From the NCBI GenBank assembly GCA_000017645.1, contig CP000781.1, positions 186,001-250,000 of the forward strand: a stretch of 64,000 nucleotides of DNA. Direction: 5' to 3'. Below the pieces are notes generated by a model. The model worked only from the letters and a program-made list of their open reading frames with translations. It ran no database searches and was not told the DNA's origin. A program made the translations under genes and the position numbers. Of this stretch, positions 1 to 64,000 are shown piece after piece; the stretch's first letter is position 1, and every line of letters begins with the position of its first letter. This DNA is from Xanthobacter autotrophicus Py2. GTDB lineage: Bacteria > Pseudomonadota > Alphaproteobacteria > Rhizobiales > Xanthobacteraceae.

Positions 1-143
1 TTGGTGCCGCCCACTGCGAGCACGCCCTGCTTGAGGGCATAGAGCGGGCTGGTGCCGATATCGCCGAACACCACGCCGAGGGCGCCGATCTCGGCGGCGA
101 ACGGCAGGGGGCGTGTGCGGTCGCGGGAAAAGCTGAGGGCCAT
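1..143 (-). CDS. kup: Kup potassium uptake protein, N-terminal fragment
   Basis: Only the first 47 codons are present; the rest lies beyond the left edge. The start ATG is at 143 on the minus strand. The visible residues contain GALGVVFGDIGTSPLYALK, the hallmark of the first transmembrane segment of Kup/HAK/KUP proton-coupled K+ transporters of the inner membrane. A short polar lead (MALSFSRDRTRP) precedes it, as in other Kup proteins. Identification from this motif is firm; full length and neighbours on that side cannot be seen. Confidence 0.88.
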   Translation of the reverse strand, partial: MALSFSRDRTRPLPFAAEIGALGVVFGDIGTSPLYALKQGVLAVGGT

Positions 144-660
144 CGAGGGCGGTCGCCGCTCAGTGCCGCGCGTCGGGCAGGGGGGAGGGGCGGTGCCGGC
201 CGGCGAGGCTCTCGTCTGTGCCGCGATGCACAAAGGCGCCGCACGGCTCGCGCATCTGGAACTCCAAACTGCACAGTTCCACCCCGCACAGTGTCCTGTC
301 GCGCAGTGTCACGCCTCGCGACTGTCGCACGAAACCGTTCAAGGCAAGCCCCCGCGCGTTTCCCGTCCGTGGCACATGGGCAGAGATCCGGACCGTGCCA
401 CGCCCGTCCCGGGCCGAGGCCAGGGACCGAAAAGACGCCGCTCCGGAACCGTCCGGCTCTGCCCGCATGGGGCGGGTGCACCCAACACCTAGCTCCGTTC
501 GCGGGGGAAGACAATGCGCTGCCGCAAACCCTCCAATACCAACGGCTCCGGCCGATGACCGGGGCCGGGACGGCAGGCTCGTGCGCCGAACGGGCTTCAA
601 CCGGCGATCCGGCAACCGGGCTGCGGGCGCAGGTCCAGATCGCGAGAAACAGGTCCAGAT
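144..660. other. intergenic region, no supported gene
   Basis: About 520 bp separates the kup start from the ahcY terminator. Several open frames cross it on both strands, but their translations are Arg/Pro/Gly-rich, match nothing I recognise and lack convincing ribosome binding sites. A direct repeat AGGTCCAGATCGC occurs at 631-643 and 651-663. The kup promoter should lie just above 143, but I cannot place it. Confidence 0.5.
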
Positions 661-702
661 CGCCCTCAAAAACGAAGAACGCCGGCCCGAGGGCCGGCGT
701 TC
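661..702 (-). terminator. intrinsic terminator of ahcY
   Basis: An 11-bp perfect stem (GAACGCCGGCC at 677-687 with its complement at 692-702) closes a CGAG loop. Read on the minus strand it is followed by TTCGTTTTT. It lies about 45 bp past the ahcY stop codon. Confidence 0.85.
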
Positions 703-745
703 CGCTGGATCAGGGGTGGGGCGCGGAGGCGCCGCCGGATACTGT

Positions 746-2143
746 TCAGTAGCGGTAGTGCTCGCTCTTGAACGGGCCCTGCTGGGGCACGCCGATATAG
801 GCCGACTGCTGGTCGGTGAGCTTGGTGAGCTTCACCCCGATCTTCTCGAGGTGGAGCGAGGCCACCTTCTCGTCGAGGTGCTTGGGCAGGGTGTAGACTT
901 CCTTGGCGTACTGGCCGGGCTTGGTGAACAGCTCGATCTGCGCCAGCGTCTGGTTGGTGAACGACGCGCTCATCACGAAGCTCGGGTGGCCGGTGGCGTT
1001 GCCGAGGTTCACCAGGCGGCCTTCCGACAGCAGGATGATGCGCTTGCCGTCGGCGAACTCCACCTCGTCCACCTGCGGCTTCACATTGTGCCACTTCAGG
1101 TTCTTGAGGCCGGCCACCTGGATCTCGCTGTCGAAGTGGCCGATGTTGCAGACGATGGCGCGGTCCTTCATGGCCCGCATGTGATCCACCGTGATCACGT
1201 CCAGGTTACCGGTGGCGGTCACGAAGATGTCGGCGCGCTTGGCGGCGTCCTCCATGGTGGTGACCTCATAGCCTTCCATGGCGGCCTGGAGGGCGCAGAT
1301 GGGATCGACCTCCGACACCATCACCCGGCAGCCGGCATTGCGCAGGGAGGCGGCGGAGCCCTTGCCCACGTCGCCGAAGCCCGCGACCATGGCCACCTTG
1401 CCGGCCATCATCACGTCGGTGCCGCGGCGGATGCCGTCCACCAGCGACTCACGGCAGCCGTAGAGGTTGTCGAACTTGGACTTGGTGACGCTGTCGTTGA
1501 CGTTGATGGCGGGCCACAGCAGCGTGCCCTTCTTCTGCATCTCGTAGAGACGGTGCACGCCCGTGGTGGTCTCTTCGGTCACGCCGCGGATGGACTTGGC
1601 GAGCAGGGTGTACCAGCCGGGCTTGTGCTTCAGGCGGCGCTTGATGGCGGCGAAGAGGACTTCCTCCTCCTCGTTGGTGGCGCCGTCGAGGAAGGCGGTG
1701 TCGCCGTTCTCCGCGCGCAGGCCGAGGTGGACCAGCAGGGTGGCGTCGCCGCCGTCGTCCAGGATCATGTTCGGCGCGCCGCCGTCGGCCCACTCGAAGA
1801 TGCGGTGGGTGTATTCCCAGTATTCCTCCAGCGTCTCGCCCTTCACGGCGAAGACGGGGACGCCGGCGGCAGCGATGGCGGCCGCGGCATGGTCCTGGGT
1901 GGAGTAGATGTTGCAGGAGGCCCAGCGCACGTCGGCGCCCAGCGCCTTCAGCGTCTCGATGAGCACGCCGGTCTGGATGGTCATGTGCAGGGAGCCGGCG
2001 ATGCGGGCGCCCTTCAGCGGCTGGGACGGGCCGTATTCGGCGCGGGTGGCCATGAGGCCGGGCATTTCGATTTCGGCGATGTCCAGCTCCTTGCGACCCC
2101 AGTCCGCAAGGTTGATGTCCTTCACCACGTAATCGTTGCTCAT
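746..2143 (-). CDS. ahcY: S-adenosylhomocysteine hydrolase
   Basis: A 465-residue cytosolic enzyme that hydrolyses S-adenosylhomocysteine to adenosine and homocysteine, relieving product inhibition of methyltransferases. The start [10 protein letters not shown] at 2143 is chosen because GGAG lies just upstream and the length equals the family norm; a longer frame reaching 2329 would add about 62 uncharacteristic residues. Visible signatures are the substrate segment [17 protein letters not shown], the NAD+-binding AGFGDVGKG motif, and the C-terminal PFKSEHYRY, whose Lys and Tyr complete the NAD site of the neighbouring subunit in the tetramer. It is monocistronic, ends in a strong terminator and is divergent from carD. 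Confidence 0.97.
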
Positions 2144-2686
2144 GGATTGCTCCGCTGGAATGCGCCGCGCCGCACGGGCGCAGGTCGGGATGGAGGCCTG
2201 TAGCACGGCGCCTCCCTTGGGGCAATAAGGATATAAAGAAATGCTTATATGCCAGAGGCCGACCTCGGAAAAGCCGCGTGGCGGCTCGCCTGCCAAGATG
2301 GCGGCCAAGTTGCCGCCTGCACCGGCCAAAGTAAGGTTGGCGACAGGCGCGCTTTGATTCCGACAAAAATTGTGATATACGTGACTTTACAGTCGATTGC
2401 TTCCACCAACCAGCCGCTTCGCGCCCGCACAGTGTTTGCGCAAATCCATGGGCGCATTCTCGGGAATACAGGGGCGAGAATCTGCGTGCCTGCCGACACT
2501 TACGGCGAGGCGCGGGGGCTGTCCATCGCCATCGACTGGCAGAGCGGGTTGGCGGGCGTTCCGGCCGCGACCCAAGTCCGCAGCGCCAGGGTGCGCGCCG
2601 TCCCGGTACCGGACCGGCCGGCCTCCGCGCCAACAGGTTCGGCCCCAGGCTTCATGTCCTTGGGCCGGATCAGGAGTGTCAAGAGC
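2144..2686. other. divergent ahcY/carD control region
   Basis: This 543-bp gap contains the ahcY leader, an AT-rich inverted repeat at 2231-2250 and a possible carD promoter: TTGATT at 2353-2358 and TATACG at 2375-2380, 16 bp apart. The open frame running upstream of carD from 2249 lacks a ribosome binding site and a coding-like composition, so I treat it as leader. Confidence 0.45.
2231..2250. promoter_or_regulatory. candidate operator of ahcY (SahR-like)
   Basis: ATATAAAGAAATGCTTATAT forms an inverted repeat ATATAA-N8-TTATAT about 90 bp upstream of the ahcY start. ArsR-family regulators such as SahR bind AT-rich palindromes at ahcY in several proteobacteria, so this is a plausible site. 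No regulator gene is adjacent, so the assignment is inference. Confidence 0.4.
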
Positions 2687-3274
2687 ATGTCGGCAAAGAA
2701 GAACGCGCAGACCCGTCTCGGCTTCAAGACGGGTGAGCACATTGTTTACCCGTCCCACGGCGTGGGCCGCATCATGGCCATCGAGGAACAGGAAGTCGCC
2801 GGTTTCAAGCTCGAACTCTTCGTGATCTCGTTTGAAAAGGACAAGATGACGCTGCGGGTGCCCGTGCCCAAGATCGCCACGGTCGGCATGCGCAAGCTCT
2901 CCGAAACCAATATCGTCGACAAGTCGCTGGAAACTCTTCAGGGTCGCGCCCGCGTGAAGCGCACCATGTGGAGCCGCCGCGCCCAGGAATACGAAGCCAA
3001 GATCAATTCGGGCGACCTCGTTGCCATCTCCGAAGTGGTGCGTGACCTGTATCGCTCCGACGCCCAGCCCGAGCAGTCCTATTCCGAGCGCCAGCTTTAT
3101 GAAGCCGCTCTGGACCGTATGGCCCGCGAGCTTTCGGCGGTGAACAACATCACCGAGACCGAGGCGGTGAAGCTCATCGAGCAGAACCTGCTCAAGGGTC
3201 CGCGCCGCGGCACGGCGAAGGTGGTGGAAGAGGCCGACCTCGACGCCGAGATCGAGACCGACGAGGCGGCGTGA
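2687..3274 (+). CDS. carD: CarD-family transcriptional regulator
   Basis: A 195-residue CarD/CdnL-type protein that binds the RNA polymerase beta subunit and stabilises open complexes. The start MSAKKNAQTRLGFKTGEHIV is supported by GGAG at 2673-2676. The N-terminal RNAP-interaction fold (about residues 10-75) includes HIVYPSHGVGRI; the C-terminal helical DNA-binding part has RVKRTMWSRRAQEYEAKI and a conserved Ser-Glu-rich tail. Length and motifs match rhizobial CarD. It is monocistronic, with a strong terminator 44 bp downstream. Confidence 0.92.
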   Translation: MSAKKNAQTRLGFKTGEHIVYPSHGVGRIMAIEEQEVAGFKLELFVISFEKDKMTLRVPVPKIATVGMRKLSETNIVDKSLETLQGRARVKRTMWSRRAQEYEAKINSGDLVAISEVVRDLYRSDAQPEQSYSERQLYEAALDRMARELSAVNNITETEAVKLIEQNLLKGPRRGTAKVVEEADLDAEIETDEAA

Positions 3275-3317
3275 TCTTCGTCGCCTGATCCCGTTTCCAA
3301 GGTCCTGTTTCCAAGTC

Positions 3318-3349
3318 AAAGACCCGGCTCCGGCCGGGTCTTTCTTTTT
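3318..3349 (+). terminator. intrinsic terminator of carD
   Basis: An 11-bp stem (AAAGACCCGGC / GCCGGGTCTTT) with a TCCG loop is followed by CTTTTTG. It is the expected end of the carD transcript. Confidence 0.88.
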
Positions 3350-3595
3350 GGGCGGTCTTCCCGGGGGGCGCTCACAACCCTGCCATGCGTGCGCACGGCG
3401 CGGGACAGCCATGTGCCACCGTCATGTGTGCTGTTCCGGGCGGGCAATTCCTCTTGCCGATGCGCTGGGCGGATCAGGGCAGAGGGGCTGCGTCCGTGCC
3501 TGTCCGGTGGCGACACCGAACATTCCGCGCGCCCCGGTGGAACCCGACGGCGTCTGCCGCGTTTGTCCGCATGGGGTTGGCTTGGAGAAGCGATC

Positions 3596-3787
3596 ATGTC
3601 CAATCGTGACCAGGATCAGCGCAACACCCAGAACCAGAACCCGAACCAGAACGAGAAAGGCCGCGAAGGCCAGGGCAAGGACAAGGGCCAGCAGCAGCAG
3701 GCCCAGATGCCCGGCCAGAAGGGTGGCCAGCAGCAGGGAGGCCAACGGAACGAGAATCAACGGGACGAGCGGCGCGACCAGCGCTAG
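3596..3787 (+). CDS. small Gln/Asn-rich hydrophilic protein
   Basis: A 63-residue low-complexity protein made almost entirely of Gln, Asn, Lys, Arg, Glu, Asp and Gly, beginning MSNRDQDQRNTQNQ. GGAG at 3583-3586 supports ATG 3596, and a strong terminator follows, which argues for a real transcript. It has no membrane segment or signal peptide and should be intrinsically disordered and cytosolic. Similar short Q/N-rich proteins recur in Hyphomicrobiales without a known role. A longer in-frame extension back to 3389 is Cys/Arg-rich and unlikely to be translated. Confidence 0.6.
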   Translation: MSNRDQDQRNTQNQNPNQNEKGREGQGKDKGQQQQAQMPGQKGGQQQGGQRNENQRDERRDQR

Positions 3788-3870
3788 GGCCGGATCGGAG
3801 CAGGCGCTATAGCCTGATCCCTGAAGCCGTCTCTCAGCTCGGCAATATGCCCGAAGACAGAGCCGAAGCC

Positions 3871-3910
3871 GCCGGCTGCCCTCTCCCCGGGGGGCAGCCG
3901 GTTTTATTTT
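3871..3910 (+). terminator. intrinsic terminator
   Basis: CCGGCTGCC (3872-3880) pairs with GGCAGCCGG (3893-3901), followed by TTTTATTTT. It ends the small Q/N-rich gene and may also act on the converging gamma-glutamyltransferase transcript. Confidence 0.8.
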
Positions 3911-3945
3911 GGCCTCCCGGGTGGTCGCGGGCGCCTTGCGGCGCC

Positions 3946-5556
3946 CTACACCCCCGCCGCGCCGCCGTCCGAGCGCGGGTCGTGCGCGCCCTCCATGCGT
4001 CCGCCAGGATGCAGCACCACCGCCCCCGCGTGCCCCATGGTGTCGCTGTAGGCTTCCGGAACCAGCGCCAGGTCGTGCCCCACCAGCTTCAGGCGCTCCA
4101 CCACCTCGTCGTCGAAGCGCGGCTCCAGTCGCAGCCGGGTCTCCACATCGCCCCAGGTGCGGCCCAGCAGCCAGCGCGGCCGGGCGATGGCCTCTCCCAG
4201 CGGCACGTCGAACAGCACGTGGCGGCTGAAGATGGCGGACTGGGTCTGCGGCTGGCCTTCCCCGCCCATGGTGCCATAAGCCATCACCCGCCCGTCGGCG
4301 AGCACCGCCAGCGCCGGGTTCAGGGTATGGAACGGCCGCCGGCCGGGCTTCAGCGGATTGAGCGCGCCCGGCTCCAGCGAGAAGCTGGCGCCGCGATTCT
4401 GCATCAGCACACCGGTGGAAGGCAGCACGCAGCCCGAGCCGAACTCGAAGAAGATGGACTGGATGTAGGACACCACCAGCCCGGACTTGTCCGTCGCGCC
4501 GAGCCACACCGTGTCGCCGCCGGCCTTGGCCTGCGGCCAGGGGAGGGCGCGGCCCATCTCGATGCCGTCAGCCCGTTTGGCGATGGCCTCGGGGGTGAGC
4601 AGGGCGGCAAGGTCGTGGGTGAGGTGATCATAGTCGCACACCACCTTGTCGCGCACCATGAAGGCGCGTTTGGTGGCCTCGATGAGGCCGTGCACGTGCT
4701 CGAAGCTGTCGCCGCGCTTTACCTTCAGCCGGTCGAACAGCGCGAGGATGAGCAGGGAGGCCAGCCCCTGGGTGGGCGGCGGGGCGTTGAACAGCCGGCC
4801 GACGCCGATGTCCACGGACAGCGGCGGGCGCTCCACCGCCGCATAGCGCTTGAGATCCTCCCGGGTGACCGGGCTGCCGATGCGCTCGAGGTCGGTCCCG
4901 ATCTCGCGGCCCACGTCGCCGCGATAGAAATCGGCGAGGCCGGCGCGAGCGAGATGGTCCAGCGTATCGGCGAGGCGCTGCTGGCGCTGGAGCGTTCCCG
5001 CCTGCGGCACCGCCCGGTCCGCGGTGAGGAAGGCGGCGGCGAAGCCGGGCGCGTCTTCCAGTTCGGCCTTCTTCTGCGCCGTGAGGGCGGCCTGCGAGCG
5101 CGAGACGGCCACGCCCTCGCGGGCATGACGGACGGCGGGCTCCAGAAGCCTCTTGAGTGTCATGCGGCCGCCATGGACCGCGGCGGCCTCAAGGGCGAGG
5201 CGCCAGCCATCCACCGCGCCGGGCACGGTGACGGCGGCCAGCGGCCCCCGGGTGGGCACCGCCCCGAGGCCGACCTCATGGTAGAAGGGAATGGTGGCGC
5301 GGGCTCCGGCGAAGCCGCAGGCCTCGATGTAGCGCACCCGTCCGGAGGGCTCGCGGATGAGCCAGAAGCCGTCGCCGCCCACATGGTTCATGTGCGGATA
5401 GACCACGGCGATGGCGGCGGCTGCCGCCACCATGGCCTCGATGGCGTTGCCGCCCTCGGCCAGCACCTCGCGTCCCGCCTCCGCCGCCAGCTGGTGCGGG
5501 GCGGCGACCATGCCCCCCATGGCGTGAAGGCTCTCGTGGGCTTCGGCCGGCAGCAT
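3946..5556 (-). CDS. gamma-glutamyltransferase family protein
   Basis: A 536-residue Ntn-hydrolase of the gamma-glutamyltranspeptidase family, which cleaves the gamma-glutamyl bond of glutathione and related compounds after self-processing into large and small subunits. The N-terminal part carries AAAAIAVVYPHMNHVGGDGF, typical of the large subunit. The predicted processing/nucleophile Thr is about T349 in GGDTVWLGATD, with the small subunit continuing FFEFGSGCVLPSTG. Start at 5556 is preceded by GAGAAGGAGACC. No signal peptide is seen, unlike periplasmic E. coli Ggt, so it may be a cytoplasmic YwrD-type member. The substrate is unknown. Confidence 0.88.
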   Translation of the reverse strand: MLPAEAHESLHAMGGMVAAPHQLAAEAGREVLAEGGNAIEAMVAAAAAIAVVYPHMNHVGGDGFWLIREPSGRVRYIEACGFAGARATIPFYHEVGLGAVPTRGPLAAVTVPGAVDGWRLALEAAAVHGGRMTLKRLLEPAVRHAREGVAVSRSQAALTAQKKAELEDAPGFAAAFLTADRAVPQAGTLQRQQRLADTLDHLARAGLADFYRGDVGREIGTDLERIGSPVTREDLKRYAAVERPPLSVDIGVGRLFNAPPPTQGLASLLILALFDRLKVKRGDSFEHVHGLIEATKRAFMVRDKVVCDYDHLTHDLAALLTPEAIAKRADGIEMGRALPWPQAKAGGDTVWLGATDKSGLVVSYIQSIFFEFGSGCVLPSTGVLMQNRGASFSLEPGALNPLKPGRRPFHTLNPALAVLADGRVMAYGTMGGEGQPQTQSAIFSRHVLFDVPLGEAIARPRWLLGRTWGDVETRLRLEPRFDDEVVERLKLVGHDLALVPEAYSDTMGHAGAVVLHPGGRMEGAHDPRSDGGAAGV

Positions 5557-5769
5557 GCAAGGTCTCCTTCTCGGCGTTCCGGCGGGTCGGACTTGACCCG
5601 GCGGCGCGCGCGTCGCAGTTTCCCGACCCGTTCAGGACCAAGGCCTTCGGCATGAGCCGTGGCGTGGCGGGCGAGTCAGGCTCGATGGCTTAGGTATCAT
5701 GGACCTGAGGAATTTTGAGCCAGAGGTATAATCAGCGGCAGGCCTCGGTCGAAGCCGCGGGAGACGAAA

Positions 5770-6027
5770 ATGGCGGGTTCGCAGGAAGCGGGTTCCAAGG
5801 TGGCGCGGCACGGCGGTAATCTCTTCACGGTCTTGAGCGCCACCGCGCTCATCGCCACCGAGGCCTTCGCCACGGCTGTCGCTGCCGGCTGGGCGCTGGC
5901 GGGCCTGCTCAACCTGGGCGATGTGGGCGAATACGCCCTGATGGGCCTGTTTTCGCTGGCTGCCGCCTATGTGAGTTTCGTTTATTTCCGCCGCGCCGTG
6001 CGCGTGGAAGCCTCTCTCGTCGTCTGA
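5770..6027 (+). CDS. small two-helix membrane protein
   Basis: An 85-residue hypothetical protein. After a short polar lead (MAGSQEAGSKVARHGGN) come two hydrophobic stretches, about residues 18-48 and 55-73, ending with a basic YFRRAVRVE tail, so it is probably an inner-membrane protein with both ends in the cytosol. GGGAG sits just before ATG 5770. It converges with the nitroreductase gene across only 6 bp. Function unknown. Confidence 0.65.
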   Translation: MAGSQEAGSKVARHGGNLFTVLSATALIATEAFATAVAAGWALAGLLNLGDVGEYALMGLFSLAAAYVSFVYFRRAVRVEASLVV

Positions 6028-6033
6028 AATACC

Positions 6034-6687
6034 TCAGGGCGCCGGCCGCCAGCGCGTGACGATCTGGTCGAGCGGGGGGCGGGGCCGGTCTTCGGCCTGG
6101 GCTGCCGGCCGGCCGATATGGAGGAAGCCGGCCACCTGTTCCGTCGCCGCGACGCCGAGCAGGGCCGCGGCGTCCGGATCGCGACCGGGCCATTTCAGCA
6201 GCCACAAGGCGGAAAAGCCCATGGCGGTGGCCGCGACCACCAGATTCATTGCGGCGGCGCCCGCGGACAACACCTGATTGAACTGCGGAATCTTGGCCGC
6301 GGGATCGGTGCGGCTCACCACGATCACCGTCACCGGGGCGCGCAGCAGGTAGTCGCGCCACATATGGGCCTTCTCCGGCGCAAGCCCGGGGTTCTGCGCG
6401 GCATAGAGCGCGTCCAGAAGGTCGCCGGCAGCGGCGCGCGCCTCCCCTTCAAGCACGATGAAGCGCCACGGCACCAGCCGGCCATGGTCCGGCACCCGGG
6501 CGGCGATGGCGAGCATGCGGTCGAGCTCGACGGCGTTCGGACCCGGCTCCACCAACGCGCGCAGAGGCAGCGAGCGGCGCGTCTCCAGCAGCGCCAGCGT
6601 CTGCGGCGAGGGCTCGACCGCTATGGGCGCGAGCGGTGCCGTGGCGGGGCCGGTCTGGTGATGGTGGCGGGGAACCGATTGGGTCAT
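6034..6687 (-). CDS. nitroreductase family protein
   Basis: A 217-residue FMN-dependent nitroreductase-fold protein, likely using NAD(P)H. Typical segments are the N-terminal ETRRSLPLRAL (FMN phosphate binding), ARVPDHGRLVPWRFIV, and the C-terminal GFSALWLLKWPG and GFLHIGRP, resembling the YdjA/RutE-like branch. ATG 6687 is chosen because AGGACA precedes it and the upstream in-frame extension is Arg-rich and atypical. Substrate not predictable; monocistronic. Confidence 0.82.
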   Translation of the reverse strand: MTQSVPRHHHQTGPATAPLAPIAVEPSPQTLALLETRRSLPLRALVEPGPNAVELDRMLAIAARVPDHGRLVPWRFIVLEGEARAAAGDLLDALYAAQNPGLAPEKAHMWRDYLLRAPVTVIVVSRTDPAAKIPQFNQVLSAGAAAMNLVVAATAMGFSALWLLKWPGRDPDAAALLGVAATEQVAGFLHIGRPAAQAEDRPRPPLDQIVTRWRPAP

Positions 6688-7269
6688 GGGCTGTCCTGTC
6701 GGGGTGACCATCCGGGGCCGGAGCAAGCGCCGGTCGGCGCGCGCCGGCCTCCGATCGGATAACGCATCCTGTTTGAAGGAGTGTAGAGGCGGATTCGGCT
6801 GTTGCGCCAGAAACGTGCCGGCCGGGCCCGGCGCGCGGAGAAAAACACCGGCGCGCGACAATAGAAAGAGACAATAGAAATGGAGTTGTTCCACGCCCCC
6901 GACAGCGCGGAACCTCGTGCGGTCACGCTGCTTTTTCCAGGCAAACGCGCGCGCCGGCCGACCCGGGGGCAGGGTCCACGCCACCCCGCTCCACAGATGG
7001 GGCCTGGTCGCCCAACATTCATGTACCAAAGCGAGGCAGATGTGTTAGTCTGGTTGTTGGCCGGAGGAGTGCGCCCATTGTCATGGGTCCTGTTTCCGGC
7101 CTGTCCATTAGGCTGCGAGGCGAGACGCGGGTGGCTGGATTGAGCGTTGTGCGAAGGCGGATTTCAAGACGCCGGGAACGTGCAAGTTAAAGCATGAGAA
7201 ACGCATTTCATCCGGCAGTGGTGGATGGCCCTAAGCCAAAATTGGCGACTGACCTCAACGGAAATACAC
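6688..7269. other. intergenic region with likely cold-shock mRNA leader
   Basis: This 580-bp gap lies between the divergent nitroreductase and cold-shock genes. A tandem repeat GACAATAGAAA occurs at 6857-6867 and 6870-6880. Cold-shock mRNAs often have long structured leaders, so the stretch from about 7020 is probably leader. The small open frame at 6880-7143 has no recognisable product. Confidence 0.4.
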
Positions 7270-7950
7270 ATGAGCCGTAACCGAGACTTCCGAGAGCCGC
7301 GCCGCCGTGGCTTTGATGACGACTTTGCGCCGCCGCGTGATCGCGGCTTCGGAGGGGACCGTCCGTTTTCTTCGCCCAGCAGCAGCTTCAGCGCACCCGC
7401 CCCTTCCGGCCCGCCGATCGACGCTACCGTCAAGTGGTTCAACCCCGAGAAGGGCTTCGGCTTTGTCGAGCTCGCCGATGGCTCGGGTGACGTGTTCCTC
7501 CACGCGCGCGCCCTCGAGGCGGCCGGGCAGGAAAGCGTGCCTCCCGGCTCCAAGCTCTCGGTCCGCGTCGGCCAGGGCCAGAAGGGCCGCCAGGTGACCG
7601 AGGTCCTCGAGGTTGACACCTCCACGGCCGAGGCCGCGCCTGCGCGTCGCAGCTTCGGCGCCGGTCCCGGTGCTGGCGGCGGCTTCGGCGGCGCCCCCCG
7701 CGCCGGCGGCGCTGGCCCCCGTGCGGCCACCGGCCCCACCGAGGAGCGCGTCGGTACCGTGAAGTGGTACAACCCCGACAAGGGTTTTGGCTTCATCGCG
7801 GTGGAAGGCGGCGGCAAGGACGTGTTCGTGCACGTCACCGTCATCTCGCGTTCCGGCCTCACCGACCTGGCCGAAGGCCAGCGCGTGGTGGTGCAGGTGG
7901 GTCAGGGTCCCAAGGGTCCTGAAGCCCGCGGCATCGAGCTCGCCGACTGA
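7270..7950 (+). CDS. double cold-shock-domain protein
   Basis: A 226-residue protein with two cold-shock (OB-fold) domains that bind single-stranded RNA and act as RNA chaperones or antiterminators. An N-terminal Arg/Asp-rich tail leads into domain 1 (about residues 50-115), with RNP1 KGFGFVEL and RNP2 DVFLH. A Gly/Ala/Pro linker leads to domain 2 (about 160-226), with KGFGFIAV and DVFVH. Paired-domain CspA-like proteins are common in Hyphomicrobiales. The start at MSRNRDFREP matches the family; an upstream in-frame ATG at 7225 is possible but less likely. Confidence 0.9.
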   Translation: MSRNRDFREPRRRGFDDDFAPPRDRGFGGDRPFSSPSSSFSAPAPSGPPIDATVKWFNPEKGFGFVELADGSGDVFLHARALEAAGQESVPPGSKLSVRVGQGQKGRQVTEVLEVDTSTAEAAPARRSFGAGPGAGGGFGGAPRAGGAGPRAATGPTEERVGTVKWYNPDKGFGFIAVEGGGKDVFVHVTVISRSGLTDLAEGQRVVVQVGQGPKGPEARGIELAD

Positions 7951-7960
7951 TCATTCATCC

Positions 7961-7994
7961 TCCCGCCGTCCTTCGGGACGGCGGGATTGGATCC
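7961..7994 (+). terminator. terminator of the cold-shock gene
   Basis: TCCCGCCGTCC (7961-7971) pairs perfectly with GGACGGCGGGA (7976-7986) around a TTCG tetraloop. Only a weak T tract follows, so termination is likely but may be incomplete. Confidence 0.65.
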
Positions 7995-8055
7995 ACTGAA
8001 CGGGCGAGGCTTCCCGCTTCGCCTGTTTTTGGCATTTCTGGAGTTCAAGACAAAA

Positions 8056-8247
8056 ATGGCGCAACAGGCAGAGGCCGACCTTTCGAGCCTGCTCGATCGA
8101 CTCAAGGCGGCTCAACGAGACCTGGTACTGACCGCAGCTAAGAGCACCGCCCTTCCTTCCGACGGCATGCTGCGCAAGATTTCCGAGCTGGAAGGCGCCA
8201 TTGCCGCCACCGAGGCTCTCATCCAGGAAGAGGGCGACCGCCGCTGA
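8056..8247 (+). CDS. small hypothetical helical protein
   Basis: A 63-residue, soluble, probably all-helical protein beginning MAQQAEADLSSLLDRLKAAQ, with heptad-like Leu spacing suggesting a short coiled coil. GGAG at 8040-8043 is 12 nt before ATG 8056; another in-frame start at 7987 would add a hydrophobic lead, but its ribosome binding site is worse. Family not recognised. Confidence 0.5.
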   Translation: MAQQAEADLSSLLDRLKAAQRDLVLTAAKSTALPSDGMLRKISELEGAIAATEALIQEEGDRR

Positions 8248-8596
8248 GCGGACCCTCGCCCCGGCGCCCGGTCACCATCGCGTCCTGATCCGGCTTCGTC
8301 CGGTGCTGGAGCGCGTGGCTCACCATCATGCCGCGTGCGATCGAGCCTGAGGTCAGCCCCGACCCTGGGCGCAGGTCGTTTGCGAAACCTGGCCATGAGG
8401 TGGGGCGACCAACGCCGGCCACCTGGCGGCCCGACCTGCTCCGCGCGACTTCGTTCGCACACCGGTTTCACGCGCCTTTTCGCGTGGCTTTTTCGCGCGA
8501 CTTGGCCGCAGCCGTTCCTTGGCAGGCGCCGCTTGCCTGCCGGCGGTGCCGGGGTGTAAGGCTCGCGGCATCCTTCCTTTTCAGTCCGCCATTGCC
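8248..8596. other. intergenic region, no supported gene
   Basis: About 350 bp before the exonuclease III gene. Overlapping open frames here have no recognisable product. The nuclease frame itself is open back to 8519, so part of this stretch could be translated if an upstream start is used. Confidence 0.4.
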
Positions 8597-9418
8597 TTGC
8601 CCCTCACAATCTGCACCTGGAACATCAATTCCGTCCGCATTCGTCTCGACATCGTCCGTGCGGCGGTGGAGACGCTGCGGCCCGACATCCTGTGCCTCCA
8701 AGAAACGAAGTGCCAGGACGACAAGTTTCCCCTCGCCGCCATTCGCGACATGGGCTTTCCCCACATCGCCCTCAACGGGCAGAAGGGCTGGCACGGGGTC
8801 GCGACCTTCTCGCGCCGGCCGTTCGTCTCGGTGGAGAAGGGCGATTTCTGCGGCAAGGGCGACGCGCGCCACGTGGCGGTGACCCTCGCCCCCGAGCACG
8901 CGCTGGGCAAGCCGCTGACGGTGCATAATTTCTACGTGCCCGCCGGTGGCGACATCCCGGATCCGGAGCTGAACCCCAAGTTCGCCCACAAGCTCGCCTT
9001 CCTCGACGAGGTGACGGCCTGGCCGCCGCTTGCCGCAGCAGCGGCGGATGACGGGCGCCACGCGGTGGTGGTGGGCGACCTCAACATCGCCCCGCTGGAA
9101 ACCGACGTGTGGGGCCACAAGCAGCTGCTCAACGTGGTCAGCCACACCCCCGTCGAGGTGGAAAGGCTGAACCGCTTCCAGGCCTCCGGCCCCTGGGTCG
9201 ACGTGATGCGCACCTTCGTGCCGCCCAAGGACAAGCTCTTCACCTGGTGGAGCTACCGCTCGCCCGACTACACCGCCAACGACCGCGGCCGCAGGCTGGA
9301 CCATGTCTGGGCCAGCCAGAGTCTCGCGCCCTCCGCGCAGGCCATGACGGTGCTGAAGGACGCACGCGGCTGGGAAAAGCCCTCCGACCACGTGCCGGTG
9401 TCCCTCACCTTCGGCTGA
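8597..9418 (+). CDS. xth: exodeoxyribonuclease III
   Basis: A 273-residue Mg2+-dependent AP endonuclease / 3'-5' exonuclease of the endonuclease-exonuclease-phosphatase fold, acting in base excision repair. Motifs in order: TWNINSVR, LCLQETK (metal-binding Glu), VHNFYVPAGGD, VVGDLNIAP (catalytic Asp/Asn), RRLDHVWAS and the C-terminal KPSDHVPV (catalytic His). The TTG at 8597 (MPLTICTWNINS) fits the family N-terminus, though no clear ribosome binding site is seen. An ATG at 8519 would add 26 residues. Confidence 0.9.
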   Translation: MPLTICTWNINSVRIRLDIVRAAVETLRPDILCLQETKCQDDKFPLAAIRDMGFPHIALNGQKGWHGVATFSRRPFVSVEKGDFCGKGDARHVAVTLAPEHALGKPLTVHNFYVPAGGDIPDPELNPKFAHKLAFLDEVTAWPPLAAAAADDGRHAVVVGDLNIAPLETDVWGHKQLLNVVSHTPVEVERLNRFQASGPWVDVMRTFVPPKDKLFTWWSYRSPDYTANDRGRRLDHVWASQSLAPSAQAMTVLKDARGWEKPSDHVPVSLTFG

Positions 9419-9463
9419 GGCAGCGGCGCCGCGCAGCCGGCGCGGTCGCCCCGGCTTCCGGCG

Positions 9464-10156
9464 TCAGGGTTTCGGCGCGAGATCGAGCAGCGGCGCGCCG
9501 AGGTTGGGCAGCCCCAGGGCGGAGCCGATCTTGCCCTTCGGCACCTTGATCACCTGCACCCCCGACGGCAGCTGGAACAGCTTGGGATCCTGCGGCGCGC
9601 GGGTGAGCTTGAGCGCCTCGAACACCGTCTGCTTCTTGCCCTGAACCTCCACCTCGGTGCGCAGGGCGATACCGTCCGGCGTGATGCAGGCGGTGGTGGG
9701 ACCCAGCGCCACGCCGCCGACCGCGCCGGACGGGGCGTCGAGCTTCCACAGGTCGCAGGCCTCGCCCGCCACCTGGCTTTCGCCCACCCGCAGGCCGGAG
9801 CCGCTGAGGGCGCCGAGGGCATATTCGGGCGGCAACTCCATCTCCACCGCCATGTTGGGCAGGTTGGGGGTGCGCACCACCATGCGGCGCGCCCTGAGGT
9901 CGATGATGCCCACGATGCTCCCGGGCACGTTGGGCTTGGTCATCTCCACCCGCATCCGGCCCTGGCTGTGGGCGAGATCCATGCTGCCGCCCCGGCGCAG
10001 GTCGGCGCTCAGGGCGAAGTCCACCGTCGGCAGCGGCACCGGGTCCGCGCAGGCCGCGCCCAGTCCGAACAGCGTCCCGGCCAGAACGGCGGTGACGGAC
10101 ACGGTGAACGCAACGGGGCCGTGCCGCGTTGCCCGGCACGATTGGGGCTGTCGCAT
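9464..10156 (-). CDS. exported hypothetical protein
   Basis: A 230-residue protein with an N-terminal signal peptide: a basic lead, hydrophobic core around VAFTVSVTAVLAGTLFGLG, and likely cleavage after AACA. The mature part is beta-rich with YxVE-type strands (GRMRVEMTKPNVPGSIVGII, AVEMELPPEYALG), reminiscent of periplasmic DUF4412-like or lipoprotein-carrier-like folds. Specific function unknown. It converges with the exonuclease III gene, so the two are not co-transcribed. Confidence 0.7.
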   Translation of the reverse strand: MRQPQSCRATRHGPVAFTVSVTAVLAGTLFGLGAACADPVPLPTVDFALSADLRRGGSMDLAHSQGRMRVEMTKPNVPGSIVGIIDLRARRMVVRTPNLPNMAVEMELPPEYALGALSGSGLRVGESQVAGEACDLWKLDAPSGAVGGVALGPTTACITPDGIALRTEVEVQGKKQTVFEALKLTRAPQDPKLFQLPSGVQVIKVPKGKIGSALGLPNLGAPLLDLAPKP

Positions 10157-10555
10157 GGTCGGGTCCTCCGCTTGAACCTCCTCATAGCAGATGGGGGCCG
10201 GGGCGCGATCCGTTTTGGATGCAAAGGGAAGGGTTTCAATCCAAAGGGTGAATCGCGGTGCCCGCCCCCGGCGAGAGCCGGCGCGCTGCGCCGTGCCCGT
10301 GCCTTGAACCGATGATAGTGCTCAAATGGAGCCATCCGATGGCTTGTCGGTTGGCCATTCTCTGGTGCCGGCGCACCGGCATCGTCGCTCCGGCGGTGGG
10401 TTTGCCGGCTGTGGATCTCCTTACGATCACGCGCAAGCTGTCGTAATGGCTTCGTTGAGCGGCTCCAGCATTCAGGTAAGCGGACGCCAAAGGGCGATTC
10501 GCCCGGCTGGCGCCGGAACGGCGCCCAACACAGACGCCCGGGAGGCGCGAAGAGG
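10157..10555. other. intergenic region upstream of phoR
   Basis: A 400-bp gap between divergent genes. A single CTGTCGT element near 10437 resembles one half of a Pho box, but the expected phased partner is poor, so I do not call phosphate control here. No gene is supported. Confidence 0.35.
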
Positions 10556-12088
10556 ATGGCGATGGCTGGACCCGAGCGGGATATGGATCTCCAGCCCGCT
10601 GCGGCACCCCGCGGTGGGCCTGCTGGCGCCAGCGGCGGGCGGGAGCCGGTGGCCGCTGAAGCTCAGGCGCGCGCAGCGGAGGTTGGCGCCGTCGTGGTGA
10701 AGGGACCCGAGTCGAGCGCGCCGACGCCGGGGTCCCCCGATGCCGCTTCACTCCCGGCGGGCAGCCCGACGCAGCAAGGCGCGAAGCAAGGCCCACGTCG
10801 GCGGTCGCTCCTCCTCGTGGCCGCCCTGGCGCTGGTCGTCGTCGCCGGGGTGGTCCTCGGCGAGCTCGATCCGCTGCTCGCCACGCTCATGGTGGCGTTG
10901 CTGGTGGCGCTCCTGTTCAGCCTGCCTCAGATCCCTTCTCTCCCCGCCCTTCCGGAGGCGCCGCCCTTGCCCCCGCCGCCCGCGCCGCCAGTGCGCGGCG
11001 ATGCCCAGGCGGCGGCGGTGGTGGCCGCCCTGCCGGAGCCGGCCCTGCTGCTGTCGGCCACCGGCGAGATCATCACCGCCAACGAGCGCTTCAACCTCGC
11101 CATCGGCACGACCCGGGTGGGTGATCCTTTGTCCTTCGTGGTGCGTGTGCCGGAGGTGCTGGACGCGGTGCGCGCCGCCGCCGAGGACGGCCTGCCGCGG
11201 CGGGTGGAATTCGCCGAGCGCATCCCGCTCGATCGCTGGCTGGAGGCCCATGTGGTGCCGCTGCGGCTGGAGGCCCACGCCGGCATCCGCTCCGGCGGGC
11301 GGCGGGCGGCGGATGTGCCGGATGCGGTGCTGCTCACCTTCCGCGACCTCACCCAGCAGCGCCGGGTGGAGCAGATGCGGGCCGATTTCGTGGCCAATGC
11401 CAGCCACGAGCTGCGCACCCCGCTCGCCTCCCTGTCCGGCTTCATCGAGACCCTGCAAGGCCCGGCGCGCAACGATGCTCCGGCGCGCGAGCGCTTCCTC
11501 GCCATCATGGCGGCTCAGGCGCGGCGCATGTCGCGGCTCATCGACGACCTGCTCTCCCTGTCGCGGATCGAGCTCAACGCCCATGTGCGGCCGCAGACCA
11601 AGGTCGATCTCGGCGGCATCCTCGCCCATGTGTGCGACACCCTCTCCCCCCTCGCCAGGGATCGCGGCGTGACGCTGGATCAGGTGAAGGACGCCGTGCC
11701 GCTGGAGGTGCTGGGCGACCGGGACGAACTGATCCGCCTGTTCGAGAACCTGGTGGAGAACGCGCTGAAATATGGCGCGCCCGGCAAAAGGATCGAGGTT
11801 CGCCTGTTCCGCGAGAACGGGACGGCGGTGGTGAGCATCCGCGATTTCGGTCCCGGCATCCCCCCCGAGCACCTGCCGCGCCTCACCGAGCGCTTCTACC
11901 GGGTGGACGTGGCGGCGAGCCGCGACCAGGGCGGTACGGGGCTGGGGCTCGCCATCGTCAAGCACATCGTGGCCCGCCATCGGGGCCGGCTGGGCATCGA
12001 TAGCGTGCTGGGCGAAGGCGCAACCTTCAGCGTGCGCCTTGACGCTTTGCCGGGTCCGGAAAAAAATGGCGGGCAGACAGCCGCTTAG
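10556..12088 (+). CDS. phoR: phosphate regulon sensor histidine kinase PhoR
   Basis: A 510-residue inner-membrane sensor kinase that phosphorylates PhoB when Pi is scarce. A long Pro/Ala-rich N-terminal tail (about 80 residues) precedes two membrane helices (about 84-121), a PAS-like segment (about 150-265), the HisKA domain with phospho-acceptor H284 in NASHELRTPL, and an HATPase domain with NALKYGAP, DFGPGIP and GGTGLGLAIVKH. GAGGCGCGAAGAGG precedes ATG 10556. It is first in the phoR-pstSCAB-phoU-phoB cluster; the pst promoter begins right after its stop codon. Confidence 0.93.
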   Translation: MAMAGPERDMDLQPAAAPRGGPAGASGGREPVAAEAQARAAEVGAVVVKGPESSAPTPGSPDAASLPAGSPTQQGAKQGPRRRSLLLVAALALVVVAGVVLGELDPLLATLMVALLVALLFSLPQIPSLPALPEAPPLPPPPAPPVRGDAQAAAVVAALPEPALLLSATGEIITANERFNLAIGTTRVGDPLSFVVRVPEVLDAVRAAAEDGLPRRVEFAERIPLDRWLEAHVVPLRLEAHAGIRSGGRRAADVPDAVLLTFRDLTQQRRVEQMRADFVANASHELRTPLASLSGFIETLQGPARNDAPARERFLAIMAAQARRMSRLIDDLLSLSRIELNAHVRPQTKVDLGGILAHVCDTLSPLARDRGVTLDQVKDAVPLEVLGDRDELIRLFENLVENALKYGAPGKRIEVRLFRENGTAVVSIRDFGPGIPPEHLPRLTERFYRVDVAASRDQGGTGLGLAIVKHIVARHRGRLGIDSVLGEGATFSVRLDALPGPEKNGGQTAA

Positions 12089-12089
12089 A

Positions 12090-12118
12090 GCGTCATCTCC
12101 GTGTCACGCGGTCGTCAT
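12090..12118 (+). promoter_or_regulatory. three phased Pho boxes upstream of pstS
   Basis: GCGTCAT (12090), GTGTCAC (12101) and TCGTCAT (12112) recur with an exact 11-bp period and 4-bp spacers, the layout bound by PhoB dimers. They start 2 bp after the phoR stop and about 95 bp before the pstS start, so PhoB should activate the pst operon under phosphate limitation. Confidence 0.78.
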
Positions 12119-12211
12119 AGAACCTTGGCTGACCGGGGCTAAGAGTCCCGAGCCCAATGTTGCCCCGGCGTCAGGCCTGGACCGGCAGCGGATTTGGCAA
12201 GGAGAATTACC

Positions 12212-13252
12212 GTGAAGCTCACCACCGCACTCGGCGCAATCGCCGTGGCAGGCACGCTGTTCGCTGGCAGCGCTCAAGCCGTCGATTTCACCGGCGCTGG
12301 CGCCTCCTTCCCGGCCCCCGTCTATCAGGCCTGGGGCGCGAAGTTCAAAGAGAAGACCGGCAGCACGCTGAACTACCAGTCCATTGGCTCGGGCGGCGGT
12401 CAGAACCAGATCATCAACCGCACCGTGGATTTCGGCGCCTCCGACGCCACCGTGCCCGGCGAGAAGCTCGCCTCCAACAACCTGCTCCAGTTCCCGACCG
12501 TGATCGGCTCGGTGGTCGCCACCGTCAATCTCGACGGCATCGTCACCAACCAGCTCAAGCTGACCGGCCCGGTCCTCGCCGACATCTATCTCGGCAAGAT
12601 CACCAAGTGGGACGACAAGGCCATCACGGACCTCAACCCCGGCGTGAAGCTGCCGTCCTCGGCCATCGTGCCGGTGTACCGCTCGGACTCCTCGGGCACG
12701 ACCTCGATCTTCACCTCCTACCTCTCGGCGGTGAGCCCCGACTGGAAGTCCAAGGTGGGCTCCGCCACCTCGGTCCAGTGGCCCACCGGCGCGGGCGCCA
12801 AGGGCAACGAAGGCGTGACCGGCACCGTCAAGAACACCAAGGGTGGCATCGGCTACGTGGAATTCATCTACGCCGCCGCCAACAAGCTGGTGGTGACCCA
12901 GCTGCAGAACAAGGCCGGCAAGTTCGTCAGCCCTGAAGTGGCCGGCTTCCAGGCCGCCGCCGCCTCTGCCGACTGGAAGGGCGCCAAGGACTTCGCCGCG
13001 TCCATGATCGACGCCCCGGCCCCCGAGGCGTGGCCGATCGTCAGCCCCACCTACATCCTTCTGCCGAAGGACCCGAAGAACGTCGAGGCTTCCCGCGAAG
13101 TCATGAAGTTCTTCCAGTGGGCCTACACTAAGGAAGGCGCCGAGATCGCCGAGGGCATGCACTACATCGCGCTTCCCGAGTCGGTCGTGAAGCAGGTGGA
13201 AGAAGCCCTCAAGAGCGAGATCAAGGGTCCGGACGGCAAGCCCGTCCTCTGA
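12212..13252 (+). CDS. pstS: phosphate-binding periplasmic protein PstS
   Basis: A 346-residue periplasmic phosphate-binding component of the Pst ABC transporter. The GTG at 12212 is preceded by AAGGAG (7-nt spacing) and begins a classic signal peptide ending ...GSAQA before VDFTGAGASFPAPVY. Phosphate-contacting loops are visible: GAGASFPAP, SIGSGGGQ, GASDATVPG and YRSDSSGTTS. The mature length matches the family. A hairpin terminator between pstS and pstC fits the usual excess of binding protein over membrane subunits. Confidence 0.96.
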   Translation: MKLTTALGAIAVAGTLFAGSAQAVDFTGAGASFPAPVYQAWGAKFKEKTGSTLNYQSIGSGGGQNQIINRTVDFGASDATVPGEKLASNNLLQFPTVIGSVVATVNLDGIVTNQLKLTGPVLADIYLGKITKWDDKAITDLNPGVKLPSSAIVPVYRSDSSGTTSIFTSYLSAVSPDWKSKVGSATSVQWPTGAGAKGNEGVTGTVKNTKGGIGYVEFIYAAANKLVVTQLQNKAGKFVSPEVAGFQAAAASADWKGAKDFAASMIDAPAPEAWPIVSPTYILLPKDPKNVEASREVMKFFQWAYTKEGAEIAEGMHYIALPESVVKQVEEALKSEIKGPDGKPVL

Positions 13253-13268
13253 TCCTGGCACTCATCTG

Positions 13269-13301
13269 CGCCGCCCCCACCGGGGCGGCGCTTCTTTCTT
13301 G
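13269..13301 (+). terminator. partial terminator between pstS and pstC
   Basis: GCGCCGCCCC (13269-13278) pairs with GGGGCGGCGC (13283-13292) around CACC, then TTCTTTCTT. Located inside the pst operon, it probably attenuates read-through so that pstS is made in excess. Confidence 0.75.
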
Positions 13302-13428
13302 ACTGGGTGCGCGTTTCCTTCCGCCGTGGGGCGGGCGGCGGCACCCAGATGACGGGCGGCGCGACAGCGCGTTGAGCCCTGGCTTCGGATCAGGCCGCCG
13401 GCTGCGGCGCGCGGGGGACAGGCATCCA

Positions 13429-14406
13429 ATGGACGCGACGGTGGATAGCATGGGGTCTGGATCGGTCCAGCCCATCACCAAGGCGAAGGCGACCGGCCGG
13501 ATCTCCGACCCGATCTTCGTCGGCCTCTTGTGGGCGAGCGGCATCTTCGTCCTCGTCCTGCTCGGCCTGATCATCGCCGAGCTGTTCCAGGGCGGCCTGC
13601 CGGCGCTGAAGCATTTCGGGCTCGACTTCATCTGGTCGCCCGCGTGGAACCCGGTGACCGAGAATTACGGCGCCCTGGTGATGATCTACGGCACGCTGTT
13701 CAGCGCCATCATCGCCGTGGTGGTGGCCCTGCCGCTCTCCTTCGGCATCGCCTTCTTCCTCACCGAGATCGCCCCCCAGCCGCTGAAGCGGCCCATCGGC
13801 GTCGCGGTGCAACTGCTCGCCGCCGTGCCTTCCATCATCTACGGCATGTGGGGCTTCTTCGTCATCGTCCCGCTGATGGCCGCCTATGTGCAGCCGCCGC
13901 TGATCGATACCATCGGCAACCTGCCGATCATCGGCGCCCTGTTCGCCGGCCCGCCGCTGGGCTCCGGCATGTTCACCGCCGGCCTCATCCTCGCGGTGAT
14001 GATCCTGCCCTTCATCACTGCCATGTTCGTGGAAACGCTGGAATCGGTTCCGCCCATGCTGAAGGAATCCGCCTACGGCATCGGCGCCACCACCTACGAG
14101 GTCTACAAGAACGTCTCGGTGCCCTACGGCAAGACGGCCATGGTGGGTGCCATCATGCTGGGCCTCGGCCGCGCCCTGGGCGAGACCATGGCGGTCACCT
14201 TCGTCATCGGCAACGCCACGCGCATGTCGGCCTCCCTGTTCGCGCCGGGCGCCACCATCGCCTCCACCATCGCCAACGAGTTCCCGGAAGCGGGGATCGG
14301 GTCCCTGAAGCTGACCTCGCTGCTGCAGCTCGGCTTCATCCTGTTCGTCATTTCATTCATCGTGCTGGCTCTGTCCCGGGCGCTCGTTCGCTCGCGGCTC
14401 GACTGA
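13429..14406 (+). CDS. pstC: phosphate ABC transporter permease PstC
   Basis: A 325-residue inner-membrane permease subunit of the PstSCAB phosphate importer. ATG 13429 (MDATVDSMGSGSVQP) has a purine-rich GGGGGACAGG upstream. There are six membrane-spanning stretches; the cytoplasmic coupling loop with ESAYGIGATTYEVYKNV and GLGRALGETMAVTFVIG is the EAA motif that docks onto PstB. pstA follows 17 bp downstream. Confidence 0.94.
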   Translation: MDATVDSMGSGSVQPITKAKATGRISDPIFVGLLWASGIFVLVLLGLIIAELFQGGLPALKHFGLDFIWSPAWNPVTENYGALVMIYGTLFSAIIAVVVALPLSFGIAFFLTEIAPQPLKRPIGVAVQLLAAVPSIIYGMWGFFVIVPLMAAYVQPPLIDTIGNLPIIGALFAGPPLGSGMFTAGLILAVMILPFITAMFVETLESVPPMLKESAYGIGATTYEVYKNVSVPYGKTAMVGAIMLGLGRALGETMAVTFVIGNATRMSASLFAPGATIASTIANEFPEAGIGSLKLTSLLQLGFILFVISFIVLALSRALVRSRLD

Positions 14407-14423
14407 TCAAGGAGCAGGCAATC

Positions 14424-15257
14424 ATGGCCTCCCTCGCCGCGCGTCGCGCCAAGGACACCACCGTCAAGGCGATCTCGACGGGCTTTGCCGTCCTCGCCAT
14501 CTTCCTCCTGGGCTGGATCCTGTGGACCTTGGTGTCCCGCGGGCTGCCCGCCCTCGGCCTCAACGTGTTCACGCAGGTCACCAAGCCGCCGGGCCAGAAC
14601 GGCGGCCTTCTGAACGCCATCGTCGGCTCACTGATCCAGATCGGCATCGCCCTCATCATCGGCGGGCCCATCGGCATCTTCTGCGGCACCTTCCTCGCCG
14701 AGAACGGCAAGGGCACGAAGATCGGCTCCGCCGCCCGCTTCGTGAACGACATCCTGTTGTCGGCGCCCTCCATCCTGGTGGGCCTGTTCATCTACACCCT
14801 GCTGGTGGTGCCGTTCGGCGGCTTCTCCGGCTGGGCCGGCTCGCTGGCGCTGGCCATCCTGGTGATCCCGGTGATCGTGCGGACCACGGAGGACATGCTG
14901 AACCTCGTTCCCGTGGGCCTGCGCGAGGCCGCCTTCGCGCTGGGCGCGCCGCAGTGGAAGGTGGTCATGTTCATCACCTGGCGGGCGGCGCGGGCGGGCA
15001 TCGTCACCGGCATCCTGCTCGCCATCGCCCGCGCGGCCGGCGAGACGGCGCCGCTGCTGTTCACCTCGCTCGGCAACAACGCCCTGTCGACCGACCTGTC
15101 GAAGCCCATGGCGAGCCTGCCCATCGCCATCTACCAGTTTGCCGGCAGCCCGTTCGACGACTGGGTCTCGCTCGCCTGGGCCGGGGCGCTGCTCATCACC
15201 GTGGGCGTGCTCGTGCTCAACGTGGCGTCCCGCCTGTTCCTCGCGCGGAGCCACTAG
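14424..15257 (+). CDS. pstA: phosphate ABC transporter permease PstA
   Basis: A 277-residue second permease subunit of the Pst importer. AAGGAG at 14409-14414 precedes ATG 14424. Six hydrophobic helices; the EAA loop reads REAAFALGAPQWKVVMFITWRAA in two overlapping halves, followed by AIARAAGETAPLLFTS, typical of PstA. It pairs with PstC to form the membrane channel and is energised by PstB encoded 62 bp downstream. Confidence 0.94.
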   Translation: MASLAARRAKDTTVKAISTGFAVLAIFLLGWILWTLVSRGLPALGLNVFTQVTKPPGQNGGLLNAIVGSLIQIGIALIIGGPIGIFCGTFLAENGKGTKIGSAARFVNDILLSAPSILVGLFIYTLLVVPFGGFSGWAGSLALAILVIPVIVRTTEDMLNLVPVGLREAAFALGAPQWKVVMFITWRAARAGIVTGILLAIARAAGETAPLLFTSLGNNALSTDLSKPMASLPIAIYQFAGSPFDDWVSLAWAGALLITVGVLVLNVASRLFLARSH

Positions 15258-15319
15258 GTCGCCCTTAGGTTCCCGCGGACCCGAACCCTTCCGAATTCAT
15301 CCTCCGAAGCGAGGCCAAA

Positions 15320-16144
<825 letters not shown>

Positions 16145-16151
16145 GGGTTCA

Positions 16152-16199
16152 GGCAGCGTTGCGGCCAGTCCGCCACAACGCTGCGTCCTGTTTTTGCTT
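16152..16199 (+). terminator. probable terminator/attenuator between pstB and phoU
   Basis: CAGCGTTG (16154-16161) pairs with CAACGCTG (16176-16183), with partial pairing inside the loop, followed by GTCCTGTTTTTG. It may limit phoU-phoB expression relative to pst. Confidence 0.6.
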
Positions 16200-16265
16200 T
16201 AGTGCATTTTCGTCACGCGAGCCTTTGCCCGCTTCGCCGGAAAATGCTTGAGAAGGATCATTCCG

Positions 16266-16994
16266 ATGCCGGAGCATACCGTTTCGTCCTTCGACCAGGA
16301 GTTGAAGGAAATCGGCCGCAAGGTGGTGGAGATGGGCGGCCTAGCCGAGCGGCTGGTGGCCGATGGCGTGTCCTCGCTCATCAAGCGTGACGGCGCCCTG
16401 GCCCAGAAGGTGGTGCTGCTCGACAGCACCGTGGACCAGATGCAGCGCGAGATCGAGGATCGCGCAATCCTCGTCATCGCCAAGCGCCAGCCGGTGGCCA
16501 ACGACCTGCGCGAGATCGTGTCGGCGATCCGCATCGCCAACGACCTCGAGCGCATCGGCGACTTGGCCAAGAACGTGGGCAAGCGTGTCATCGCCATCGA
16601 GGGCGAGTATCATCCGGCCAAGCTGGTGCGGGGCGTGGAGCACATCTCCGACCTGGTGCTGGAGCAGCTGAAGGAAGTGCTCGACGCCTACGCCGCCCGC
16701 AACGAGGCCAAGGCGGTGGAAGTGTGGGGCCGCGACGGCGCCATCGACACCATGTACACGTCCCTGTTCCGCGAGCTCCTCACCTATATGATGGAAGACC
16801 CGCGCAACATCTCCGTGTGCACGCACCTGTTGTTCTGCGCGAAGAACATCGAGCGCATCGGCGACCACGCGACCAACGTCGCGGAGATCGTCTATTACAT
16901 GGTCACGGGCCAGAACCTGCCGGAGAGCCGTCCCAAGGCGGATGCTTCCAGCGAGACCACCCTGGCCTTTCCCGGTCGTTCCGCCCAGGCCTGA
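16266..16994 (+). CDS. phoU: phosphate signalling protein PhoU
   Basis: A 242-residue cytosolic protein that links Pst transport activity to PhoR and keeps the regulon off when phosphate is plentiful. Two repeated three-helix PhoU domains are visible, each with the metal-binding E/D-rich pattern: ANDLREIVSAIRIANDLERIGD in the first (in two overlapping parts) and CAKNIERIGDHATNVAEIV in the second. AAGGA lies 8 nt before ATG 16266. It sits between pstB and phoB. Confidence 0.95.
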   Translation: MPEHTVSSFDQELKEIGRKVVEMGGLAERLVADGVSSLIKRDGALAQKVVLLDSTVDQMQREIEDRAILVIAKRQPVANDLREIVSAIRIANDLERIGDLAKNVGKRVIAIEGEYHPAKLVRGVEHISDLVLEQLKEVLDAYAARNEAKAVEVWGRDGAIDTMYTSLFRELLTYMMEDPRNISVCTHLLFCAKNIERIGDHATNVAEIVYYMVTGQNLPESRPKADASSETTLAFPGRSAQA

Positions 16995-17077
16995 TGGGCT
17001 GAGCGGACGTGATGGCTGCTCCCGATCCGGATCCACCCGGGTCGGGCGGCCGAAGTAGTGAAGACAGGTGATAGACA

Positions 17078-17779
17078 GTGCCGGCGCATATTCTGATCGT
17101 CGAGGATGAGGAGCCCCTGACCCTCCTGCTCCGCTATAATCTGGAGTCGGAAGGCTACGGCGTGGAAAGCGTCGGCCGCGGCGACGAGGCCGAGACGCGG
17201 CTGCGTGAGAGCGTGCCTGATCTCGTCATCCTCGACTGGATGCTGCCGGGCCTGTCCGGCATCGAGCTGTGCCGGCGTCTGCGCACCCGTCCCGAGACCG
17301 AGCGCTTGCCCGTGATCATGCTCACCGCCCGCGGCGAGGAGACCGAGCGTGTGCGCGGCCTTGCCACCGGCGCCGACGATTATGTGGTGAAGCCGTTCTC
17401 GGTGCCCGAATTGCTCGCCCGCGTTCGCGCCCTGCTGCGCCGGGCCAAGCCGGAGCACGTGGCCACCCTGCTGCGCGCCGGCGACATCGAACTCGACCGG
17501 GAGACCCACCGGGTCCACCGCGCCGGCCGCGAGGTGCATCTCGGCCCCACCGAGTTCCGCCTGCTCGAATTCCTGATGCAGAGCCCCGGCCGCGTGTTCT
17601 CCCGCGAGCAGTTGCTCGACGGGGTGTGGGGCCAGGACGTCTATATCGACGAGCGCACGGTGGACGTGCATGTGGGCCGCCTGCGCAAGGCCATCAACCG
17701 CGGCCGCCAGTCCGATCCCATCCGCACCGTCCGTGGCGCCGGCTATTCCTTCAACGAGATGTTCGCCCGCTCCCATTGA
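17078..17779 (+). CDS. phoB: phosphate regulon response regulator PhoB
   Basis: A 233-residue response regulator activated by PhoR. The receiver domain (1-120) has acidic pocket residues E9/D10, phospho-acceptor D53 in LVILDWMLPG and the conserved Lys in VVKPFS. The C-terminal winged helix (about 135-230) includes TEFRLLEFLM and ERTVDVHVGRLRKAI and binds Pho boxes such as those at 12090-12118. It uses a GTG start with AGGTGAT upstream. Confidence 0.95.
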   Translation: MPAHILIVEDEEPLTLLLRYNLESEGYGVESVGRGDEAETRLRESVPDLVILDWMLPGLSGIELCRRLRTRPETERLPVIMLTARGEETERVRGLATGADDYVVKPFSVPELLARVRALLRRAKPEHVATLLRAGDIELDRETHRVHRAGREVHLGPTEFRLLEFLMQSPGRVFSREQLLDGVWGQDVYIDERTVDVHVGRLRKAINRGRQSDPIRTVRGAGYSFNEMFARSH

Positions 17780-18083
17780 GGGGCGGCGCCTTAAGACGAG
17801 GGAGCGCCGTCACCCTCCGGCTTGACCGGAGGGTCCATGGAACGGCCGGGATGCTGCGGCCGGGGTTTGGACAAGCGGCGAGATGAACCCTCCGGTCAAG
17901 CCGGAGGGCGACGATGGTGAGATGAGCGGGAAGCGCCGGTCTCGCCCTCTCCCGCTTGCGGGCGAGGGCAGGGTGGGGCGAGCGGTGCCTTTGCCTGGTG
18001 CAACCGGTGGGGAGGGAGGGGGCAGCTCTTCAAACCCGGCCACGCCCGGTCCATTGGTCCCTATGGCCTGCCTCGGCGCTCTC
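17780..18083. other. intergenic region between converging phoB and amine oxidase genes
   Basis: About 300 bp filled mainly by three hairpin-forming palindromic units (17811-17834, 17887-17909, 17944-17969). No gene is supported. The hairpins may terminate both converging transcripts. Confidence 0.5.
17811..17969. repeat. REP/BIME-like palindromic cluster
   Basis: The first unit is CCCTCCGG-CTTGA-CCGGAGGG. The second is its inverted copy, CCCTCCGG-TCAAG-CCGGAGGG. A third hairpin pairs GCCCTC..CCCGC with GCGGG..GAGGGC. Inverted pairs of short hairpins between convergent genes are the usual arrangement of bacterial interspersed mosaic elements. Confidence 0.6.
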
Positions 18084-19436
18084 CTAACCCGAGCGTACCC
18101 CGATCAGCCCCAGCACCTGCCGCGCCGCCCGCTCGCCTGACAGCCAGGCGCCGCCCACGGTGCCCCACAGGGTCTCGTGGGCGTGTTCGCCGGCGAACAC
18201 CATGCGGCCGCCCACGGTCTCGATGAAGGCGCGGCGCATGTTGCCGTAGCCTGGCAGGGCGCAGGAGAAGGCGCCGAGCGCATAGGGCTCCTTGCTCCAG
18301 CGCGTGGCGTGCACCTTGCCCATCCGCGCCGTGGTGTCGGCGCCGAACTCCCGCGTCAGCGCCTCCTTCGCGAAGGCTGCCGCCGCCTCGGGCGCGGCGT
18401 TGGCGAGGCCGGTGGCGACGTCGCCCGCCACGTCCAGCGTATAGAGGTCGGTGCCGCCGATGCGGGCGCGCATCATATAGGCGCGCGGGCCGTCGGCCTT
18501 GAAATAGACGGTCTCGTCCGCCGCGAAGCTGGCCGGGTTGCGCGGCAGGCGGAAGGCGATGTGGTCGTAGGCGCCAAGGGTGATCTTCTCCACCGCCATG
18601 CGATAGCGCGGCTGGAGGTTGGGCAGGATGCGCAGCCTGCCGCTGGCGATCACGCTCGGCGGCACGGCGACGATGACAGAGCGCCCCTGAAGGGTGCCCT
18701 TGTTGGTCTGCACGGTGACGAGGCGGCCGGTCAGCTCCACGCTGCGGGCCACAGTCTCCAGCCGCACCGTCAGCGGCCGCGCCAGTTGGGCCACCAGCGT
18801 GCCGATGCCCTGGCGGCAGATCTCCTCCCCCTCGCGCTCCTCGGCGCGGGCGAAATCCACCGTGGAGACCTGATCGAGATCCTTGGCGCAGCCGATGGGC
18901 CCGACCACGAAGCGGGCGGTGTGTCCCCACGGTCCGAGGTCGGGCAGGGCGCGGGCAGCGGGCATGTCGCGCCCGGCATCGCCGGCGGCGCCGATGGCGC
19001 GCTCGGCGCGGCGCACCGTGGCGACGAAGGCCTCGTAGTCCGTATCGCGGGCCTCGCGCCCGTTCACATAGAGCCGGCCGCCCTCGGGGGCACGGACGAT
19101 GTCGAGCCCTTCCGCCCGTCCATAGGCGGCCATGGGGCGGGCCGCCGGCATGTTCAGCCGCGCCGCACCGAGGTCGAGGGGCACGCCGAACACGGCGGTG
19201 TCGGTGACGGTGCGCCCGCCTACCCGGTTCGTCGCCTCGATGAGCACGTAGGAGCGTCCAGCCTCGGCGATGCGCCGCGCGGCGGAGATGCCGGCGGCGC
19301 CGGCGCCGATGATGATGACATCCGCCTCGCCCTGCTGGCCAAGCGCGCGGGTGACACCCAGCGGAAGGGCGCCGAGGGCGGCGCCTCCGGCAAGGAAGGC
19401 ACGGCGGGTGAGGGGGGAAAGGCGCGGATCGGTCAC
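18084..19436 (-). CDS. Tat-exported FAD-dependent amine oxidase (copy 1)
   Basis: A 450-residue flavin monoamine-oxidase-family protein. A twin-arginine signal (LTRRAFLAGGAALGALPL) implies export of a folded, FAD-loaded enzyme to the periplasm. The FAD-binding Rossmann motif VIIIGAGAAGISAARR begins near residue 39, followed by EATNRVGGR; the C-terminal FAD motif is VFAGEHAHETLWGTVGGAWL. It should oxidise amines to aldehyde, NH3 and H2O2; the substrate is unknown. It is clearly paralogous to the gene at 19521-20840 and probably arose by tandem duplication. Confidence 0.85.
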   Translation of the reverse strand: MTDPRLSPLTRRAFLAGGAALGALPLGVTRALGQQGEADVIIIGAGAAGISAARRIAEAGRSYVLIEATNRVGGRTVTDTAVFGVPLDLGAARLNMPAARPMAAYGRAEGLDIVRAPEGGRLYVNGREARDTDYEAFVATVRRAERAIGAAGDAGRDMPAARALPDLGPWGHTARFVVGPIGCAKDLDQVSTVDFARAEEREGEEICRQGIGTLVAQLARPLTVRLETVARSVELTGRLVTVQTNKGTLQGRSVIVAVPPSVIASGRLRILPNLQPRYRMAVEKITLGAYDHIAFRLPRNPASFAADETVYFKADGPRAYMMRARIGGTDLYTLDVAGDVATGLANAAPEAAAAFAKEALTREFGADTTARMGKVHATRWSKEPYALGAFSCALPGYGNMRRAFIETVGGRMVFAGEHAHETLWGTVGGAWLSGERAARQVLGLIGVRSG

Positions 19437-19520
19437 GGGCCGGACGCTAGCATGGCCCGCGCGCGCGGGGGAGGGGGGCCTCGGCGGCGCGCCGTCGGTC
19501 CTGGCCCTCCGCCAGCGGGC

Positions 19521-20840
19521 CTACCCCAGCACGCCCAGTGCCTGCCTGGCCGCCCGTTCGCCGGAGAGCCAGGCCCCGCCCACCGAGCCCCACAGGGTTT
19601 CATGGGCGTGCTCGCCGGCGAAGATCATGCGGTCGGCGAAGACCTCCATGAAGGCCTGGCGCATGTGGGCGTAGCCGGGCAGGGCGCAGGTGAAGGCGCC
19701 GAGCGCCCAAGGCTCGCGGCTCCAGCGGGTGGCGTGCACCTTGCCCACCTTCGCCGCCGTGCGGGCGCCGAACTCATGGGTCAGCGCCTCCAGGAGGAAG
19801 GCGTGCGCGGCCTCCGGCGGGCCGTTGGCGAGGTCCTGGGCAACGTCGCCGGCCACTTCCAGGCTGTGGAGGCTGCCGCCGTTGATGCGGGCGAGCAGGC
19901 CGTAGGCCCGCGGCCCCTCCACCTTGAAATAGATGAGTTCATCCGCCTTCAGCCCGGCGGGGTTGCCCGGCAGATCGAAGGCGATGTGGTCGTAGGTGCC
20001 GAGCGTAATGGTCTCGACCGCAGTGTGGACGCGCTCCGGCAGGCGGGGCAGGATGCGCAGCTTGCCGGCCGCGATCACGCTGGGCGGCACGGCGATGATG
20101 ACCACCCGGCCCCTGAGCGTGCCGCGATCGGTGGCAACCGACACCAGGCGCCCATCAAGGTCCACGGTCCGGGCGGCGGTGCCAAGGCGCACGCTGAGCG
20201 GTGCGGCGAGCTTTGCCACCAGGGTGCCGAAGCCCTGCCGGCAGAATTCGTCCTCGTCTTTCTCCTCGGACCTTGAAAAATCAACGGTGGAGACCTGGTC
20301 CAGCTCCTTGGCGCAGGAGAACGGCCCCAGCGCGAAGCGCGCGCTCGGCGCCCAGTTGCCGAGGTTCGGCAGCACCCGGCCGGCAGCAACATCGCGCCCG
20401 GCCTCGCCGGTGGCGATGATGGCGCGTTCGCCCCGCTTCACCGCGGCGAAGAAATCCGCGCTGTCACTCTCGCCCGCCTCGGCGCCATCCATGAACAGGC
20501 GGCCGTAGTCGGGCGCGCCATAGAGGTCGAGGCCCGCCGCCCGGCCGAAGGCGGACAGGGGATGCAGGCTCGGGGTGTGGATCCAGTGGGCGCCCACATC
20601 GAACGGGACGCCGAAGATGGTGGTATCGGTGAAGGCGCGGCCACCGACCCGGCCGGAGGCCTCGATCAGCGCATAGCTGTGCCCGGCCTCGGCGACGCGG
20701 CGGGCGGCGGCGATGCCTGCCGCCCCGGCGCCGATGATAATGACATCGGACTCCGCCCCCTGCCCCAGGGCGGCATAGGGGCCGGCGAGGGGCACCGCGG
20801 CCAGCGCGGCCCCGCGGGCGAGCAGTTTGCGGCGGTTCAT
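19521..20840 (-). CDS. Tat-exported FAD-dependent amine oxidase (copy 2)
   Basis: A 439-residue paralogue of the downstream amine oxidase, alignable over its whole length. The start MNRRKLLARGAALAAVPLAG gives a twin-arginine signal; an upstream ATG at 20927 would bury this signal and is rejected. FAD motifs are VIIIGAGAAGIAAARR and EASGRVGGR at the N-terminus and IFAGEHAHETLWGSVGGAWL at the C-terminus. The gap to copy 1 is 84 bp on the same strand, so the two may be co-transcribed. Substrate unknown. Confidence 0.84.
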   Translation of the reverse strand: MNRRKLLARGAALAAVPLAGPYAALGQGAESDVIIIGAGAAGIAAARRVAEAGHSYALIEASGRVGGRAFTDTTIFGVPFDVGAHWIHTPSLHPLSAFGRAAGLDLYGAPDYGRLFMDGAEAGESDSADFFAAVKRGERAIIATGEAGRDVAAGRVLPNLGNWAPSARFALGPFSCAKELDQVSTVDFSRSEEKDEDEFCRQGFGTLVAKLAAPLSVRLGTAARTVDLDGRLVSVATDRGTLRGRVVIIAVPPSVIAAGKLRILPRLPERVHTAVETITLGTYDHIAFDLPGNPAGLKADELIYFKVEGPRAYGLLARINGGSLHSLEVAGDVAQDLANGPPEAAHAFLLEALTHEFGARTAAKVGKVHATRWSREPWALGAFTCALPGYAHMRQAFMEVFADRMIFAGEHAHETLWGSVGGAWLSGERAARQALGVLG

Positions 20841-20966
20841 CACGATGGTCCGGCCCTGTCCGTCTCGGACGTGACCATAAAGCCGGAACGGCCCCGGTTG
20901 AACCGGCCTCATGGGCGTTCCCGTCACATGATCGCGCGCGGAACGGGCGCGCGGTATCGCGGAAAC

Positions 20967-21893
20967 TCAGTTGCGCCGGTTGGCCACGAACAGGGCGGCC
21001 TCGGCCAGCACCGCGCCGCGCGCGCCGAAGGGGGCGAGGGCGGCAGACGCATCCGCCACCAGCCGGTCGAGCAGGGTGCGGGCGGCGGGCAGGCCGAGGC
21101 GGGAGACCAGGGTCGCCTTGCCGGCGGCGGCGTCCTTGCCCACCTTCTTGCCCACCTCCTCGGCGGTGCCTTCCACGTCGAGGATGTCGTCGGCGATCTG
21201 GAAGGCGGCGCCCAGCGCCCGGCCATAGGCCAGGAGCGCCGCGCGCTCGTCCGCCGTGGCGCCACCCAAAAGCGCGCCGGCCTCCACGGAGACCGCCAAA
21301 AGCGCGCCGGTCTTCATGGCCTGGAGGTCGCGGATGGCGTCTTCCGCCAGGGCGAGGGGGGTGCCGCCGGAGAAGCGGCCCTCGGCGGCGAGGTCCAGCA
21401 TCTGCCCGCCCACCATGCCGCCGATGCCCGAAGCGCGGGCCAGCGCCCGCACCAGTGCGATGCGCACGGCCGGATCGGGATGGGCATCCTCCCCCGCCAG
21501 AAGGTCGAAGGCGAGGGTGAGCAGGCCGTCGCCGGCGAGGATGGCGGTGGCCTCGTCAAAGGCCCGGTGCACGGTGGGCCGGCCCCGGCGCAGATCGTCG
21601 TCGTCCATGGCTGGCAGATCGTCATGGACCAGGGAATAGCAATGGATGCACTCGATGGCGGTGGCGGCCGTCACCGCCTGATCGGCCGGGATGCCGAACA
21701 GGGCAGCGCTTTCGATCACCAGGAACGGCCGCAGCCGTTTGCCGCCGCCGAGCGCGCCGTGGCGCATGGCGGCCATCAGCCGCTCGGGCCGTAGCCGCTC
21801 GCCGGGGAGCGCGGCGTCGGCGAGGGCGAGGGCGAGGCGGGCCTCGGTGGCCGCGGCGGAGGCGTCGAGCCGGTCCTTGAGGGAAAAGGTCAC
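20967..21893 (-). CDS. ispA: polyprenyl (farnesyl/geranylgeranyl) diphosphate synthase
   Basis: A 308-residue class I trans-prenyltransferase making short-chain isoprenoid diphosphates from IPP and DMAPP. The first Asp-rich motif is DDLPAMDDDDLRRGRPT and the second is FQIADDILDVEG; GGGKRLRPFL contributes the IPP site. GTG 21893 (MTFSLKDRL) is preceded by AAGGTGA and matches the family N-terminus. Chain length cannot be settled from sequence alone; ispA is the usual orthologue. No dxs gene is visible next to it. Confidence 0.88.
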   Translation of the reverse strand: MTFSLKDRLDASAAATEARLALALADAALPGERLRPERLMAAMRHGALGGGKRLRPFLVIESAALFGIPADQAVTAATAIECIHCYSLVHDDLPAMDDDDLRRGRPTVHRAFDEATAILAGDGLLTLAFDLLAGEDAHPDPAVRIALVRALARASGIGGMVGGQMLDLAAEGRFSGGTPLALAEDAIRDLQAMKTGALLAVSVEAGALLGGATADERAALLAYGRALGAAFQIADDILDVEGTAEEVGKKVGKDAAAGKATLVSRLGLPAARTLLDRLVADASAALAPFGARGAVLAEAALFVANRRN

Positions 21894-22070
21894 GATCGGG
21901 TCACCTTGGGGCAAAAGGGCCAGAACCTGCGGGCCGACGCCTGCGGGCCACAAACGGGGCGGGAGGGAACGCCCGGGCCGGGCGCGCCGTTGACGGGGGC
22001 CACCGGGTGCCCCAACCAGAAGGCCGGGTCAAGCCGATTGGCCGCGCCCGACGGGCGAGGGAGGTTTTTG

Positions 22071-22742
22071 ATGGTCGCTCTGGTGCTGCGCGTGATGCTG
22101 GCCCTCGCCGCGATCCCGCTGATGCTGTCCATTGCCTACAATGTGGTCAACCCGGTCTCCACGCTCATGCTGCTGCGGTGGGTTGAGGGCAAGCGGGTGG
22201 AGCGGGTCTGGACCCCCATCGAGCAGATGTCGCCGGCGCTGGTGCGCACCGTCATCGCCTCGGAGGATGCGAGCTTCTGCAGCCATTGGGGCGTGGACCT
22301 CGACGAGATGCGCGCCGCTATCGACAAGGCGGACGAACTGGACGACGCCCGCGGCGCCTCCACCATCCCCATGCAGATCGCCAAGAACCTGTTCCTGTGG
22401 CCGGGGCGGGCGCTGATCCGCAAGGCGTTCGAGATTCCGCTGGCCCTGTGGCTGGACCTGGTGGTGAGCAAAAGACGGCTGATCGAGATCTATCTCAACA
22501 TCGCCGAATGGGGCCCGAACGGGGAGTTCGGGGTGGAAGCGGGCGCGCGCCGGGCCTTCGGCATCCCCGCGGCGCGGGTAGATGCGCGGCAGGCGGCCCT
22601 GCTGGCGGTGATGCTGCCCAACCCCCGGCGGCGCGATGCAGGCAACCCTTCCGCCGGCGTGGAACGCCTCGCATCCCGGCTCCAGGCGCGGGTGCCCAGG
22701 GAGGGGCCGGAGCTGACGGCCTGCCTCGGGCCGCTGCGGTAA
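22071..22742 (+). CDS. mtgA: monofunctional peptidoglycan transglycosylase
   Basis: A 223-residue GT51 glycosyltransferase that polymerises lipid II into glycan strands. A single N-terminal membrane anchor (about residues 2-25) precedes the periplasmic domain. Conserved motifs are the catalytic Glu in VIASEDASFCSHWGVD, GASTIPMQIAKNLFLWPGR (the GGSTIxQQ-like motif) and RRLIEIYLNIAEWGP. There is no transpeptidase domain and the length is normal for MtgA. GGGAGG sits upstream of ATG 22071. Confidence 0.93.
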   Translation: MVALVLRVMLALAAIPLMLSIAYNVVNPVSTLMLLRWVEGKRVERVWTPIEQMSPALVRTVIASEDASFCSHWGVDLDEMRAAIDKADELDDARGASTIPMQIAKNLFLWPGRALIRKAFEIPLALWLDLVVSKRRLIEIYLNIAEWGPNGEFGVEAGARRAFGIPAARVDARQAALLAVMLPNPRRRDAGNPSAGVERLASRLQARVPREGPELTACLGPLR

Positions 22743-22792
22743 CCCGCCGAAAGTGGTCCGAAGGTGCGTCCACGGGCGCCGAGCTTCTTGAT

Positions 22793-22814
22793 TGTGGCGC
22801 CTGCAGGCGCCACA
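22793..22814. repeat. 22-bp perfect palindrome
   Basis: TGTGGCGCCTG directly abuts its exact reverse complement CAGGCGCCACA, 50 bp after the mtgA stop and 58 bp before the yciB start. With no loop or T tract it is a poor terminator; it may be an operator or another inverted-repeat element. Confidence 0.6.
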
Positions 22815-22871
22815 TGGGGGAACGCGCGATGCCGGTCATCCGGCGCGCACCTTCCTCCCACCGGCCCGGTC

Positions 22872-23459
22872 ATGACGCAATCCACCGCACCCGCCCGTCC
22901 CAAGATGAGCCCCTGGCTCAAGATCGGCCTCGAAATCGGCCCGCTGGTGCTGTTCTTCGCCGCCAACGGCTATGGCGGCATCTATGTGGCCACCGGCGTG
23001 TTCATGGTGGCGACGCTGGCGGCGCTGCTCGCAATGTGGGTGCTGGCGCGGCGCATTGCGGTGATGCCGCTGGTGTCGGCGCTGGTGGTGATGGTGTTCG
23101 GCGGCCTCACCCTGTGGCTGCAGGACGACCACTTCATCAAGCTCAAGCCCACCATGGTGAATGCCCTGTTCGGCGTGCTGCTGCTGGGGGGGCTCTATTT
23201 CAAAAAGCCGCTGCTGCCTTACGTGTTCGACGGCATGGTGAAGCTCACCGAGGAGGGCTGGCGCGTCCTGACCATCCGCTGGGGGGTGTTCTTCCTGGTC
23301 ATGGCGGTGCTGAACGAAATCGTGTGGCGCTCGGTCTCCACCGATACCTGGGTGGCCTTCAAGACCTTCGGCTACCTCCCGCTCACCTTTGCCTTCGCCA
23401 TGGCCCAGGCTCCGCTCATGGCCCGCCACGAGTTGAAGGACGGCCCGCAGGAGGACTGA
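22872..23459 (+). CDS. yciB: YciB/IspZ-type inner-membrane septation protein
   Basis: A 195-residue polytopic membrane protein of the YciB (intracellular septation protein A) family, involved in envelope integrity and division. Five or so hydrophobic helices include IGPLVLFFAANGYGGIYV, and the family features FKKPLLPYVFDGM and NEIVWRSVSTDTWVAFKTFG are visible. ATG 22872 is chosen for MTQSTAPARPKMSPWLKI, since the upstream frame has a palindrome and no coding character. Its position after mtgA suggests a cell-envelope context. Confidence 0.88.
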   Translation: MTQSTAPARPKMSPWLKIGLEIGPLVLFFAANGYGGIYVATGVFMVATLAALLAMWVLARRIAVMPLVSALVVMVFGGLTLWLQDDHFIKLKPTMVNALFGVLLLGGLYFKKPLLPYVFDGMVKLTEEGWRVLTIRWGVFFLVMAVLNEIVWRSVSTDTWVAFKTFGYLPLTFAFAMAQAPLMARHELKDGPQED

Positions 23460-23553
23460 TGCGCCGCCCCGGCCTTTCGCGCCCCGGTTTTACACGCGCC
23501 TGCCGGTTGACTGAGGCTTCGCACATCCGCATAAGCCCGAAAGAGGGCCCAGC

Positions 23554-24000
23554 ATGCTGACGAAAAAAGGTAAGTATGGTCTCAAGGCGGCGGTCCACCT
23601 GGCCCGCCTTCCGCCCGGTGCGTCCACGCAGGTGGCCGACATCGCCGAGGCCAACAACATCCCGAAGAAATTCCTGGACGTCATCCTTGGCGAATTGCGT
23701 AACGCCGGCTTCCTGTCCTCCAAGAAGGGCAAGCTGGGTGGCTACCGCCTCGCCAGGGCGCCGGAGGAAATCGTGGTCGGCGAGATGATCCGTGCCCTCG
23801 ACGGACCGCTCGCGCCGTTCGCCTGCGCCAGCCGCAACGCCTACGAGCAATGCGAGGACTGCGATGTCGCCACCTGCGAGGTGCGCATGCTCATGGTTCA
23901 GGTGCGCGACGCCATCGGCACCGTGCTCGACACCTACACCCTCGCCCAGATGCGCGATCTCTCGCGGGAAGCCCTGTCCTCGTTCGTGGACTATATCTGA
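23554..24000 (+). CDS. Rrf2-family transcriptional regulator
   Basis: A 148-residue winged-helix regulator of the Rrf2 family. The N-terminal HTH reads KYGLKAAVHLARLP and IAEANNIPKKFLDVILGELR, with wing KKGKLGGYRLAR. A cysteine cluster in CASRNAYEQCEDCDVATC could bind an Fe-S cluster as in IscR, NsrR or RirA. Target genes are not evident; it converges with the ABC exporter operon and is not part of an isc/suf cluster here. Confidence 0.88.
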   Translation: MLTKKGKYGLKAAVHLARLPPGASTQVADIAEANNIPKKFLDVILGELRNAGFLSSKKGKLGGYRLARAPEEIVVGEMIRALDGPLAPFACASRNAYEQCEDCDVATCEVRMLMVQVRDAIGTVLDTYTLAQMRDLSREALSSFVDYI

Positions 24001-24020
24001 GCGGGGCTGCCGCCCGTCTC

Positions 24021-25202
24021 TTATTGCTGGGCGGCGAGGAAGACGCGGAAGCGCGCCAGCGCCACAGCGAAGAACAGCACGCCCATGCCGAAGGTGGCCG
24101 CAAAGCGCGGCCATACCGTCTCGATCCCCGCTCCGCGATAGAGGATGGCCTGGGCGAAGGCCACGAACTGGGTCGAGGGCGAGGCCTGCATCACCACCTG
24201 CAGCCATTGCGGCATGCTCTCCAGCGGTGTGAAGCCGCCGGACAGCATGTTCATGGGCAGCACGGTGAGGAAGAACAATAGCCCGAACTGCGGCATGGAC
24301 CCGGCCAGGGTGCCGAGGAAGATGCCGAGCGAGGCGGTGAAGAACAGGTAGAGCGCCGTCCCCGCGAGGAACAGCGGGATGGAGCCGGCGATCCCCATGC
24401 CGAGCCCCCATTTCAGCACCGCCACGATGCTGAAGGCGGAGCCGGCGAGGATGACCGCGCCATTGGCGAGGATCTTGGCCAGCATAATCTCGGACGGGTG
24501 CACCGGCAGCACCAGAAGGTGCTCCAGCGTGCCGTGCTCGCGCTCGCGGATCAGGGCGGCGCCGGCCAGCAGCACCGAGAGCATGGTGATGTTGGTGATG
24601 AGCCCCATGGTGCCGGTGAACCAGGAGGATTCCAGCCCCTGGTTGAAGGCGACGCGGACCTGAAGCTCCACCGGGCTCGCCACCCCCTCCGAATGCCGCA
24701 GCACGAAGCGGTTCACCTCCTCCTGGAAGATGGCGGAGATGTCGTTGGCGCCGAGGCCCGCCTGCATCAGGGACGTGGCGTCGATGAGCAACTGCACCGA
24801 GGGCGCGCGCCCGGCCAGAACGTCCGACTGGAAGTCCGGCGGGAAGTTGATCACGAAGGTGTAGCGGGCCGCATCCATGGCCGGGTCCACCTGCTGCGGG
24901 GCGAGCGGCACCGGCCGCTGGAAGCGCGGTGGCAGCAGGGCGTCGAGGATGGCGTTGGAAAGGGCGGAATTGTCCTCGTCCACCACGCCCACCGTGGCGC
25001 GGTTGAGGTCGTGCTTCATGCCGTTGGCCTGGAGCACGATGGCGAGGGTGAAGGCATAGGCCACCAGCACCAGCAGCGAGCGGTCGCGCCACAGGCTGAT
25101 GAGTTCCTTCACCACCAGCTCGCGCACATTGCCGAGAAAGGCGAGCCAGCGGGGCGGGCTCTTGATCGCGCTCTGGTGCGGGGGAGGGGAGGGCGCCGCC
25201 AT
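24021..25202 (-). CDS. ABC-2 type exporter permease (YhhJ-like)
   Basis: A 393-residue membrane protein of the ABC-2 family, like E. coli YhhJ. An N-terminal helix (about 35-55) is followed by a large periplasmic loop and five C-terminal helices. The cytoplasmic EREHGTLEHLLVLPV segment is the ABC-2 coupling motif. Its start lies 1 bp after the stop of the upstream RbbA-like gene, so the two are translationally linked. It forms the third part of a HlyD-ATPase/permease-permease efflux system. Confidence 0.9.
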   Translation of the reverse strand: MAAPSPPPHQSAIKSPPRWLAFLGNVRELVVKELISLWRDRSLLVLVAYAFTLAIVLQANGMKHDLNRATVGVVDEDNSALSNAILDALLPPRFQRPVPLAPQQVDPAMDAARYTFVINFPPDFQSDVLAGRAPSVQLLIDATSLMQAGLGANDISAIFQEEVNRFVLRHSEGVASPVELQVRVAFNQGLESSWFTGTMGLITNITMLSVLLAGAALIREREHGTLEHLLVLPVHPSEIMLAKILANGAVILAGSAFSIVAVLKWGLGMGIAGSIPLFLAGTALYLFFTASLGIFLGTLAGSMPQFGLLFFLTVLPMNMLSGGFTPLESMPQWLQVVMQASPSTQFVAFAQAILYRGAGIETVWPRFAATFGMGVLFFAVALARFRVFLAAQQ

Positions 25203-25203
25203 C

Positions 25204-27969
25204 TCAGGCCTCCTGCTTGCGCAGGATGAGGAAGGCGAGCCCCAGCAGCGCCGGCCAGAAGGCTGCGGTGGCGAGGACGAAGGGCAGGAGCTCGAAGAAG
25301 CCCAGGCCCTTGGTGAAGGCGCCCACGCTGATGCGCATGAAATAGGTGGTGGGGAAGAAGGTGCCCAGCACCCATGCCCCGCCCTCCAGCGTCGCCACTG
25401 GCTGGAGCATGCCGGAGAACTGGGTGGCCGGCATCATGGTGCCGATGGCGGTGCCGAACAGGGCCGCCACCTGGGTATTGGTGAGGGTGGAGGAGACCAG
25501 GCCGATGGCGGTGGTGGCAAGCACATAGGCGAGCGCCCCCAAAGCCAGCCCGAGGAAGGAGCCCTTCAGCGGCACCCCGAACAAAAACAGCGCCATCAGC
25601 ACCATGACGCCGAAATTGAAGAAGGCCACCCCCGCATAGGGCAGTTGCTTGCCCAGCAGGAATTCCAGCTTGGTGACAGGCGTGACGTAGAGATTGGTGA
25701 TGGAGCCCAGCTCCTTCTCCGTCACCACCCCCAGGGCGGTCAGGATGGCGGGGATGAAGATGAGCATGAGCGCGATGGTGGCGGGCACCATGGCGTCGAG
25801 GCTGCGGAACGACTGGTTATAGCGGTAGCGCATCTCCAGCGTCGCGGCCGCCGACAGGGTGCGTCCCGCCTGCTGCGCCGCGTCCGACAGGAACATGGCG
25901 TGCACCGCCGCCACATAGCCCTGGATGGTCTCGGCGCGGAACGGCATGGCGCCGTCGATAGTTACCAGCACCTCGGTGGGCCGCCCGGAGCGCAGATCCG
26001 CGCCGAAATTCGGTGGCATCTCAATGGCGAAGGCGATGGCGTTGGATTTCAGCCGCCGGTCGAGGTCGTCCGGGCTGGCGAGCGGGGGCTGCACGACGAA
26101 ATAGGGGGAGTGGGCGAAGCCGTCCACATAGGCCCGGCTTTCCGGCGTCTGGTCGCGGTCGAGCACGGCGAAGCGCAGCTTGTCCACGTCGAGGGTGATG
26201 CCGTAGCCGAAGATGATCATGAGGAAGGCCGTGCCCAGCAGCGCGAAGGCAAGCCGGACCGGATCTCGCTTCAGCTCCAGGGTCTCGCGCCAGGCATAGG
26301 CGCCGAGGCGGCGCGGCGAGAAGGCGGCGGGCCGGCCGGTGGCCTTTGGCGCCGGGGGCGGCAGGCGGGCGTCGGTCTGCGCCGCCCGGCCGCCCATCTC
26401 CATATAGGCGACGAAGGCCTCCTCCAGCGTCGCCGCCTGCTTCTCGTCCTTGAGCGCCTGCGGCGTGCCGGTGGCGATCACCTGGCCCGCATGCATGAAG
26501 GAGATGCGGTCGCAGCGTTCCGCCTCGCCCATGAAATGGGTGGAGACGAAGATGGTGACGCCATCCTCCCGCGACAGGCGCTGGAGATGGTCCCAGAAAT
26601 TGTCGCGCGCCACCGGGTCGACGCCCGAGGTGGGCTCGTCGAGGATCAGCACCTCCGGCTCGTGCAGCACCGCCACCGCCAGCGACAGGCGCTGGCGCAC
26701 GCCGAGCGGCAGGCCGTCGGCGAGGGCGTCGAGGTGGCTGGCAAGGTCGAAGGCGCGCACCAGCTCGGCGATGCGCCGGTGCGCCTCCTCTTCCGGGAGG
26801 GAGAACAGATGGGCGTGCAGGTCGAGGTTCTGGCGAACCGTGAGTTCGCCATAGAGCGAGAAGGCCTGGCTCATGTATCCCACGCGCCGGCGGGTCTCGA
26901 TGTCGCTCGGGTCCACCTGAACGCCGAACAGCAGCGCCTCGCCGGAGGAGGCCGGCAACAGGCCCGTGAGCATCTTCATGGTGGTGGACTTGCCGCAGCC
27001 GTTGGAGCCGAGGAAGCCGAATATCTCGCCCTTGCGGATCTTGAAGCTCACATGGTCCACCGCCACGAAATCCCCGAACTGCCGGGTGAGGCCGCGCGAT
27101 TCGATGGCGATGGGCGCGTCGGGGGCGATGGCATCGATATGCTCCGTGCCGTCGCCGTCGCCGCGCTGGCCTTCCGGCAAAAGCGAAATGAAGGCGCGCT
27201 CAAGATTCGGCTGGCCGGTGCGTGCCAGAAGGTCCGCCGGGCTGCCGTCGGCGAGGATGCGGCCGCCATCCACCATCACCACCCGCTCGAAGCGCGCGGC
27301 CTCCTCCATGTCGGCGGTGGCGACCAGCAGGGTGAGGCCGGGGCGGGCGGCGCGGATGGTCTCGATGAAATCCCAGAACTGGCGGCGCGACAAAGGATCG
27401 ACGCCGGTGGTGGGCTCGTCCAGCAGCAGCAGGTCGGGGTCGTGCACCAGGGCGCAGCACAGGCCGAGCTTCTGCTTCATGCCGCCGGACAATTTGCGCA
27501 TGAGCCGGTCGGCGAAGGGATCAAGGCCGGTGGCGGCGAGCAAAGGTGCCACCCGCGCGCCCTTGGCGCCGGCGTCCTGGCCGAACAGGCGGGCGAAGAA
27601 GGCGATGTTCTCGGCCACCGTCAGGTTGGGATAGAGGTTGCGCCCCAGCCCCTGCGGCATGAAGGCGATGCGCGGCTGGGTCGCCTCGCGGGCGCGATGG
27701 TCGGAAAAATCCGCGCCCAGCACCTCCACCGTGCCGTGCTGGATGCGCTTGGCGCCTGCGATGAGGCCGAGCAGCGTGGACTTGCCCACCCCGTCCGGTC
27801 CCACCAGCGCCACGGAGGCGCCTTCCGCGATGGCAAGGTCCAGCCCTTCCACCGCGACGGTTTGGCCATAGAGGTGGCGGATGCCGGCCAGATGGATGGC
27901 GGCGCCCGCTATCGCCTCGCTCACCGGCTTCTCGCTCACCGGTCCTTCGCTCACCGGCACTTCGCTCAC
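25204..27969 (-). CDS. RbbA-like fused ABC transporter (two ATPases plus permease)
   Basis: A 921-residue protein combining two ATP-binding cassettes and an ABC-2 permease, as in E. coli RbbA/YhiH. ABC1 (about 24-240) has Walker A GPDGVGKST and signature LSGGMKQKLGL; ABC2 (about 285-520) has GSNGCGKST and LGVRQRLSLA, in which the usual LSGG is replaced by LPLGV. The permease (about 550-921) has EKELGSITNLYVTPV. The GTG start overlaps the hlyD stop as GTGA. The first 20 codons are a 15-bp tandem repeat (VSEVP-VSEGP-VSEKP-VSEA), and each unit offers another GTG, so the exact start is uncertain. Confidence 0.88.
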   Translation of the reverse strand: MSEVPVSEGPVSEKPVSEAIAGAAIHLAGIRHLYGQTVAVEGLDLAIAEGASVALVGPDGVGKSTLLGLIAGAKRIQHGTVEVLGADFSDHRAREATQPRIAFMPQGLGRNLYPNLTVAENIAFFARLFGQDAGAKGARVAPLLAATGLDPFADRLMRKLSGGMKQKLGLCCALVHDPDLLLLDEPTTGVDPLSRRQFWDFIETIRAARPGLTLLVATADMEEAARFERVVMVDGGRILADGSPADLLARTGQPNLERAFISLLPEGQRGDGDGTEHIDAIAPDAPIAIESRGLTRQFGDFVAVDHVSFKIRKGEIFGFLGSNGCGKSTTMKMLTGLLPASSGEALLFGVQVDPSDIETRRRVGYMSQAFSLYGELTVRQNLDLHAHLFSLPEEEAHRRIAELVRAFDLASHLDALADGLPLGVRQRLSLAVAVLHEPEVLILDEPTSGVDPVARDNFWDHLQRLSREDGVTIFVSTHFMGEAERCDRISFMHAGQVIATGTPQALKDEKQAATLEEAFVAYMEMGGRAAQTDARLPPPAPKATGRPAAFSPRRLGAYAWRETLELKRDPVRLAFALLGTAFLMIIFGYGITLDVDKLRFAVLDRDQTPESRAYVDGFAHSPYFVVQPPLASPDDLDRRLKSNAIAFAIEMPPNFGADLRSGRPTEVLVTIDGAMPFRAETIQGYVAAVHAMFLSDAAQQAGRTLSAAATLEMRYRYNQSFRSLDAMVPATIALMLIFIPAILTALGVVTEKELGSITNLYVTPVTKLEFLLGKQLPYAGVAFFNFGVMVLMALFLFGVPLKGSFLGLALGALAYVLATTAIGLVSSTLTNTQVAALFGTAIGTMMPATQFSGMLQPVATLEGGAWVLGTFFPTTYFMRISVGAFTKGLGFFELLPFVLATAAFWPALLGLAFLILRKQEA

Positions 27970-28961
27970 TTGGCGGCCTCGCCCACGAGGTCGGACTGGA
28001 GCCAGGTGGGCCATTGCGCCTTGGGATCCATCCGCACATAGCCGACGCCGGTCACGCCGGTCTTCACCTGCTCCAGGTATTTTTCCACCAGCGGACGGGC
28101 CACGCGCAGCTTCACGCGGAACATCATGCGGTCGCGCTCGCGCTGGGTTTCCACCTGCTTGGGGGTGAACTGCGCCCGCGCCGACACGAACGAGACGGCG
28201 GCCGGCACGGCGCGGTCGGGCAAAGGTTCCAGCAGCAGCCGCGCCTCGGCGCCGAGGGTGATGGCGCCGGCGTCCGAGGCGGGCAGGAAGATGGTCATGT
28301 AGACATCGGAAAGGTCGATGAAGGTGAGGACCTTGCCGCCCGCGCCCAGCACCTCGCCGGGCTCGGCGAGGCGGTAGATGACGCGGCCGGACTTCGGCGC
28401 CGTGAGGGTGCCGTCGTCCACCATGCGGGTCAGGCGCTCCACCTCGGCCTCGGCGGCGCGGATGGCGGATTCGCTCGCTGCGAGGCTGCTCTGGGCCGCG
28501 GCCAGCGCCGCCTGCGCGGTCAGCTTGGTGGTGCGGTATTGATCCACCTTCTGCTCGGTGGCGAAGCCCTTGGCGACAAGGGTCTCCTGCCGCTCCAGCT
28601 CCTTGGCGGCGAGGTCCAGCTCGCCCTTGCGCTGCTCCACCACGTGGAAAGCGGTGTCGCGGGACTGGCGGGCCTGGCTCGCCTGCGCATCGGCGGTGCG
28701 CAGGGCGGCGGCGGTCTCGGCCACATCCATATGGGCCACCACCTCTCCCTGATGGACGAAGTCGCCTTCCTCCGCGAGCACGTCGAGCACGCGGCCGGCG
28801 GCCTTGGTAGCCACATCCACCTGCGTCGCCTCGATGCGGCCGTTGCCATATGCGAAGCCCGGCGGCAGGGCGCGGCTGCGGCTTGCCATGTACCAGGCGC
28901 CCGCGCCCCCGGCGCCGACGACGGCAAGGAGGGCCAGCAGGATCACAAGCGTACGCTTCAT
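27966..28961 (-). CDS. HlyD-family membrane fusion / periplasmic adaptor protein
   Basis: A 331-residue adaptor linking the inner-membrane exporter to an outer-membrane channel. One N-terminal anchor helix (about 5-25) precedes the lipoyl half-motif GRIEATQVDVATKAAGRV, a helical hairpin (about 90-190) and the second lipoyl half with APKSGRVIYRLAEPGEVL. It resembles YhiI-type adaptors paired with RbbA-like transporters. First gene of the operon; no TolC-like gene is present in the window. Substrate unknown. Confidence 0.9.
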   Translation of the reverse strand: MKRTLVILLALLAVVGAGGAGAWYMASRSRALPPGFAYGNGRIEATQVDVATKAAGRVLDVLAEEGDFVHQGEVVAHMDVAETAAALRTADAQASQARQSRDTAFHVVEQRKGELDLAAKELERQETLVAKGFATEQKVDQYRTTKLTAQAALAAAQSSLAASESAIRAAEAEVERLTRMVDDGTLTAPKSGRVIYRLAEPGEVLGAGGKVLTFIDLSDVYMTIFLPASDAGAITLGAEARLLLEPLPDRAVPAAVSFVSARAQFTPKQVETQRERDRMMFRVKLRVARPLVEKYLEQVKTGVTGVGYVRMDPKAQWPTWLQSDLVGEAAK

Positions 28962-29115
28962 GACAGGACACCTTTTCGGCGTGCAGACGCGCCCGCGGAA
29001 GGTCCTGCGGAAAGGTGCCGGCAAGGGGATGCCACAGCAGGCCACTCCCGCGGGGCTTCGGGGCGGACTTCAGGTTACAACTTACGGCGGTGCAGCAATA
29101 CGGCGTTGATCAAGG

Positions 29116-29913
29116 TCAAGCCTCGTCGATCCGCGCCTGCAGCGCCATGGCGCCGGCTGGATTGCGCACCTTGGCGCCACTGATGAGGTAAATGAACACG
29201 TCCCGCTTGGCCTTGCCGGCCTTCGCCGCCGGGGCGAGCGTGGGCAGGCCCTCCGGCACCGCCCCCTTTTCCCAGGCGCCGGCGGCCCTGGCCCAGCGGT
29301 CCAGCCCGGCGGCGTCATAACCGGTCTCCACCTCCTCCCGGGTGCGCTGGAGGCGGGCATAGGTGAAGTCCGCCGTCACGTCGGCGATGGCGGGATAGTC
29401 GTCATGGTCGGCATAGACCACCGCCACCTTGTGCTTGCGTGCCAGCGCCACGAAGTCCGGCACCGCGAAGGAGGGGTGCCGCACCTCCACCGCATGGCGC
29501 AGCCTCACCCCTTCGTGGCTGTCCGGCAGCAGGGCGAGGAAGGCTGAGAAATCGTCCGGGTCGAAGGCCTTGGTGGCCGCGAACTGCCAGTTGATGGGGC
29601 CGAGCCGGTCGCCCATCTCGACAATGCCGCTGGCGATGAACTTGCCGACGCTCTCCTGCGCCTCCGCCAGCACCCGGCGATGGGTGACATAGCGCGTCGC
29701 CTTGAGGGCGAAGACGAAGCCGTCCGGCACCTGCCCGGCCCACTCGGCGCAGGATTTGGCCGAGGGCGTGCGATAGAAGGTGCCGTTGATCTCGATGGTC
29801 TTCAGGCGCTCGGCCGCGAAGGGCAGCTCCTTCTTGTGCGGCAGGCCCTCCGGGTAGAACACGCCCCGCCAGGGCTCGAACGTCCATCCGCCGATGCCGA
29901 CGCGCACGCTCAT
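29116..29913 (-). CDS. DUF72 (YecE-like) TIM-barrel protein
   Basis: A 265-residue DUF72 protein. Family landmarks are the N-terminal GIGGWTFEPWRGVFYPEGLP, the EINGTFYRTPS strand, and AVEVRHPSF in the barrel. The YecE family has a TIM-barrel fold and no confirmed activity, so function remains unknown. It is monocistronic between the hlyD promoter region and the Lrp-type regulator. Confidence 0.88.
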   Translation of the reverse strand: MSVRVGIGGWTFEPWRGVFYPEGLPHKKELPFAAERLKTIEINGTFYRTPSAKSCAEWAGQVPDGFVFALKATRYVTHRRVLAEAQESVGKFIASGIVEMGDRLGPINWQFAATKAFDPDDFSAFLALLPDSHEGVRLRHAVEVRHPSFAVPDFVALARKHKVAVVYADHDDYPAIADVTADFTYARLQRTREEVETGYDAAGLDRWARAAGAWEKGAVPEGLPTLAPAAKAGKAKRDVFIYLISGAKVRNPAGAMALQARIDEA

Positions 29914-29964
29914 GGGGTTCCTCCTTGCCGTGTTGCCGACCGAGTTGATGCCGTCCGCGCGCCC

Positions 29965-30426
29965 TCAGGGCAGGGGCAGGACGTGGGAATATTTCACCTG
30001 CTCCAGCGAAAACGAGCTTTCGATGGAGGCGATCCCCTCCAGCCGGGTCAGCTTCTGCTTCAGGAACCTCTCATAGGCATCGAGGTCCGCCGCCACCACC
30101 CGTAAAAGGTAGTCCCGCTGGCCGGTCATGAGATAGCATTCCAGCACCTCCGGCCAGGTGCGGATGGCGGCGGCGAAGGCGTCCAGCGCCTCCTCCTTCT
30201 GCCGTTCCAGCTTGATGGAGACGAACACGCTCACCGGCAGGCCGGCCTTGCGCTGGTCCAGCACCGCCACATAGCGGGAGATGAGGCCGTCCTCCTCCAG
30301 CGCCCGCACCCGCCGCAGGCAGGGCGAGGGGGAAAGGCCCACCTCGTCCGCGAGATCGGCGATGCTCATGCGCCCGTCGCGCTGCAGGGCGGCGAGGATC
30401 TTCCGGTCGATGGCGTCGAGGCGCAA
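29965..30426 (-). CDS. Lrp/AsnC-family transcriptional regulator
   Basis: A 153-residue regulator with an N-terminal HTH (about 5-60; IADLADEVGLSPSPCLRRVRALEEDGLI) and a C-terminal RAM ligand-binding domain (about 75-150; VLECYLMTGQRDYLLRV). It uses a TTG start, with GGAG at suitable spacing. It is divergent from a 2-oxoacid dehydrogenase E1 gene, the same pairing as MdeR with MdeB in Pseudomonas putida, so it probably controls that gene in response to an amino acid. Confidence 0.9.
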   Translation of the reverse strand: MRLDAIDRKILAALQRDGRMSIADLADEVGLSPSPCLRRVRALEEDGLISRYVAVLDQRKAGLPVSVFVSIKLERQKEEALDAFAAAIRTWPEVLECYLMTGQRDYLLRVVAADLDAYERFLKQKLTRLEGIASIESSFSLEQVKYSHVLPLP

Positions 30427-30451
30427 TTTTTCGCTCCAAAAGCGACAGATA

Positions 30452-30470
30452 TTGGCAGGATATGCCTCAA
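30452..30470. promoter_or_regulatory. candidate Lrp-type operator
   Basis: TTGGCAGGATATGCCTCAA is an imperfect inverted repeat (GGCA-N5-TGCC with flanking TTG/CAA) in the 162-bp gap between the divergent lrp-like and E1 genes, with the size and symmetry expected for an Lrp-family site. Confidence 0.45.
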
Positions 30471-30588
30471 TTGGTCCCGTGTTAATGTGGATTTGAGCGA
30501 ACCTGCCGGGCGGCTCGCGCTAGACTTCCCGGCAGCGGCGCGCCGGGCCCGAAGCGCGCCCCAAAAAACGCCCTTCGAGGAACGCCCC

Positions 30589-33048
30589 ATGGACCGCCAC
30601 ACGTCTCATCCGCCCACGCCCTCGGCGCTCTCCACCCCCCTGCGCCCGCGCCCGGCGCCGCCGAGCGCGGGCGATCTCGCCATTCTCGCCGAGCTGGAGC
30701 GCAAGGTGCTGTGGCTGGCGAGCTGGATGATCCACAACGCCAACCACCTGCGCCCCGGCACGGACGGGCTGAAGGTGGGTGGCCATCAGGCCTCCTCGGC
30801 TTCGCTGGCCGCCATCATGAGCGCGCTCTATTTCCACGTGCTGCGCCCGGAGGACCGGGTGGCGGTGAAGCCCCACGCCAGCCCCATCTTCCACGCCATC
30901 CAATATCTGTTCGGCCGCCAGACCCGCGAGCGGCTGGAAAACTTCCGCGGCTTCAAGGGTGCCCAGTCCTACCCCTCCCGCACCAAGGACGCGGACGACG
31001 TGGACTTCTCCACCGGCTCCGTGGGCCTCGGCGTGGCGCAGACCCTGTTTGCCAGCCTGGCGCAGGATTATGTCCACGCCCACGGCCTCGCCGGCGACCG
31101 GCCCAAGGGGCGCATGATCGCCCTGGTGGGCGACGCGGAGCTGGACGAGGGCAACGTGTTCGAGGCCCTGCTGGAGGGCTGGAAGCACGAGGTGCGCAAC
31201 ACCTGGTGGATCATCGACTACAACCGCCAGAGCCTCGACGGCGTGGTGCGCGAGGGCCTCTACGAGCGCTTCACCGGCATCTTCGAGGCCATGGGCTGGC
31301 AGGTGGTCGTGCTCAAATACGGCACCCTGCAGCAGGCCGCCTTCGCCGAGCCCGGCGGGGCCGCCTTGAAAAGCTGGATCGACACCTGCCCCAATGCCGA
31401 ATATTCCGCGCTCACCTTCCAGGGCGGGGCGGCCTGGCGCAAGCGCCTGATGGACGATCTCGGCGATCAGGGCGAGGTGTCCGCCCTCATCGCCCGGCGC
31501 TCGGATGCCGAGCTGTCCGCCCTGATGACCAATCTGGGTGGCCACGACATCGCCGCCCTCATCGCCGCTTTCGACGCCATCGACCACGACCGGCCGGTGG
31601 CCTTCCTGTGCTACACGGTGAAGGGCTTCGGCCTGCCGCTGGCCGGCCACAAGGACAACCACGCCGGCCTCATGACCCCGGCCCAGATGGAGGCCCTGCG
31701 CGCCGCCATGGGAGTGGGCGAGGGCCGCGAATGGGAGCCCTTCGAGGGGCTGAAGCGCCCGGCGGGCGAGCTTGCCGCCTTCCTTGCGCGCGTGCCGTTC
31801 GCGCAGGGCGGCCCGCGCCGCTTCACCGACCCCGCCCTTGCCGTGCCGGCGCTGGCGCCGCCGCCCAATCCGGTGATCTCCACCCAGGCCGGCTTCGGCC
31901 TCATCCTGCAGGACCTAGCCAAGGGCGAAAGCCAGCTTTCCGACCGCATCGTCACCACCTCGCCGGATGTGACCGTCTCCACCAATCTGGGGCCATGGGT
32001 GAACCGGCGCGGCCTGTTCGCCCATGCGGCGCTCGCGGATGTGTTCAAGCGCGAGCGCATCCCCTCCACCTTCGCCTGGGAATTCTCGCCCAAGGGCCAG
32101 CACGTGGAGCTGGGCATCGCCGAGATGAACCTGTTCCTGGCGCTCTCGGCCTTCGGCCTCTCCCATTCCCTGTTCGGCGCGCGCCTCGTGCCGGTGGGCA
32201 CGCTGTATGATCCCTTCATCTGCCGCGGCCTCGATGCGCTGAACTATGCCTGCTACCAGGACGCCCGCTTCATCCTGGTGGCGACGCCCTCCGGCATCAC
32301 GCTGGCGCCCGAGGGCGGGGCGCACCAGTCCATCTCCACCCCGCTGATCGGCATGGCGCAAGACGGCCTTGCCGCCTTCGAGCCGGCCTTCGTGGACGAG
32401 CTGGCGGTGCTGATGGAGTTTGCCTTCGACTATGTGCAGCGGGACGGAGAGGGCGCCGGCGACGAGCGCAACTGGCTGCGCGACGAGACCGGCGGCTCGG
32501 TCTATTTCCGCCTCTCCACCCGCCCGCTGGAGCAGCCGAAGCGGGTGCTGAGCGAGGCGCAGAAGCGCGGCATCGTGGATGGCGCCTACTGGCTGCGCGA
32601 GCCCGGCCCCAATTGCGAGGTGGTGGTGGCGGTGCAGGGCGCCGTGACCCCCGAGGCCATCGCGGCGGTGGCGCTCATCGCGCAGGACCGGCGCGACGTG
32701 GGCCTGCTCGCCGTCACCTCCGCCGACCGCCTGAACGCCGGCTGGACGGCGGCGGCCCGGGCCCGCGAGCGCGGCTTTGCCGGCGCCACCAGCCATGTGG
32801 AACGGCTGCTGGAGCCGCTGCCCCGCCATTGCGGCATCGTGAGCGTGATCGACGGCCACCCGGCCACGCTGGGCTGGCTGGGCGCGGTGGCGGGCCATCG
32901 CCTTCGTGCGCTGGGCGTGGAGCATTTCGGCCAGACCGGGACGCTGTCGGACCTCTACGCCCACTATGGCCTCGACACCGCCGCCATCGTCGCCGCCGCG
33001 CAGGCCATCTCGCCCGGCCGGCCGCTCCGCCATCTCAAGGCGGTGTAG
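30589..33048 (+). CDS. homodimeric 2-oxoacid dehydrogenase E1 (MdeB/AceE-like)
   Basis: An 819-residue thiamine-diphosphate enzyme of the homodimeric pyruvate dehydrogenase E1 family, shorter than AceE (887 in E. coli). The TPP motif is GDAELDEGNVFEALLEGW...IIDYNRQSLDG; substrate-side features are KPHASPIFHAIQYLFG, FSTGSVGLG and GQHVELGIAEMNLF. ATG 30589 follows GAGGAACGCC. Pairing with a divergent Lrp regulator points to the MdeB subtype, which acts on 2-oxobutyrate from methionine or threonine breakdown, but no mdeA is adjacent. Pyruvate or another 2-oxoacid remains possible. Confidence 0.82.
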   Translation: MDRHTSHPPTPSALSTPLRPRPAPPSAGDLAILAELERKVLWLASWMIHNANHLRPGTDGLKVGGHQASSASLAAIMSALYFHVLRPEDRVAVKPHASPIFHAIQYLFGRQTRERLENFRGFKGAQSYPSRTKDADDVDFSTGSVGLGVAQTLFASLAQDYVHAHGLAGDRPKGRMIALVGDAELDEGNVFEALLEGWKHEVRNTWWIIDYNRQSLDGVVREGLYERFTGIFEAMGWQVVVLKYGTLQQAAFAEPGGAALKSWIDTCPNAEYSALTFQGGAAWRKRLMDDLGDQGEVSALIARRSDAELSALMTNLGGHDIAALIAAFDAIDHDRPVAFLCYTVKGFGLPLAGHKDNHAGLMTPAQMEALRAAMGVGEGREWEPFEGLKRPAGELAAFLARVPFAQGGPRRFTDPALAVPALAPPPNPVISTQAGFGLILQDLAKGESQLSDRIVTTSPDVTVSTNLGPWVNRRGLFAHAALADVFKRERIPSTFAWEFSPKGQHVELGIAEMNLFLALSAFGLSHSLFGARLVPVGTLYDPFICRGLDALNYACYQDARFILVATPSGITLAPEGGAHQSISTPLIGMAQDGLAAFEPAFVDELAVLMEFAFDYVQRDGEGAGDERNWLRDETGGSVYFRLSTRPLEQPKRVLSEAQKRGIVDGAYWLREPGPNCEVVVAVQGAVTPEAIAAVALIAQDRRDVGLLAVTSADRLNAGWTAAARARERGFAGATSHVERLLEPLPRHCGIVSVIDGHPATLGWLGAVAGHRLRALGVEHFGQTGTLSDLYAHYGLDTAAIVAAAQAISPGRPLRHLKAV

Positions 33049-33453
33049 GGCAGGCCGGTGAGCATGTGCCCCGCGTTCGAGCATTTCGGATGAGGGGCAC
33101 CGGCATATGAGCAAAATGCCCGGCCTCGATGACCAGAGCGGCCTGCGCCAGCCCAATGGACTCACATTCTAGGCCCGGGCGGCGCCTGAGGGCCGCCGCC
33201 CGGTGCCGATCAAAGACGCAAGACGCGGCAACAGCCGGCCGGCCGCTCGCCCGGGCGGCTGTGACGGGGCCGGTGAGGTGGAAGCGGGTCCTGGGCTCTG
33301 CTGGCATCGGTGAAAGACCGCGTCTGCGGGTGTCAGGGAGAGCGCGCGCTACCGGCCACCGCCTATCCCATGGCGGCCCGGCCTTGGCAGCCGATCGCCG
33401 ATGTGCCCATCGGCGGGCATGTTGGGGACATGGCCCACCATGTCATCGGACGG
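33049..33453. other. intergenic region before tRNA-Ser
   Basis: About 400 bp with no supported gene, between the E1 gene and the tRNA promoter. It is the last stretch of chromosomal core before the island. Confidence 0.45.
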
Positions 33454-33482
33454 CTTGTCGTTGCGCTTCGGGTCCGCTAGAA
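33454..33482 (+). promoter_or_regulatory. promoter of tRNA-Ser
   Basis: CTTGTC (33454-33459) and CTAGAA (33477-33482) are spaced by 17 bp, close to the alphaproteobacterial housekeeping CTTGAC-N17-CTATAT consensus, and lie about 40 bp upstream of the tRNA. Confidence 0.6.
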
Positions 33483-33523
33483 GCGCAGAACCACACGCCC
33501 GGCGCCCCGCGCCGCGCCCTCGC

Positions 33524-33613
33524 GGAGAGGTGGCAGAGTGGTCGAATGCACCGCACTCGAAATGCGGCATACGGGCAACCGTATCGGGGGTTCGAATCCC
33601 CCCCTCTCCGCCA
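33524..33613 (+). tRNA. tRNA-Ser (anticodon CGA)
   Basis: A 90-nt type II tRNA. Acceptor arms GGAGAGG / CCTCTCC pair fully, with discriminator G and encoded CCA (33611-33613). The anticodon stem is CCGCA/TGCGG with loop CTCGAAA, anticodon CGA at 33558-33560; a long variable arm (ACGGGCAACCGT region) and the TTCGAAT T-loop follow. It reads UCG codons. An integrase gene starts 94 bp beyond the CCA end, marking this as the island attachment site. Confidence 0.97.
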
Positions 33614-33707
33614 GTCTCCCTCAAGGCATTGAAATTTCAATTTAATGCGCAAGATCAAGAGTTTGTCTGGTCGATTGCTACACTCGTCTGCTACGCAAGG
33701 CGGCGAA

Positions 33708-35297
33708 ATGGCAAAGGATCAGCGGCTCTTCAAGCGCGCTGGGAAATGGACCTTCCGGGTTCGCGTTCCGGCCGACATTCAGGACAAGATCGGAAAGCGC
33801 GAGGTCTGGAAGTCGCTCGGTGACATCTCTCACGCCGAGGCCCGTCGGCTCGCCCGCGTCGAGAGCGTAAAGGTGGATGCCTTGTTCGCGGAGGCCCGGG
33901 CGCCGGCCTCCGGGTTGTCTCTGGCGCAGATCTCGGAGGCGGATCTTCATCACCTGGCCTGCGCCTATCTCCACCGATTGGAAGTCGGCGCGGCTGCCAT
34001 GCCGCTGGACGACTTTGAGCGGCGGGAGCGTGCCGAGGAAGCGTCCGAGAAGATCATGCTTGTTGGCCAATCCGTGGACGAGGCTTCGTTGCAACTGGTT
34101 GCAACAGACATCGCCGAGGACGCCCGGCTCGACCTCACCGGCAAGCCCGCTGCGTTGTCCAAGCTGACGGAATTGGTCCAGCGTGCCCTGATCGAGCATT
34201 ATTCGCGGGAGGCTGATCGAGCCTCTCTGGCGCCAGAATGCGTCTACGATCCGCTTTTCGCGGGTGTGACCCGGGCTTCCCCGCCACCGGTTTCGCGCCT
34301 GACGCTCGCAAGAGCTGTAGAACTCTACAAGGCGGAGCCGGACCGTGCAGGTGTTTCGCCGAAGACCCGCGCCGCGTACGAATTCCGCTTCGCCATGCTG
34401 CTGGAACTGCTGGGGCCGGAAAAGGTCGTGGACAAGATCACCCGCGCCGATGTGCGCGAGGTCCGCGATCTTCTGATGAAGCTGCCGCCGAACGCCACCA
34501 AGCGCTTTCCAGACGCCCCACTTCGCCAAGTTGCCGAGATCGCAGGAAAGAATGACCTGCAGACCATGTCGCCGAAGAGCGTTGGGCTCTATGTGGAGGC
34601 GCTCTCAGCGCTTTTCCGCTGGCTGGTGAAGGAGGAACTGGCGGCGCGAAATCCGGCCGTCGGCCTCAAGTCGCCGGCTTTGCCTTTGGAGGCCGATCGC
34701 CGCCCCTTCACGGCGCATGAGCTGAACGTACTCTTTGCCGCACCCGCGTTCTCCGCAGCGACGGAAAGGGGCTGGATGTACTGGCTGCCGCGCATCGGCC
34801 TTTTCAGCGGGGCGCGCTTCGCCGAACTGCTCGGGTTGATGGCGGCGGACGTGATCGAGATGGACGGCGTGATGATGCTGCGCATTGAGGCGAACGCCAT
34901 ACGCGGGGTGAAGACGCGTACCTCACGGCGCGTGGTCCCCATTCATCCGGAGCTGGTCCGTTTGGGTCTTCTGGAGCATGCCAGGAGCGTCCCGGCGGAC
35001 GGATTGCTGTTTCCCGACGCAGCGGGTCCAAAGGACATGGTGACCGCCCGCAACAAGAAGATGGGGGCCGCCATCCGGAAGATGATCGCCGACGAGAGCG
35101 TGGTGTTCCACTCCTTCCGGCACACCTTCAAGGACGCGGCCCAGCGCGCCGACCTCCCGAGGGACGTCATCGCGGCCTTGGGCGGCTGGGATGTCCCTGG
35201 AGGCCGGGTGGCCATGGACGGCTACGGCCGGGCCAAGCTGGCAGCGAAGCTTGCGGCGGAGATCGGGAAAGTGCAGTTCGACGGGGTGGTTCTGTAG
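33708..35297 (+). CDS. int: tyrosine recombinase / phage-type integrase
   Basis: A 529-residue site-specific recombinase. The N-terminal arm-binding part resembles DUF6538-containing integrases (RAGKWTFRVRVPADIQDKIG). A SAM-like core-binding domain (about 200-310) and the catalytic domain (about 330-520) follow. Catalytic residues visible are R370 in SGARFAELLG, the HxxR box H468-R471 in FHSFRHTF and nucleophile Y506 in DGYGRAK. The gene abuts tRNA-Ser, whose 3' end is the presumed attB. The element is otherwise uncharacterised. Confidence 0.92.
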   Translation: MAKDQRLFKRAGKWTFRVRVPADIQDKIGKREVWKSLGDISHAEARRLARVESVKVDALFAEARAPASGLSLAQISEADLHHLACAYLHRLEVGAAAMPLDDFERRERAEEASEKIMLVGQSVDEASLQLVATDIAEDARLDLTGKPAALSKLTELVQRALIEHYSREADRASLAPECVYDPLFAGVTRASPPPVSRLTLARAVELYKAEPDRAGVSPKTRAAYEFRFAMLLELLGPEKVVDKITRADVREVRDLLMKLPPNATKRFPDAPLRQVAEIAGKNDLQTMSPKSVGLYVEALSALFRWLVKEELAARNPAVGLKSPALPLEADRRPFTAHELNVLFAAPAFSAATERGWMYWLPRIGLFSGARFAELLGLMAADVIEMDGVMMLRIEANAIRGVKTRTSRRVVPIHPELVRLGLLEHARSVPADGLLFPDAAGPKDMVTARNKKMGAAIRKMIADESVVFHSFRHTFKDAAQRADLPRDVIAALGGWDVPGGRVAMDGYGRAKLAAKLAAEIGKVQFDGVVL

Positions 35298-35573
35298 CTG
35301 GTTTGCCTGGATGTAAAATCAGCAGATTTCTGCCCGTTCCTCAACGGGCGGGGCGCGCCAGAAGCAGAAGTTCCCTGCTGCGACGACGAATGGCCGGTTT
35401 GGGACCGGAGGCGGACTGGCAGCTTCGAGACAGAGGTGCCGTGGAAGCAGTCGTTCCGATCGGTGTCCCTGTCCCCCAGCATGGCTTTATGCCGCGGCGC
35501 CTCAGGCAGCGAGCGCTACCTACAGGAGCCACTTCCACCCCCGCCGCGATGAGCTTTGCAAACGGCTGGACGA

Positions 35574-36440
35574 CTAGCGAATCGGGATTTGGCTGCGGAC
35601 TAGAGTCGCCTTCGGTGCATACGAGGCGAGAACGCGTTCAACCTCCTTGAGGGCGGCGTCATCGGCCCTTGGGCCGAGCGTCACTTCCAGCTCATCGAGA
35701 GCGGAGGGGGCCAGCGGGATGAAGAGCGCCTTGGCCTCGAACGGGTAAGCCGCGAAATCAAGCGTCACTTTGTTGAAGTACTCATCGTCCGGGAACTGCG
35801 CCTCGAAGGCGAGCGCGGCGATCTTGAAGCGCCACTCCTGCTCGTAGGACCAGTGCGCGCCCTTCACCATGCCGAGATCATACGGATAAAAATGCGCCGT
35901 GCCCGCTTGGCGGTAGACTAGCTTGCGGTTCCGATAGGCGGGATCGTCGCTGTAGTAGACCTTGTTCGGGCCAATAATGGCGCAGCTGTCCGCGCCCATT
36001 GCAGGCGACTTCCGCGTAATCAGGTGCCGGCTATCGGTCATAATAAAGGCGCCGCCTTTCTCGAAGACCAAGGGATCCTTGCGCCCGGTGAACATGTTTG
36101 TCGGCAGCCTGATCCGCACGCCGCTGAAATTTTGCCCGTACATCGACCACATCGGAATCTGCTCGGCCTGCATCCCGGACCAGCACGACACGAACACTGA
36201 ACTAGCGGCGAGCGGCACATCCGAGGCAGTCGCTTCCTCGGGGTCATTGACTGTATCGAGGCGTGAGAAGCGCAGCGTGTGCGAGGCGAGGATTTTCTCG
36301 AGGCTGTCGACGGAGGTGTACTGATAGAGGACGGACGGGAGCTCCTCGATGCCCATCACATGGAACATGAAATCGTCGGTGTAAAATCCTTCTGGTCCTT
36401 CAAAGTACAAGTCCTGCCTCCAAGATCGAACAATTGCCAT
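35574..36440 (-). CDS. DUF2971 family protein
   Basis: A 288-residue protein with the DUF2971 hallmark: YQYTSVDSLEKILASHTLRF followed by SRLDTVNDPEEA near the N-terminus and SYEQEWRFKI in the C-terminal half. DUF2971 proteins recur in genomic islands and near defence genes; their biochemical role is not established. ATG 36440 is used. GC content is lower than in the core. It stands alone and points toward the integrase. Confidence 0.75.
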   Translation of the reverse strand: MAIVRSWRQDLYFEGPEGFYTDDFMFHVMGIEELPSVLYQYTSVDSLEKILASHTLRFSRLDTVNDPEEATASDVPLAASSVFVSCWSGMQAEQIPMWSMYGQNFSGVRIRLPTNMFTGRKDPLVFEKGGAFIMTDSRHLITRKSPAMGADSCAIIGPNKVYYSDDPAYRNRKLVYRQAGTAHFYPYDLGMVKGAHWSYEQEWRFKIAALAFEAQFPDDEYFNKVTLDFAAYPFEAKALFIPLAPSALDELEVTLGPRADDAALKEVERVLASYAPKATLVRSQIPIR

Positions 36441-36997
36441 TGGTTGCCGCTGCGCCGCAGTCGCGCCCGACGCTGCCTGGTATCTTGGTCAAGAGCGATG
36501 CCGCGCGCCAGCAAAATCGCCTTCTCGTCGCTCCCCTGATCGTGCTCGAAACTCGACCGTCTCAAGATTTCTGCTCCAAATTCGTCTGGATCGGAGCCGG
36601 AGGGAAAGGGCCCGACGAAACTGCTTTAGCGCAAGCAGGTCCAACTGCATGGCTAGCGAGGCGAACGGCAGGTTTCGGGATCTACCAAGCAATAGCTCAA
36701 TGACCGACATGGGGCGCAAAGCGGACGTCGCTGAAAGGGCAGTCGAAACGGAATGGCCGGCTGTTCACACAACCATTGCCAGTCGAAGCCAGGCGGCAGA
36801 GTTATCGTCCTGACGGATAGAAGGGAGCGGGGAAGATAGGTCGTCATCAAGCGCCTCAGAGGTAACTAGAGAAGGCGCCGGAAAAAGCCGGCCTTTAATA
36901 TAGCGTTTTGGACCCTCAAACACGTTGAATTGGAGGTGTATTAAATCGCCGCACTCTCGCGGGAATTTATGTCACCGGACGTGGAAATGGTGACAAA
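36441..36997. other. island spacer with possible decayed gene
   Basis: About 560 bp of lower-GC DNA. On the minus strand two overlapping frames (about 36720 to 36550, then 36565 to 36440) join to a plausible Arg/Leu-rich sequence interrupted by a frameshift; I do not recognise it. A dispersed repeat lies at 36702-36738. A GTCACC...GGTGAC inverted repeat sits just before the next gene. Confidence 0.35.
36702..36738. repeat. dispersed island repeat, copy A
   Basis: Contains ATGGGGCGCAAAGCGGACGT followed by CGCTGAAAGG. It matches copy D (60101-60133) almost base for base and shares the GCAAAGCGGAC core with copies B and C. It lies in the spacer after the DUF2971 gene. Confidence 0.55.
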
Positions 36998-38008
36998 ATG
37001 GGCGATGTATCAGATAGTTATGGGCAAGTTAACGCGACCTTGCCCGTGGTTCCTAGGGATGTTTTACGTCGGTTTCATGTGGACGAGCCTAGCGACACAC
37101 GATTTGCATGCTGCGCGCGCTTGCTCCAGTCGACTTGGCGTGAAATGTGCGGAATGAAGCCGGGGCTGCATCGATCCCGGAGCGGCAGTCAGCGTGTTCT
37201 TGGAAGTCGTCTCAGCGAAGTGGATGCCAAGCAGGGCCGTAATTTCCTGACCCCTGACATCGCCCGGCTGGCGCGCCGTGCCGTAGCCTATCGAGAATAC
37301 GGCGCCCTCATCGATGAGCAGCGCCTGTGGGAGAATCTCCTGTCGAGCCAGCCGCTCACCTTCAACCTGTTCGCACTGTGCCAGGTGGATGAGGAACGCC
37401 GCCATCGCCTCTTCGAGCGCCTCTTCCCCGGCTTCTTCGGGGAGGTGGAGAAGCTGGCCTTCGAGCACTCGCCGGGGCGTGGTGACACGCGCTATCTCGG
37501 TGACTACACCGCCTTCGACCTCTTCGTGAGCGGTACCGGCCCGGACGGTCGGCCCGCCTTCATCGCCATCGAGGTCAAGTATTCCGAGGATATGCGACAG
37601 CCGGGACGGAGCGGGTCTGCCCGGTATCGGGAACTCACCCGTGCCTGCGCCCTTCATCTCGATCCTGATGCGCCGAGCCTTTTGACCGGTCACCTCGCCC
37701 AGCTCACCGCCGAGCATCTTCTGGCCGCTCTGATCCGGGAGCAGTGGGGGCAGGGTGCCCATGGCCTGTTCGTCACGATCGCACCTGCCGCCAACCGGGA
37801 AGCTTGGTATGCCGTGGAACTTTACCGCTCCATGCTCGACCGTCGGCCTGACGGGGTATCCTTCATGGCGATTGCCCTGGAGGATGTGATCGCGGCCGTT
37901 AGCGAAGCGGGTGACCCCGACCTCTCCGCGCGCCTGCATACGCGGTACACGGACTTCTCGCCGGTTCATCGTCTCATCGACGACTGGCAGCCCTTCACCG
38001 AGGACTGA
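36998..38008 (+). CDS. putative PD-(D/E)XK restriction endonuclease-like protein (PGN_0703-like)
   Basis: A 336-residue protein whose centre looks like a PD-(D/E)XK nuclease: D174 in TAFDLFVSG and E192-x-K194 in FIAIEVKYSED, with a conserved Glu-containing helix upstream (GFFGEVEKLAFEH). This pattern resembles the PGN_0703 family annotated as putative restriction endonucleases. No methyltransferase is adjacent. The N-terminal 55 residues are Cys/Arg-rich and weak, so the true start may be downstream of ATG 36998. Confidence 0.6.
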   Translation: MGDVSDSYGQVNATLPVVPRDVLRRFHVDEPSDTRFACCARLLQSTWREMCGMKPGLHRSRSGSQRVLGSRLSEVDAKQGRNFLTPDIARLARRAVAYREYGALIDEQRLWENLLSSQPLTFNLFALCQVDEERRHRLFERLFPGFFGEVEKLAFEHSPGRGDTRYLGDYTAFDLFVSGTGPDGRPAFIAIEVKYSEDMRQPGRSGSARYRELTRACALHLDPDAPSLLTGHLAQLTAEHLLAALIREQWGQGAHGLFVTIAPAANREAWYAVELYRSMLDRRPDGVSFMAIALEDVIAAVSEAGDPDLSARLHTRYTDFSPVHRLIDDWQPFTED

Positions 38009-38107
38009 TTGGGCTGACGCAGGTCCGCTCTGTTGGGCGCGGAAGCGGACCTGCCTTGACGATCCGCGTTCGTTCATACATCTGTACATACGAAAGGAGC
38101 CATCGCC

Positions 38108-38332
38108 ATGGTCGTGCTCAAGCTTGGGAAAATCGGCAACTCGGTCGGCGCCGTGCTGCCCAAGGAGGTGCTGGTCCGGCTCAAGGTGGAGCAGGGCGAC
38201 ACGCTCTATCTGACCGAGACGCCGGACGGCTACCACCTCACGCCCTACGAACCGGAGTTCGAGGCGCAGATGGAGGAAGCCCGCAAGATCATGAAGAAGC
38301 GGCGTAACGTGCTGCGTGAGCTGGCAAAGTGA
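38108..38332 (+). CDS. AbrB/MazE-type antitoxin
   Basis: A 74-residue swapped-hairpin AbrB-family antitoxin. The DNA-binding N-terminus reads KLGKIGNSVGAVLPKEVLVRL; the C-terminal tail (EAQMEEARKIMKKRRN) should wrap the toxin. GAAAGGAGCC precedes ATG 38108. It overlaps the downstream Doc toxin by 4 bp (GTGA). A TACATCTGTACATACG segment about 20 bp upstream of the start is the likely autoregulatory operator. Confidence 0.88.
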   Translation: MVVLKLGKIGNSVGAVLPKEVLVRLKVEQGDTLYLTETPDGYHLTPYEPEFEAQMEEARKIMKKRRNVLRELAK

Positions 38333-38766
38333 GCGAGCCCGACGGCCGACAGGAACCGCGCTGGGTGACAAAGGCCGTGGTGCTCGCCGTTCATGACGCC
38401 CAGCTCGCGGAGCATGGCGGTGGCAGAGGCGTGCGCGACGAGGCGTTACTGGAAACGGCCCTTGATCGCCCGAAGAACCGCTACCACTACCTGCAACAGG
38501 ACGAAGCCGGCCAAGAGCGGATTTCCGCCTCCGACGCGGCGGCCCTGGCTGCTGCCTACGCCTACGGCATCGCCAAGAACCATCCCTTCGTGGACGGCAA
38601 CAAGCGGACCTCCTTCGTGGTGTGCGAGCTGTTTCTCGCCCTCAATGGCTACGATCTGACCATGGACGATGCCACGGCGGTGACGACATGGTTGGCGCTG
38701 GCGGCGAGTGAGTTGACCGAAGACGAACTCGCAAGAAGAATAGAGGCGGCGCTGAACATAGCGTGA
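38329..38766 (+). CDS. doc: Doc-type toxin (Fic/DOC family)
   Basis: A 145-residue Fic-fold toxin. The signature HPFVDGNKR (residues 85-93) matches the Doc form HxFx(D/E)xNKR; Doc phosphorylates and inactivates elongation factor EF-Tu. The GTG start overlaps the antitoxin stop, so the pair is translationally coupled with antitoxin first. Combining Doc with an AbrB-type rather than a Phd antitoxin is a known variant. Likely an island-stabilising addiction module. Confidence 0.88.
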   Translation: MSEPDGRQEPRWVTKAVVLAVHDAQLAEHGGGRGVRDEALLETALDRPKNRYHYLQQDEAGQERISASDAAALAAAYAYGIAKNHPFVDGNKRTSFVVCELFLALNGYDLTMDDATAVTTWLALAASELTEDELARRIEAALNIA

Positions 38767-39033
38767 CATCCTGTTCTGATAACGCGACGGTTACCCTGAA
38801 CAGGTGTCCAGTGTTTTGACGCAGACGATATTTCTATATGAGTTGAGCCGACGCGCTTCTGCCCGGCAGTGTCTCATGCCCGGCCTGGGTCCCTCTGTCT
38901 CAAGATCAAAAACAGTCCTCTCTCTTCCCTTCTACGTTCGTCCAGCGAATATATCGTTGGGTCTTCTCTCGACCTTCTCCATAAAGCCACCTAGGCCGGG
39001 GTGAGGCGCTCTTCTCATGCGAGAGGTCGCCTC
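38767..39033. other. spacer after doc
   Basis: About 270 bp, AT-richer than the surroundings, with no gene I can support. Confidence 0.35.
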
Positions 39034-39542
39034 ATGTTCCCCCACGTTTCCTCAGCCCACCCGCATCCGCTGTTCGTCCGGCACCGCCGCCTTATCCATG
39101 CGTCGTCGGAAGCAATCATCGGAGCGTGGTGTGATCCGGCTCTCTTCACCTCGCTCGACACGATCGAGCCCCACATCGCCGTCACGTTCAGCATCGATCC
39201 CGCGGCCACGCACCGCGCCAGCATCACGCTCGGCACCCCCCCTGCGATCCCTAGGAACGCCTGCCCCTCTGCATCAGCTATCAACCTGCGGGCTCGGGCG
39301 GCGAACAATATGTCGCCGGTCCTATCGCCGACCCGCATGCAATGCGTCTCTTCCTGACGCTGTCATCGACCCTTCATCTCTTGGCAAGGGCCGATAACGG
39401 GGCCACCATTCCGGCGACCCGTTGCAGCCTGTCGGCCGGCGCCATGGAGAGCCTTGTTTCTCAGCAATGGGCGATGCAGTTGCTGGCGGACGTACTACGG
39501 CTGTTGGCCGACGGATTGGCGAGCCGAAGCCCCGTCGAGTGA
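39034..39542 (+). pseudogene. frameshifted gene of unknown function
   Basis: Two overlapping plus-strand frames together look like one protein. From ATG 39034 (GAGAGG upstream) the frame has strongly GC-rich third positions and reads VRHRRLIHASSEAIIGAW and HIAVTFSIDPAA. After about 39255 coding character switches by -1 to CISYQPAGSGGEQYVAGPIAD and MRLFLTLSSTLHLLARAD, ending at 39542. A short C run at 39264-39267 is the simplest frameshift point; a C7 run is also nearby. I do not recognise the family. A sequencing error could also explain this. Confidence 0.4.
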
Positions 39543-39783
39543 GCGGAGATCGCAGGGCGGGTTAGGTTACGTCTGCGCCAAGAGCAGACCCTGCCAAGTG
39601 CGCGTCCGAACGTCCGGTATGGGCCGGTATCCGGACTGTCAGCTATCCGGTAGCCAGTGCCGTGTAGCTGTCCTTCTGGAACCGCCCCCATAGCTGACGT
39701 TAGGAGCGTCCGCTTCATCTTCGTGGCGTAGCGACGGCCCTATAGGAATTCCGGCAGAGATTGCTGGCTGGTGGGATTGCCAA
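39543..39783. other. spacer before the insertion sequence
   Basis: About 240 bp up to the left inverted repeat of the IS3-family element; no gene seen. Confidence 0.3.
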
Positions 39784-39847
39784 TGACGTTGCCCCTCCTG
39801 GCTAATCCAGCTTGAAGTTCGTTCTGGCCCCATGAGAGGACCAGAAC

Positions 39848-40114
39848 ATGAGGCGCAGCCGCTTCACCGAGGAGCAGATCATCGGGATCCTGAAGGAGCA
39901 CGAGGCCGGGGAGCCGGTCTCGGACCTGTGTCGGAAGCACGGGGTCAGCGACGCCAGCATCTACAAGTGGAAGGCCCGTTTCGGCGGGATGGACATATCG
40001 GAGGCCAAGCGGCTGCGGGCGCTCGAGGACGAGAACGCCAAGCTGAAGCGCATGCTCGCCGACGCCATGCTGGACAACGTCGCGCTGAAGGATCTCCTGG
40101 GAAAGAAGTGGTGA
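39848..40114 (+). CDS. IS3-family transposase OrfA
   Basis: An 88-residue helix-turn-helix protein ([39 protein letters not shown]) with a C-terminal leucine zipper ([20 protein letters not shown]). It binds IS ends and regulates transposition. The heptamer GGGAAAG at 40099-40105, in frame just before its stop, allows -1 frameshifting into orfB to give the OrfAB transposase. Confidence 0.93.
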
Positions 40115-41037
40115 CGCCCGCTGCCGAGCGCAGAGCTGTCGCCCATCTCGTGGAGCATCACGGGATGAGCGAACGGCGGGCGTGTAAAGCCACCGGCTTC
40201 TGCCGCATGACCATGAGATACAGAGCCACGCGCGGGAATGACGCCTCGCTGCGTGAGCGCATGAAGGCCATCGCCCAGGAGCGACGGCGGTTTGGCTACC
40301 GCCGTCTCCACGTCCTGCTCAGGCGGGAGGGCTTCCGGGTCAACCACAAGCGGCTGTTCCGGCTCTACCGTGAGGAACGGCTGATGGTCCGCCGGCGAGG
40401 CGGTCGCAAGCGGGCGATCGGGACACGGGCGCCGATGATGATCCCGATGGGACCGAACGAGCGCTGGTCACTCGACTTCGTCGCCGACCAGATGACCGAT
40501 GGCCGCCGCTTCCGGATGCTGGCCATCGTGGACGACTGCACCCGCGAGTGCCTGGCGCTGGTGGCGGACACCTCGCTGTCCGGGGTCAGGGTCGCTCGCG
40601 AACTCGACAGGCTTCTGGCAGAGCGCGGCCGGCCCAAGATGATCGTCAGCGACAATGGCAGCGAGTTCACCTCCAATGCCATTCTGGCCTGGACCGACGC
40701 GGCCCGGGTCGAGTGGCACTACACCGCGCCCGGCAAGCCGATGCAGAATGGCTTCATCGAGAGCTTCAACGGCCGCCTTCGGGACGAGCTGTTGAACGAG
40801 ACGCTGTTCTCCAGCCTGTCCCAGGCCAGGGCCGCCCTCGCCCGATGGCAGGTCGATTACAACACCGACCGACCGCACTCGAAGCTCGAATGGCAGACGC
40901 CAAGCGCCTTCGCCTCAACGTTCCACCCGCGGCGGGATCAGACGCTCCACAACATGAGCGGCTCCGCGTCTGCCCCCGCCGCCCCGCACACCCGAAAGGG
41001 CAAATCCAACCGCCAGAACGAACTCAAAGCTGGATAG
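40111..41037 (+). CDS. IS3-family transposase OrfB (DDE catalytic domain)
   Basis: A 308-residue DDE transposase domain. It has an N-terminal HTH_21-like region ([16 protein letters not shown]), then the rve integrase core with catalytic Asp in WSLDFVAD, Asp in [11 protein letters not shown] and Glu in [14 protein letters not shown]. All three acidic residues are present, so the element may be active. Independent initiation could occur at GTG 40111; the active form is expected to be the OrfAB frameshift product. Confidence 0.92.
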
Positions 41038-41125
41038 AAGTTGGGGGCAACGTCAGGGCCCGCGTTCCGATGGCCCCCTTGCGCCCGCCGCGCCGGCGCA
41101 CCGTCAGGGTGCCTGCTATACACGT

Positions 41126-42715
41126 TTGCCTCCGGACCTTACAATCACAGGTAATATTTCAGCATGGTGCGACATGACGAAGACCGGAAGGCGCCATTGG
41201 CTTTGGGTGGCGTTCGGCATAGAGGCAACCCTACTCTACGGGTGCCTTGTTCATAGCGCTGAACTCGGAGCCGTGATTCCCGACAACGAGAAGAGGAAGA
41301 CCGCGCGTTTCGACGGGACGGACGTCGAGATAATTCAAGCCCTCCTAGACAGCGAAGAGGCCCAGCAGATTGGGGATGCGGTTCGTACGCAGTCGACCTT
41401 GGATCTTTCACGGCAGGGCGGTCCGCGCATCGCGTTGGGCGGTTCCCGTCACAGGCTCGCCGACGGGTTTGGACGCCGTTCCCGTCCGATGGAAACCTAT
41501 GTCGGGACAGATCACCCTCCGCTCTCGGACCATGGATGGACTCAGGCGTTAAACTTCCTCAAGGAGATGATCGGTCTCGATTTTCGCCGGCTTCCCGATC
41601 GTCTCGGTGCTTTCGACATCTACGATGTGCCCGAGGCCGATGGTGGAGATCCGCCCATCGATTTCAGCGTGGAACGGGACCGCTCTACGGAAACGCTAAC
41701 CTACCCGGAACAGTTCGTCCTCCGCGCAACCCGAAAGGCCGACGACGATTACGCTGTCCATCTAGAGCTCGAACTCGGGCAGGAGCCTGTCTTTTCCAAA
41801 CTGATCACCATGCACCCTAGCGCAATGGTGCAGGTGGAGGCGGTTCCGTTCGATCACTACAGAATGTCCGTCTTTAACCGGTCGGGCATGCTAGTCCAGT
41901 TTGAGGAGCATTCGCTCCTGCTCCACATCAATCTCAACATCTCAGCAATGGGGCCAACGCTCGCGATCAATGACACACTTGCCCGCTCGGCTCAGGGGCT
42001 CGGACCGGAACTTCGAAATAGCGCATCGAAGGTTCGCACTCGATCCACGAGCCGATCGAAGATTACGGCTGAAAACGATGCCGCCTTCGAGGCGCACCGG
42101 ACAAAGATGCGGGCGCTTGCGCATCGGCTGGTGCCTCCGTCAGGCAGCGACCGCTGGTTTCATCGAGGTATCGCAGACGAGGTCGGCGTCATCGCTCACT
42201 TCAACGTTCTGCTGGACGGCGCGCGTGTCAGCGCCGGCACGATCGTCGATCCGTATTTCGGGATCGACACCCTGAAGCGGGTCATCTCCCGGCTCGAAAG
42301 CCTGGATGTCGATCTGACGGTCGTCACCAGTCTGATAGAGACCGACCCGGAAACGAATGATCCAAATGCAAGCCTGCTCGACGAACTGGAAACGGTCCTG
42401 CGCGACTTGCGGGGCAACGGCATCCCAAACGCCGCCCGCAAACTGAGGGTTCGCAATCTCGTCGATGGCCCGCGGCAGGCATTCCATGACCGTTATCTCC
42501 TGCTCACGCCTCATGAAGGCGAACGCGAGGTCTATCTTCTTTCCAACAGCTTGAACCGCATGGCGGGAAAATGGCCGTTCTGCATGTCGAAGCTGGAGGG
42601 GGGCGCGGCGCGTGACGCCGCGCTTTACATTGACGGGCTTGCCAATGGGCGGGACATCTCCGGATCGACGCAACCGACGACAAACTTCCAATGGCCTTAC
42701 GATGACGCGCGATAG
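41126..42715 (+). CDS. VPA1262-like protein, putative defence component
   Basis: About 529 residues. Family assignment is tentative: HWLWVAFGIEATLLYG near the N-terminus and FHDRYLLLTPHEG...YLLSNSLNRMAGKWPFCMS near the C-terminus recall VPA1262-family proteins found in defence islands. The HDRY box and the preceding VIAHFNVLLDGARVSAGTIVDPYFG suggest a phospholipase-D-like fold, but this is not certain. The start is unclear (TTG 41126 or ATG 41174), and the frame is open back into the adjacent IS, so the N-terminus may have been cut by the insertion. Its stop overlaps the next gene by 14 bp. Confidence 0.5.
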   Translation: MPPDLTITGNISAWCDMTKTGRRHWLWVAFGIEATLLYGCLVHSAELGAVIPDNEKRKTARFDGTDVEIIQALLDSEEAQQIGDAVRTQSTLDLSRQGGPRIALGGSRHRLADGFGRRSRPMETYVGTDHPPLSDHGWTQALNFLKEMIGLDFRRLPDRLGAFDIYDVPEADGGDPPIDFSVERDRSTETLTYPEQFVLRATRKADDDYAVHLELELGQEPVFSKLITMHPSAMVQVEAVPFDHYRMSVFNRSGMLVQFEEHSLLLHINLNISAMGPTLAINDTLARSAQGLGPELRNSASKVRTRSTSRSKITAENDAAFEAHRTKMRALAHRLVPPSGSDRWFHRGIADEVGVIAHFNVLLDGARVSAGTIVDPYFGIDTLKRVISRLESLDVDLTVVTSLIETDPETNDPNASLLDELETVLRDLRGNGIPNAARKLRVRNLVDGPRQAFHDRYLLLTPHEGEREVYLLSNSLNRMAGKWPFCMSKLEGGAARDAALYIDGLANGRDISGSTQPTTNFQWPYDDAR

Positions 42716-44738
42716 GGCTGATCCAAGGCTTACGCCGGGCGTGCTTGCTGCCGCAGTCTGGTTGATGAACGACGAGCGCGAAAGCGAAGCCAGTCTGTTC
42801 AAGAGAGCTTATTTTACGGGGTTGCTTCGCAAAGGACGCACCGGCGGCCCTTGGCACTGCAACGGGCCGCTTCTGGCGCGTCTGCTCAGACGCCGCGTAC
42901 TTTCCGGCGAGCTGCCTTGTCACGGCGCCGTCCTCGTCGGCATCGGCGAGATGATCGCGCACGGCCACGCGCCGGAGGATGAGATTGAGAGCAGTCTGGG
43001 CCGGCTGTTGCGCGGCGCCTATCCAGAAGCGGCCCGACAGCGATTATTCCGGCAGGCGCTTGATCTCGTCAGGTCCAAAACATCTGCAACGCAATCCTCG
43101 CCTTCGCCCGTCTACCAGAGCGAACATCTCTCGGTCATGGATTGGACGCGGATCAACTTCGCGGATCGATGGATGCAGCATCCTGTACCGCTTGGTTCTT
43201 TCTTCGGCTACGGATTGAGTTTCATCGCCCGTATCCTCCTGCGCAATGCTCCCGCGCGCTTGCGGTGGTTCGCGAACGAAGCGAGCAAACGAAGCCTTCT
43301 GCCTGCGGTTGTCGGAAGTGTCGGAGAAGCCTGCTTCTGGAACGATAAGGCCCCGCAACAAGCCTTGCGAAGCGGCGTGCCGCTCTTCGTAAGTTTCGGG
43401 GTGGCTAGGCTTCGAAACGGCGGAGAGGACGGCGAAGGCTGGAAGGCGTCAGCCATAGACGCCGCTCTTATCGACAATAAGGTGGCGATCGAAGGACGGA
43501 TACACGTCAGCGCCTTCATGCTGAAGGAAGCCGTTCATGCTTGGCATCGTCAGAAAAATCGCCCTGCCGAAAACCGCCGCCGGCGTGCCCTGCTCGAGAT
43601 CGACCCTTCCCAAGCGGTAGGCGGCGAACGTCACGCCATTTTCCAAATCGAGCGTCTGAAGGAAGAAGAGCCTGACTTGGAGCGAAGGCGGTCTGCGGTC
43701 ATGCTGGCGCTTGACGACGCTTTGCAAACTGCCGCGCAGCAAGACATCGATCCAGGCAAACTCTGGAGCGTCTTCGAGCCATCGCTGGTCGATACCCCGG
43801 AGATAAGGCATCGCTTCGCGATGGCACATGCCGACGGGGTCCTGCGGCGTGCGGCATTAGAAGCGGCTTTGGCAACCTTCGATAAGTTCGCGGCCGTCCG
43901 GCACCCGGAAACGATCAGCGGTCAGGGATTTGAATCGTTCCGCGCCGAGCGGGAGTTTGCCTTTTGGGCCGCGAGGTCTCAGGTCGAACTATCAAAGGCT
44001 AATGGACGCGATCCAGGCCATGACGCCGCGCGCAGGATCGGAAAGGCCGAAGCCGCGCTGCGTGCCTTCGCGTTGCAGCCATTCGCGGCCACACGTTTCA
44101 ATGAGCGCTTCCAAAACAGCCTTGGCCGCTGGTCCCTTATACTCCAATTCGCGTTCCTAGTCGCTCTTTCGGATCCAAGAGCTCCGTTTGTCATCTTACG
44201 CGACGCGGCGCTGAAATCGGCGGCATCATTCTTGCCGGTCGCTAATCGCTCCGGGTACGACCACCGATGGGCAGACGCCGTCGCCGGCTTGGTTGTTGAC
44301 GCGGTTTCGACGACGCAAGACAATACAGCTCGTGACTGGATCAACGACGAGCGTCAGCCTGCACTGCTTCGCACGCAACTCGTCTGGGCCTGTCCAGCTA
44401 TTCTCGAAACAGACCTTCAACTTGCAACATCGCTTGTCGATGAGATCGCCGCTCGAAAGACATTCCGCTCAGACGCCGGACGGAATGCGTCAGACCTGCT
44501 CAACATAGTCGACCGGGCAGCTGCCGCGATGAAGCGGGAAGATCGGCCGGACCTTTATGACCAGCTGGCAATCCCCTACTCAAAAGCGGTGGCGCAAACC
44601 GATGCTCCGCTCGCCAGAAGCGTCTCTCTGCAAACACTCCTTGCCGCTCTGAACGCTCATCCCGATGCGCGTACGATTTTGCTCAAGGATCCGGTGTGGG
44701 GGCACAGCCGTGTTAGTGAGACGCTTCGCAAAGATTGA
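42702..44738 (+). CDS. large uncharacterised protein coupled to the VPA1262-like gene
   Basis: A 678-residue soluble protein I do not recognise. ATG 42702 gives a 14-bp overlap with the upstream gene, implying translational coupling and a shared task. The sequence is largely alpha-helical and Ala/Arg/Leu-rich, with no membrane helix, Walker motif or obvious nuclease motif. Segments such as PWHCNGPLLARLLRRRVLSG and WNDKAPQQALRSGVPLFVSFG may be useful search probes. It probably forms a two-gene system with the VPA1262-like protein. Confidence 0.6.
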   Translation: MTRDRADPRLTPGVLAAAVWLMNDERESEASLFKRAYFTGLLRKGRTGGPWHCNGPLLARLLRRRVLSGELPCHGAVLVGIGEMIAHGHAPEDEIESSLGRLLRGAYPEAARQRLFRQALDLVRSKTSATQSSPSPVYQSEHLSVMDWTRINFADRWMQHPVPLGSFFGYGLSFIARILLRNAPARLRWFANEASKRSLLPAVVGSVGEACFWNDKAPQQALRSGVPLFVSFGVARLRNGGEDGEGWKASAIDAALIDNKVAIEGRIHVSAFMLKEAVHAWHRQKNRPAENRRRRALLEIDPSQAVGGERHAIFQIERLKEEEPDLERRRSAVMLALDDALQTAAQQDIDPGKLWSVFEPSLVDTPEIRHRFAMAHADGVLRRAALEAALATFDKFAAVRHPETISGQGFESFRAEREFAFWAARSQVELSKANGRDPGHDAARRIGKAEAALRAFALQPFAATRFNERFQNSLGRWSLILQFAFLVALSDPRAPFVILRDAALKSAASFLPVANRSGYDHRWADAVAGLVVDAVSTTQDNTARDWINDERQPALLRTQLVWACPAILETDLQLATSLVDEIAARKTFRSDAGRNASDLLNIVDRAAAAMKREDRPDLYDQLAIPYSKAVAQTDAPLARSVSLQTLLAALNAHPDARTILLKDPVWGHSRVSETLRKD

Positions 44739-44786
44739 AGGGAAGCGGACTAATTTGATAGCAGGAGCGGGGAGTTAAAGGGCTTG

Positions 44787-44870
44787 CGTCGCCGAAGAAG
44801 CGGAACGCCTGCGCGTGCGCGTCGAACACCATCTCCTGCGTCTCATACGGATAGGCGCGCATTAGTAGCA
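44787..44870 (-). pseudogene. remnant of an IS21-family transposase (istA)
   Basis: The minus strand encodes MRAYPYETQEMVFDAHAQAF followed by RFFGDAS, a segment characteristic of the IS21 IstA transposase, with no supporting frame on either side. It is a short scar of a lost insertion sequence just after the 678-residue gene. Confidence 0.6.
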
Positions 44871-45266
44871 GGCGGCTGTGGGATACAGGCGCGGAACCTT
44901 GCCGATGGTCTCCACGATCAACATCCCGGCTGGCTCCCGCTCTCGACTGGACGGGAAGATGGAAGAGAGACCGGGGTGGGCCCCGTTGGGGTGCCGATCA
45001 GGCCCTTGGAGAGAACCGGCCTGCGCCGATCCTGCAAAGCGAGGACGATGCGACCAGCCGGTTGCTGCTGGACGACGATGGGAAGAAAGCGATCTGCCGA
45101 ACAATGTCGGCTTTTGGGATCGCCGATAAGACAGGCTAACGTCCGAGATGGGGCGCTTTGCTGACAGACGGCTCCGGGGGCCGCTTGCGGCTTGTCAGGT
45201 TCTAGGCGCGCTGCTGTGCAAAGCGGACATCCGATCAAGATACACCCCGTCGATATCGAACGATGC
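44871..45266. other. spacer between island modules
   Basis: About 400 bp with no supported gene. It contains dispersed repeat copy B (45142-45230) directly before the 3' end of the HEPN gene, so it marks a junction between the VPA1262 module and the CHAT/GIY-YIG/HEPN module. Confidence 0.4.
45142..45230. repeat. dispersed island repeat, copy B
   Basis: CCGAGATGGGGCGCTTTGC, then GACGGCTCCGGGGGCCG and, about 40 bp on, GCAAAGCGGACAT. Copy C (51073-51160) has the same two-part layout with about 90% identity over the first 40 bp. Confidence 0.6.
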
Positions 45267-46217
45267 TCAGGCTCGGCGTTTCAGTTCGGCAAAGCGAGCG
45301 CTGCATTTCTTTGTCAGATCGAGCCCGCGCAGGATGCGGAGTCCCTCGCGAAAATCGTAATCTCGCACGCGATAACGGGTCGCCATCGCGTTGTTGAACG
45401 CCTTCACCATCGAGGTCATCTCGAGGGTGTCAGACAACGGAGGATCGTCGAAAAACGCCCGCCGAGCCGCCAGATAAACGAACCCGCGCTCGCCGAGTTG
45501 CTCGATGACGAGCCGCCCCAGATCGATCGCGATCAACCGCAGCGTCGACGACGCCGCGATGCCCTGGCGGTGGCTGAACGCTATTTGTCCGCCTTCTTGG
45601 ACCGCGACCAGCGCGGGCGCCGTCATTTCACCGGTTCGCGCGATCCATCGGTCGAGCGTCGGCGCCAGCTCGGGCGCGGCATAGGCCTCGACCAGGCTGC
45701 GCGACGCGACGCCCTCGCGATGCGCGATGCAGTTCCGCGCGCGCCGGAAATAGACGTACACCGCCCAAACGTCCGAAATCCGCGCGCGCTCGGCGCCGAG
45801 CCTTGTATAGATTCGTTCGACCCGATCGGTGTCGCCGGGCTCGTCATCGTTCGATGGCGTGTCGGCGGCGTCGAGCGGCGTCTCGCCCGAAAAGTCCCGC
45901 CAGCTGGTCAACTCTGCCATCACTTCGTCGAGAAACAGATCGAACGCCGAAAAGGCGCGCACTACGCCGGCTTGTCCGATGTCGCGGAGCGCGCCATCGA
46001 TCTCGATGCGTGGGTTGGTCCAGTCTGGCATGCCGCCCCACAGCCAGTCGGGGCGCGCGTAGAGGCGATCCCTGATCGTCTCGGCTGGCGTCCCCGCATC
46101 AACTTCGTCGGTGAGCAGCCCGAGGCCTATCGCCTGCACCTTGATCGAGCGGTTGAACCGCTCGTGAAAGCGTTGAAACCGCAAGGTCGCTTCGGTGTTC
46201 GCGCCCGACAGATCCAT
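45267..46217 (-). CDS. HEPN-like domain protein
   Basis: A 316-residue helical protein. RNCIAH (R161-H166) in YFRRARNCIAHREGV fits the Rx4H motif of HEPN ribonucleases or nucleotidyltransferase-associated proteins; AFSAFDLFLDEVMAEL forms a preceding core helix. If active, it would cut RNA as a toxin or defence effector. A purine-rich AAAGG precedes ATG 46217. It lies 75 bp downstream of the GIY-YIG gene on the same strand and is probably the third gene of that operon. Its specific family is not recognised. Confidence 0.6.
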   Translation of the reverse strand: MDLSGANTEATLRFQRFHERFNRSIKVQAIGLGLLTDEVDAGTPAETIRDRLYARPDWLWGGMPDWTNPRIEIDGALRDIGQAGVVRAFSAFDLFLDEVMAELTSWRDFSGETPLDAADTPSNDDEPGDTDRVERIYTRLGAERARISDVWAVYVYFRRARNCIAHREGVASRSLVEAYAAPELAPTLDRWIARTGEMTAPALVAVQEGGQIAFSHRQGIAASSTLRLIAIDLGRLVIEQLGERGFVYLAARRAFFDDPPLSDTLEMTSMVKAFNNAMATRYRVRDYDFREGLRILRGLDLTKKCSARFAELKRRA

Positions 46218-46292
46218 GCCGCCAACCTTTCCTTTTTCCTACCGGCTCGATCCACACCGGCCGGGTCTCACCGAAACTGGATCTCCGTAAGC

Positions 46293-46874
46293 TCAGGTTA
46301 CGAACCGGCGGCGTGGCGGTGGAGGCGGCAATCGCGCCTTGCGTGCCACTTCCTGCGCTTTCCAGGCGAGATAGTCTTCCTCGGTGTCAAAATCAGGCGA
46401 GAGCTCGCTGAAGTCGGTCAGCGCGTCGCAGCTCAGGCAATGATACATCTGCGAGGCGTCCTGGAACGCCATGCCGCACAGGCACCCGCAAAACGGACAG
46501 CATTCGTCGATCTCAAGATCGGCCCAGACCCAAACCCCGAGATATTCGGGCACGGCATCGCTGTCGCGCCCGGTGATCTCGAACGCATCGGCGTTCTTCG
46601 CGACGAACCCCTCGATCCCTGCGGCCTGCAAGTCGCCGAGAATGTCGGCGGGCTGAAGCGCGAACCACTCGCCGCCGACGTTCGCGCCCGCATATTTGCG
46701 GTGAAGCGCCTTTTCCGTCCGAGTATCGTCCGCCGCTTCGATCCAGCCCACCAGCGCAAGCTGCTTTGGGTTGCCGGTCTGGAGCTGACCGAGCCGTCGC
46801 CTGATGTCGGTCGCACGACCGACCTTCATCAGCCACTGACCGCGCTCTTCCTGGTGGATGAAATAGACCGCCAT
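46293..46874 (-). CDS. GIY-YIG nuclease-like protein with C-terminal zinc finger
   Basis: A 193-residue protein. The N-terminal part (about 1-70) matches the MUG113/T5orf172 type of GIY-YIG domain: VYFI for GIY, MKVGRATDIRRRL for YIG plus the catalytic Arg, a Glu in TRTEKALH, and GEWF. The C-terminal half has CPFCGCLCG and HCLSC Cys pairs, likely a zinc-binding module. Its ATG overlaps the stop of the CHAT-like gene by 1 nt, so the two are translationally coupled. A DNA-cutting effector is the natural inference. Confidence 0.72.
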   Translation of the reverse strand: MAVYFIHQEERGQWLMKVGRATDIRRRLGQLQTGNPKQLALVGWIEAADDTRTEKALHRKYAGANVGGEWFALQPADILGDLQAAGIEGFVAKNADAFEITGRDSDAVPEYLGVWVWADLEIDECCPFCGCLCGMAFQDASQMYHCLSCDALTDFSELSPDFDTEEDYLAWKAQEVARKARLPPPPPRRRFVT

Positions 46875-47470
46875 CAGCCTTTCAAGATGTCTGTGGAGAA
46901 GCCGGACTTCCGGCTTGCCGACCGTGCGTAATAACCGATCTCGACGTCGAAGAGCATCGCGACTTTCTTCAGGTTCGTGGCAAGCGTCGCGCGCGACATC
47001 GCGCGGGCATCGCGCTCGAACATCAGATGATAGAGCGCCGGCCAGAACACCGCAGCTTCGGCGAAACCGATGTCCTGGCGCGGGCCGACCACCGAATAAC
47101 AGCCGGTGGCGGGGATGATGTCGGCCGCCATTTGCTCGTGCACGATGCTGCACGCCGACAGGAAAAGCCGCCGGTCGGCGAAGCGCTTGCCGAGCATCTC
47201 GGCAAGCTCACGGTTGCTGACCTCGTCCTGATTGGTGGTCGCGATACCCTCGCGATCGGCGTGCGCCGAAATGTGCAGATAGCGGAAGTCCGAGCGCAGG
47301 AACGCCTTGATCGCTTTCTCGAACGCGTCGCGGGTGCGCACGTAACGGTACGCCGGCTGTTTGCCGTGCAGCCGCGCGACATGGCTGATCACCTGCCCCT
47401 CGAACCGCCCGTTGCCCTCGTCGTCCGGCGACAAGGATTCGATGATGAAGATATCCGCTTTCTTCGACAT
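46874..47470 (-). CDS. CHAT/caspase-like peptidase
   Basis: A 198-residue protein with a compact caspase-like core: candidate catalytic His in LHISAHADREG (H70) and Cys in RLFLSACS (C107), the order and spacing typical of CHAT proteases. Strong GGAGGAG upstream supports ATG 47470. No recruiting domain is attached, so it may be a free protease controlled by or acting on its partners. First gene of a CHAT/GIY-YIG/HEPN operon. The assignment comes from motifs and should be tested by profile search. Confidence 0.62.
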   Translation of the reverse strand: MSKKADIFIIESLSPDDEGNGRFEGQVISHVARLHGKQPAYRYVRTRDAFEKAIKAFLRSDFRYLHISAHADREGIATTNQDEVSNRELAEMLGKRFADRRLFLSACSIVHEQMAADIIPATGCYSVVGPRQDIGFAEAAVFWPALYHLMFERDARAMSRATLATNLKKVAMLFDVEIGYYARSASRKSGFSTDILKG

Positions 47471-47676
47471 CGTTTCTCCTCCGCAAAGCTGCCGCTGGGA
47501 AATAGCGAGCTGTTGAGCAGCCTACGACCGACGCACGCCCCTCACTGGGTTACCCTTGAACGGGGCGCCCACCGCAAGATGCCGAACGTACAAACCAGAG
47601 ACGCGCCCCTCTGAACAGAGCTGGCAACGGCGTTCTTTCGTCAATCGGCGCTGCCGTTCACCGCGAAGCTGCGGAG

Positions 47677-49788
47677 CTACACTGGTGCTGAAGCGACGTC
47701 GTCGGGCGTGATGCCGTGGAAGAAAAACCGAAGGATGTAGCGATCAAACGCCGTCAAGCTTTCGACCCTGAGAGCGGCCTCGAGCCCGTTGCGGCGGAAA
47801 ATATTCAACGCGCTTCTGAGGTCGAGTTCCGTTTGCGAAAAGTCTATATAGCGCGCTTGGTGCAACTTACGCGAGATCATTCGCGGAAGCCCATATTCTT
47901 CCAAACTATGCACTGCTGGTGGCAAAAATGCGTGGCTGATCTTTCCAATAAAACCGCCGATATCAACGGATGAATTTACGATCATTCTATGAAGCTCATT
48001 AATATCGCTTAGGAGAGCTGATAGCTTGAACGTAATCGTTCGCTCAAGTTGGAAAAAGCCCTCAACATCGATTCCATTGCCAGAGAGCTTCCACAGCATA
48101 GTCGGCATGTTGGTTGTCCAGTTTTCCGCGAGAGCCTTAACCACCGCGACGACACGCCCATGAGGGGCATCCCATCCCGAAGGTTTAAGGGCGATTACCT
48201 TATAAAGCATCCGATCCCAGTCAGAAGGCTTGCTCGAGTTAAGATAGCCAAAGCCCTTCCAGTCATCTGGATTGTCTTTCATATCACTGGCAACCTGGAG
48301 CAGAAAATCGGCATCACTATCCTGCAGTAGGTTATCTCTCTGGATCCGCGCGAAATTGTCGGCACCGACGATATCGGACATCTGGCGCTTATACTCGATA
48401 ATCCTTTCGATCTGCCGCTCAGTTAGACTTTCACGATCCTGGGTCTCGTCCAAGCCGCCGAGAACTTTGTCGGGAAACTCGATCTGAAGCTGCGTATCTT
48501 CGTCCTTCGGCGGCGAATCCAAAAGGTAGATGTGCCCAACAAAATGTTTGAACATGCGGCCACCCCGGCCGATAATGTTTTTATATGTAAAATCTTTGAG
48601 ATTGTTTTGACCCAGCTTACTCTTCCATATTATTACATTTTGTGCGGATGTATTCACACCTTCGATAATCGAAGAAGTTGACACGATGCTGTCGAAACCC
48701 TTTTCATGCTCGAAAAGTAGAACCTGAAGCTGACTGAGGCATCTGTGCATCCGGCCATTGTGCACACCCACACCGCGCTCCACGAGGTCAGCTAAAACCC
48801 AATTCTGCTGGTAGTTTTCTCTAAGCCAGCGGGCAAAATGGTTTGTATGCGCCCGGTCTACCTTGTTCATTCGACCTACAACGAGATCGGTAATTTTTTT
48901 AATCTCCGTGTAAGTTCCGGCGTAAACAAGGGATTTCTGGCTTCTTGGCGCGATAATTGACAGAAGCGCTTCAGACTTCCTTTGCGCATCTCCACCAATA
49001 TCCTTGTAAATTTCATGCTTTTCAAGGAAGACTGTATTGAAATCGAGGAGCTCAAGAAACTCCATGTCCCTCGTGAACACATTATCTTCTAGTTTTTTGA
49101 TGTTCGGAGCTAAGTAGTAACGCTGCTCAGCAAGGCGAGATAATAGAACAATTGCCTTAATCAGTGACGGTGCCCGCTCCTTGTCGTGAACAATGCTTGC
49201 CTTGTAGAATTCATCGATGACTAAAAGATCGATCTTTTTGAGTTTATTGATGTAACCGAAGGCTCGTTCCTGCGGAAAAATCAGAATATTTCGCGCCTCG
49301 AGCGGCGCGTCAGGCGCAGTGATAATGCCGTAATCGCGGGCGAACTTCTTGTACAGGCGACGGCGAGTTTCATCCATCAACGCAATCGTCGGCACGATGA
49401 TCACCACAGTGTCGGGTCGCTTGGCCGCGATAAACGCGTCGATTATGAAGCTCTTTCCGAAGCTTGTCGGCGCACTCACGGCAATGCTTTTGCCGCCGAG
49501 AAGTTTTGAAAGAACCGTGGCCTGCTCCCGGTGCAATGTGGCGGTTCTGTTGCCTACATCGACTGCGAACGCCTCATGGACGAATTTCTGGTCCCATGAC
49601 GCATTCTCGAGCTGCAGATAGGGAAAAAGCCCCGCCGATCTAACCAGCTGGTTCAAGACCTGGGGATATGGCGTTTTGCTACGATCCAGGTCGTCCAAAA
49701 GTTTTATCAGCATATTGCGCGCAGCTAGGTCATTACCGCCTTCAATTAGATCATTGACCTCCGAACATGCAGCAAACAGCTCCATCAT
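47677..49788 (-). CDS. hamB: Hachiman defence helicase HamB
   Basis: A 703-residue superfamily 2 helicase. Walker A APTSFGKS (106-113), DExx box DEFY (192-195) and motif VI GRGGR (407-411) are visible; the C-terminal part is helicase-accessory and family-specific. The start overlaps the hamA stop (ATGA at 49785-49788). In Hachiman, HamB senses or processes invading DNA and unleashes HamA. Base composition is notably more AT-rich than the core, consistent with acquisition. Confidence 0.86.
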   Translation of the reverse strand: MMELFAACSEVNDLIEGGNDLAARNMLIKLLDDLDRSKTPYPQVLNQLVRSAGLFPYLQLENASWDQKFVHEAFAVDVGNRTATLHREQATVLSKLLGGKSIAVSAPTSFGKSFIIDAFIAAKRPDTVVIIVPTIALMDETRRRLYKKFARDYGIITAPDAPLEARNILIFPQERAFGYINKLKKIDLLVIDEFYKASIVHDKERAPSLIKAIVLLSRLAEQRYYLAPNIKKLEDNVFTRDMEFLELLDFNTVFLEKHEIYKDIGGDAQRKSEALLSIIAPRSQKSLVYAGTYTEIKKITDLVVGRMNKVDRAHTNHFARWLRENYQQNWVLADLVERGVGVHNGRMHRCLSQLQVLLFEHEKGFDSIVSTSSIIEGVNTSAQNVIIWKSKLGQNNLKDFTYKNIIGRGGRMFKHFVGHIYLLDSPPKDEDTQLQIEFPDKVLGGLDETQDRESLTERQIERIIEYKRQMSDIVGADNFARIQRDNLLQDSDADFLLQVASDMKDNPDDWKGFGYLNSSKPSDWDRMLYKVIALKPSGWDAPHGRVVAVVKALAENWTTNMPTMLWKLSGNGIDVEGFFQLERTITFKLSALLSDINELHRMIVNSSVDIGGFIGKISHAFLPPAVHSLEEYGLPRMISRKLHQARYIDFSQTELDLRSALNIFRRNGLEAALRVESLTAFDRYILRFFFHGITPDDVASAPV

Positions 49789-50888
49789 GCTGCCCCCTTG
49801 TAAAAAGAGACTGCTCCCAAGAAGGTGTCCACAATCGCCTTCTTATCCGGAACCGGAAAAAGGATCAGATGGAATTGGATATTTCCATACTTATGGACCT
49901 TAGACGATCCGGATAGCTGCTTTAAGAAGTAGGCCTCGGCTCTTTCTGTGTGATGGGCGGAGATTGCCTGACGATATTGGTCGGAAAGCTCGGCGCATTT
50001 CGCCGTCTCGGCGCATTGGTGAATTATGAGGATCGGAACATGGATCTTCGGTTTTAAATGATCGATCGAAACCTGGCTGCTCAGTGCTGCCTTGATTTTT
50101 GCTCGGAGCGCCTCCGCCATAACCAGCTGGTCAAGATCGGACACGTTGGTGATGATGGCGTTTTCTTTTTTCAGCTTGCCGGTGTCTAGGCTTGAGTAAA
50201 CCGAATTCACGACCGAGTCCAAACGCGCATCGGCGATTGAATTATAGAATTTCGCTTCGCCAAACCACAGAGTAAAGTCTTCGCCATCATCGCTGACGAC
50301 GATATGGACGCTATCCGCGCCTTTGGCGTTATCCTGTGAATTTTGTTTATAAAATATCTTGGGTACGACGGGTAGCGCCTTATAATGGTTTTTCATAATT
50401 CCGTAGAGAAAAACCTCAGCGATTTCGCTCCCTTGGCCGACCTCGTCTTTGTCCGTGAGCCTGAGATTTCGAGCGGCCGCTACCAACGCCGAATGGCTCT
50501 GATCAGCCAGTGCCAAGCGCTCACGCTCTGAGAGAGCGGTTTGAGCGATGTTGTCCCAAAGATAACTCTGGAAACGACTGCTAAGCCACCTTCCATCTTC
50601 AAAGTCGTTTACAAAGCTCAGGACGCGCTTGTTCAATAGCGCCTTTAACTGGGCGACATTCGTGATCTTAGATAGAGAATCGTCTATCAGCGTTTCGAAG
50701 GCGATATTGATCATTCGGCAGACGGCCTTTGCCGAGACCGAAAGCAGATTACGCATCCTACTCCCAAACGCTCGATCGCCCTTTGCATCGAAAAAGATGC
50801 CCTTTCCTCGCCGCCTCCCAATTGGCTCGCAAGAAAAGAGCAGGGTGTCAAGCAGATCGGGCACTGGGATTTGGCTCGCTTTCGTCAT
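49785..50888 (-). CDS. hamA: Hachiman defence nuclease HamA (DUF1837)
   Basis: A 367-residue DUF1837 protein with a PD-(D/E)XK nuclease core. E155 in GSEIAEVFLYGIMKNHYKAL, D192 in NAKGADSVHIVV and E211-x-K213 in LWFGEAKFYNS give the expected acidic-Lys set. This layout and the overlapping downstream helicase identify the two-gene Hachiman anti-phage system. ATG 50888 lacks a strong ribosome binding site. Kept inactive by HamB, HamA is expected to degrade DNA upon infection. Confidence 0.86.
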   Translation of the reverse strand: MTKASQIPVPDLLDTLLFSCEPIGRRRGKGIFFDAKGDRAFGSRMRNLLSVSAKAVCRMINIAFETLIDDSLSKITNVAQLKALLNKRVLSFVNDFEDGRWLSSRFQSYLWDNIAQTALSERERLALADQSHSALVAAARNLRLTDKDEVGQGSEIAEVFLYGIMKNHYKALPVVPKIFYKQNSQDNAKGADSVHIVVSDDGEDFTLWFGEAKFYNSIADARLDSVVNSVYSSLDTGKLKKENAIITNVSDLDQLVMAEALRAKIKAALSSQVSIDHLKPKIHVPILIIHQCAETAKCAELSDQYRQAISAHHTERAEAYFLKQLSGSSKVHKYGNIQFHLILFPVPDKKAIVDTFLGAVSFYKGAA

Positions 50889-51403
50889 AAGTGTCGCCCG
50901 GGCGAACGAGGGGACGCGTCAAGCGACGAACGAACACGGAACAGAAAGTGCGTCAAGGTCTCTTCGCAGGGCGGCCGACGAGCGAGAATTCGAGGGCATT
51001 CGGCGCAAGGGGCCAACCTGCGAGGTTGAATGGGATGTCCGCTTCTGGGGAGCGCCCGTGACCGCGGTAACGACCGAGATGGGGCGCTTTGCGGACTAAC
51101 GGCTCCGGGGCCGACAGCGGAATGACGGCTCTTTGTCCCATGAACGCAAAAGCGGACGTCGTCGCGACTGACTCACAACAAGGGACTTCGCCGGTATTGA
51201 GCGGATCCCTTGCCGAAGAATCATACAGGGAAACTGACGCAGCTCGGCTGACCGGCAAAATAGGTCGAAATTTAACAAGGCCGTTTGCATATCAGCAGCT
51301 TTCAATCACTAATCGACAATAGCCACCAATCACCGATATGCAGATTGCCGACTCGGCGACAGGCACCCACACGTAACCGGCTCCAACCTTGGTTAAGTGC
51401 GGA
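50889..51403. other. spacer between Hachiman and the GTPase-associated cluster
   Basis: About 515 bp. It holds the hamA promoter region and dispersed repeat copy C (51073-51160). I see no gene here. Confidence 0.4.
51073..51160. repeat. dispersed island repeat, copy C
   Basis: ACCGAGATGGGGCGCTTTGC, then GGACTAACGGCTCCGGGGCC and GCAAAAGCGGACGTC some 40 bp on. It mirrors copy B and sits between the Hachiman and GAP1/caspase modules. Confidence 0.6.
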
Positions 51404-52471
51404 TCAGCGCAGCGCCCCGAGCTCGCGGTGGGCGGGGAACTCCTCCAACGCCGCGTCGATCAGGCTCTCGCGAGTGACACTGCCCCCGCCGCCGCCCTGC
51501 GACAGCAAGCGGAGCGCCGAGAACCACTGGGCCCGACCGGTACCGCCGAGCGCGAGGTTGGCCACTTCGCCGCCCGCGCGCAGCCATATCTGCTGGTCTG
51601 TCGGGCCGGCGGGGAACAGGTCAGACATGATCTGCTCAAGCTGGCGCTCCCGGCAGTTCGCTTTGGGCGCAATGGTTTTAGTGCCGCCCAGCACAAGCGC
51701 GACGGGAAAGTTCTCCTCAAGGTTGGAGGCCTTAAATATGGGGTGTTGTCGACCCGGCGCAGCTTGCCTTACCGCCTCGGAAACGTAGTTGAAAAGGTCG
51801 AACACTCGGATCGTCCCGTCGTCCGCCGCCACTGCGGCGCCTTTGAGGCCAGCGAGCAGAGCAGTCGTGAACACGCTGTTGCGCTCGCGTTTCCGTACGA
51901 GAGAAGTCTCGGTCGCGCGAGACGATGCGAACACGACGCGTCCGGTTCCACTCGCCAGCTGCTGCAGCGACTTCTCGTCGAAACCCTCGTCCAGCCCGTC
52001 GTCGTGGTCCCCCTCGAGATCGGACTTGAGCGTGGCGGCGCCGGCTGCATGGCATGCGTCGATGCTGACGACGACGCGGGACGCCTTGATCGCCGATATC
52101 GCGGCCGACAGTTCGACTTCGCCCAGTGAGGTGCCCGCGAGATCACCGCGCTTGCAGTCGTAAGGGACGAGCGCACTCGTCGCAGCCCGGCCCAAGCCGA
52201 CGCGCGTGCCGTGGCCGGAGAAGAATATCGCAACGGTGTCGTCGGCGGTCGCGTCGGCGGCGAGGTCGGCGAGCGCCTTGCGGATGCCCTCGAGCGTCGC
52301 TTGGCCGTCGGTGAGGACGGTCACGTTCGCTTCGGGATAGCCACAGTATGACGACGACCTCAGCGTATCGGCGGTATCGCGCGCGTCGTTGAGGACGGCC
52401 TCGGGTAGGCGCCGGACCTCCTCGTAGTTCGCGATGCCTATTACGAGCGCCCGGCCCTGCTTGAACTGCAT
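51404..52471 (-). CDS. caspase-like peptidase with EAD1 adaptor domain
   Basis: A 355-residue peptidase C14 (caspase/metacaspase) effector. The catalytic dyad is H87 in FFSGHGTRVG and C140 in VVVSIDACHAAG. The C-terminal segment (about 280-350; LFPAGPTDQQIWLRAGGEV) is an effector-associated domain EAD1, a small helical adaptor mediating homotypic recruitment. The same domain ends the upstream GAP1-like protein, 29 bp away in the same operon. It is the likely suicide effector of the GTPase-associated conflict system. Confidence 0.85.
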   Translation of the reverse strand: MQFKQGRALVIGIANYEEVRRLPEAVLNDARDTADTLRSSSYCGYPEANVTVLTDGQATLEGIRKALADLAADATADDTVAIFFSGHGTRVGLGRAATSALVPYDCKRGDLAGTSLGEVELSAAISAIKASRVVVSIDACHAAGAATLKSDLEGDHDDGLDEGFDEKSLQQLASGTGRVVFASSRATETSLVRKRERNSVFTTALLAGLKGAAVAADDGTIRVFDLFNYVSEAVRQAAPGRQHPIFKASNLEENFPVALVLGGTKTIAPKANCRERQLEQIMSDLFPAGPTDQQIWLRAGGEVANLALGGTGRAQWFSALRLLSQGGGGGSVTRESLIDAALEEFPAHRELGALR

Positions 52472-52500
52472 GCTTGTCTCCGTGGTCAGCGCGCGCCGGC

Positions 52501-54975
52501 TCAGCTGCGGAACAGTGCGTCGCCGGCCAGCATTCTAAGGTTGGGGTTCTGGGGGAAGTCGGTTCGCATCTCGCTGATCAGTTTTGATACGTGCGGCGGC
52601 CGCCCGTTCTGGATGTCGCGTAGCGCGGCGTGCCACCGCTCCTTCCCGGTCCCGTGGTGGCGCAGGTCCGACTCGCGTCCGCCGGCGCGCGACCAGAGTG
52701 CGTCCTGGTCGGGCCCTTTCGGGTAGAGGTCGGCGGCGAGCTCGACGAGCGTGTCCCACTTCTCGGCGCTGCTGACGGAGGAGAGGTCGAGGAACATCCT
52801 GTCCCAGAAGCCGATGAGGTCAAGGCAGTGGCGCAGCGCCGGTGCGAGGTCGCTGCGCCCGCCGCGGTAGAGGGTAAGTAGCTCCGCAACGATGTCTCGC
52901 CGCCGCCGCGCTGCGAGCGCGCGCCCGATGAGCTCGGCGTCAACAGCCGGAAGCGGGCGCGTCGACCGGATGGCTGTCAGAACCCACGTGCGGAACCTAT
53001 TGTCAGCAAGGCCGCCCAGGGCGTCGACGATACGGAACCCTTCGGCTATCCCGCGTGCGGAGACGCTGTCGAGGAGCTGGTCGAGCCTCGCGTCGCGCAG
53101 GATGCGGTCGGTCAGCGGGGCCTCGAGCGCGGCCTCCTGCTCGCCGGCGCCGGCCCGCGCGAACCAGGCGTCGGCAGTGGCGGCGAGCAGGCGGTCGCGG
53201 ACGGTGGCGGGTAGCTTCGCCCAGAGTTCGCTCCGGCGCGGAAATGACGTAACATCCGCTAGCGGGGTGGTCGATAGACGCTCGAGGAGTTCGGCCGGCG
53301 GGCTGCCGCCGTCGATCTGCTCGGCGAGGAGGTGGTCGAACGCCTTGCGCGGCTCGGTCGGCCCGTTCCACGCGGCGGGGTCGTCTTTCAGCGCCGCCGC
53401 CCAGATGCGGCGGTTGGGGGTGGTCGATATGTCCCGCCGCGCCAGGAGCTTCGGGTCCCTGGCCACGGCCTCGCCGGCGATCGCCAGCACTCGCTCGTCG
53501 GGGACGTCCGCGAAGGCGTCGAGAATCTCATCCGGCTTCGCGCGGCGCAGCGCCAGCCGCATTGCGGAGGGGTCAGAGCCCCTCTCGGCGGCGCTCTGAG
53601 CCCGCGCCGCGTCCGCGGGCTTCATGCTGCCGCCGGCCGCGACGGCGTGCAACCGGGGCATCCCGGACCGCGCGGCGATCTCGATGATCGGCTTCGCGGT
53701 GGTTGCATCGAGTTCGGGCGGTGCGGCAGCGACGACTGCATCGAGTGCCTTCCGGTCTGCAGCTGCCAGCGCGACGAGCGGCGGCGAAATCCTGGAGGCG
53801 ATTTTGGCCCATCGCCAGAACGCGGCGGCAAACGCCCCGCCGGGCGCCGTCGACGAGCGTTCCAGTCCACGTCTGGCGGCGGCGCGCCACGGCGCGACCG
53901 CCTCGGTGCCGACCAGCGCGTCGGTGACGATTGTCACCGCTTCGGGATCGTGCGGGGCTGGGTGGTCGCTATCGGCCAGCCAGTCCTCGACCCCATCCCA
54001 CAGGACGCCTATGGTCGCGAGGCCGGGGAGCGCGAAGTTACGCAGAGTGAGGATCTCGGACGGGGACGCGTCGGGGAGCGCGCGCGCGAGGCGCCCGACG
54101 ATAGCCTCCTTCTCCGCCCCGCCGCGCGCCGGATTCGGCGACAGCCGATCGACCAGCCTTGCGGCCGCGACTAGCCGCGCGACGGTGTCGGGTTTGGCCG
54201 TCGCCATCGCGTGAGCCTGCTCAAGGAGCTGCAGGTCCTGGAAGCCGTCAAGGTCCGCGCCGATCCGCTCGCCGAACGCACGGAGGTCGTCGCCGTCGGG
54301 CGAGCCGTCGATTATGCCGGCGGCCTTGAGCCCGCCAGCCACATTACGGCAGACGATCCGCTGGTCCTGCCAGCGGCCGATAAGCGAGGCCGGGGTGCAG
54401 ACGATCGTCGGTCCGGGCTTCTCCACGACGTCCTTCGGGCTGAAGCTGAGCCGGAAGTGGAGCTTGCCCCGCAGGGTCGGCCATAGCCGTCCCCACAGCG
54501 CGACGATTAGCTCCTCGAACCCGTCGGATCCGATCCGCACCACCGGGCCGTTACCGCGGGTAACGAGCGCCTGCGCGGCGTCGGCCAGGTCAGACGAGGC
54601 GGGCGGCATGCCCTGGGCCGGCGCGACATCGAGCGGCTCGACCGCGTCGGGCGCGGCGGCGGCCGACGTAATCAGGCGCGCAAGGAGCGGGCGCAGGTCG
54701 TCCACTTCGACGATCTCGGCCAGATCGCAGATGAGGGCGTGGGAGATCACCATGCCCGACCGGTCGACAGTCGGGTCGCTGAACGTCCGGGCGAGGACGT
54801 ATTTGTCGCGCGAGCGGAACCCGGACGTGACGGGCGACCAGTGGGCGCCGAGCGGCTCGGTGTCTGGCAGGTCGAGGCGCTGGGCGAGGTCGGCCGCGAG
54901 CCTGCGGTCGCCGCTCGCGCACCTGAGCCCATGCCCGTTCCTGATGGTGCCGTATATCGCTTGGTCGACGCGCAT
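52501..54975 (-). CDS. GTPase-associated protein 1 (GAP1)-like protein with EAD1 domain
   Basis: An 824-residue multi-domain protein. The N-terminus (DQAIYGTIRNGHGLRCASGD, then FSDPTVDRSGMVISHALI) matches GAP1-N2-type domains; a long helical middle region follows; residues about 740-815 (LYPKGPDQDALWSRAGGRES) form an EAD1 domain like that of the caspase. It is the probable scaffold connecting the GTPase switch to the effector. It begins 17 bp after the GTPase-2 stop. Confidence 0.8.
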   Translation of the reverse strand: MRVDQAIYGTIRNGHGLRCASGDRRLAADLAQRLDLPDTEPLGAHWSPVTSGFRSRDKYVLARTFSDPTVDRSGMVISHALICDLAEIVEVDDLRPLLARLITSAAAAPDAVEPLDVAPAQGMPPASSDLADAAQALVTRGNGPVVRIGSDGFEELIVALWGRLWPTLRGKLHFRLSFSPKDVVEKPGPTIVCTPASLIGRWQDQRIVCRNVAGGLKAAGIIDGSPDGDDLRAFGERIGADLDGFQDLQLLEQAHAMATAKPDTVARLVAAARLVDRLSPNPARGGAEKEAIVGRLARALPDASPSEILTLRNFALPGLATIGVLWDGVEDWLADSDHPAPHDPEAVTIVTDALVGTEAVAPWRAAARRGLERSSTAPGGAFAAAFWRWAKIASRISPPLVALAAADRKALDAVVAAAPPELDATTAKPIIEIAARSGMPRLHAVAAGGSMKPADAARAQSAAERGSDPSAMRLALRRAKPDEILDAFADVPDERVLAIAGEAVARDPKLLARRDISTTPNRRIWAAALKDDPAAWNGPTEPRKAFDHLLAEQIDGGSPPAELLERLSTTPLADVTSFPRRSELWAKLPATVRDRLLAATADAWFARAGAGEQEAALEAPLTDRILRDARLDQLLDSVSARGIAEGFRIVDALGGLADNRFRTWVLTAIRSTRPLPAVDAELIGRALAARRRRDIVAELLTLYRGGRSDLAPALRHCLDLIGFWDRMFLDLSSVSSAEKWDTLVELAADLYPKGPDQDALWSRAGGRESDLRHHGTGKERWHAALRDIQNGRPPHVSKLISEMRTDFPQNPNLRMLAGDALFRS

Positions 54976-54992
54976 CCGCGCTCCCCGTCCCT

Positions 54993-55823
54993 TCAGCCGC
55001 CGGCGCTGAGCAGGTGGTGGATCGGCAGGGTGAGGTCGCTGCTCTTGGTGCCGTCCGCCTCGATGACGTAGCCGAAGTGTTCGGGCCCCTTGCTGGCGTA
55101 GTCCATGTCGCGCGTGGTGGGACTGAGCGGCCGCTCGAGAGCAGAGAGCCCCATGATGAGCGGCTGGCGCCAGTTCGACCGCACGAACGCCGAGACAAGC
55201 GGCAGCCTGGCGGCGAGCGCCGCTGCCGGCGTCTGCGGGGGCGCCGCCTCGTCCCAGCAGGTGAGGAGCACGCCGAACCGCGGGACCCGCTGCGCCTTAG
55301 CGGCCGATCCGTAGGAGAAGATCAGCATCTGCAGCAGTTCCACCAGCCGGGCCTGGTCGGACTGCTGCACCTCTCGGTTCTCGACCGATGCGCCCTTCAG
55401 GTCGGCGAGCGGCTTCGAGAACATGTCGTCGCCGACGATGGCCTGCTGCAGCCGGATGAGGAGCAGCCAAGCATCGGCCCCGACGACGCGCTTCTGCCAC
55501 GCGTCTGGGAGGCGCCGGTTCTCGATCACCGACTTGATCTGCTCGCCGCCGTATTCCGGCCAGACTAGGTCGGCCTGCCGGCCGTCGCCGTCGACCACCG
55601 GCCATACGCTGTCGACGTTGACGGTGCGCGCCGTATGGCCGGCGGCCCGCCCCTCGTCGAGGCTCTCGAGCGCGGTCTCAAAGGCCTCGAGGTTGGTGGC
55701 CGCGCCGTTCATGCGCAGCGCGCCCTTCACCCGCATCAGGCGCCTCAGCAGCTGCGCGCCGTAGTGCGTCTTGCCCACGCCGCTCTCGCCGACGAGGAGG
55801 ATGGAGTTAGACGGTCCGCTCAC
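54993..55823 (-). CDS. TRAFAC-clade GTPase (second GTPase of the GAP1 system)
   Basis: A 276-residue P-loop NTPase. Walker A/G1 is GESGVGKTHYG, directly after the N-terminal SNSILLV strand; the G3-like strand is LVWPEYGGEQIKS and LLTCWDE supplies the G4-like position. The GTG start overlaps the stop of the preceding GTPase by 4 nt (GTGA). An apparent longer frame upstream is antisense-like and rejected. It should form a paired nucleotide switch with GTPase-1. Confidence 0.8.
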   Translation of the reverse strand: MSGPSNSILLVGESGVGKTHYGAQLLRRLMRVKGALRMNGAATNLEAFETALESLDEGRAAGHTARTVNVDSVWPVVDGDGRQADLVWPEYGGEQIKSVIENRRLPDAWQKRVVGADAWLLLIRLQQAIVGDDMFSKPLADLKGASVENREVQQSDQARLVELLQMLIFSYGSAAKAQRVPRFGVLLTCWDEAAPPQTPAAALAARLPLVSAFVRSNWRQPLIMGLSALERPLSPTTRDMDYASKGPEHFGYVIEADGTKSSDLTLPIHHLLSAGG

Positions 55824-56791
55824 GGCTTCCTGCTCCCGTAGATGAACAGCGGGTCGTCGGACGTGGACGCAAGCGTGGGCAGCCTTACGCCCGGGCGCCG
55901 GACGTCGATCGCCCACTGGAGGAGTTCGGTCAGACCGACCCCCCGGTTGAGGAGGGGGTCCGTGCCGGGCGCACCGACCACGCTGACGGAGTGCTCGGCG
56001 GCGTCTGGCGTCGCGTCCATGACGGCGCCGCGGACGGCTTCCTCCATCTCGCTCGGGATCTCGACGTCGGCCTTTGTCCAGACGAGGGCGACCGGGCGAC
56101 CGCCGCGTTCCGCGCCGAGGCGCCTGGCGATGAGCTGGAGCGAGCCGCGGGCGGAGCCCATGGCCTCGCCGGCGAGCGCCTCGCGGTCGGCGACGATCAT
56201 GAACGCGTCGGCGTGGTCGGAGACCCAGCGCGCGCCCGCGCCCTCGGTCGAGTCTGTGTTGATCGCCCAGCGCTGGAACCACTCACCTGGCGCGTCGGTG
56301 AAGAGGTAGTCGACCGGCGCCCCGCCGTGCTCGTTGCGGAAGGTCAGGTGGAGGAGTCCGGGCGCCCTGCCGCCGCGGCTCGTGGTGTGCGGCGGGAAGC
56401 GCGGTGGCTGGCCCGGCGTCCAGCGCATCGCGCCGGCAGCGGCCTCCCACCCCGAGAGTGTGTAGGATCCGGCGAACAGGCGGCCCTCCGGGCTGGCCAG
56501 CCCCCGGCCGAGTAGCAGATACCAAGCCGCAAGCAGAGTGGTCTTGCCGGCGTTCTGGGGTCCGACCACGCCGATGACGATCGGCTTGGCGCGTCCCGAC
56601 ACGAAGCCGAGGTCGGCCAGCCCGAAGGCGCTGCCCGACCATGGCATCAGCATCTCGCCGGCCAGGTCGTCTTCGGAGGTCTCGTCGGCGGCGCGGGCGC
56701 CGCGCCAGATCGGGCATTTCGAGAGGTCGGTGTGGCCGAGGTCGCACCCGGTGTCGGGGACGAAGCACGTTGGCTGCGCGCACTTCTCCAT
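55820..56791 (-). CDS. TRAFAC-clade GTPase (first GTPase of the GAP1 system)
   Basis: A 323-residue GTPase with a short N-terminal Cys cluster (CAQPTCFVPDTGCDLGHTDL...C) likely to bind zinc, then G1 GPQNAGKTT, G3 FTDAPGEWF and G4 VWTKADVE. Such GTPases occur with GAP1 and GASH in predicted NTP-dependent conflict systems. It begins 3 bp after the GASH stop and overlaps the second GTPase, so the operon is tightly coupled. Confidence 0.82.
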   Translation of the reverse strand: MEKCAQPTCFVPDTGCDLGHTDLSKCPIWRGARAADETSEDDLAGEMLMPWSGSAFGLADLGFVSGRAKPIVIGVVGPQNAGKTTLLAAWYLLLGRGLASPEGRLFAGSYTLSGWEAAAGAMRWTPGQPPRFPPHTTSRGGRAPGLLHLTFRNEHGGAPVDYLFTDAPGEWFQRWAINTDSTEGAGARWVSDHADAFMIVADREALAGEAMGSARGSLQLIARRLGAERGGRPVALVWTKADVEIPSEMEEAVRGAVMDATPDAAEHSVSVVGAPGTDPLLNRGVGLTELLQWAIDVRRPGVRLPTLASTSDDPLFIYGSRKP

Positions 56792-56794
56792 CGC

Positions 56795-58135
56795 TCAGCC
56801 CTTCTTGGCGGCGCGGCGCTTCGCGGGCGAGGCGTCCGTCGCGGCCTTCGACGCCTGTAGCTCGCGGAACAGCCAGTTGGACCATGCGACCGGGTCCAGC
56901 TCGGAGTGGGCGGGGACGCCGGTCAGCCGCTGGAAGCTCGCCGCGTTCCTGGCGCCGGTGTGCGCGGGGTGGCCAATCAGGGCGAGCAACGGACCGCGCC
57001 CCCCCGGCTCGGCCGCAAGCCTGGCTGCGGCGGTGCGCAACGGAGCGAGCGCGACTTCGTCCTGGGCCTCCGTGACGAGGTCGCGCACGGTACGCTTCGC
57101 GCCGTCGGCGGTTTCCCCGAGGCGCAGCACCGCCTCGCCGAGGAACGCGGAGACGCTCGCGGGCGAGAAGAGCGGGACGGTGTCGAACAGGTCGAGTGCC
57201 ATGAGCGCGGCTGCGACGGTGGGCGGGAGCGTGCGGTAACTCTTGCCTGCGGACGGCGAGAACAGCGCCTCGCGCCACCAGAGCAGGTTGGTGCGCCGCT
57301 GTAGCCCGGCGGTCGCGGCGCTGACCGCCTTCAGCGTGTCGTCGACATAGCTGGAGACGGCCTCTGCCAGCTCGCCGAACGGTTGGGCCAGGTCCGGCTG
57401 GCTGACCTCGATCTTGCCCAGCGCAGCGTCTATGGCTGCCGCGATCGTGGTGCCGGCGCGCCGTCCGAACTCGCCCACCCAGTGCTGCTGCTGCTGCGGC
57501 CACTGCGGGTTGCCGTTGGTCGAGACGTTGCTGCCCTGCTGGTTCATGTATGACGGACCAGCGGCGGCCATCATGCCCGTCTGCAGGTCGCCTTTGGGCG
57601 CCTCGCCGATCCGGACCTTGGCCGCGCTGAGCTTCGGCGCGTCGTATTTCATCGGCTGGACCAAGATGGATTCGGGCGTGGCCCACTCCGCCTCCGCGCG
57701 GAGGTCGACGCGCCGCTCGACCTCTTCGACGATGCCAATCCAGATGTCGCGCTCGTTGTCGACGGGCAGGAGCGGTAGCGCGTTGCGGGCCGAGGCGACG
57801 AAGCAGACGCCGACGCGGTCGTCATCCGCCGCGGCCGCGACGAGCGCGTCGAGTAGCATGCCGCGGATCACCGCGATCGGCGTGGCCGAGAAAGTATTGC
57901 GGTATGTCGCCCACCGGTTCTGGAGCGCGCCCAGCGCCTCCTGCACGATGGGATCCGCCTCGGGCGCGTCGGGGTCGAAAGCGATGAGTGAGAAGCCGAG
58001 CGCCTTGGACGGGTTCTTCTTCAGCGCGGCCGCGAGGTCGCCCGCCGCCTGCGTGAGCTTCTCCAGCTTGGCGTCGTCCCCGCCGACGTCGATCAGCCCC
58101 TTGTTCAGGAAGCCTTGAAGTATGGCATCGTCCAC
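56795..58135 (-). CDS. GTPase-associated system all-helical protein (GASH)-like
   Basis: A 446-residue, largely helical protein that opens the cluster. The N-terminus DDAILQGFLNKGLIDVGGDD and the WRALFSP-like helical segment near 280 (LLWWREALFSPSAGKSYRTL) fit GASH proteins found with paired TRAFAC GTPases. GTG 58135 has AGGGG at good spacing; GTG 58162 would add nine basic residues. The C-terminus is Lys/Arg-rich. Its job is presumably to sense a signal or hold the GTPases; no enzymatic motif is seen. Confidence 0.72.
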   Translation of the reverse strand: MDDAILQGFLNKGLIDVGGDDAKLEKLTQAAGDLAAALKKNPSKALGFSLIAFDPDAPEADPIVQEALGALQNRWATYRNTFSATPIAVIRGMLLDALVAAAADDDRVGVCFVASARNALPLLPVDNERDIWIGIVEEVERRVDLRAEAEWATPESILVQPMKYDAPKLSAAKVRIGEAPKGDLQTGMMAAAGPSYMNQQGSNVSTNGNPQWPQQQQHWVGEFGRRAGTTIAAAIDAALGKIEVSQPDLAQPFGELAEAVSSYVDDTLKAVSAATAGLQRRTNLLWWREALFSPSAGKSYRTLPPTVAAALMALDLFDTVPLFSPASVSAFLGEAVLRLGETADGAKRTVRDLVTEAQDEVALAPLRTAAARLAAEPGGRGPLLALIGHPAHTGARNAASFQRLTGVPAHSELDPVAWSNWLFRELQASKAATDASPAKRRAAKKG

Positions 58136-58162
58136 AGTGCTACCCCTAATACGAAACCTCAC

Positions 58163-58477
58163 TGTGTTCTAGCGATGAGAGCGACCAGGAGAAACGGAAA
58201 AGTAACGTCCTGTCAGAAGGAGTAGACGGGTCGGATCGGCTTCGCTGTTTATTGCCGCGCATGCCGATAGCGTTGTCAAGCGACCACCGGCGAAGCTGCG
58301 TCGCAAATGCTGCCAGCTACCCGGAACGCGATTGATCGTCCGCTTGCGAGATTGCGCATTCGGCAGCCGGACGGCCGAAAATTAAACCGTTTGGCTGCCA
58401 CCTCGTGGCGAAACACCATGGAGTGCCTAGAGTGGCTCGATCGCTGGCAGAATGGCTCCCAACGCCTTTGTTAGGCG
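58163..58477. other. spacer upstream of the GASH operon
   Basis: About 315 bp between two same-strand genes. It presumably carries the GASH operon promoter; no gene or clear element is seen. Confidence 0.35.
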
Positions 58478-59926
58478 CTACCGAACAAATTCCCAGTAGC
58501 CCGCCTTGCCGCCAAGCGCCTTGCGCAGGCCGAATCGGTGATCGGGACCAGCGTCGCCCTGAATGAGGCGGTGGATATCTGAAAGCACCGGGCGCATTTC
58601 GGCGGCGTAACTATGACCCAGCAGGCCCAGATTGACGTGGCTTGCGTCGATCGTGTCGATTCCGGGCACTACGGCGACGGGCGGAGCCAGTCCTACGCGC
58701 GCGAACCGATGCAGGCGACGCGAGAGTCCGATCGCCTTGTCGTTGTTCGTCACATAAAGCGTGGCCCGTGTGGATAGTCTTCCGTACGCAGCGGCAAGAT
58801 TTTGAAATAGCTGCGCATCGACGTCCGGAGCGGCGAGAAAAACTTGGCCGAAACGCACTGGCGCTGCCGACGCAGCGGCGTTGGCAATTGCATCCATCGC
58901 TCGTAGCAAGCCGCGATTGCCCATTGAATGCGCGATGATGTGCACGGCGCTGGCGCCGGAGCGCTCGGCGAAATCGATGAGAAACGATCGAATCGCCGGC
59001 TCACTTCCCTCGATCGCCGCTTCGTCGCCGGTATAGCCGGCGCCATAGCCGAGCGACGGCCAGGAAAAGAACCCAGCCGGTCCCTTATGCGCCAAGTCGA
59101 CCTTGAGCTGGGCGGTCCGGCGCGCGGCATCCTCAAATTTGGTATTGTACCCATGCAGAAAGATCAGGCCTTGTCGATCATCTGCATCGATTGCGGTCGT
59201 CTCGTCAGCCAGTAAGGACCAAAACTGGCTCTCGCCGAGGATATCCATTCCTTGCAGCTTCACACGATTGTCGCCCTTAATGATCCGGCCAATGAAGCCG
59301 CGGCCGAGCGAACCAATCGTCCGATCATCGGGGACGAAAACGCGGCACCGGCCGTGCGTCACGATGTCTGCGCGCTCGCCTGGAAATTGGTTGCGGGCAT
59401 CCCGCCGCCGGTTGGTTCCAAACCAGACCACGACTTCCTGCCCTTCGGTTCGCTCGATGCCAATTGTCCCGGCGCCGACTGCACTCTTCCTGAGGTCTTG
59501 AGCGCGCCGCCGCGCGGCCTGCACTCCCACACGACGCTGATTGATGTGATTGCGCACTCTATCAAGCGCACGGCCCAACTGACCATCCTGAGAAAGCGAG
59601 CCGAGCTGGGCGGCCATACGCTCGAGCGTGTTTTCGGCACGCTGCACACGGTATGCCGCAGACGCCGCCGAATAGGGCTCTCCTTCTCCCATGCCGAGAA
59701 GTGGACCGGCTGTGTCATCGCTGACCGTCGGATGGCCTTGACCAAGACCGCTTCTGTCTGCCGCGCGATCGAGGTCGTCGGCGTCGATATCACGCTCATC
59801 GGAGAGCGCGTGGAAAAGGCCTGCATTGTCTGCGGCGTCTTCCATGGCAGCGTAACCGCGATAGCGACGCGCTGCGAACTTTAGGCTGAAGCGGAGGTCA
59901 GCCAGCGCGTCCGCAGTTACTGCCAC
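58478..59926 (-). CDS. alpha/beta hydrolase (DUF900-like)
   Basis: A 482-residue protein. The C-terminal half is an alpha/beta hydrolase: LIFLHGYNTKFEDAARR strand/oxyanion region, nucleophile S334 in HIIAHSMGNRG, an Asp in FLAAPDVDA and a His near HVNLGLLGHSY. This is the DUF900 esterase/lipase type. The N-terminal half (about 1-200) is helical and unrecognised. GTG 59926 is chosen for its AAGGAG site. It lies just upstream of the GAP1 cluster on the same strand and could be an extra effector, but the 340-bp gap makes that uncertain. Confidence 0.75.
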   Translation of the reverse strand: MAVTADALADLRFSLKFAARRYRGYAAMEDAADNAGLFHALSDERDIDADDLDRAADRSGLGQGHPTVSDDTAGPLLGMGEGEPYSAASAAYRVQRAENTLERMAAQLGSLSQDGQLGRALDRVRNHINQRRVGVQAARRRAQDLRKSAVGAGTIGIERTEGQEVVVWFGTNRRRDARNQFPGERADIVTHGRCRVFVPDDRTIGSLGRGFIGRIIKGDNRVKLQGMDILGESQFWSLLADETTAIDADDRQGLIFLHGYNTKFEDAARRTAQLKVDLAHKGPAGFFSWPSLGYGAGYTGDEAAIEGSEPAIRSFLIDFAERSGASAVHIIAHSMGNRGLLRAMDAIANAAASAAPVRFGQVFLAAPDVDAQLFQNLAAAYGRLSTRATLYVTNNDKAIGLSRRLHRFARVGLAPPVAVVPGIDTIDASHVNLGLLGHSYAAEMRPVLSDIHRLIQGDAGPDHRFGLRKALGGKAGYWEFVR

Positions 59927-60237
59927 GACATCTCCTTTCGATGCCCGCAGATGCGGGTGATCGCGGCATGTTACACACATGCTCTCAGAATCGTCGACGC
60001 CAAGTTGAAAGATTGTCCACTTCTTTAAGTAACGAAATGCTACATTCAAGACGTCCGTGCGGCTGCTTTTAGGATCCAACCACCGAGCGATGAACGGCCG
60101 ATATGGCGGCGCAAAGCGGACTTCACTGAAAGGTCATTGGTGGGGCAGGTATGGGTCATCATTTCCCATCCCCCGCCTGTGGTGGACGAACTATCGGGCC
60201 GACGCCGGACACCAAATCCACACATTATTACCGCCAT
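59927..60237. other. spacer with dispersed repeat D
   Basis: About 310 bp without a supported gene. Repeat copy D (60101-60133) lies here, at the edge of the hydrolase/GAP1 module. Confidence 0.4.
60101..60133. repeat. dispersed island repeat, copy D
   Basis: ATATGGCGGCGCAAAGCGGA followed by CTTCACTGAAAGGT, nearly identical to copy A at 36702-36738. Confidence 0.55.
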
Positions 60238-61308
60238 TCACCACTCCACCCAGCACCATTGTGCGCAGCTCTCCCTGTACCGGTCCCGCAGCTTGCGCAG
60301 CCCCGCGCATTCGCGGTCGATTCTACGATCAAAGGCTGCGGTGAACTGCTTCGGATCGAAGAGGCCAACATCTTCAAGAACCACCATCATCTCGTCCATG
60401 CGCTCGTCGAGGAGGGCGTGGAATTTCTCCCCGTCCATATCCCAGCGCTCGGCGGCGACCTGGAACAGGATGTCCTTGACGAGGCGCGCGCGGACCTGGG
60501 GGTGGGGATGGTCGCTGGTCCGGTCGAGCTTGTCACGGGCGCCCTGCACATAGCTGAAGAAGGCGAAGAGGGCGGCAACGGTGATGGCGAGGGTGTGCTC
60601 CAGGTGGAAGCCCTCGGCATGGGAGAAGACCTGCCGGGTGCGGACATTGGCCTCGTCCACATGGACAAGCTCATCCACGAACTGCACGAGGAAGGCCGCG
60701 GCCACCACGTCCGCATCGGCTTCCCACGCCTTGCGCCGCGCGATGGCCGTGTCGCGTGCCTTGCCCTTCCGCTTCGGCCTGGCCCGCGTGACCATCTCCG
60801 CAAGCTTCCTGTCTTTCTCGAAGTGCAGGAGGCCCTCGGTGTGGCCACACAGCACATGGGCGAACTCATGCAGGACGACGAAGGTGCTGCACAGGTCCGC
60901 CAGGGTCCCGGCGGCAAAGGCGCGGATGGGATTGGCAGCGACCTTCCAGTCCACCCTTCGGTCGAAGTCGTCGGGATCGACGATGAAGGGCAGCTCAAAA
61001 TTCGACGCCACCATCCCCGACGCATCGAGGTGGGGCAGCACCCGCGGATCAGTCAGCAGGCGATAGAACAGGATCATCACGAAGAGGGGGATGGCGGCAT
61101 TGAGTTCCACCAGGTAGCCGTCACCTTCGCAACTGGCGAAGGCGTTGAACTCGCTCTCGTTGATATAGCGGAAGCGGATGGGTGAGGCGGGCCGGCCATA
61201 GCCTTCGGCGAAGGAGACGGAGAGGTTTTCGGCGCGCCGTTGCAGATGGATGTAATCGCGGCGGATCGCCTCGTCGCTGATGGCACTGATGTCGAACGCG
61301 GTGGTCAC
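60238..61308 (-). CDS. HExxH zinc metallopeptidase-like protein
   Basis: A 356-residue protein with an HExxH zinc motif (H147-H151) in VVLHEFAHVLCGHTEG, and an acidic third-ligand candidate in KAWEADADVVAAAF. A hydrophobic stretch near residue 75 (AAIPLFVMILFY) and another near 240 may touch the membrane. GTG 61308 with AGAGGA upstream is preferred over ATG 61347. Similar peptidases occur in integrative elements and phage-like regions; substrate unknown. It follows the HTH-like gene on the same strand by 55 bp. Confidence 0.7.
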   Translation of the reverse strand: MTTAFDISAISDEAIRRDYIHLQRRAENLSVSFAEGYGRPASPIRFRYINESEFNAFASCEGDGYLVELNAAIPLFVMILFYRLLTDPRVLPHLDASGMVASNFELPFIVDPDDFDRRVDWKVAANPIRAFAAGTLADLCSTFVVLHEFAHVLCGHTEGLLHFEKDRKLAEMVTRARPKRKGKARDTAIARRKAWEADADVVAAAFLVQFVDELVHVDEANVRTRQVFSHAEGFHLEHTLAITVAALFAFFSYVQGARDKLDRTSDHPHPQVRARLVKDILFQVAAERWDMDGEKFHALLDERMDEMMVVLEDVGLFDPKQFTAAFDRRIDRECAGLRKLRDRYRESCAQWCWVEW

Positions 61309-61363
61309 ACGGACGTCCTCTGCACGGGTGTGGTGATCCAGCATCATGCCGTGGACGGCAGGG

Positions 61364-62197
61364 CTATGTTGTACCTTCCGATGCGGTGCGTCGCCCCGGC
61401 GCGGTGAACGCGATCTCCACCACATAGATGCGCCGGTGCTCGTCCTTCAGGGCGGCAAAGACCGCGGCGAGCTCGCCGAGGGTGCGCGGATCGAGAACGC
61501 TGTCCTGGTGCAGGTTGGCGAGGAGGCCGGCCGGCAGAGCCGTACGGCTTTGCAGGATGACGAAACGGTGGGGACCGGGATGGTCGTTCTCCTCCACGAA
61601 GTCCAGCGTGCCATGGTCGGTGAAGCCGGGCACGTGGAGGCGGTGGGACGACCTGTCGAAGCTGACGTCCACCGATCCCCAGAGCGCGCCAGCGTGCTGC
61701 AGGGCGCAGGCATGGCCGCTCTCGATGGGGGTTGAGACCTCGATACGGAAGGGCGCGCCCATGGGAATGGTGCATTGGGGCTCATGCTGGCGCGCGCCGT
61801 GCCGCCTCACCATACCGAGGCGTGATGAGCGGGTGAACACTTCGCAGACGCCCGTCCTGCCGGCGGTGGCAATTACCTCTTCGAGCCGAGCGAAGGACGC
61901 ACCTTTCACCTCCGCCTCGAAGTCCGAGATGGGCAGGAGGATGACCTCGCGGATGCGCTGGGCGGAATAGTGCCTTTCAGCGAAGGCCTTCGCGAACACG
62001 TCCACCAATTTGGACTGGTGCGCTGCCGGCACCCAGTCCTTCTTCTGCCGGGCGCCGCCATGGCCCCAGGCCTGCACGGTGCTGGGGCTGTTTACCCCGA
62101 AGGCGGCGGCGAGTGCGGTCCAGTCGCCGTAGTGGCCGTGGTCGATCAGCAGCCTGAGCTTCTGATAGAGCGAGGGGATCTCGCCAAATTCAGACAT
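61364..62197 (-). CDS. HTH-like putative regulator
   Basis: A 277-residue protein. The N-terminal 60 residues look DNA-binding (LIDHGHYGDWTALAAAFGVN, then STVQAWGHGG); the remainder resembles a ligand-binding or beta-rich domain and is unrecognised. ATG 62197 is preferred, since an upstream ATG at 62287 would place a strong palindromic operator (62233-62255) inside the coding region. It is divergent from the SprT-like gene and may repress both. Function inferred from context only. Confidence 0.5.
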   Translation of the reverse strand: MSEFGEIPSLYQKLRLLIDHGHYGDWTALAAAFGVNSPSTVQAWGHGGARQKKDWVPAAHQSKLVDVFAKAFAERHYSAQRIREVILLPISDFEAEVKGASFARLEEVIATAGRTGVCEVFTRSSRLGMVRRHGARQHEPQCTIPMGAPFRIEVSTPIESGHACALQHAGALWGSVDVSFDRSSHRLHVPGFTDHGTLDFVEENDHPGPHRFVILQSRTALPAGLLANLHQDSVLDPRTLGELAAVFAALKDEHRRIYVVEIAFTAPGRRTASEGTT

Positions 62198-62227
62198 CCG
62201 CACGCTCGCCGAAGGAGAAGGGGCAAG

Positions 62228-62263
62228 CCCAGTGTCCCAGATGTCATCTGGGACAGGGCTGGG
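62228..62263. promoter_or_regulatory. palindromic operator between divergent genes
   Basis: TGTCCCAGATG-T-CATCTGGGACA (62233-62255) is a perfect 11-bp inverted repeat with a 1-bp centre; outer CCCAG/CTGGG arms (62228-62232, 62259-62263) extend it. It lies midway between the HTH-like gene and the SprT-like gene. Confidence 0.72.
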
Positions 62264-62363
62264 CAATGAAGTTCGAACACGTGCCATACCGAACGCAAGG
62301 CTTCATCGCGCATTCCTTCGAAAAGCGAAGTGAAGCGCATTTCCCTGAGCCATCGGTGTCGCC

Positions 62364-63158
62364 ATGTTCGCACGCGAAGACATCTTATCAGAATTGGAGC
62401 GTGGGGCGATTTCAGTCGTACGATCCAATCCAGACAGCCGATACAGGCGGCACCTGCTGCCGAGCATCGAAGCTGCCTTAGAACTACAATACGCCTACAC
62501 GTATTTCAACGACGCCCTGTTCGGCGGTGCGTTGCCGCCCTGCATTTTGACCTATGTGCGCCGCCGGCGCTGCCTCGGCTATTTCGCCCCGGACCGCTTC
62601 GAGCGCACCGACGGCGAGCAGGTCGGGGAGGTGGCCCTCAATCCCACTCATCTTGCGGCACGAGATGACCGCGACAGCCTGTCCACCCTGGTGCACGAAC
62701 AGGTGCATGTCTGGCGGCACTATCTGGCGCCGCTGCGCCGGGGCGGCGTGCGCCGGACCACGGGCTACCATGACCGGGTGTGGGCCGACCGCATGGAGCG
62801 TGCGGGCCTGATGCCTACGGACACTGGACGTCCGGGCGGCAAGCGCACCGGCAACCGGATGACCCACTACATCATCGCCGGCGGTGCCTTCGACACCGCG
62901 TGCGCGGCACTGCTTGCGACAGGCTTCCGCATCAACTGGCACGACCATGTGCAGCGCAAGGGGTCATCCGGCGGCCCGGAGGCTGGGCCCGGCGTGGCGA
63001 AGGCCGACCGCATCAAGTTCTCCTGCCCGTCCTGCGACCTCAACGCCTGGGCGAAGCCTGCCGCGCATCTCACCTGCACGGACTGCCGCCTGCCCATGAG
63101 CGCGTCCGGACAGGCACCGTCATCGGCCCTCCCCCTCGTTCCCGCCATCCGGAGATAG
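62364..63158 (+). CDS. SprT-like zinc-binding protein
   Basis: A 264-residue SprT-like protein. The metal site is HEQVH (111-115) in STLVHEQVHVWRHYL, with a further His in GYHDRVWADRMERAGL. The C-terminal Cys pairs (CPSC and CTDC around 226-248) should form a zinc ribbon. SprT-type proteins are often DNA-associated proteases; in integrative elements they are conserved but uncharacterised. Its own neighbour downstream begins 3 bp after the stop, suggesting an operon. Confidence 0.8.
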   Translation: MFAREDILSELERGAISVVRSNPDSRYRRHLLPSIEAALELQYAYTYFNDALFGGALPPCILTYVRRRRCLGYFAPDRFERTDGEQVGEVALNPTHLAARDDRDSLSTLVHEQVHVWRHYLAPLRRGGVRRTTGYHDRVWADRMERAGLMPTDTGRPGGKRTGNRMTHYIIAGGAFDTACAALLATGFRINWHDHVQRKGSSGGPEAGPGVAKADRIKFSCPSCDLNAWAKPAAHLTCTDCRLPMSASGQAPSSALPLVPAIRR

Positions 63159-63161
63159 ACC

Positions 63162-64000
63162 ATGAATGATCCGTTTGACCACAGCGCCGCTGCTCCCCTG
63201 CGCCTTCCGCCCGGCCAGAAGCGGCCCCTCGACAAGACCATCATTGCGGCCGGCTCGGTGCTGTCCGGCGCCATGCTGGGGCTTGCGATGCCCAGCCTCG
63301 TGGGCGGCGAGGGAATCATGCCCCTGGTGAAAGCGGGCCTGCTGGCCGCGGGCGCGACCATCGTGTCCTACGGCATCAACCGTCTCGCCGTGGAGCGTGG
63401 CGCACCCCTTGCCGTGGTGGGGTACAAGTCCGCCGCGGTGCTCTCGGTGGTCGGCATCCTCGCTGTCGGCGGCGGGCTTTTCGGCGCCACCTATCCCGGG
63501 CTGGTGTACCGGGACGTGGAGCAACTGCGCCTCGAAGCCCATGGCCGCGCGCTTGCCACTTACGCCGCCACCCATGCCGAGGGCGCGGCGGGGGCCTCCC
63601 GGATCGCCCCGGCCATGGCGGCGATCCGGGATGACCTGGAGGCGAAGTTCGCCTGCGAGGTCGCTGCGTCGTGCGTGTCCGGCAAGGCCAAGGGTGGCCA
63701 TGGCAGCGTCGCTCGCGCGCTGGATGACAAGCGCGGGCGGGCTGCTGCGCTCCTCACCCAGGTCGAGCAGGGCGAGCGAGGCCGGGCCACCGCGCTGCGT
63801 ACCATCAATGCGCTCCAAGGCTCCTACGACCGGGCGGCGGCGTCCGAAGACCTTGCCGGCAAGGAGAAGCGGCGGGTGCTCCAGGGCATCGACCTGGAGC
63901 TGAAGCAGGCGGTAGCGGTGCTGGACGAGGCCGTGCCTGTCGCTTTGCTGACGGCCTACGGCGAGGAGCTCAAGGCTGGTGGTGAGCCTGCGCTGGCGGC
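63162..64000 (+). CDS. membrane protein, truncated by window edge
   Basis: An open frame from ATG 63162 (GGAG 7 nt upstream) running off the right edge, at least 279 residues. Three hydrophobic segments (about 25-50, 55-75, 88-110) are followed by a long helical, Ala/Glu/Arg-rich periplasmic or cytosolic part that looks coiled-coil. It directly follows the SprT-like gene and probably belongs to the backbone of the integrative element. Family not recognised. Confidence 0.75.
   Translation, partial: MNDPFDHSAAAPLRLPPGQKRPLDKTIIAAGSVLSGAMLGLAMPSLVGGEGIMPLVKAGLLAAGATIVSYGINRLAVERGAPLAVVGYKSAAVLSVVGILAVGGGLFGATYPGLVYRDVEQLRLEAHGRALATYAATHAEGAAGASRIAPAMAAIRDDLEAKFACEVAASCVSGKAKGGHGSVARALDDKRGRAAALLTQVEQGERGRATALRTINALQGSYDRAAASEDLAGKEKRRVLQGIDLELKQAVAVLDEAVPVALLTAYGEELKAGGEPALA

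Follow-up and report, generated by a model that had tools for sequence, protein, structure and literature searches.

Several described defence systems contain single components that resemble those of the locus presented here. The CRISPR-linked SAVED-CHAT and Craspase TPR-CHAT proteases carry a caspase-like CHAT fold with a His-Cys pair, as does the protease of this locus. According to the available part of PMC10952713, a CHAT protease also takes part in defence in Borvo, a GIY-YIG nuclease is used against phages in PD-T4-3 and PD-lambda-1, and a HEPN-motif protein in ApeA, PD-T4-2, PD-T4-5, and PD-T7-3. GIY-YIG (as URI) and HEPN nucleases occur around Dnd genes (PMC10853773, available part). 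In the available sections of two further papers, HEPN was present and GIY or CHAT domains were absent (PMC8195603), and CHAT domain, caspase, and GIY were all absent (PMC12839542). Here, we describe three adjacent genes in a 64,000-nucleotide stretch of the Xanthobacter autotrophicus Py2 genome, the whole of which is referred to as the window (Table 1). With somewhat less than even confidence, we favour the reading that they form a mobile, self-contained anti-phage cassette of a protease, a GIY-YIG nuclease, and a HEPN-type RNase, which is located behind a Hachiman system but is separable from it.

Table 1. Features of the three-gene locus and its upstream neighbours (positions in the window).
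Feature	Position	Strand	Remarks
CHAT-like caspase-fold cysteine protease	46874..47470	(-)	198 aa; H70, C107
GIY-YIG (MUG113/T5orf172) nuclease	46293..46874	(-)	193 aa from ATG; Cys-rich tail
HEPN-motif protein, probable RNase	45267..46217	(-)	316 aa; R161-N162-x3-H166 closing a predicted helix
Ribosome-binding site (AGGAG) of the protease gene	47471..47480	(-)	Start of the block in common with Acetobacter fabarum
Block 89.6% identical to Acetobacter fabarum NZ_WOTG01000003.1 (L002 7991-9515)	45956..47480	(-)	1526 aligned columns
HamB helicase of Hachiman	47677..49788	(-)	Upstream neighbour; judged outside the cassette
HamA (DUF1837) of Hachiman	49785..50888	(-)	Upstream neighbour

As the initial annotation had described, the three genes are located on one strand and the first two overlap by one nucleotide: the order on the minus strand is HamA, HamB, a 206-base gap, protease, nuclease, a 75-base gap, and the HEPN-motif gene, and the protease stop and nuclease start have one base in common (TGATG, 46876 down to 46872). 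A sequence scan revealed neither promoter-like nor terminator-like sites for the minus strand within the 206 bases that separate HamB from the protease gene; for the whole region, the totals of such sites were 6 and 8, near or slightly above the means for shuffled sequence (3.4 and 7.8). In the list of open reading frames, the nuclease begins further upstream, at a GTG (47153, 286 aa); we took the internal ATG as the start because the family alignment begins there. The strand opposite the nuclease and HEPN genes contains a 579-aa open reading frame (45192-46931), which is probably spurious, since most of the substitutions in the reading frame of the nuclease are synonymous.

The assignments of the first two genes, a CHAT-like core with H70 and C107 and a MUG113-type GIY-YIG nuclease with a Cys-rich tail, were both upheld. 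For the protease, structure comparison supported the caspase-like fold, with SAVED-CHAT (8tl0) as the best structural match, and among the relatives listed H70 was kept in 119/120 and C107 in 120/120. The score against the Pfam CHAT family PF12770 was 17.5 bits, below the gathering cut-off of 24; therefore, the protein is referred to as CHAT-like and not as a member of PF12770. No PADLOC match at E 0.1 was obtained for the protease or for two of its relatives. The nuclease scored above the Pfam cut-offs for both MUG113 (45.8 bits, cut-off 22.3, E 9.2e-12) and T5orf172 (43.5 bits, cut-off 20, E 4.9e-11), and its residues 1-79 also matched phage families of unknown function in PHROG. The residues that we take to be the Tyr, Gly, Arg, and Glu of the GIY-YIG catalytic core were conserved among the 120 relatives listed of the 270 found (Y4, 119/120; G19, 120/120; R27, 120/120; E69, 119/120), and in the same set C126, C146, and C149 of the tail were each kept in 120/120. 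The tail may form a zinc ribbon, for which the Pfam matches were sub-threshold.

HEPN domains are described in the available part of PMC3710099 as carrying an Rx4-6H motif with a polar residue after the Arg at the end of helix 3, which a variable insert separates from helix 2; helix 2 itself bears an acidic residue, typically as Ex3[KR]. The predicted model of the third protein was almost wholly helical and confident (pLDDT 91.7), with R161, N162, and H166 closing the helix 144-166 and low-confidence residues 111-130 separating it from the long helix 69-110, within which D93 (46/47 relatives) is located, not in the Ex3[KR] form. R161 and H166 were each kept in 45/47 relatives, and residue 162 was N in 24, D in 21, R in 1, and H in 1; the two exceptions, P0149 and P0166, have a sequence at the motif unlike that of the rest of the family. 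The earlier assignment of an Rx4H HEPN motif was therefore borne out in part: the motif, the polar residue, the helix position, and the insert fit the description, but no Pfam HEPN match was found for the protein and 25 relatives at E 1, the gene had no Pfam, NCBIfam, or PHROG family match, and fold comparison gave no significant match. From the motif and the predicted model we regard the third protein as HEPN-like with moderate confidence, and it is probably an RNase. The missing family and fold matches would also be expected if the protein were RNA-binding, or an inactive helical mimic of HEPN by motif, and the functional unit were the CHAT-GIY pair, which Acetobacter fabarum has kept intact as its third gene decays. 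We consider this improbable, given that nearly all of the 47 relatives keep R161, H166, and the polar residue after R at the helix end, and that residues 82-169 had a weak PADLOC match to RT-associated HEPN (E 0.03).

The objection that homologues of the three genes might never stand together in other genomes is answered only narrowly, by a single named case. In Acetobacter fabarum (locus L002), a 90% identical DNA block begins at the ribosome-binding site of the protease gene and ends inside the third gene, where the HEPN match covers residues 1-86 with one stop and lacks the motif. Thus, the set itself was found again, but its third gene is truncated there and can be lost, and the more distant protease and HEPN relatives stand apart. 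For the window against Acetobacter fabarum, dN/dS was 0.056/0.348 (~0.16) in the protease and 0.037/0.395 (~0.09) in the nuclease; the comparison covers these two genes, the third being truncated in Acetobacter. The protease and nuclease are genuine genes under purifying selection. At L002 (16.6 kb), tblastn found neither HamA nor HamB, a search that also misses the distant HamB of locus L016, and PADLOC detected no HamA or HamB model among 7 neighbouring proteins, with no open segment longer than 347 aa. Since no Hachiman was found at this locus, the block seems to have spread without it. The exact trio is known from this one recently spread block only. When 11 kb of the window was searched against plasmids, no match was obtained. 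Equal-sized contigs had hinted at further pairing of trio members (protease P0003 and HEPN P0122, 12,214; HEPN P0123 and nuclease P0176, 2,279; protease P0114 and nuclease P0281, 9,867); these pairs were given no weight because equal sizes, 1,171 and 1,072, were also seen for protease-nuclease pairs too long to fit, which shows that chance coincidences arise.

Relatives of the third gene were located at four loci, namely the window, L002 (truncated), L017 of Rhizobium beringeri, and L018 of Cupriavidus basilensis. At the latter two, both plasmids, no CHAT or nuclease gene was present within about 6 kb of the HEPN relative; they are the two that were read of four plasmid records with a HEPN match, H5 and H7 (identical in identity and span) being left out. 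The HEPN profile matched 1/385 genomes of the class, the window's own, and no match in viral contigs was confirmed. For the protease, nine loci with a profile-confirmed CHAT relative were read: the window, L002, the Paracoccus versutus plasmid pBEN (L003), a Vibrio ponticus plasmid (L004), a 4 kb Salmonella plasmid (L005), the genomes G528 (L030) and G431 (L031), and two viral contigs that read as prophage (L010 and L011). The nuclease or the window HEPN family was found in the window and L002 only and was missing from the other 7/9 loci, with flanks of unequal extent (467 bases on one side in L010, 4 kb in total in L005). The CHAT search gave 2/289 genomes of the class, one of them weak, and 3/397 of the order, and found none in phages. 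The weak match, at L006 (E 8.8e-4, 81 residues), was dropped, as the family profile did not confirm it at 1e-4. In G528, a pAgo gene (class I by PADLOC) is convergent with the lone CHAT relative (L030 4749-6206); in L010, a 35 kb viral contig, the lone CHAT relative (468-1070) adjoins apparent phage structural genes and is 467 bases away from the contig end.

Such a distribution would be expected of three separate accessory defence genes that stand in tandem and were moved together once, with the CHAT protein as a stand-alone effector. The lone CHAT genes in the L010 and L011 prophage-like contigs, on pBEN, beside pAgo in G528, and in G431 speak for this explanation, as do the HEPN relatives without the other two genes on the Rhizobium and Cupriavidus plasmids and the loss of HEPN in Acetobacter fabarum. 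The one-base overlap of protease and nuclease argues against it, and so does the extent of the common block, which begins at the protease ribosome-binding site and, up to the point where it ends, takes in all three genes. A further point against it comes from the nuclease loci, where the nuclease is next to an Rx4H HEPN-like gene, belonging to any of three families, in 8/10 cases; the exceptions are L041, which has no gene of the three families, and L002, which was not counted because its remnant lacks the motif. On balance, we hold separate genes to be a serious alternative, only slightly less likely than the cassette.

The ten nuclease loci read have 60-100% identity to the nuclease of the window (L002, 92%; L042, 66%; L013, L014, L020, and L015, 64-65%; L029, 61%; L041, 61%; L016, 60%). 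The gene upstream of the nuclease encodes a CHAT protease in two loci (the window and L002), a HEPN-motif protein of the P0290 family in five, and a Lit-type protease in three (L016, L029, and L041), with the Lit gene and the nuclease each split in L016. The five P0290 loci (L013, L014, L015, L020, and L042) have a TrlF-type ATPase, a TauD-type gene, P0290, and the nuclease, as established by annotation for four and, for L042, by PADLOC and 54-80% identity to L013. By family, the HEPN-like genes are A2 in the window, the short downstream family A4 (164-172 aa) in L013, L014, L016, L020, L029, and L042, and P0290 in the five TrlF loci; in L042, A4 is frameshifted and P0290 is intact. In L016 and L029 the HEPN-like gene is located downstream of the nuclease. 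Between L029 and L041, the Lit gene, a PD-T7-1-like gene, and one further gene are 81-88% identical. Because the five TrlF loci are alike, L029 and L041 are alike, and L016 is a second Lit arrangement, the ten loci amount to about four architectures, two of which have Lit in common and also, though not throughout, the short HEPN family. The recurring unit is the nuclease with some HEPN-like gene, and the upstream gene is interchangeable. A broader reading would make the trio one member of a three-part defence family, composed of a MUG113 GIY-YIG nuclease with a Cys-rich tail, a HEPN-type RNase drawn from several lineages, and a protease that can be exchanged, CHAT in one branch and Lit in another; the protease slot would then be a plug-in switch, by analogy with caspase-triggered immunity. 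We consider such a family unlikely.

The three HEPN-like families were absent alongside five nucleases of 34-52% identity (L019, L027, L028, L032, and L043). In L028, an annotated Swt1-family HEPN protein is encoded three genes downstream of the nuclease. A common origin of the HEPN-like families is not supported, as hhalign gave a probability of 0.1% each for A2 (window) against A4 and A2 against A5 (TrlF-linked). P0290 had a weak PADLOC match to DUF3644 (E 0.0036), which is named among the HEPN families in the available part of PMC3710099. The short family A4 had no Pfam, NCBIfam, or PADLOC match and matched two PHROGs of unknown function; it is called HEPN-like here purely for its Rx4H motif. 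It was also observed without the nuclease at about 5000-5500 in L023, L024, and L025, near plasmid P-loop ATPase genes. On rhizobial and Paracoccus plasmids and in one further genome, the TrlF-type ATPase, TauD-type, P0290, GIY-YIG, and short HEPN-like genes are arranged in series (L013 1363-7043; also L014, L020, and L042, and L015 without the last gene), and this row looks like a separate defence set. In L029 (5280-9828) and L041 (2511-6401), the series is a PD-T7-1-like gene, a related second gene, a Lit-type gene, and GIY-YIG, with the short HEPN-like gene in L029 alone. The nuclease search matched 2/385 and 4/397 genomes, and further searches (1/7, 1/8, and 1/30) matched only the genome searched around. 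Phages gave 3 partial matches and viral contigs 6, one of which (L032, the one read; L033-L037 were left out) reached the tail. The nuclease matched 12 plasmid records, of which eight were read, H11, H16, H18, and H19 being left out.

The surroundings of the trio agree with the defence-island setting claimed for it, as Hachiman, which the initial annotation had left unmentioned, and other defence genes were identified around it with Pfam, PADLOC, and NCBIfam. PADLOC detected HamA (E 3.2e-139; also found by Pfam) and HamB (E 2.5e-222), so that Hachiman is made up by the neighbours and not by the trio. The window also contains an integrase, a PD-(D/E)XK nuclease, a VPA1262-family gene, and a caspase-EAD1 / GAP1-N1 / double-GTPase set. 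The block is probably defensive. The phage-type integrase with DUF6538 and the PDDEXK_13 nuclease (33645-35297 and 36998-38008) are perhaps the left part of the island. The gene for the VPA1262-family N-terminal protein (41126-42715) adjoins an integrase-core transposase gene (39832-41037) and overlaps, on the plus strand, a 708-aa open reading frame (42612-44738) for which no family match was found. On the other side of Hachiman, caspase with EAD1 (51404-52471), GAP1-N1 with EAD1 (52501-54975), and double-GTPase 1 (54993-56282) follow one another on the same strand and form a second caspase-based conflict set (51404-56282).

The proximity of Hachiman raises the possibility that HamA-HamB-CHAT-GIY-HEPN is a single operon in which the trio backs up HamAB. 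All five genes are on one strand, and no promoter- or terminator-like site was reported in the 206-base gap on that strand. A second Hachiman is present in Agrobacterium HAMBI 105 (L016; HamB model PDLC00174, 1829.5 bits), where it is followed on one strand, at intervals of 3 to 75 bases, by DUF4238, Lit-type, nuclease, and HEPN-like genes. Against this stand the Acetobacter fabarum block, next to which no Hachiman was found and which speaks against an obligate linkage of the trio to HamAB, and the low frequency of the association, since Hachiman adjoins just 2/10 nuclease loci (the window and L016 by PADLOC, the others judged by annotation or reading of open reading frames). In addition, the HamB proteins of the window and L016 have different best models and were not linked by tblastn at 1e-3. 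We regard a Hachiman accessory arm as highly improbable. At the Lit loci L029 and L041, PD-T7-1-like genes precede the Lit gene, and L029 also adjoins what appear to be type I restriction-modification genes.

The preferred reading, a mobile cassette of protease, nuclease, and HEPN-type RNase, is supported by the intact genes, the one-base overlap, the purifying selection on the first two genes, the transfer as a block, and the defence surroundings, and also by the way in which the nuclease turns up again next to HEPN-like genes while the protease upstream of it varies. That the three genes act as one machine is less certain than the defensive role of the block. In such a machine, the nuclease, with its conserved Cys-rich tail, would recognise and nick (mark or cut) incoming DNA, and the CHAT protease would be an infection-triggered switch that cleaves either a cellular protein or a partner, in the simplest case one of the other two trio proteins. 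The released HEPN protein would then cut cellular RNA, growth would halt, and phage spread would be blocked. We infer this mechanism, in which the protease would gate the nuclease and the RNase, from knowledge of the families, including the precedents of Craspase and CalpL.

The initial annotation had put the locus forward as the strongest candidate for an undescribed defence or abortive-infection module. A protease, a GIY-YIG nuclease, and a HEPN protein joined in one unit were not found described in the available text of the open-licence literature, which is weak evidence in favour of this claim. Each part of the trio resembles a known kind of defence effector. SAVED-CHAT and TPR-CHAT differ from the protease of the window, which is a caspase core alone, without a SAVED or TPR sensor, and no CRISPR proteins were found among 20 window proteins scanned against Pfam. 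PD-T4-3 and PD-lambda-1 are listed under PF01541 in the available part of PMC10952713, and the trio nuclease, with its matches to MUG113/T5orf172, is set apart from them by description; the PADLOC candidate PDC-S57 matches it weakly (E 0.0012). Gene 3 is distinguished from the HEPN-motif proteins of ApeA, PD-T4-2, PD-T4-5, and PD-T7-3 by the missing Pfam HEPN match. Hachiman is the immediate upstream neighbour of the cassette on the same strand, but the cassette is also present where no Hachiman was found. Lit (Peptidase_U49), which fills the slot upstream of the nuclease in three loci, is by family a metalloprotease and not a CHAT protease, and none was seen in the window. If the protease does trigger the nuclease and the RNase, the trio, at 2.2 kb, would be a compact model of immunity gated by a protease, built of proteins without an evident CRISPR or cyclic-nucleotide sensor, and the exchange of CHAT for Lit at one position would suggest that one and the same switch can be operated by proteases unrelated to each other.
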